From a virus: 23,999 nucleotides of DNA. Made by a program: the position numbers and the translations under genes. This document shows, one piece after another, positions 1 through 23,999 of the stretch. Location: the IMG/VR virus record IMGVR_UViG_3300010885_011324, positions 1 to 23,999 of that record, one strand, 5' to 3'. How positions within the stretch are numbered: position 1 is the first letter of the stretch; the number at the start of each line of letters is the position of its first letter. The notes beneath the pieces were generated by a model. The model was given only the letters and a program-made list of their open reading frames with translations. It made no database searches and had not been told where the DNA came from.

Positions 1-334
1 AATGCGCTCTACGCATCTTCCGTAACTCCAGAGATGAACTACGATGATGTGGTGCGTGCAGCAGCTAAATACGATATAACACCTGAGCAAATTGCTATAG
101 CTAGAACTGCAAATGCCCCCGTAGCAGCCACAACCGCTACTGCCCCAGTAACTACAGCAGCCACAACCGCCACTGCTCCCGTAACCGCAGCTACAACCGC
201 CACTGCTCCCGCGCACACACAAGCAGAGGTCAATGCGCTCTACGCATCTTCCGTAACTCCAGAGATGAACTACGATGATGTGGTGCGTGCAGCAGCTAAA
301 TACGATATAACACCTGAGCAAATTGCTATAGCTA
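1..334 (+). repeat. Exact 103-bp direct repeat, period 231 bp
   Basis: Bases 1-103 and 232-334 are identical base for base and then diverge at once. The period of 231 bp is a whole number of codons (77), so the protein module repeats in frame. The first copy begins exactly at the window edge, so the repeat probably extends further left and there may be more copies. Between the copies lie three near-identical units of about 30-33 bp encoding AATTATAP. Confidence 0.92.
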
Positions 335-756
335 AGGCCGCAAACGCCCCCCAAACTAAAGCCCAAGCTGAACCCCAAGCTGAAGCCCAGTACACGGACT
401 ACTCAGAAAACCGTGCAAACGGTGGCCTCATACCTCACAAGGCTGCGGGTGGTTTTTTGGCTGCGGCAGGTGGGATTGCCAATCTTGGTTCGTATTCTGA
501 TGGTGGCAGGCTACTTCGCGGCCCCGGTGATGGTGTGTCTGACTCGATTCCTGCGACAATAGGTAGTCGGCAACCCGCTCGACTTGCCGATGGAGAATTT
601 GTTATACCTGCGCGTATTGTCTCTGAAATTGGTAATGGTTCCACGGAAGCTGGGGCGCGTAAACTTTACGCAATGATGGAACGCATCAAGAAAGCCCGTA
701 GTGCTACAAAAAACATAGCAGCTAATACCAAAGCTGATAGATATCTCCCTGCATAA
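1..756 (+). CDS. Phage virion-type protein with repeated modules, 5' end outside window
   Basis: The reading frame is open from base 1 (first visible residues NALYASS), so the gene begins to the left of the window; an ATG at 34 is internal. The 251 visible residues hold two copies of a module of about 34 residues (residues 1-34 and 78-111, core MNYDDVVRAAAKYDITPEQ). A linker of three AATTATAP units separates them. A Gly-rich C-terminal part follows, with GGLLPH-like glycines, then GPGDGVSDSIP and LADGEFVIPA, then a short Lys/Arg-rich helix. The GPGDG...LADGEFVIPA motif is one I recognise from the C-termini of many phage virion-associated proteins (tape-measure-like or internal proteins); its function is not known to me. 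It is the first of four co-directional genes; the next starts 9 bases after the stop. The exact role (tail, internal virion or connector) cannot be fixed from sequence. Confidence 0.8.
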   Translation, partial: NALYASSVTPEMNYDDVVRAAAKYDITPEQIAIARTANAPVAATTATAPVTTAATTATAPVTAATTATAPAHTQAEVNALYASSVTPEMNYDDVVRAAAKYDITPEQIAIAKAANAPQTKAQAEPQAEAQYTDYSENRANGGLIPHKAAGGFLAAAGGIANLGSYSDGGRLLRGPGDGVSDSIPATIGSRQPARLADGEFVIPARIVSEIGNGSTEAGARKLYAMMERIKKARSATKNIAANTKADRYLPA

Positions 757-765
757 GGACTAAAA

Positions 766-1863
766 ATGGCTACTGCTCTTACTAACACTGGTGATACCTC
801 TGCGTCTTCCCTAGGCACGCAAGGGGGGTCATCCTCCTCCAGCCTGTCCAACTGGGCGGCTCCATATGTGACTCAGATGCTTGGGCAAACTCAGGCTCTG
901 GGGGCAGCGCCGTATCAGGTGTACCAAGGCCCACAGACTGCTGGGCCATCTGCATTGCAGAGTAATGTGTTTAGTGGTCTAGGAAGCCTTTCATTCCCCA
1001 GCAATCTAGGCCAGAGCTTTAGTTCTCAAGGTGCATATAAACTCCCGCAGTTTGGTGCTTCTACAGCAATGCCATCAGGGGCGACAGCAACGACATTGCA
1101 AACTGATGCCGCTAAGCAAGCATACAGTCGCATGCAAGACCTTATTTCTGGGGGCAATGAGGCTGGTGCAAGGGACTTCTACAACACGAAGCAAAGAGAG
1201 CAGGGATTTAGTGATGCCGACTTTGCCAGCATATCGGGAAGTCCGTATAACGCTCAACAAATAGGCGCATGGAAGTCCCCTACTGGAACGGCTGGAGCAA
1301 CTACTTCGGGTGCAATGCAGGCTCCCCAGCAGCAAAATATTGCCCAGCAGTACATGAATCCGTATCTGCAATCGGTGCTAAACCCACAACTGCAAGACAT
1401 GCAACGGCAAGCTCAGATTGCACAACAGGCAAGGAACGCACAGCAAGTAGGAGCCGGGGCATTTGGTTCCCGTGGGGATGTGGCTAATGCTGCAGCGCAA
1501 AGTGATTTGATGCGTGAGCTAAACAGGACTGTCGGCACTGGGTACTCCAACGCATACGATAAGGGTATGCAGCAGTTCAACACGGAGCAGGGGCAGGCTG
1601 CTGGTCTTACGAATCTGATGGCCCAGCAAGGTGCAGTACAGCAGGGTATGGAGCAGCAGGGTGTTACCGCCGACTACAACGAGTTCTTGGCCCAACGGGA
1701 TTACCCGCAGAAGATGTTGCAGTTCCAGCAGTCAATGCTTCAAGGACTACCGATTTCCACAGTGACTAATACCGCTGCACAGCCATCAGCTCTAGGGCAA
1801 GCAACGCAAACTATTGGTGGGCTGACTGCTCTGTACGACTTGTACAACAAAATAACAAAATAA
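766..1863 (+). CDS. Gln/Ala-rich phage virion-type protein
   Basis: 365 residues. The start is supported by AAGGA seven bases before the ATG, overlapping the stop of the upstream gene. The N-terminus is Ser/Thr-rich (residues 1-30). The central and C-terminal parts are rich in Gln, Ala and Met, with a helical segment from about residue 195 (QQYMNPYLQSVLNPQL), then VGAGAFGSRGD and a repeated GMQQF / GMEQQG pattern. I recognise YMNPYLQxVLxPQL followed by GAFGxR as a conserved signature in a family of uncharacterised phage proteins encoded near the tail or internal virion genes. It has no signal peptide or membrane segment and no enzymatic motif. Predicted role: structural or internal virion component (inference from position, composition and family resemblance). 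Confidence 0.75.
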   Translation: MATALTNTGDTSASSLGTQGGSSSSSLSNWAAPYVTQMLGQTQALGAAPYQVYQGPQTAGPSALQSNVFSGLGSLSFPSNLGQSFSSQGAYKLPQFGASTAMPSGATATTLQTDAAKQAYSRMQDLISGGNEAGARDFYNTKQREQGFSDADFASISGSPYNAQQIGAWKSPTGTAGATTSGAMQAPQQQNIAQQYMNPYLQSVLNPQLQDMQRQAQIAQQARNAQQVGAGAFGSRGDVANAAAQSDLMRELNRTVGTGYSNAYDKGMQQFNTEQGQAAGLTNLMAQQGAVQQGMEQQGVTADYNEFLAQRDYPQKMLQFQQSMLQGLPISTVTNTAAQPSALGQATQTIGGLTALYDLYNKITK

Positions 1864-1890
1864 CAAAAAAAGATTAACAGGTTTCTAATC

Positions 1891-3660
1891 ATGCTACAAC
1901 CAAATCTCATTCAAATGCAGCAGAAACTTAGTCTGCTGCCGCCGACTCCCGAGTCGTTGCAATACCTGACTGCAGCTTCGCAGGGGATGAATACTGCTGT
2001 ACCGCCGTATCTTGCGCTTATGCGTATGAATGAGATTAAGCGGGACATGGAGATGGGTGGCCCACAAGCAGCGCCGCCGACTGAACCAATGAACGAGAGT
2101 TTGCCTAAGCAACTTTCTCAACAAATGGGGTTAGCTGCGCTACAAAAGGGGCGTGCAGGTCAAGCTCAAGAGCAGATGATGAAGCAGGGTATGGCTGCTC
2201 CCCAACCCGTACCTCCCGGTGTACCACAACCAGAATCCCAAGAACCTGAGATGGCTGCGGGTGGTGGACTGATGGGACTGCCCGTTGACTCACGCATGTT
2301 TGACTACGGCGGCGGTGGAATAGTGTCGTTTAAAGGAGGCTCCGAGGACGCTGTAGAAGAAAAGGGTGTTGGCTTGAAAGACCTACGCGCCGCATTAATG
2401 AAGCGACTGGGTATTACAGAGTATGAACCTCCAGAAAAAGACCCTGCAAGAGCTCAAGTAGCGGCACAAGCAGCCGCCGCCGCTTCACCAGAAGTCCCAG
2501 TTATTGCTACACCAGCTACAGCATTGGCAGCGTCAACAGCAGTTTCCCCGGCAGCACCCCCAGTAGCACCCCCAGTAGCACCCGCACCTGCACTTAAACC
2601 CATGTCGGGGGCTACGGATGCCGCTAGCCTTGCATTGTATAACCAAATGTTGGAGCAGTACGGCAAGTTAGCTGCAGTCGAACCCCCGAAGCAACGGAGC
2701 CTAGAAGCTATTCGACAAGAACGCATGTTGGGAGAGGATTATGGTATAGCCGCAGGGCCACAAGGTGCAGAATACCTTACTGGGCTGGAGAAAGCCCGTG
2801 TTGCTAGGGAAGCAGAGTCCACTAAGCAACGTGGGGAGGAGAAGTCTAGGACGCTCCGTGATTTGTCACAGGCTTTGATCGCTGGTGGGCAAGCTACCCG
2901 TGGGCAAAAGGGCATCGGTAGTCTGTTTGGTGGTATCGGAACTTCGCTAAATAAATCTGCTGAAGCTGCTGCTATGCGAGAACAAGGCTTGCGTGAACAG
3001 ACGCTGAAGCAAAACGAACTGATGAATGAAGCACAATACAAAGTGCAGGAACTTCGTCGCGCCCAACTCTCTGGAGATGTGGCTGCTGTTCAGAAAGCTG
3101 ACGCCGAATTTGCTAAGATCGCCGAGAACCTTAATGTATCCAAAGCCACACTTCTCGGGCACTTTGCTACGGGTATTACGGGGTTGATGGGTCGGGAAGC
3201 GGCGGCAGCGGCAGCGGAGTACAACGCAGATAGAAGGTTCGACGATGCACGTGCGCGAGCAGTCGAAGCCGCAAATAAACAAACATCTCCGGATAAACAA
3301 ATAGCAGGTATTGCGGCGAAATTAAAAGAAGATAATCCGGGATGGTCTGAAGCTACAATAACGAGTGAAGCGATTAAACAATATTTGCGCATGAAAGCCG
3401 CAGGGATGCCGGGAGTTGAAGCTAAAATTGAGTCAACAAAGGATACCGAAGCAAAAAAACGCGCTACAGCTAGACTAACTACGGATGCTGCGTATCTACA
3501 AGCGGTAAGAAAAGGGGATGCAGCGGCGCAGGCAGCTAGGAGAGCGGTAATTTTCGCCGAAGAGGGCGTACCAGTAACACCTATAAACATTGCTGCCCCT
3601 GCCCCAGATGCTGGTAACGCACCTCCTCCCCCTCCCGGATATAACCGCGTACCCCAATAA
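1891..3660 (+). CDS. Large helical phage virion-type protein with Pro/Ala linker
   Basis: 589 residues. The ATG at 1891 lies 27 bases after the previous stop, with only a weak AACAGG upstream. The first 130 residues are Met/Gln-rich. They are followed by a Gly-rich motif of the form GGGLMGLPVDSRMFDYGGGGIVSF (about residues 124-148), which I recognise as recurrent in uncharacterised phage proteins of this gene neighbourhood. Residues about 190-250 are an Ala/Pro linker (PPVAPPVAP), encoded in part by a 12-bp tandem repeat. Residues about 290-460 are a long charged helix or coiled coil rich in Ala, Glu, Lys and Arg, with a short Gly-rich insertion (GSLFGGIGTSL). The C-terminus is disordered and proline-rich (APPPPPGYN). 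The stop and the next ATG overlap as TAATG, so the giant gene downstream is probably translated by coupling. Function unknown; an internal or ejected virion protein is the most likely reading. Confidence 0.75.
   Translation: MLQPNLIQMQQKLSLLPPTPESLQYLTAASQGMNTAVPPYLALMRMNEIKRDMEMGGPQAAPPTEPMNESLPKQLSQQMGLAALQKGRAGQAQEQMMKQGMAAPQPVPPGVPQPESQEPEMAAGGGLMGLPVDSRMFDYGGGGIVSFKGGSEDAVEEKGVGLKDLRAALMKRLGITEYEPPEKDPARAQVAAQAAAAASPEVPVIATPATALAASTAVSPAAPPVAPPVAPAPALKPMSGATDAASLALYNQMLEQYGKLAAVEPPKQRSLEAIRQERMLGEDYGIAAGPQGAEYLTGLEKARVAREAESTKQRGEEKSRTLRDLSQALIAGGQATRGQKGIGSLFGGIGTSLNKSAEAAAMREQGLREQTLKQNELMNEAQYKVQELRRAQLSGDVAAVQKADAEFAKIAENLNVSKATLLGHFATGITGLMGREAAAAAAEYNADRRFDDARARAVEAANKQTSPDKQIAGIAAKLKEDNPGWSEATITSEAIKQYLRMKAAGMPGVEAKIESTKDTEAKKRATARLTTDAAYLQAVRKGDAAAQAARRAVIFAEEGVPVTPINIAAPAPDAGNAPPPPPGYNRVPQ
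2553..2583 (+). repeat. 12-bp tandem repeat in Pro/Ala linker
   Basis: Two perfect copies of AGCACCCCCAGT (2553-2564 and 2565-2576) followed by a seven-base partial copy. In frame, the unit adds four residues per copy to the linker of the 589-residue protein. Confidence 0.85.
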
Positions 3661-6600
3661 TGGCTCTTCAAATAGCTACCAACCCTGACACTGGGGCAAG
3701 TGTTGCTTTAGTCGGCAATGAGTGGAAACCTATTGCGCAAACAGCAGTTAACCCTGCGGGGACTAAAGCCTATTTAATAGGCAATCAATGGTTGGTGGAT
3801 GAAGCAATCACTGCCCCCGTTGCGGCTCCCGTTGCGGCTCCCGTTGCGGCTCCCGTTGCGGCTCCCGTTGCTCCAGTAGTTAAACCTCCCCGTGCTCCAT
3901 TAGTAGCGGAGGGCGCTCCAACCGATGAGTTCTCAGCAATGATGGCGGGAGCAGCGGAGCCACCTACTCCTACGGGCGGCTCGATATTTGAGCGTGGTAT
4001 AAAGATGGAACCGCCACAGGAAGATGCGGAGCTAAACCGTCTGACTATGTTGCAAAGCACAAGTCCGGGATCGGTCATGTTTACCGCTGGGCGAGGAAAA
4101 GAAAAGGCAGATGCTGCAATAGCGCAAGGCACTGCAATGCTTGCTAGGGATCAGGCAGTCCAAGAACAACTAGCAGTTATTGCCAAACGAGTAGATGCTG
4201 CTAAGCGCGAACGCCTACAACAAGCCGCCGCCCAAGAAGGTCTTACTGCTCTTGCTAAAGACATTCCGCTTAAACTTGCTCAGGGTATTGTAGGTCTTGG
4301 TGAAGCCTATGTAGGTATAGAAGATATTATTACTGGGGGCGTTGCTGGCAAAGTATTAAAGGGCATGGGGTACGACCCGAAGAGTACTAATGAATTTATA
4401 CAGGGGTTTCAGTCAGCAACTTCAAGGACTCAAGAGCAAGCAGTTGCGGATGCTCAAGGTTTTCTTAATACCACCGCTGCATTACTTATTAATCCCGTTG
4501 CACTGCTAGGTAGTGTAGTTGAGTCCTTGCCGGGGACAGTCCTTGCCGGGGGCGCAGGGGGCAAACTTGTACGGTTTATTGCTGATAAAGCAATACTAGA
4601 GGCAAAAACTCTGGGGCTTACTGGGGCTAGAGCAGAAAAGTTTATAGCAGATAAAGTTAAAGAAAAAATACCGCAGATAGCTTTAGCGGGGGGTGCTGCC
4701 GAAGGTACTCAAACTATGGGGTCAACAGCAGAAGCTGGTAGGCAGGCGGGTAAAGATTGGAATCAGTATGTATTACCTGCTATTGCTGCTGGTTTAGGGA
4801 CTACTGCAATCGGCGCAGTTTCGGGTAGGGTTGCAGCAAAGTTAGGTATTGGAGACGTAGAAACTAATATTGCTGCTAGATCACAGGGAATTAAGGGCAT
4901 TGGGGTTGGTGAAGGCCCGTTTGTAACTAAATTTTTTAAAGAAATAGCTAAGGAAGGTTTCCTAGAAGAACTGCCACAGTCCGCGCAGGAACAGGTATTT
5001 CAGAATCTTGCAACTGGCAGACCTTGGGATGAAGGTGTAGATAAAGCCGCTGCACAGGGGTTGATGGCTGGTATAGCTATGGCAGGGGGGCATTCTGCTG
5101 GGTTAGAGGCGTTAAAAAGAACTTCCACATTTGTTGAAAGTTTTGCTAAACCACTAACCGCAGAACAACTTGCTAGGCAAAAGGGATTTCTTAGACCTGA
5201 AGCAAGGGAAGAACAAGCTCCTCCTCCACCTCCCCCACCGTCTGGCCGTGTAGAGCCGACTGGGTTTACTGGTACGTTGCCTACTGAAGATCGTGCAGAG
5301 CCGACCACTCAATATGTTCCCGGATTTACTAGTGCGCAACCCCCGCTTGATTCTCGTAGGGAGCCAAAACTAACAGGTGATATAGCTACGCCACGAACAG
5401 AGGATCAGGCAATTGCTGATCTGGACGCACTAGCAAGGCAGGAGGAAGAAGATGAACGCCGAAAATCAGAGGAGGGCGCTGGACTTGTCCCCGGAGCAGG
5501 TGTCGCTGGCATTTCAGATACTGTCGGGGCAGTCCCCGAAGGAAGCACATCTACTGAACCAACTGGGGGAGTGGGAGTGGCGGATACTAGCCAGCCTTCT
5601 ACTGACGTTGGAGTTGGAAAAAAACAGCAGCCAGATACATTAACACCGGAAAAAACACAGGAAGAATACAAAGCTGAAGTACAAAAGTTAGCTAATGAAG
5701 CTCAGGCGTTGGGGGGCAATCCCGGCTTTATAGCTGGAATGCTGATTAATGCAGCGCCTATGAGCAAGACGCTAATACAGCAAAGCACTATTGATTTTTA
5801 TAAAGATAGAGTAGATAAACTACGAGCAGCAAAAACAGAGGGTGGAAAACAGCAAGAGCCAATATCTCTCCGTTCATATTTAGCTCCCGTAATTTCCAGT
5901 ATGGGTAAAACCGTTACTGCGTTTTACGATAGTATTATGGGCGAAGCTCAACCCGCAACACCTCTAACGGAGAGGGAAAAAGCCATTCATTTTACTTTAC
6001 AGAATGTTAATGGGCATATAGCCAAGCTCCAAGAAGCATTGCGTAACGCTAATGATCCTACCATTGGCATGGAAAAAGGTACCGCTGAATATGCGGCCAC
6101 ACTAGCTACGGCTCCCTCTCATATTCGGGAAATGCATAGTAGCATTTCATCTATTGCAGGATTAGGGTCTAGGTTTATTAATCAAGCGTTAGCAGAAACA
6201 AAGGGATATAAACGTAGTAATCCCGCTGCAACATTAAAAACTTATGACGAAATTAATAAAGAGATTAGCTTAGAACTTCCGAAAGCCGTAGCACCAAAAG
6301 CCCCAGAAGCTCCAAAAGCACCGAAAGCTCCAAAAGCACCGAAAGCTCCAAAAGCCAAAGCCCCAGAAGCACCGAAAGCTCCAGAAGCCAAAGCGCCAAA
6401 AGCAGTAGAACCCGCTGAGCCAACTGAGGAAGAAATAGATAAGGTAGAAGAAGCACGGCAGACACAAGCTGAAGCGGATGTAGATAGTGGCCCTATTGGT
6501 AAAGCAATAGATCGTATTGAGACGGAAGATCGCGTCGAGACTAAGGCGCAAATAAAGGCACTTGCCAGACAGCTAGAAAAAAATGGGGTGCTGGATGACA

Positions 6601-9600
6601 TCAGCACTGTGCTAGAAGTTATCAGTGATCGGGAACAGGATGCAGGGGATGCACTAAGCGAACTAAGTAGTCTGCTGGACGAAGCAAGAGACAATGCTAT
6701 CTCTGAGCGGCTTGACGAATTAGAAAGCGAAGCTGAAGAAGAAAAAGAAGCCGCTAAGCTACCACTTGCTGAGTCCCTTACACCGAAACCGCCGAAGGAC
6801 GCAACGCCCTATTACGGCTCTTCTGAGATAGATGCCGTTGGTAAAAAGATTACAAAAGCTGCTGAGAATATTCTTTCGGGTTTTATGGTCGGCGATAGCG
6901 TGCGTTTTGGCAATATTCCCGGCATAGTTGTCGGGGTAGAAGGGGACTACGTTAAGTTTCACGCCGACAGCAGCACAAACCCAAAGGCGTATACCAGAGT
7001 ACCTAGCAAGAATGTAACTCTCATATCGCGGCCCGATACTGCATCTACAGCAGCAGCATCTAAATCCACCGACCAAGATAAGAAATTTGGGAAAGAGAAG
7101 GGCGAGTTAGTCGCAGACATGCCGGGGCTTATTCAGTTGCTCGGCGCTAACATGTATGCCTCTGACCTTGCAAGCGTGTCAATTAAAGAACTACTACAGA
7201 ATGCATTCGATGCCGTTAAGGGTGCAACATCAAATTTAAAAGATGCCCCGCTGTATAAATCGGGCAATATACATATCACTATTAACCGTGTTACTCGGAC
7301 TATTACGATTACAGATGATGGCCGGGGTATGACCCCCGAGATTGTACGAAAAGCATTTTTTACTGTAGCTGGTTCGGATAAGTCCGACCTCCCCCCAAGT
7401 TTGCGCAGTGGCGGTTTGGGCTTAGCAAAGATGGGGTTTATGTTGGGTTCGGAACGATTGGTTCTGGATACTGTACGAGATGGAGTACGAACAACGGTAA
7501 ATGCTACGGCTACAGAGATTGCTAACAGCAACTGGGAAACTAATAAAACTCCAGCGCCAAAAAATGAACACGGTACGTCAGTTACTGTTACCATACCAAA
7601 CTCATATATCGACCCTAAGACCGGGGATAGCAGAGATATTTATTTTCCGTATTCTATTGGCAGCATCAGACCTTTACAGCAGCCATTAATCGGCCCTGTT
7701 GCTGTGACCGTGGCGTATACTGGTCGCAGTACAGAAACTGAAGTGCTACCTATGGGGCTTAATTTCCCCGCAGATAGATACCAAAAATTAAAAATTAATT
7801 TTGATTGGGGTAGTGCAGATATATATTACGGAATAGAGCGTAAGGAGAATCCAGAACATAAAGTGCTATCTAGCGGCGTGTATCAGTTTTCTACACAATT
7901 TAATGTAACGCAGTCTGAAGTAATACCTTATGATATTATTGTAAATGTACTCCCTGATGTAGAAGCAAAGCACCCTGATTATCCATTTGAAAATAGTCGT
8001 GAACGATTTAAAGGCCGACTGGAAAATGATGTAACAGCGTTGTCGGCTTATCTTGCGCAGATTGCTCAAGGGTATGCACGGGAAGAACTAAAAGAAAACT
8101 TTAAGAGTATTGTCACCCTTCCTCGGATAGAAGCGGGGCAAGAGATAGCAGACCTTAGCAACAAGCTAAAGATAGCATTTGATAAAACGGGCGGGAAAAG
8201 GGAAACAACAACAAAACTGCCACCGTTGCCTACAGAGGTCAAGATTACAGGACAGGTTGTCACGGATACAAAAGGTAAAGTTGTAGTTGACATGCGAGAA
8301 GAAGAGATCAGAAAACGGGAGAAGCAGAAAGAAAGTACCTTCACCGCTGAGACAGAAGCTGCAAAAAAGGAACAGTTCATGCTGCAGATGCAGCAAGACC
8401 CTGCGCTTCCTATCTATCACAACAATACTAATGTAGATTATCTTGCCATAGGTCGCCCGTATGGGGAACCCGAAAAGTTTTTCGCAGAGTTAGGCACGGT
8501 ATTTGTAGAGATGCGCGAGGCTCTAGCAAAAAGCGGCATGTATGGGTATGATGTTTTAAAGCCAGAAAATTCATTCTTTGCGGGTATCTCCATAGATAGG
8601 GGGCACGGCGGTATCCATATAAAAGTACCGTACAAAGCGATGATGCTTAACCCTTTCTACGATTGGGGCGCAACATCATTGTTTGGTGTACGCGAAAATT
8701 TCTGGGAGACTACGACCCATGAGCTAGCGCATACGGGAGATATGAGTCACGGTGTTGGGCATAACACTCAAATGGCAAAGGTACGGCAGTATCTTGCGGA
8801 GGAGGGATTGCTAGACTACTTCCGTGATGCCATGCTAGATATCTTAGTTCGGCACGAATCAACATTCACTGCAATGAGGGAAGCATATGGGAAGTCAACA
8901 ACAAAAAATACTGGCAAGTCTCTTGAAGACTACGGAAAAGGTTCCGCCAGCGCATCGGATGGAAGCATTGGAGATGGGGGCCAAGACGCATTGGGTTCTA
9001 TACAAACAGGAGAACGACTTGGAGGGAATGAACCTATACGCCCCAGTCCTCCAATTGATACAACAAGCGAAGTCGGTGAAGGAACTGGAAAAAGCGATAT
9101 AACCCCTAAGGCGCAGGCTGGCACACCCATTGTAGGTCTGCACCCATCAGTTTCAAAGGCAATTAGCGCCAATAACATTACGGGGGCGCTCCGTGCGTTG
9201 GCGCAGAACACATCAGGCTTAGCATCTGAGCTTGCTGCACGCCTAGCAGAACTTAATCTGCCTACAATCATCGGATTTAACAATGCCCGTGAGTTGATAC
9301 GCAGGCACATAGACAATAAAACTACCCAGCAGCAGATTCGGCTTTTCTCCTATGTGAACCTCATGTATCCTGAGGTATACAACAAATACTTTAAGACGTA
9401 CAACCAAGGCGATAGTCTTGAAAAGGTATACGAGGGTCTGCAAGAACTGGAGAAGGGTAACTACAATCTTGCCCCGGTCAATACTGAATTTGGTTCGGTG
9501 TACGGCATATACACTAAAGCACTGACGGGACTTACTGCGCCGGGGTTCTTTGTTCCTGATTTGGATAGCATAGCAATTACCCCAAATAAGACGTTGGGCA

Positions 9601-12600
9601 CATCTAATCGCGTATTCTTACATGAAGTAGTCCATGCTGCTACTGAGTTCATGCTCCGTGGAGCCGCTGGCTTAACTGCTAGGCAGCAAGAAGCTGTTGC
9701 TAATTTGTACAAGATGTACGAATACGCCCAATCAAAACTTCCTCCGGGCGAATACGGCTTTACTAATATCTACGAATTTGTTGCTGAAGCTTTAACCAAT
9801 ACAAACTTCCAGAATAGACTTAAGGGTATTCAGTATAAGGTAGAAAAGGCTTCACTATTTAATTCATTTATTAAATACGTAATGCAGATGTTTGGCAATG
9901 ATAATCTTGCCGCTGCAATTATGGTAGAAGCTAACGAGATTTTTTCTGCTGCAAGGCCACAAGCACCCCCAGTAACCGGCAGTATTCGGTTTGCTACTCA
10001 ACCTACAGGACAACCTACAGGACAACCTACAGGAAAAAAGAAACGTATTTGGGGGCCAGTTAGCACACCTGACTCATACCGTACCGCAGAAACTAGCCAA
10101 GTTACGCTGCGTACTTTAATGGGTGATATATTTAAGGGGCGAGTTTCATTAGATGCTGCCGTATCAGATTTAGGGGCTGGACTCTGGAGCTACCCACAAT
10201 GGCGACAACGCGCAGCAATACTGCCAGTACTGCAACTACGGCAACTGCAAGATTTGACCAAATATAAGTTCCCCCAGCTTGGGGGATCAGTAAAAACTGT
10301 TGAGCAGATGACAGCCTACCGTGGCTCTAAAATGAAAGCTGCGGAAGACATACTGAAGATTTGGGAACTGGCGCAGGTTAAAAATCCAAAACAGTCTACC
10401 CTTATGGGGCGGCTTATGATGGAGGTAACAATTCGTAGTATCGAAGTAGACCCACTCGGCCCTAACTACGATGCTAGTAAAGTCAATGCCCCATTAAATA
10501 ATGCATGGAATTCTTTAAGCCCAGAGTTTCAAAGTATTTACCAGCGGGTACGAGATTTTTATTCTGACTCTGTAAAAGATATGGTGCGGGAAATGAAATC
10601 CCGTGCTTTGGCACTGCCTAAAAAAGAACGTCAGACAATGATTAGGAAGATCAACGAGCAGTTTGGCCCCGATAAATTAGCTACCCCGTATTTTCCATTG
10701 CGCCGATTTGGGGAATTTTGGTTCCAAGTAGGTAAGGGAAATTTCAAAGAGTTCTATATATTCGAAGACGTAGATACCCGTGACCGCACTTTCAATAGGA
10801 GAAAGCGGGAGCTAGAAGCAGGTAATGCGCAGCAAAAAGCCTTGGCACAAACTGCTCATCCGGGTAATGGCATCTCAGAGATTTACTCTAGGAACGTAGG
10901 TACAACGCAGGTACTTAAAGACGTACAGGATATGATTGACGGGCTATCGCTGACAGCAACACCGTCAGCGGGTTCTGCTATTAGTATCAGCGACATACAA
11001 AAGGAACTGAAAGATAGCATAAACCAACTCATCTATGTACTGCTACCACAGCAAAGTATGCGTAAGATGTTTATTAATCGTAGGGCTATTCAAGGTGCAA
11101 GTGAAGACATGCTGCGGGTATTTGCGCACACCGCAGTCCATAGCGCGTACCAACAGGCTAGGTTTAAGTTTGCAGAGCCGTTCATAAATAACCTTAATAA
11201 TGCCCGTACTTACATCAATACATTTACAGACACGAAGCGTCAGGCGGTATACCTTGACTATGTACATGAAGTAGAGAAGCGGTACAAAACAATTTTCGGC
11301 ATGGAGGATAAGAGTAGTGGCGCAAAGATAGCCGCAAATATAACGTCACTCACGTTCTTTACCATGCTATCTGGCCCCGCTAGCGCACTGGTAAATGTCA
11401 TTGGTGCGACTATTACTACGATGCCATATATTGGAAGTCGTTATGGATACGCAAAAACTAATGCGTTGTTCTTAAAAAACCTTGCTAAATACGGAAAGTC
11501 TATACCAAGTCGCAGCATAGCACCACTATTTACAGCAGGGCAGGGGTTGAGGAATGTGTTTCAGGTTTCAATGCCGTCTATAGCACAAGGCAAGGGACTT
11601 ATTCCAATACTGCAACGAGCGGCTGATAAGTTTGTAGATGATGGGGATTTTAATATCTCTATGTCGAACGATATTTTTGGTCTGGGTGAACGCCCATCGG
11701 CGCTGTATACAGGCGCGGTAAACAGCGCAAAGAAAGTTGCAGCCTTTGCTTTCCATCACTCTGAAAGTTTTACCCGCGAAAATACACTGCTGACTGTGTT
11801 TGAGCTAGCACATGAAAAATATAGTAATGCAGATAAAATAGATATCCGAGGCGTAGTTGAGCGGGATAAGCAGGGCACGCCAGTTAAATACACCGCTGAT
11901 GAAGCCTTTGACTTAGCTATAGATGAGGCGCGAGAGGTAGTGGGGCTTACCCTTGGTGACCCTAGTCGGCAGATGAAGGGGCGCATATTTACTGTACCCG
12001 GAGTGAATGTACTACTGCAGTTTAAACAATACGCAATAACTACACTTTATTTGCAAGCGCGTAATCTGCAGTTGATGATAGGTACGCCATTCAGTAAGGC
12101 TGAGATGGCAGAGTTCCGTGCGGTTATGGTAGCAGACAAAATGCTCCCTGCCGATATTGAGCAACGCATGAATGAGATTCAAGTATACCGAAGCGAAGTA
12201 GCCAAGGAAGCAAGAAATCAGTTTGCAGGTACGACGGGGATGGCAATGCTATGGGGAGGTTTAGCCGCAGCGCCGTTCTTCTCCCTGATGGGGTTACTTA
12301 TAAGTGCAGCATTCTCCGGGAGCGGGGACGATAAGGATAAGTATTTTGAATGGGAAAATTTCTTCTACAACTTCATGCAGACTGAATTCGGTGGGTGGGC
12401 AGGAGCTATGCTTGTTAAGGCTGGAATGGACGCTAAAAAGGCAGGTGCAGCAGGTGAAAAGATAGGTATGGCTGCAGCCCGTGGCCCTATACCTACTATT
12501 ACCGGAGCCAGCCTTGCAGAGCGTGTCAGTATCGACCCAAAGAATATGCTGTATAGAGAAGGCCGGTACTCTCCCGACGCTCGCCAAAGTGCAGTGGAAA

Positions 12601-13160
12601 CAGCTATTGCTAATGCAGGGCCATTTGCGGGGTTGGCGCTAAATTATGCAGATGCGTGGGGCTTAGCGCAGCAGGGTCAACTAGGCCGTGCATTTGAAAA
12701 AGTAGCGCCCGTGGCAATTGCTAGTCCTATAAAGGCATACCGTCTTGGTACTGAAGGAGCAACAACGCTTGGCGGGGATACTATTGGGGGTTTGTATGCT
12801 GAACAATTTACAATGTGGGAACTTGCATTGCAAAGCATAGGGATACAGCCTGAGAAACTAGCACTAGCGCAAAAGTCTGTAGTGCAAGCTAAAAAAGTAG
12901 CCAAGGAGATTACGGATGAGAGGTCTGCTCTGATGAATAGATTATGGTTGGATCGAGGTACTGATGCGTATTCTGATGCGCTAAAAGCAAAAGCGGATTT
13001 TAATATGCGGTATCCTGAAGAAGCTGTATCGGATGAGAACTTAGCCGACTCATTTAAAGAGCGGGAAAAACTTAAGGCACGGGCTAACGCTGTCGGCGCT
13101 CGTATACCTGAGAAATTAGTGCCTAGAATATCTCCGATGCTACGGTACGGCATGGAATAA
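3660..13160 (+). CDS. Giant PLxRFG-type polyvalent phage protein with GHKL ATPase and two zinc metallopeptidase domains
   Basis: 3166 residues, starting at an ATG that overlaps the previous stop (TAATG). There is no good Shine-Dalgarno site, so translation is probably coupled. Seen in order: an N-terminus with PVAA repeats (about 53-71); a region with hydrophobic Gly/Ala-rich segments (about 275-300, 370-398, 463-488) that could cross or disturb membranes; a long disordered linker (about 510-870); a Lys-Ala-Pro repeat (874-922); an SH3-like stretch (about 1070-1126). A GHKL/HSP90-type ATPase domain follows with all motifs: E1177...N1181 in KELLQNAFDAV, D1219-x-GxG in DDGRGM, GGLGLAKMG at 1251 and GTS at 1305. 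Next is a metallopeptidase domain with HELAHTGDMSHGVGHN (H1687, E1688, H1691, third ligand H1697 or H1701), then a second one with HEVVHAAT (H1988, E1989, H1992) and downstream EFVAEA (E2039, E2043). After a QPTG linker comes a C-terminal region of about 1000 residues with PYFPLRRFG (2341-2351) and hydrophobic segments at about 2558-2591 and 2860-2888. The PLxRFG signature marks a known class of giant phage proteins. I infer a virion protein delivered into the host that acts by remodelling and cleaving host or phage proteins. Confidence 0.85.
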   Translation: MALQIATNPDTGASVALVGNEWKPIAQTAVNPAGTKAYLIGNQWLVDEAITAPVAAPVAAPVAAPVAAPVAPVVKPPRAPLVAEGAPTDEFSAMMAGAAEPPTPTGGSIFERGIKMEPPQEDAELNRLTMLQSTSPGSVMFTAGRGKEKADAAIAQGTAMLARDQAVQEQLAVIAKRVDAAKRERLQQAAAQEGLTALAKDIPLKLAQGIVGLGEAYVGIEDIITGGVAGKVLKGMGYDPKSTNEFIQGFQSATSRTQEQAVADAQGFLNTTAALLINPVALLGSVVESLPGTVLAGGAGGKLVRFIADKAILEAKTLGLTGARAEKFIADKVKEKIPQIALAGGAAEGTQTMGSTAEAGRQAGKDWNQYVLPAIAAGLGTTAIGAVSGRVAAKLGIGDVETNIAARSQGIKGIGVGEGPFVTKFFKEIAKEGFLEELPQSAQEQVFQNLATGRPWDEGVDKAAAQGLMAGIAMAGGHSAGLEALKRTSTFVESFAKPLTAEQLARQKGFLRPEAREEQAPPPPPPPSGRVEPTGFTGTLPTEDRAEPTTQYVPGFTSAQPPLDSRREPKLTGDIATPRTEDQAIADLDALARQEEEDERRKSEEGAGLVPGAGVAGISDTVGAVPEGSTSTEPTGGVGVADTSQPSTDVGVGKKQQPDTLTPEKTQEEYKAEVQKLANEAQALGGNPGFIAGMLINAAPMSKTLIQQSTIDFYKDRVDKLRAAKTEGGKQQEPISLRSYLAPVISSMGKTVTAFYDSIMGEAQPATPLTEREKAIHFTLQNVNGHIAKLQEALRNANDPTIGMEKGTAEYAATLATAPSHIREMHSSISSIAGLGSRFINQALAETKGYKRSNPAATLKTYDEINKEISLELPKAVAPKAPEAPKAPKAPKAPKAPKAKAPEAPKAPEAKAPKAVEPAEPTEEEIDKVEEARQTQAEADVDSGPIGKAIDRIETEDRVETKAQIKALARQLEKNGVLDDISTVLEVISDREQDAGDALSELSSLLDEARDNAISERLDELESEAEEEKEAAKLPLAESLTPKPPKDATPYYGSSEIDAVGKKITKAAENILSGFMVGDSVRFGNIPGIVVGVEGDYVKFHADSSTNPKAYTRVPSKNVTLISRPDTASTAAASKSTDQDKKFGKEKGELVADMPGLIQLLGANMYASDLASVSIKELLQNAFDAVKGATSNLKDAPLYKSGNIHITINRVTRTITITDDGRGMTPEIVRKAFFTVAGSDKSDLPPSLRSGGLGLAKMGFMLGSERLVLDTVRDGVRTTVNATATEIANSNWETNKTPAPKNEHGTSVTVTIPNSYIDPKTGDSRDIYFPYSIGSIRPLQQPLIGPVAVTVAYTGRSTETEVLPMGLNFPADRYQKLKINFDWGSADIYYGIERKENPEHKVLSSGVYQFSTQFNVTQSEVIPYDIIVNVLPDVEAKHPDYPFENSRERFKGRLENDVTALSAYLAQIAQGYAREELKENFKSIVTLPRIEAGQEIADLSNKLKIAFDKTGGKRETTTKLPPLPTEVKITGQVVTDTKGKVVVDMREEEIRKREKQKESTFTAETEAAKKEQFMLQMQQDPALPIYHNNTNVDYLAIGRPYGEPEKFFAELGTVFVEMREALAKSGMYGYDVLKPENSFFAGISIDRGHGGIHIKVPYKAMMLNPFYDWGATSLFGVRENFWETTTHELAHTGDMSHGVGHNTQMAKVRQYLAEEGLLDYFRDAMLDILVRHESTFTAMREAYGKSTTKNTGKSLEDYGKGSASASDGSIGDGGQDALGSIQTGERLGGNEPIRPSPPIDTTSEVGEGTGKSDITPKAQAGTPIVGLHPSVSKAISANNITGALRALAQNTSGLASELAARLAELNLPTIIGFNNARELIRRHIDNKTTQQQIRLFSYVNLMYPEVYNKYFKTYNQGDSLEKVYEGLQELEKGNYNLAPVNTEFGSVYGIYTKALTGLTAPGFFVPDLDSIAITPNKTLGTSNRVFLHEVVHAATEFMLRGAAGLTARQQEAVANLYKMYEYAQSKLPPGEYGFTNIYEFVAEALTNTNFQNRLKGIQYKVEKASLFNSFIKYVMQMFGNDNLAAAIMVEANEIFSAARPQAPPVTGSIRFATQPTGQPTGQPTGKKKRIWGPVSTPDSYRTAETSQVTLRTLMGDIFKGRVSLDAAVSDLGAGLWSYPQWRQRAAILPVLQLRQLQDLTKYKFPQLGGSVKTVEQMTAYRGSKMKAAEDILKIWELAQVKNPKQSTLMGRLMMEVTIRSIEVDPLGPNYDASKVNAPLNNAWNSLSPEFQSIYQRVRDFYSDSVKDMVREMKSRALALPKKERQTMIRKINEQFGPDKLATPYFPLRRFGEFWFQVGKGNFKEFYIFEDVDTRDRTFNRRKRELEAGNAQQKALAQTAHPGNGISEIYSRNVGTTQVLKDVQDMIDGLSLTATPSAGSAISISDIQKELKDSINQLIYVLLPQQSMRKMFINRRAIQGASEDMLRVFAHTAVHSAYQQARFKFAEPFINNLNNARTYINTFTDTKRQAVYLDYVHEVEKRYKTIFGMEDKSSGAKIAANITSLTFFTMLSGPASALVNVIGATITTMPYIGSRYGYAKTNALFLKNLAKYGKSIPSRSIAPLFTAGQGLRNVFQVSMPSIAQGKGLIPILQRAADKFVDDGDFNISMSNDIFGLGERPSALYTGAVNSAKKVAAFAFHHSESFTRENTLLTVFELAHEKYSNADKIDIRGVVERDKQGTPVKYTADEAFDLAIDEAREVVGLTLGDPSRQMKGRIFTVPGVNVLLQFKQYAITTLYLQARNLQLMIGTPFSKAEMAEFRAVMVADKMLPADIEQRMNEIQVYRSEVAKEARNQFAGTTGMAMLWGGLAAAPFFSLMGLLISAAFSGSGDDKDKYFEWENFFYNFMQTEFGGWAGAMLVKAGMDAKKAGAAGEKIGMAAARGPIPTITGASLAERVSIDPKNMLYREGRYSPDARQSAVETAIANAGPFAGLALNYADAWGLAQQGQLGRAFEKVAPVAIASPIKAYRLGTEGATTLGGDTIGGLYAEQFTMWELALQSIGIQPEKLALAQKSVVQAKKVAKEITDERSALMNRLWLDRGTDAYSDALKAKADFNMRYPEEAVSDENLADSFKEREKLKARANAVGARIPEKLVPRISPMLRYGME
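3816..3872 (+). repeat. 12-bp tandem repeat encoding PVAA
   Basis: Four perfect copies of CCCGTTGCGGCT (3816-3863) and a nine-base partial copy. They sit in frame at the start of the giant gene, where each copy adds Pro-Val-Ala-Ala. Perfect identity at the DNA level points to recent slippage. Confidence 0.93.
5440..5445 (+). promoter_or_regulatory. Consensus Shine-Dalgarno site inside the giant gene
   Basis: A full AGGAGG lies six bases before the ATG at 5452, in the +1 frame relative to the giant gene. It is the best match to the anti-Shine-Dalgarno sequence I noticed in the left half of the window. It may be chance, since AGG AGG AAG also encodes part of an acidic/basic linker. Confidence 0.6.
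5452..5643 (+). CDS. Candidate overprinted small gene inside the giant ORF
   Basis: 63 codons in the +1 frame, embedded in the stretch of the giant gene that encodes a low-complexity linker (giant residues about 598-661, rich in Gly, Glu, Ser, Thr, Pro). It is preceded by a full AGGAGG with six-base spacing. In contrast to the linker, the product looks like a folded helical protein: a polar start, LSPEQVSLAFQILSG (residues about 12-26), a Trp pair in GEWEWRILASLLLTLELEK, and a polar end SSQIH. The pattern of LSPEQ, a short loop, EW and a final Leu-rich helix ending near His resembles small phage proteins of unknown function, but I cannot verify homology. If real, it would be made from the same mRNA as the giant protein. 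The alternative is a chance ORF in an unconstrained linker. Confidence 0.5.
   Translation: MNAENQRRALDLSPEQVSLAFQILSGQSPKEAHLLNQLGEWEWRILASLLLTLELEKNSSQIH
6279..6416 (+). repeat. Lys-Ala-Pro repeat region
   Basis: Degenerate tandem repeats of triplets encoding PKA / PEA (giant residues about 874-920), including two perfect 18-bp copies of CCAAAAGCACCGAAAGCT at 6312-6347. The product is an extended, charged linker like those joining domains in multi-domain proteins. Strand-specific codon bias here also creates long antisense ORFs rich in Ala, Phe and Gly, which are artefacts. Confidence 0.85.
8887..9102 (+). CDS. Second candidate overprinted small gene inside the giant ORF
   Basis: 71 codons in the +1 frame, opposite the low-complexity linker between the two metallopeptidase domains (giant residues about 1743-1815, mostly Gly, Ser, Asp, Thr). 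GAGGGA at 8876-8881 lies five bases before the ATG. The product has balanced composition, with QQKILASLLKT, a run THWVLYKQENDLEG and a C-terminal amphipathic helix (LQLIQQAKSVKELEKAI). I do not recognise a family. Like the ORF at 5452 it sits exactly in a linker, uses the same +1 frame and has a plausible ribosome-binding site. Chance cannot be ruled out without homologues. Confidence 0.4.
   Translation: MGSQQQKILASLLKTTEKVPPAHRMEALEMGAKTHWVLYKQENDLEGMNLYAPVLQLIQQAKSVKELEKAI
9999..10034 (+). repeat. 12-bp tandem repeat encoding QPTG
   Basis: Three perfect copies of CAACCTACAGGA, in frame, placed just between the second metallopeptidase domain and the C-terminal PLxRFG region of the giant protein (residues 2114-2125). 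It is followed by a short basic stretch (KKKR). Confidence 0.93.
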
Positions 13161-13358
13161 TTATCCGATCCGCCAGATTCGAAGCCCTTTAATCCCGTCT
13201 TCAATGACGGGTTTTATTGCTACCTTAAAATCTAATCGTTTCATGGTAGCGTTTACAGACACCTTACCCTCCTCAACGCGCAAGCAGGGTAAGAAAACCG
13301 ACCAGCCTAACTTAAATTTACGCCAGTCGATGTTGTAGTCGATATCATTTAATCTCAT
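13161..13358 (-). CDS. Small conserved-looking phage protein
   Basis: 65 residues. The start ATG at 13358 overlaps the last 14 bases of the primase gene and is preceded closely by AGAGGA, so it is the distal gene of the primase operon. The middle part holds WRKFKLGWSVFLPCL, the C-terminal part a segment TMKRLDFKV and then KPVIEDGIKGLRIWRIG. This combination resembles a small phage protein family of unknown function, and its aromatic/basic character would suit a nucleic-acid or protein contact. The stop codon abuts the stop of the giant gene on the other strand with no spacer. No catalytic motif is visible. Confidence 0.7.
   Translation of the reverse strand: MRLNDIDYNIDWRKFKLGWSVFLPCLRVEEGKVSVNATMKRLDFKVAIKPVIEDGIKGLRIWRIG
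13194..13215 (+). terminator. Rho-independent terminator candidate for the virion operon
   Basis: CCCGTC-TTCAAT-GACGGG followed directly by TTTT: a perfect six-pair GC-rich stem, six-base loop and short T-tract, 33 bases after the giant gene's stop. It lies inside the coding sequence of the opposing small gene, where the same bases encode PVIEDG. On the minus strand the stem is followed by ATTAAA, so it would act in the plus direction only. The T-tract is short and the stem modest, so efficiency is uncertain. Confidence 0.6.
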
Positions 13359-16179
13359 CTTCCTCTTCTGCGGCGTCCTTCTCTACAGCCTCTTTTGCGG
13401 CTGCTATGTACATGTCTGGGTCTATGAAGTCACCCTTGGAGCAGTCAAATACGTAAGCATCTACGGGCGGAACACTGCCGAGTTTTGTGCCTTTAGCCAT
13501 GCGTTTCTTTATTGTGCCAATGTATACGCCGTCAGCGGTCAGAGAATTAAGTACGTCCTTGATAGTTATCTGATGGTCAGCGCACCATGTACGCAGCTTC
13601 TTCCCGATAATGAAGAGCTTTTGGGTATCTGGCTCCATGCGAATTATCATTTCGCCACTAGGTTCTAGGATTGGCAGCATCTCTACGCCCGTGCGTTTAT
13701 CCACCCGATCATTTATCACCAGCGTATTGCGCCGATGCTCATTCCAATACTCTCCTATTACGCTGCTATGGTTAGATGATGGTGGCTTTATGTCCTGCCG
13801 CATTTGGGCAAATTCTGTAAGCATCCACTTAAACACGCGCCCTACATCTATGTCGATCAGCCCGAGGCGTCTAGCAAAGAGCGCCCCAGCAATATTGCAC
13901 GCCGCCACACCTGACCAGAATCGTTCACGGTTCGTAAATCCCACCTTCTTGTCTATGAGCCTCTGAATTTCCTTGACTTCTCGTATACGCTCCTCCAAGT
14001 TGCTCACCAGATCGCGGATGTATATGCGCCCTGCATGACCATAGTTGGTGTGCAGCTTAGGGTAAATATCGTCTGCTTCCTGCTTTGTCAGGAGCTTAGT
14101 CTCGGGGATTGCGTACTCAATTACCCGCATTAGCTCGCCATCTGGCATGGAGGTCAACGATCTTAGTTTGTCTACCACCGATGCATTAGAACTGCATAGC
14201 AGAATAGTCTGCCACTTAGCCATGTTGATGCGCTCAGCATTTTCATTCGACTTCATGCGCCCTCGGCCTCGCCCCTGCGAAACAGCATAGGCGAAATTAC
14301 TGAAATCATCCGCTACCATCTTTGTTATTTCATCGCACCCCAGCCCCAGATTGTTCATAACGCCGAGCCGATGTAGCCGCACATTCATAGTGTCCCGCTG
14401 GATCAGCATTATTTCCTCGGGGTGACCATACACGCTATGCATCGCCTTGATTGTTGTGGTTTTGCCCGTCCCCGACTCATTGTTAATCATGTTTATGATG
14501 GCCCCCTTCAGGTTCAGGTGCTTCATCAACGGTGCGCCGAATGCAGTAAAGAACCCGAATGCATGGGGTTCAAACCCCGGTTTGTCGTACACATTAATAA
14601 CTGACTGCCATTCTTCTAGCGTACCTACGGGGGTAAACCACTCTGACAACTGTGAGGTGTAGCTTGAAGGGGGGCTGTACCTGTCGCCCTCGGCGCTTAT
14701 CTCAGTGTCGCCGATTACGAATGCCTTGTTTTTTTCTGTCCAGCCGTATTGTGATCGCATGATTTCTGCCCCTTGTTTGTATTGCAGTTCTTTAACTGAG
14801 CGGACTATGTACGCCATGATCGCGTCCATCTGCTTTTTTAGTGCGATAACTCCATACCACGCTAGCTTTTCTCGTAACTTATCCGGTGTGAGTAAGTCCA
14901 CTGCGGGTAACGCAAATTCCCGCACTCCGTCTTTCGGAGTATGCAGACGCATCCATATGACTTCTCCGCTCTGTGGGTCTTTGAGTCGCTTAACCACATA
15001 CAGGTCATGCTCGTATATAAGGATTGCGTCGGCATCATCCTCTTCTTCTGCCTTACGGTAGACCCCACCGCCCTTACCACGAAAGTATGGAAACGGGTAT
15101 TCTGGTATGGTGTACGTAACTGGCTTGGACGATTCCGAAATGAATTCAACTTGATTGTCTTCTGGTGTTGCTTCAGCAATCTCTCCCCCTAGCACAATTG
15201 GGGATGTGATCTTGCCTTTGTGAATGCAGTTATCACAGCCACCGGGATTGACCGACTCAAACTTCTCGCACGTGTACGGCCCCCGAATCTTCTGAACCTT
15301 GTCTTCTGTCCCCGCTGCCGAGTACCCCGGATGCTTGTTAGATATGTCATGCACTGCCGTACTTGCATCTACACAGAACGCTGGGATAGATAACGCTGCC
15401 CTCCAACGTGGCTCATCCAAAGTTTCCTGTTCTGCTATAGCCTTTGACAACTGAAAGCAGCCAGTACCTTTGGCGTTCTTATCGACAATGACGCTGAATC
15501 GAAACTGCTTGTTCCCCATAAGAGCACGGGTAAGCTCGTTTATCTGCGTCGGTATGTACTCTGGCGCTTCTTCGATCACACCCAGCTTACTTTTAAACGC
15601 TTCGAAATCAACCGCTGGCGCAATACTTATGACCGATACATCTAGTGCAGGGTCGGTCTTGTGGTTCAATGTCTCTGGCATACGCAGGATAGACGCTGCA
15701 TCAGATGTGCGGCTAGGGTCTGCTTCCATATTGTGCTCATGGCACAGGGCTTTGAACCGCTCCGCTACGGGCGTCCATTGCTGTCGCGTAACGTCAGCGG
15801 TTAGCGTCCAATATACGTGCAGCCCCCGCCCGGAATTCACTAGCGTCGGCCTTGGGAGACCAACAGCTTTGCAGAAAATCTTAAGCGCAGTCAGTCCATC
15901 TGCTTGCGTAGCGTAGGGCTTACCCTCTCCACAATCTATGTCTAACCAGAATGCCTTAATTGCTTTTACATTGTCTTTTGCTCTAGTCTTATTCGTTTCG
16001 TATTTAGCACAGGCAAAGTACACATCGTACTGTTTGCTCAATAAATCCTGTACCTCTAGCTCTACCTCTTCTAGCCCCTGAACAAATATTTGTTTAGGTA
16101 GCCCAGTCTTCTTGAGACCGACAATACAGTACCATCCCTCTGTGGACAGCACTGCCGACAATAGATTTGTCCTTGTCAT
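13345..16179 (-). CDS. AEP-type primase-helicase fusion protein
   Basis: 944 residues from the ATG at 16179, which has AAAGG upstream. The frame stays open to a GTG at 16212, but that codon lies in a stem-loop and adds only 11 residues. The N-terminal part (residues about 1-190) looks like an archaeo-eukaryotic primase of the RepB/phage type: metal-binding LDID with D80 and D82, SGRGLHVYW at 116-124, and DPSR...ILRMPETLN at 154-172. A Cys cluster at about 300-320 (C...CDNC.H) may bind zinc. The second half is a P-loop ATPase resembling the DUF927-like or SF3-like helicase part of phage and plasmid primases: Walker A GTGKTT (570-575), an acidic Walker B-like GLGCDEI, and a conserved QGRGRGR. 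It would synthesise primers and unwind the phage replication fork. The gene lies directly downstream of the HTH gene, across a stem-loop. Confidence 0.85.
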   Translation of the reverse strand: MTRTNLLSAVLSTEGWYCIVGLKKTGLPKQIFVQGLEEVELEVQDLLSKQYDVYFACAKYETNKTRAKDNVKAIKAFWLDIDCGEGKPYATQADGLTALKIFCKAVGLPRPTLVNSGRGLHVYWTLTADVTRQQWTPVAERFKALCHEHNMEADPSRTSDAASILRMPETLNHKTDPALDVSVISIAPAVDFEAFKSKLGVIEEAPEYIPTQINELTRALMGNKQFRFSVIVDKNAKGTGCFQLSKAIAEQETLDEPRWRAALSIPAFCVDASTAVHDISNKHPGYSAAGTEDKVQKIRGPYTCEKFESVNPGGCDNCIHKGKITSPIVLGGEIAEATPEDNQVEFISESSKPVTYTIPEYPFPYFRGKGGGVYRKAEEEDDADAILIYEHDLYVVKRLKDPQSGEVIWMRLHTPKDGVREFALPAVDLLTPDKLREKLAWYGVIALKKQMDAIMAYIVRSVKELQYKQGAEIMRSQYGWTEKNKAFVIGDTEISAEGDRYSPPSSYTSQLSEWFTPVGTLEEWQSVINVYDKPGFEPHAFGFFTAFGAPLMKHLNLKGAIINMINNESGTGKTTTIKAMHSVYGHPEEIMLIQRDTMNVRLHRLGVMNNLGLGCDEITKMVADDFSNFAYAVSQGRGRGRMKSNENAERINMAKWQTILLCSSNASVVDKLRSLTSMPDGELMRVIEYAIPETKLLTKQEADDIYPKLHTNYGHAGRIYIRDLVSNLEERIREVKEIQRLIDKKVGFTNRERFWSGVAACNIAGALFARRLGLIDIDVGRVFKWMLTEFAQMRQDIKPPSSNHSSVIGEYWNEHRRNTLVINDRVDKRTGVEMLPILEPSGEMIIRMEPDTQKLFIIGKKLRTWCADHQITIKDVLNSLTADGVYIGTIKKRMAKGTKLGSVPPVDAYVFDCSKGDFIDPDMYIAAAKEAVEKDAAEEEDEIK

Positions 16180-16202
16180 AGCCGCCTTTGCACCGCAAAA
16201 GA

Positions 16203-16244
16203 AAGCATCCACGGGGGCGGCGATACCCCTACTTGTGGATGCTT
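16203..16244 (-). promoter_or_regulatory. Stem-loop between HTH gene and primase gene
   Basis: AAGCATCCAC at one end pairs perfectly with GTGGATGCTT at the other (10 bp). The 22-base loop can form a further GGGG/CCCC pairing. In the minus-strand transcript the stem is followed by TCTTTT and, 23 bases later, by the primase ATG. It lies seven bases after the HTH stop. This could be a leaky terminator or attenuator that lowers primase expression, an RNA-processing site, or a protein-binding dyad; the sequence does not decide between them. Confidence 0.7.
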
Positions 16245-16250
16245 ATGGGT

Positions 16251-16499
16251 CTATGCGCTAACTTTAGTACCTGCAAGCGCCTCTTCGATCTTTGCGCAAT
16301 GCACTCGGCGTGGAATCCACTCACCGATGAACCATTTGTATATGGTCATACGGCTCACACCATAGTACTCTGCCACTTCACGAACAGGAATCTCACGCTC
16401 AATACAGAAGCGCCCCAGTGCAACACCGGGACTTCTGGCAGAAGCCTTCAAATTAGCCCGAGTGATTCTTGATGAATAGCCACGGCTGTCCATTATCAT
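16251..16499 (-). CDS. Small HTH DNA-binding protein
   Basis: 82 residues from the ATG at 16499, which overlaps the stop of the upstream gene by four bases (ATGA); the second ATG, at 16493, is an equally good start. A clear helix-turn-helix spans about residues 38-60 (PVREVAEYYGVSRMTIYKWF), preceded by a basic N-terminus and LGRFCIEREI. Small proteins of this style occur in many phage replication operons, where they are presumed transcription regulators. Its gene is in the operon driven by the promoter at 17808-17836, whose -10 box is covered by a dyad, so self-regulation of this operon is a reasonable but untested inference. A role in origin recognition next to the primase is an alternative. 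Confidence 0.75.
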   Translation of the reverse strand: MIMDSRGYSSRITRANLKASARSPGVALGRFCIEREIPVREVAEYYGVSRMTIYKWFIGEWIPRRVHCAKIEEALAGTKVSA

Positions 16500-17362
16500 T
16501 CATCATCGGTAGACCAACTGTTCAGCACATCGACAAAATCTTTTTTGGATGCTGGCTCAGTAATCTTTTTAGAGGGGCGCTTAGTAGGTTCAGCTACTTC
16601 TTCCGTCTCTACTTTAGGTGCAGCCGCCGTTATTGCTTTAGGCTTTTGCTTTGCATCAGTTGCAAATGCGGTCTGGAGCACAGCCGCCTTAGCCGCAGGG
16701 CTATCGCCTTTCTCACGGGCAGTTTCCCATTCCTGCTCTGATAGATATCTAATCGGCTTGAACGTCAGCTTTGGCGTATCGCTGTCGCTGTCTAGGCGAA
16801 TTTCAGTTACCAACGTGTTGATGCTCTTACCTTGAGTGCCAACATATTTGGCGTACTGTTGGAACGGCATCTTGTCTAGATCACCCCGGCCAAAAATAGA
16901 CTTTGCGGGGAGCAGTAGCTGAAATATATCCCCATCAATATCATCGGCAAGAAGCACTGCAAGTCGCTGCTGATACCGGCAAGCCCTAGAGTCACCTTGA
17001 CCAGAGCCTTTGATGTTCTGGCTACAACCTTCGCACGATTTATTTTGCGGGTACTCAATGCTGACATCAGGTTTGTCGCCGTCGTTAGACCAGCAATCAG
17101 GGGATGCCGCTTCTCCTGCTACGTACTTACCAGCGTAGAAGGAACGTGCTACATGTCGCCCACCGTTAACAATGACAAGGTTCATTGCACGGCTTTCGTT
17201 CTTAGCAATTTCTTCACCACTCACCATCAAACGAAACACACCGCCTCGGATGGAAATACGCTTAACGCCTGTGTTGCCAGACAGAGATTTTGTGAGGTCG
17301 TCAAGACCTACTTTTTTAAGATACGCAGGGACTTCTTGCTGAAACAAAGTTACATCATTCAT
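16496..17362 (-). CDS. Candidate phage single-stranded DNA-binding protein with zinc site
   Basis: 288 residues. The ATG at 17362 has an excellent Shine-Dalgarno site (AGGAG, five bases of spacing). The N-terminal two thirds form a beta-rich domain beginning about residue 34 (KRISIRGGVFRLMVSG). Four cysteines (C90, C110, C113, C128) in SPDCWS, CEGCSQN and ACRYQQR look like a zinc-binding insertion. The last 60 residues are Ala/Pro/Glu/Lys-rich, disordered, and end in an acidic aromatic tail (NSWSTDDE). A core domain plus a disordered linker plus an acidic tail is the layout of replication SSBs such as T7 gp2.5, and T4 gp32 also carries a zinc site. The position next to primase, HTH and helicase genes fits. 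I have no direct homology to name, so the function is an inference. Confidence 0.6.
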   Translation of the reverse strand: MNDVTLFQQEVPAYLKKVGLDDLTKSLSGNTGVKRISIRGGVFRLMVSGEEIAKNESRAMNLVIVNGGRHVARSFYAGKYVAGEAASPDCWSNDGDKPDVSIEYPQNKSCEGCSQNIKGSGQGDSRACRYQQRLAVLLADDIDGDIFQLLLPAKSIFGRGDLDKMPFQQYAKYVGTQGKSINTLVTEIRLDSDSDTPKLTFKPIRYLSEQEWETAREKGDSPAAKAAVLQTAFATDAKQKPKAITAAAPKVETEEVAEPTKRPSKKITEPASKKDFVDVLNSWSTDDE

Positions 17363-17383
17363 GTTTTCTCCTAGGGTTAAAAA

Positions 17384-17773
17384 TTACTTGCGCCGAATAG
17401 TGATTTCATATTCACTGTCGATGTTCAATCCGGGTGGGTGGTCTTCGGGATGTTCCGCCATAAACTCCTTCATGTTCGTCTGGTGAATACGCTTTTCCAA
17501 CAACTCCATTGTGGAATGCTCCCGCATAAAATCATAGAAGCTGCCCCAGTCGTTAGTCCAGTAGCGTGTCTTGATAGTGCGGTATGCAGTGCCGTGGGGT
17601 GTGGCAAAGCTGGTTGCTCCAGTTTCTTTGGAGATTTCAATTAGCTTGTGTTTGAGCGTAATCATTTGCGCTTCAAGCTCTTCTTCTTTAGCCTTGTACT
17701 CTTGGTACAACTTCTCTTTCACATCGCGTATCTTGATGTACGCTTGCACAATTTTCTCAATGGGTGCGTCCAT
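17384..17773 (-). CDS. Coiled-coil phage protein, first gene of the primase operon
   Basis: 129 residues, ATG at 17773 with AAAGGA seven bases upstream. Residues about 5-50 are a charged helix or coiled coil (IRDVKEKLYQEYKAKEEELE), followed by a beta-like SFATPHGTAYRTIKTRYWT and a segment FMREHSTMELLEKRIHQTNMKEFM. It ends in PPGLN and a basic tail (ITIRRK). This arrangement occurs in uncharacterised phage replication-module proteins; I cannot assign a function. It is the promoter-proximal gene behind the strong promoter at 17808-17836, 21 bases upstream of the SSB candidate. Confidence 0.75.
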   Translation of the reverse strand: MDAPIEKIVQAYIKIRDVKEKLYQEYKAKEEELEAQMITLKHKLIEISKETGATSFATPHGTAYRTIKTRYWTNDWGSFYDFMREHSTMELLEKRIHQTNMKEFMAEHPEDHPPGLNIDSEYEITIRRK

Positions 17774-17798
17774 GTTGTCCTTTCAATTTTGTTGCTGG

Positions 17799-17821
17799 AA
17801 GGGGTCTATTGTACACCCCTT
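17799..17821. promoter_or_regulatory. Dyad over the -10 box, operator candidate
   Basis: AAGGGGT (17799-17805) and ACCCCTT (17815-17821) are perfect inverted repeats separated by nine bases. They straddle the -10 hexamer of the promoter below (17808-17813). A dimeric repressor bound here would block RNA polymerase. The same bases could form a hairpin only if transcription started further upstream. The 82-residue HTH protein encoded in this operon is the obvious candidate ligand. Confidence 0.6.
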
Positions 17822-17836
17822 TCTTTACTCTGTCAA
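17808..17836 (-). promoter_or_regulatory. Consensus sigma-70 promoter for the SSB/HTH/primase operon
   Basis: On the minus strand: TTGACA (17836-17831), a 17-base spacer, TACAAT (17813-17808). The -35 is perfect and the -10 has one mismatch. Transcription would start near 17801, about 28 bases before the ATG at 17773. The -35 box overlaps the stop codon of the SNF2 gene (TTGACA contains the TGA at 17835-17833), so the promoter is embedded in the end of the upstream gene. Confidence 0.88.
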
Positions 17837-19386
17837 GAGTTTATTTCGTTTTTATACAGGTCGATGATGCCTGAATGGAAGTCAATTTTGCTCTGCAGCA
17901 TGGTGTACATCTTCGTCTCTACAGGGCTACCTTCGATGTGGACTACCGTGACGGGGTTCACTTGCCCCTGCCTATGCACTCTTGCGTTAGCCTGTAGGTA
18001 CACTTCGCTTGATGTGACAGGAGCGTACCATATGACCACGTTTGCGGCTGTTAGGGTAACCCCGTGGGCAGCAGCTTGCGGCTGAATGAGCAAGACTTTT
18101 GGGTCGGTGTCTTCTTGGAATCGCTTAAAGATATCGGTGCGCTTTCCTACGCTAACACTACCGTTTATGATCTCTGCAGTTATCTTGTTCTTTCGCAAGT
18201 ACTCGCTAACTAGATTTATGGCATGGGTGAATGGGATGAAGATAAGCACCTTGTTGGTAGCCTCTTCTATAACTTCCTGAACCGCAGAGAGTCGCGCAGA
18301 GGCATCGAATTCGATTACGTTCTTAGTGTCCGTGTACACAGCACCGCATGAAATCTGCAGCAGCTTGCTTAAGTTAGCTGCAGCGTTTACCGCCGACACC
18401 TCTTCACCGACAGCTTCGATCAGGAAGTCTTTCTTCAGTTGCTTGTAGTACTTTATCTGCTGCGCACTAAGAGGAGCAAAGCGGGAAGTGTGCGTGACCT
18501 CAGGTAAGTCCAAGCATTCCTTTTTTGTAAACCGGATTGCTGGCTGCAGCAGATCATGCACGATGGCCTGAGACTCGGGCTTCGGAACCCACTTAAATCT
18601 AGAAATCTGATACATAACCTTGTCCCGATACATGCCGTACAGCATCGGTGCGCGTACTGGGACACACATCTTCACCAGACCATACGCATCTAGGGGAGAC
18701 TGCGCGGCGGGTGTACCCGTCATCATCCACATCCATGTCTGGGGGGTCATTACGTGCTTCAGTATTTTGAATCGCTCCGTGCGAGGATTCTTGTAGGCGT
18801 TAGCTTCGTCCACAATGATGAGATCAAAGCCCCCATTCTTTATGTCGTCCTGCACGATGCTGACACCATCAAAATTAATAATGACAAACTCGGCTATGCC
18901 GCCTATGATTGATTGGCGCTTCTTGCGTTCTCCATAGGCTACATCTACGCTACGATGCACAGCAAACTTAAACAGGTCAGCTTGCCATGCTGACTGCATG
19001 ATGGATAACGGGCAGATCACTAGTATGCGCTTTATAACTCCCTGCTCCAGCAGATAGTCTGCGGCCCAGATAGCGGATGCGGTCTTGCCTGTGCCTTGCT
19101 CGTTAAAGCAGAAGCCACGGGGGTGCAGGGTTAGAAAGGATGCTGTCTCCTTCTGATGCGCCATTGGCCTAAATATTCCCGGCCACTTGTAGTCCCGATC
19201 TATGGGGGACGGCACTTTTTTTATACCTAGCTGCCGTAGGGCTTGAGCTTCCTCCAACCCCCAATGCACCGCCACCTCAGTAACATCCCCACGCTTGCCT
19301 ACCTCGGCACTCTTTTTAATTGCGGTGGTTATGCGTTCTGGTTGCTTGGTACGGATGACCAAGGCTTTGTTGTTGACGATTTGCAT
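17833..19386 (-). CDS. SNF2-type superfamily 2 helicase
   Basis: 517 residues, beginning directly after the HNH stop (TAAATG). RecA-like domain 1: a Q-like MAHQ motif (residues 75-78), Walker A NEQGTGKT (95-102), motif II VDEANAYKN (DEAN, 193-196, in place of the usual DEAH) and motif III TGTPAAQSP (223-231). Domain 2: VLIFIPFTHAI and the arginine-finger motif VI ARVHRQGQ (468-475). These are the hallmarks of SNF2-family DNA translocases; phage members are common in replication modules, where they remodel protein-DNA complexes or act in recombination or repair. The length is typical for a compact phage version with no extra DNA-binding domain. The stop overlaps the -35 box of the next operon. 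Confidence 0.92.
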   Translation of the reverse strand: MQIVNNKALVIRTKQPERITTAIKKSAEVGKRGDVTEVAVHWGLEEAQALRQLGIKKVPSPIDRDYKWPGIFRPMAHQKETASFLTLHPRGFCFNEQGTGKTASAIWAADYLLEQGVIKRILVICPLSIMQSAWQADLFKFAVHRSVDVAYGERKKRQSIIGGIAEFVIINFDGVSIVQDDIKNGGFDLIIVDEANAYKNPRTERFKILKHVMTPQTWMWMMTGTPAAQSPLDAYGLVKMCVPVRAPMLYGMYRDKVMYQISRFKWVPKPESQAIVHDLLQPAIRFTKKECLDLPEVTHTSRFAPLSAQQIKYYKQLKKDFLIEAVGEEVSAVNAAANLSKLLQISCGAVYTDTKNVIEFDASARLSAVQEVIEEATNKVLIFIPFTHAINLVSEYLRKNKITAEIINGSVSVGKRTDIFKRFQEDTDPKVLLIQPQAAAHGVTLTAANVVIWYAPVTSSEVYLQANARVHRQGQVNPVTVVHIEGSPVETKMYTMLQSKIDFHSGIIDLYKNEINS

Positions 19387-19653
19387 TTATTTAATGGTGT
19401 GGTCGGCGTTTCTTTTGTATGAGCGATTGTCTGAAGCACTCTTTACCCTTAGGTTGCTGCGTACTGTTGTCCCGCCTTTAGACAGCGGTTTCTGGTGGTC
19501 AACATCTTTGCCATCCCCCTTGTGTACCAAGCCAGCGTCTTCCATAATGGCCCGTGCTTTGTTCCGCTCGGCGCGTTTCTTCTTAACTGCAGGTGTGCCG
19601 TCATACTGCGCGTATTCTTTGGCATAGGGACGGGGTTTATTTACGTACGGCAT
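19387..19653 (-). CDS. HNH-type endonuclease-like protein
   Basis: 88 residues, ATG at 19653 with CAGGAG six bases upstream, overlapping the stop of the preceding gene. A Lys/Arg-rich N-terminal half (PAVKKKRAERNKARAI) is followed by a beta-beta-alpha metal motif: DVDHQKPLSKGG (D52, H53), SNLRV (N67) and SASDNRSY (N76). This H-N-N form of the HNH signature is seen in small phage HNH proteins. It has no flanking intron or unusual insertion, so it looks like a resident replication or packaging nuclease rather than a homing endonuclease. Confidence 0.8.
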   Translation of the reverse strand: MPYVNKPRPYAKEYAQYDGTPAVKKKRAERNKARAIMEDAGLVHKGDGKDVDHQKPLSKGGTTVRSNLRVKSASDNRSYKRNADHTIK

Positions 19654-19655
19654 AT

Positions 19656-20048
19656 TTACTCCTGATTAGAATCCCACTTACTGATATTAAAAAATACGTT
19701 TGGCGAATCTTTAATGCGTTGCATTTTGTACCCCAATGCTAAGGCAGCGCAGACGAAAGCGCCATTGGTTATGTATGTATGTGCGTTTCTTTCTACAACA
19801 TGTTTCCAACCGTAGCTTGACATGTATGTGTTTACTGTTTTTCTGCGCTTGAACCCATCATGCATAACAAGCCATTGAGCCACCACTCTAAATTCTGTGG
19901 GGTCAATAGGTTCTACTTCGTTCAGCAGTCCAGTTTTAATATCCCGTGCTGGTAAAATTCCCTCTGCCCCCAGAGTAGGGTATTCCCTGCAGATAGCATC
20001 AATTTGCTTTTGTATATCCTCTAACCCATCCATGTTACTTTTGTCCAT
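19656..20048 (-). CDS. Phage replication-module protein of unknown function
   Basis: 130 residues. The ATG at 20048 overlaps the end of the nuclease gene by 14 bases; an alternative ATG at 20033, one base after that gene's stop, would give 125 residues. Neither has a strong Shine-Dalgarno site. The middle holds PTEFRVVAQWLV, then VNTYMSSYGWKHVVERNAH (about residues 71-89), TNGAFVCAALALGYKM and a terminal NVFFNISKW. The pattern SYGWKHxVE...ITNGAFxxAA..LG is one I recall from uncharacterised phage proteins. No catalytic motif is visible. Confidence 0.75.
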   Translation of the reverse strand: MDKSNMDGLEDIQKQIDAICREYPTLGAEGILPARDIKTGLLNEVEPIDPTEFRVVAQWLVMHDGFKRRKTVNTYMSSYGWKHVVERNAHTYITNGAFVCAALALGYKMQRIKDSPNVFFNISKWDSNQE

Positions 20049-20697
20049 TATGTTCGCAATCTGTTACTGCACAAAAGTTACGGCATGTGAAGTTTGGTTG
20101 TGGGTTCCACATATCGTTTGTGTAGCATGCCTCCAAACGGTTAACTTCGACTAGCCACTTTTTCCATGCATCATGCTGTTGGTCGGCAGTGAATGCAGCG
20201 GGGACTAAATCCTCAGCAACTAGGAACACCAGCCCCGCCTTGATGGACTTGATCTGGGGGAAATGCTTGAATGTGAGAAGCGCCAGCAACTCCAATTGTT
20301 TCTTGTCGGCGTAGCGGCTAGACTTTCCCGTCTTCCAGTCGATGATCCTTGCCTTGTCTTCGTTAACAATAAGAAGGTCGGCTATGCCCCGGAACCATAC
20401 ATTCTTGTCCCTAAACTTGCACGGCTTAAATTCTTTGGTAAGCCCCATCTCGTACTCGCATAGCTTCTCCCCAGCCATCGCTTTGAGCGGGTCTATCTGC
20501 TTCTGAATGAACGCATACTGCGGTGGAATTGGCGTATTGTTCTGTATATATTCTTCCGCAACTTTATGCACAGTTGTGCCGTAGTGCAGATGCGCTTGTG
20601 GTGGCTCAATAATATCTTTAACCACCCGCATACGATGGAACTTGCGGGGGCATTGCTGGAACAGCGAGATGCTACTATACGACCACGTGTATTCCAT
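20035..20697 (-). CDS. Cas4/RecB-like PD-(D/E)XK nuclease with candidate Fe-S cysteines
   Basis: 220 residues; ATG at 20697 with GGAGG six bases upstream. N-terminal SYSSISLFQQCPRKF (C16), then GTTVHKVAEEY (H44), the catalytic core GIADLLI (D107), IIDWKTGK (D120, K122) and QLELLAL (Q134): the H, D, D-x-K and Q pattern of the PDDEXK_1 / RecB family. Three C-terminal cysteines (C205, C209, C214 in FTCRNFCAVTDC), together with C16, could hold a 4Fe-4S cluster as in Cas4 and AddB. It is probably an exonuclease for end resection or recombination in phage replication. No CRISPR genes are near, so adaptation is not implied. Confidence 0.88.
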   Translation of the reverse strand: MEYTWSYSSISLFQQCPRKFHRMRVVKDIIEPPQAHLHYGTTVHKVAEEYIQNNTPIPPQYAFIQKQIDPLKAMAGEKLCEYEMGLTKEFKPCKFRDKNVWFRGIADLLIVNEDKARIIDWKTGKSSRYADKKQLELLALLTFKHFPQIKSIKAGLVFLVAEDLVPAAFTADQQHDAWKKWLVEVNRLEACYTNDMWNPQPNFTCRNFCAVTDCEHNGQK

Positions 20698-20893
20698 GCT
20701 GTACCTCCCTCATATGCCTAAGGGAATTGAGGGTCAGCTTAATTTCGGCAAGCGCCGTAATTGCCTCATTGATTGCCGTGTCCAAGTCTTGCTCCAGCAC
20801 CGCATTATGCAAATCCTTCATAGCTTTCTCTGCCATCATGCACGGATACGCATAGTCAATAATGCTACCCCGTAAATTTCTTTGTTGTTCCAT
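20675..20893 (-). CDS. Small helical protein between polymerase and nuclease genes
   Basis: 72 residues from the ATG at 20893, a start chosen because GGAA lies seven bases upstream. The frame also offers an ATG at 20905 and a GTG at 20917 with no better site. It overlaps the polymerase gene by 29 bases and the nuclease gene by 23. The product is mostly helical (MAEKAMKDLHNAVLEQDLDTAINEAITALAEIK). No family recognised; tight overlaps on both sides support it as a real, translationally coupled gene. Confidence 0.65.
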   Translation of the reverse strand: MEQQRNLRGSIIDYAYPCMMAEKAMKDLHNAVLEQDLDTAINEAITALAEIKLTLNSLRHMREVQHGIHVVV

Positions 20894-22700
20894 AGGTTTT
20901 TCCATATTTAATTTCACAGTTGAGGGGGAGTGTCATTGCCCACTTAGGACGCCAGCGCATACATTCCTGTACGTATCTAGCAGCCTCTTCCCATTTGTCT
21001 TCTTCTACGATACAGGCGACGGCATCGTGTACGGTTAGAACAACCTTGTATCTTTGGGCTATCCGCAGCATCTGCTCCCCTATGACGCAACGCGCTAGTG
21101 CTTGGCATAGGTTCTCTACTACCTTACCACCATAGATGCGCACGACACCCCGGCGGGTACTGTAAATATACTGCGAACGCCCTCTTTCGTCAATCTCTGA
21201 GGGGCGTAAATCTAGGTACTTTAAGGGTAATCCACTAGGCAGATCGAAGCCAACTCCGGGCAGCACATAGACTGCTTGCGGTTGCTTACCAAAGGTTGTT
21301 GTCTTGAGCTTTTCGTCTGCCAAAGCATCAAGGCATCTATGTGCTTCTTCCCATAGTTGAGGGATAAAAGGAAAGCCATCTCGGTACTTGTTCAGGATAA
21401 ACCTGCAATCCAGTTCACCGAGGTCTACGCCAAAATTCCGTAGCTGCACCCGAAACTTAGCATGCCCCATGCCGTAACCAGCACCCAGTATTGTTGTCTT
21501 GCCTACGAACCGTTCGCTCTCCGTAACTTTTTCTGGGGGTTTGCTGTAGATTTTCCCTGCCATGATCTTATAAACATCTTCCCCCGCCTCAAACGCAGCA
21601 ACCAAGTTAGTTTGCCCAGAAATCCAAGCTAAGATTCGCGCTTCAATTTGGGAGGAGTCGGCGTCGATCAGCACGTAGCCTTCTGGGGCCATGATCGCGG
21701 ACTTCAGTTTAGATTTTCGGGGCAAATTCTGTAAATTGAGCTTGTCCTCCCCGCCCCATCTTCCAGTATGGGCAGCGTAGTAGCGCAGGGGTACGGAAAG
21801 GCTACCGCGCTTCGCTATATCAATAAACCTCTGAGTCCGTGTCTCTTCTAGTGTGCTTTTTGACCCAAGCCTAGCCGCGACAAGAGCCTGTACCCTAACA
21901 TCTTCATGCTCGGCAAGAGCCTTAAAGCCCTCGTCCGTTTTGGCTAGTGCGTATGCGGCCTTGCCTGTCTTTAAGCTGACCTTCATGGGAGGTTCTACGC
22001 CCAGCCCCACCAGTAGCATGGCAAATTTTTCGTTGGACATGAGGGATGTTTTGTCCGCATTCGCCGCCGCTATCAATCTTTCCTTCTCGTCTACTACATC
22101 TATCAAGTGTTGCTCTAACAGCGGAAGGTCTAACACTAGTGTCGGTTCTGTAAACATTCGCAGGGTCAGGTCAATCAGCTTAAATTCCTGCTTCTTAAAA
22201 TGCAGCGAAAGAATGTTAAACAGATCGTAGGTTATGCTTGTATCGTTTTTGCAGTACTCCCCGTATTGCATGAGGTCGAGGGGTGTAAAGTCCTTTCTGT
22301 GTTTACCCAATGCAAGCACCACCTCGTTCCCTTTCTGGCCTATCCCGTAGCGAATAGCCAGCTTTGCTAGACTGTTACCTGCCTCAGCACCGTCTACTGC
22401 ACGTGCCATTGCCAGCGTATCAAGCAATGCTTTGGGACGGATGCCAAACCTCCATGAGAGGATAGCCCCATCAAATGCCGTGTTATGAGCTAGGACAAAT
22501 GCGTTCTCCCAATCAAACTGAGCTAGCCAGTCCTTGGTATCCCGCAGCGTCCCGCTGAACCACTCAACCGGCGCATCATCGACTTTGACCGCAACCCCTA
22601 TCACCTCAAAACGGTCATCCCGGATATATTCCTCTGTAGTTATCTTAGATAGACTGTACTCACGATCATAGTACGTCTCAAAGTCGATGGCGATTATCAT
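20865..22700 (-). CDS. Family A DNA polymerase with 3'-5' exonuclease
   Basis: 611 residues; the ATG overlaps the stop of the DUF3310 gene (ATGA). N-terminal DEDD proofreading domain: AIDFET (D6, E8), AHNTAFDG (N73, D77) and YCKND (Y149, D153). Polymerase domain: motif A DADSSQIEAR (D348), motif B R397-x3-K401-x3-L405-x3-Y409-G410, motif C VHDAV (H558, D559). No 5'-3' exonuclease domain. At the position equivalent to E. coli Phe762 it has Leu (L405), the variant associated in viral metagenomics with slower, more accurate or lysogeny-prone phages. Motif C is HDA rather than the usual HDE. This is the phage replicative polymerase. It is unlike T7 in having Leu rather than Tyr at the 762 position. 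Confidence 0.95.
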   Translation of the reverse strand: MIIAIDFETYYDREYSLSKITTEEYIRDDRFEVIGVAVKVDDAPVEWFSGTLRDTKDWLAQFDWENAFVLAHNTAFDGAILSWRFGIRPKALLDTLAMARAVDGAEAGNSLAKLAIRYGIGQKGNEVVLALGKHRKDFTPLDLMQYGEYCKNDTSITYDLFNILSLHFKKQEFKLIDLTLRMFTEPTLVLDLPLLEQHLIDVVDEKERLIAAANADKTSLMSNEKFAMLLVGLGVEPPMKVSLKTGKAAYALAKTDEGFKALAEHEDVRVQALVAARLGSKSTLEETRTQRFIDIAKRGSLSVPLRYYAAHTGRWGGEDKLNLQNLPRKSKLKSAIMAPEGYVLIDADSSQIEARILAWISGQTNLVAAFEAGEDVYKIMAGKIYSKPPEKVTESERFVGKTTILGAGYGMGHAKFRVQLRNFGVDLGELDCRFILNKYRDGFPFIPQLWEEAHRCLDALADEKLKTTTFGKQPQAVYVLPGVGFDLPSGLPLKYLDLRPSEIDERGRSQYIYSTRRGVVRIYGGKVVENLCQALARCVIGEQMLRIAQRYKVVLTVHDAVACIVEEDKWEEAARYVQECMRWRPKWAMTLPLNCEIKYGKTYGTTKKFTG

Positions 22701-23200
22701 GCAGCCTTCTCAATAGCCCGATCAAGATACCATTTAGCCTTCTGTAAGTCTTGTAACTTATTGCCCTTGTGGTCTGCGCGGGTGACATACTTCACTACAT
22801 TACCAAGGTTGTAGTCCAACCCCTTTGCTTCGATAAAGTCTATTGTCTCAATGCCCCCTACCTTGTAGTGTGGCGGGTGGTTGACTGTATCGGCAGCAAG
22901 CACAGGGTTTGATGTGGTATGCAGGCGACCTTGAAGCCGAGTTGGGCTGCTGGTTACGGACAGCAGACGGAATCTTTCCACCAATCTTTCCCGCATTGCG
23001 TCCCTATCTGGCTCAGGCATCGGGGCGTGCATTACCTCTTTCGGGGTTACTGCATTTGGCTTTAACCTGCGCCTAACGCTGTATACGTTTGCATAGGTCG
23101 TACCAAAGTGCAGCGCAATATCTTTGTTTTTTGCTTTGGGGTTTGCTTGCATGTACCGACGAATTCTTTCTGGTCGGTTTAATTGTTTTGCTTTTGCCAT
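22697..23200 (-). CDS. DUF3310 protein with N-terminal HTH-like region
   Basis: 167 residues, ATG at 23200 with AGAGGA five bases upstream. The C-terminal half (about 106-165) matches the DUF3310 family seen in many phages: VNHPPHYKVGGIETIDFIEA, then NVVKYVTRADHKG, then KAKWYLDRAIE. Residues about 8-46 (RIRRYMQANPKAKNKDIALHFGTTYANVYSVRRRL) look like a helix-turn-helix. The two parts are joined by a Pro-rich linker. DUF3310 proteins are often called nucleotide-kinase-like but have no firm function. The fused HTH suggests DNA contact. It is translationally coupled to the polymerase gene. Confidence 0.88.
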   Translation of the reverse strand: MAKAKQLNRPERIRRYMQANPKAKNKDIALHFGTTYANVYSVRRRLKPNAVTPKEVMHAPMPEPDRDAMRERLVERFRLLSVTSSPTRLQGRLHTTSNPVLAADTVNHPPHYKVGGIETIDFIEAKGLDYNLGNVVKYVTRADHKGNKLQDLQKAKWYLDRAIEKAA

Positions 23201-23215
23201 AAAATCCTCTGTTGT

Positions 23216-23398
23216 TTAAAATAATGCTTCTTCAAATTTGTTTACGTAGTTTGCTAATGATTGTTTATGAATCCTTTCTAATAGTTGTGGGTCTACTCGT
23301 ACAAATGGGTCGAATATCCGTGGGTTCTGTAACACAACGCTCTTCCGTTTTGAAGGTGTGGTAGTTGTGGCAGATGCGCCTTCTTGTAATGATCCCAT
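23216..23398 (-). CDS. Candidate small gene overlapping the zinc ribbon gene
   Basis: 60 codons from the ATG at 23398, which has AAGGA (23409-23405) six bases upstream; the same AAGGACTAAA string precedes the start at 766. An upstream ATG at 23422 in the same frame lacks a better site. Most of it overlaps the zinc ribbon gene in another frame; the last 16 codons fill a stretch otherwise without a gene. The N-terminal part is Thr/Ser-rich and could be a by-product of the other frame. The C-terminal part (IFDPFVRVDPQLLERIHKQSLANYVNKFEEALF region) looks like a folded helical protein. No family recognised. Confidence 0.45.
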   Translation of the reverse strand: MGSLQEGASATTTTPSKRKSVVLQNPRIFDPFVRVDPQLLERIHKQSLANYVNKFEEALF

Positions 23399-23453
23399 CT
23401 TTAGTCCTTGTTTCTTTAACATCAGTTACTGCTCCGCATTGAGGGCATCTCAT
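23265..23453 (-). CDS. NrdR-like zinc ribbon protein
   Basis: 62 residues from the ATG at 23453, which overlaps the upstream stop as ATGA; an upstream in-frame start at 23489 would lie inside that gene and is less likely. MRCPQCG (C3, C6), VKETR, RRRICHNYHTFKTEER (C28, H29 or H32 as the remaining ligands) match the zinc ribbon that opens NrdR, the ribonucleotide reductase repressor, but the ATP-cone domain is missing. Small stand-alone NrdR-like ribbons occur in many phages. A role in transcription or host nucleotide control is inferred only. Confidence 0.8.
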   Translation of the reverse strand: MRCPQCGAVTDVKETRTKDGIITRRRICHNYHTFKTEERCVTEPTDIRPICTSRPTTIRKDS

Positions 23454-23824
23454 GCATAAGCCTCTGCTCCTCGCCTCATTTTGTACCATACAACCCTTAA
23501 ATGAAGTGCGCGTAGTTGACTGCCTGTGAACTTGTTACCATTACCCGCATCGTAGGAGTTAATAGTTTCTAACCGATCTAAGAACGACTCAGGATTCATA
23601 CCGATCAGCCTCGAAAAGTTTTTGAATCGTTCGTTGTTTTTTCCAAAGAAGAATATAAGACTAGACAGCGCATCTTCATTCAAGTTAATACGCTTCCTTC
23701 GCTCGACAGTTGTTGGCCTCTCCATCAGATCAGCCGTAGCCCTGCTGATTACCGCAGCGAGAAGCTGTGCGCTTCGTTGTGCCTGTGTTTCAATGTCGGG
23801 GTGGGTGGATACAAGATCAAACAT
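23450..23824 (-). CDS. Unknown small phage protein
   Basis: 124 residues from the ATG at 23824, seven bases after AGGA; a GTG at 23827 directly before it is an alternative start. It is a charged, largely helical protein: ETQAQRSAQLLAAVIS, a basic RRKRINLNEDALSSLIFFFGKNNERFKNF, then FLDRLETINSYDAGNGNKFTGSQLRALHLRVVWYKMRRG. The last segment could bind nucleic acid. I do not recognise a family. It begins 17 bases after the sigma-like gene's stop and ends in an ATGA overlap with the zinc ribbon gene. Confidence 0.72.
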   Translation of the reverse strand: MFDLVSTHPDIETQAQRSAQLLAAVISRATADLMERPTTVERRKRINLNEDALSSLIFFFGKNNERFKNFSRLIGMNPESFLDRLETINSYDAGNGNKFTGSQLRALHLRVVWYKMRRGAEAYA

Positions 23825-23841
23825 CACGGATTCCTATCTGT

Positions 23842-23999
23842 TTATAAGTTGCTCAACTTTTCTGCAATGTGGGTTATCTGCAAGTGCCTAATTGCTTTAG
23901 CTTCTATCTGCCTTATACGCTCCCTTGTTAAATCGAATACGGTTGCAACCTGCTCCAGCGTCAGTGGTTCACCACCACCAATCCCATACCTCAACGCTA
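23842..23999 (-). CDS. Sigma-70 region 4 protein, 5' end outside window
   Basis: The last 51 codons of a gene that enters from the right edge. [30 protein letters not shown] (residues about 10-39 of the visible part, in two stretches) is the region 4.2 helix-turn-helix that reads the -35 box, very close to housekeeping Rpo[13 protein letters not shown] is nearly invariant in that family. The protein ends 12 residues later. The window does not show whether this is a full sigma factor or, as in many phages, a stand-alone region 4 protein. Its place at the head of the replication cluster suits control of phage or host transcription. Confidence 0.88.

Follow-up and report, generated by a model that had tools for sequence, protein, structure and literature searches.

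Polyvalent proteins that carry metallopeptidases are already known (PMC5512222), and giants of the DarB/PLxRFG type have been linked to the virion. For one such giant, gp69 of phage JC1, purified virions yielded 51 unique peptides (PMC9144972), and an N-terminal signal directs the packaging of P1 DarB (PMC9024508). Here, we analyzed a window that spans the whole of a 23,999-base IMG/VR record and encodes a giant polyvalent-type protein with a putative Hsp90-type ATPase fused to a predicted zinc protease. Judged from sequence, this fusion would be a new variant element among such proteins. In Hsp90, a loop of the middle domain provides a catalytic arginine that contacts ATP, while proteases of the SprT/Wss1 family cut DNA-bound proteins. 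Among ATP-driven proteases, those of the FtsH type carry an AAA+ ATPase and a zincin on a single polypeptide; to our knowledge, the ATP-driven proteases described so far rely on AAA+ rings.

A giant phage protein with an ATP site and two HExxH motifs

The giant gene (3660..13160, plus strand, as are all features of its product given below) is an open reading frame of 3166 residues with PLxRFG, LPD39 and Hsp90-family matches. Its ATG start overlaps by 1 base with the stop codon of the preceding gene (1891..3660, plus strand), which was delimited from the ORF list and by sequence comparison. In relative contigs, the region just 5' of the giant gene is partly similar to this upstream gene, and the corresponding gene there resembles a DNA ejection protein. 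A replication block encoding a primase/helicase, a helicase, an exonuclease and a DNA polymerase occupies positions 13345-22700 on the minus strand and runs toward the giant gene; within it, a 129-aa ORF (17384-17773) has a match to a PHROG annotated as minor head protein. PADLOC found no defence-system match, and the Rfam and tRNA scans of the window returned nothing.

A preliminary description of this DNA had reported an intact GHKL ATP site in the 3166-residue protein, and every motif it named lies where it was placed: E1177, N1181, D1219 (DDGRGM), G1251-G1254 (GGLGLAKMG) and G1305-T1306-S1307. The HELAH (residues 1687-1691) and HEVVH (1988-1992) motifs and the PLxRFG tail then follow in the order that had been given. 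The PLxRFG/DarB-like C-terminal part (residues 2343-3166, 10686..13157) matches NCBIfam NF032893 at 2.7e-77 (260.8 bits against a cut-off of 100) and phrog_10089, a DarB-like family, at 8.4e-44, the latter likeness being confined to this part of the giant. This score bears out the earlier assignment to the PLxRFG giants; a PLxRFG/DarB giant is present in JC1 virions (PMC9144972). An LPD39 domain (residues 2184-2336, 10209..10667; Pfam PF18858, 8.9e-13) precedes the tail. The protein thus shows the hallmark of polyvalent proteins, namely several unrelated domains and an LPD in one phage protein: LPD39, the Hsp90-type ATPase and two HExxH domains.

The ATPase is predicted to be Hsp90-type

The ATPase half begins with an N-domain holding a Bergerat ATP site (residues ~1146-1320, 7095..7619), recognised through Pfam and NCBIfam models, profile comparison with HtpG, and Foldseek. 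Pfam HATPase_c_3 matches residues 1174-1301 (E 1.7e-7), and the NCBIfam HSP90 family matches residues 1151-1311 remotely (E 6e-11). In many relatives, the first glycine of the DxGxG motif is an alanine (DNARGM). When the module profile was compared with candidate relatives by hhalign, E. coli HtpG gave a probability of 97% (E 1.1e-10), GyrB 32% (E 4.9e-4) and T4 rIIA 9% (E 3.6e-3). HtpG was also the first match of the module profile among solved structures (E 8.9e-11). GyrB and T4 rIIA were each ruled out as the nearest relative of the ATPase, their profile comparisons being far weaker than that of HtpG.

The AlphaFold model (mean pLDDT 76, pTM 0.57) has an ATPase fold of the Hsp90/GyrB/MutL type. 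Foldseek matched it to HtpG, Hsp90 and TRAP1 at 1e-11 to 1e-13 (Hsp90/HtpG at 1e-12 to 1e-13), with GyrB and MutL next; in the viral structure library, the closest protein was A0A516L4L2 (4.4e-45 over 695 columns). A small five-stranded beta domain (residues ~1079-1125, 6894..7034), seen as strands in the AlphaFold model and through its conservation, precedes the ATPase and is not kept in the distant relatives L032 and L036.

The N-domain is followed by a middle domain (residues ~1321-1480, 7620..8099), delimited by conservation and by the shape of a motif found in HtpG. Its loop YPFENSRERFK, containing R1447 (codon 7998-8000), has the same motif shape as HtpG DLPLNVSREILQ at 335 (LPLNVSREILQ); as the hhalign alignment to HtpG spans the N-domain only, this likeness rests on motif and position. 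R1447 is invariant in 39/39 distinct relatives, and the loop also occurs in the 24-31% identical relatives (L032/L036). Sequence and model comparisons thus confirm the predicted ATPase as Hsp90-type, with an N-domain and a middle domain carrying a catalytic-arginine loop, and they place HtpG as by far its best cellular relative. The HtpG profile match, the arginine loop and the Foldseek results agree in this with the HSP90-type ATP site proposed before. Neither the profile searches nor the AlphaFold model revealed a recognisable Hsp90 C-terminal dimerisation domain, and a zincin follows the middle domain instead. Consequently, a clamp would need the N-domains or the remainder of the giant.

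A SprT/Wss1-like zincin follows the ATPase, and a second HExxH domain is optional

The first zincin (residues ~1578-1760, 8391..8939, with HELAH at 8718-8732) was characterized as SprT/WLM(Wss1)-like from Pfam matches in relatives, Foldseek and conservation. N1664-P1665, H1697 and H1701 are invariant in the alignment of relatives, and an Asn-Pro ahead of the HExxH helix is also present in E. coli SprT (IRLNPVLL...HELAH). In the AlphaFold models, this region runs helix, three strands, HExxH helix, helix, which is the zincin core order and the core described for the metallopeptidases of polyvalent proteins (PMC5512222). Pfam SprT-like matches 14/28 of the relatives' segments, and WLM and MPTase-PolyVal match as well, with the segments in part including the second HExxH domain too. 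No Pfam model matches either HExxH domain of the window protein itself.

For the two-zincin model, Foldseek returned nothing below E 0.001; Wss1 was the sole sensible match near the top and the best credible one, at a weak E of 0.6 and a TM of 0.50-0.55 normalised by target length. When just the first zincin was compared with PDB profiles, nothing but insignificant reprolysin matches came up. We therefore use the name SprT/Wss1-like without claiming family membership, because the SprT-like profile stays under its curated cut-off in the relatives (best E 2.9e-4); both sequences and models point to a remote similarity. The third histidine, at +6 (H1697), is invariant in 39/39 modules and present in L032. 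Its absence from the most distant relatives, L036/L037, leaves the assignment of the third zinc ligand unsure.

The second zincin-like domain (residues 1828-2100, 9141..9959, with HEVVH at 9621-9635 and an EFVAE motif) was defined by alignment. HExxHA and EFVAE are kept in 8/8 aligned sequences, and the domain is missing in about half of the recovered giants. By these comparisons, the second putative zincin is accessory or optional, and the first is the one bound to the ATPase. The description of an ATPase beside two metallopeptidases consequently holds for the first, which is strictly linked to the ATPase, but not for the second, which comes and goes and is not equivalent to it.

ATPase and protease form one module that moves between giant backbones

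A query of viral contigs with the single protein yielded just two near-identical contigs, and alignment queries were needed to recover relatives. In a peptide scan from the ATPase side, complete modules turned up at 30 loci (L004-L033), each of them carrying HExxH, and a protease-only scan identified 49 loci, giving 39 distinct complete modules in which a GHKL domain is followed by HExxH. E1177, N1181, D1219, G1223, GGxG, K1257 and G1305-T1306, as well as H1687, E1688, H1691, H1697 and H1701, are kept in 39/39 of these. With this invariance the ATP-site and HExxH motifs cannot be put down to chance. As scans from either half recover both halves, the linkage is strict in both directions, and the two are also paired in the distant L032 (31% identity) and L036/L037 (24%). 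The comparisons thus show a fused architecture with strict linkage of its halves and retention of both predicted active sites. The checks by structure prediction and sequence search that the preliminary description had proposed came out in its favor: other phage proteins with this domain order exist, their catalytic residues are retained, and the predicted structures have the Hsp90/GyrB/MutL-type fold in the ATPase region and the zincin core order around the first HExxH.

L036 (8054-13324) and L037 represent a second distant GHKL-HExxH lineage of ~1700-1750 aa proteins without the histidine at +6, and their GHKL part weakly resembles rIIA families. Scans for further relatives of the L032 and L036 types returned known contigs only. 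Using tblastn, the module had no match in 72,556 plasmid records and one weak, uninformative match (26.6%, E 0.5) in 50,697 phage records; it was not found in the DarB-like INPHARED records. Across 385 bacterial genomes of one class, the sole match was a MAG fragment, L039 (SHVV01000079.1, 10055-10465). This fragment begins mid-domain, covers part of the protease half and lacks the Hsp90 half; it lies at the end of its contig, preceded by ABC-transporter genes. The contig is probably chimeric or misbinned, and therefore provides no evidence for a cellular copy; within the class scanned, a cellular origin was rejected.

The boundaries of the module were evident from giants with unrelated flanks. 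In blastp comparisons, similarity to the window protein starts at about residue 1040-1070 and stops at about 1775-1830, and with the alignment this defines a conserved exchangeable module of residues ~1053-1790 (6816..9029). The C-terminal parts of the giants fall into two groups without detectable similarity, PLxRFG/LPD39 (24 sequences) and LPD38 (16), and N-domain identity across the groups reaches up to 85%. N-domain and tail distances correlate weakly (Mantel r 0.17). These comparisons show that the predicted Hsp90-zincin module moves between two unrelated giant backbones.

An alternative is that both halves are active but work independently, as effectors merely placed side by side, which is common for the domains of polyvalent proteins. 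Polyvalent proteins do join unrelated activities (PMC5512222), and N-domain distances track those of the protease less closely (Mantel r 0.52) than those of the middle domain (r 0.81). However, every complete relative found from one half has the other, including L032 and L036 at 24-31% identity, and the remaining domains of the giants vary, unlike this pair. We consider such independence improbable.

The giant is likely packaged in the virion

The N-terminal domain (residues 188-492, 4221..5135; phrog_30335 and tblastn) is ~34-36% identical to giant or structural proteins of Pseudomonas phages 8P, F116, LKA5 and phiC725A, and several of the large Pseudomonas phage proteins with this region are annotated as structural. 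The region is common to giants of many Pseudomonas phages whose middles otherwise differ. We regard it as a candidate packaging or ejection domain.

Gene order was informative in the relatives. In a 62.9-kb relative contig (L051/G004) with terminase, portal and head-protease genes, the giant ends the block of virion genes and directly follows a DNA-ejection-like gene (phrog_4287, 2.8e-5). In L032, its neighbours are a tail protein gene on one side and a tail-fibre gene on the other, which is also where T7 has its internal virion proteins. The domain content of the relatives' giants is varied. The 4091-aa giant of L032 (6119-18394) has a RadC/JAB domain just ahead of its distant Hsp90-zincin module, that of L013 (3169-7419) has H-NS C-terminal and GNAT-like domains, and that of L030 (4688-16681) has SAP-like and ART-PolyVal domains. 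Because of the synteny with virion genes, the structural-protein N-terminus and the precedents of JC1 gp69 and P1 DarB, we infer from homology and gene order that the giant is likely packaged in the virion and injected.

The location beside ejection and tail genes, together with the Hsp90 fold, could also indicate a structural role, in which the Hsp90-like part would be a chaperone of virion assembly or ejection and proteolysis would serve the maturation of capsid or ejection proteins. Nevertheless, the annotation of related giants is that of DarB-like antirestriction proteins, and in relatives the module is accompanied by effector (ART, GNAT) or DNA-binding domains. Moreover, sequenced relatives with the same tail lack the module, which is therefore not needed for assembly as such. 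A purely structural role seems very improbable to us.

A model for an ATP-gated protease in the newly infected cell

Our model suggests that the giant is a virion-packaged, injected polyvalent protein whose cassette of Hsp90-type clamp and SprT/Wss1-like protease would cleave proteins once inside a freshly infected cell; we give this account an even chance. In the central cassette (~1053-1790), the zinc protease would take the place of the Hsp90 C-terminal domain. The giant would be packaged in the virion and delivered into the cell with the phage DNA. GHKL clamps close on ATP; in the same way, ATP binding would make the Hsp90 part clamp down on DNA or on a client. The closed clamp may then bring the client to the protease, which would cleave proteins within the cell early in infection, the likeliest substrates being host proteins that bind or guard the incoming DNA. 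ATP-gated proteolysis in a cell that has just been infected appears to be the most likely function. The preliminary description had read the pairing in a similar way, as possible ATP-gated cleavage of a host target with a candidate role in anti-defence or host takeover. The ART, GNAT, H-NS C-terminal, SAP and RadC domains of the relatives suggest a site of action within the host cell and close to DNA. The SprT/Wss1 likeness and these effector and DNA-binding companions lead us to favor DNA-bound or DNA-guarding host proteins as the substrate, which is a guess.

In contrast, the protease could act solely on the phage's own protein. In this main rival, it would cut the giant, or else further virion proteins, either while particles assemble or once inside the cell, and so free the giant's domains. 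The ATPase would then be an integral chaperone or unfolding switch, setting the time of the cut or helping the giant to refold once through the portal. Iyer et al. 2017 proposed autoprocessing as a main role of such peptidases, citing cleavage of P1 DdrB (PMC5512222). A glycine/serine-rich linker of low AlphaFold confidence follows the module, and a protein that has passed through a narrow portal would require help to refold. On the other hand, the module is highly conserved while the surrounding linkers and backbones differ, which fits a fixed foreign substrate better than a self-substrate that keeps changing, and the second, different HExxH domain of many giants could do the processing. Taken together with its proposal for the ATPase, we hold self-processing to be unlikely, although worth serious attention.

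Returning to the injected protease, it is possible, if somewhat doubtful, that the Hsp90/GHKL clamp loads or gates the SprT/Wss1-like protease and that phages inject the pair to strip or destroy host proteins, possibly on the incoming DNA. Should ATP drive the protease, the module would represent a new class among ATP-dependent proteases and would couple ATP to proteolysis through a clamp instead of an AAA+ ring. The conserved pairing, the exchange among giants and the likely delivery make the module a well-bounded, expressible unit of ~700 residues for finding the host target. It could also help to uncover a defence system targeted by phages as they enter.

Comparison with known systems

The pairing of ATPase and metallopeptidase had been called uncommon. 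The term understates the case, because the literature searched, which covered few subscription journals, describes no fusion of an Hsp90-type ATPase with a zinc protease. The giant resembles the polyvalent proteins (Iyer et al. 2017) and PLxRFG/DarB-like giants in being a giant multidomain phage protein with zincin-like metallopeptidases, LPD39/LPD38 and a PLxRFG tail. However, the domains listed for polyvalent proteins do not include an Hsp90-type ATPase, and the main text has 0 mentions of HSP90, GHKL or histidine kinase (PMC5512222).

With Hsp90 (HtpG/TRAP1), the giant shares the N-domain ATP site and the arginine loop of the middle domain; in contrast to Hsp90, it has a zinc protease in place of a recognised C-terminal dimerisation domain and is embedded in a phage protein. 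Like SprT/SPRTN and Wss1 (WLM), the first zincin has HExxH with a histidine six residues on, an Asn-Pro strand motif, Pfam SprT-like/WLM matches in relatives and Wss1 as one of its best, though weak, fold matches. The similarity is nonetheless remote, the zincin is fused to an ATPase, and no known DNA-binding tail was identified. T4-like rIIA is likewise a phage protein with a GHKL ATPase domain and gives structural matches of ~1e-10, but its profile match to the module is much weaker than that of HtpG, and we know of no protease domain in rIIA. A survey of jumbo phages mentions GHKL for topoisomerase and rIIA only. Finally, FtsH-type metalloproteases rely on an AAA+ unfoldase ring, whereas the predicted ATPase of the giant is a GHKL/Hsp90 clamp.
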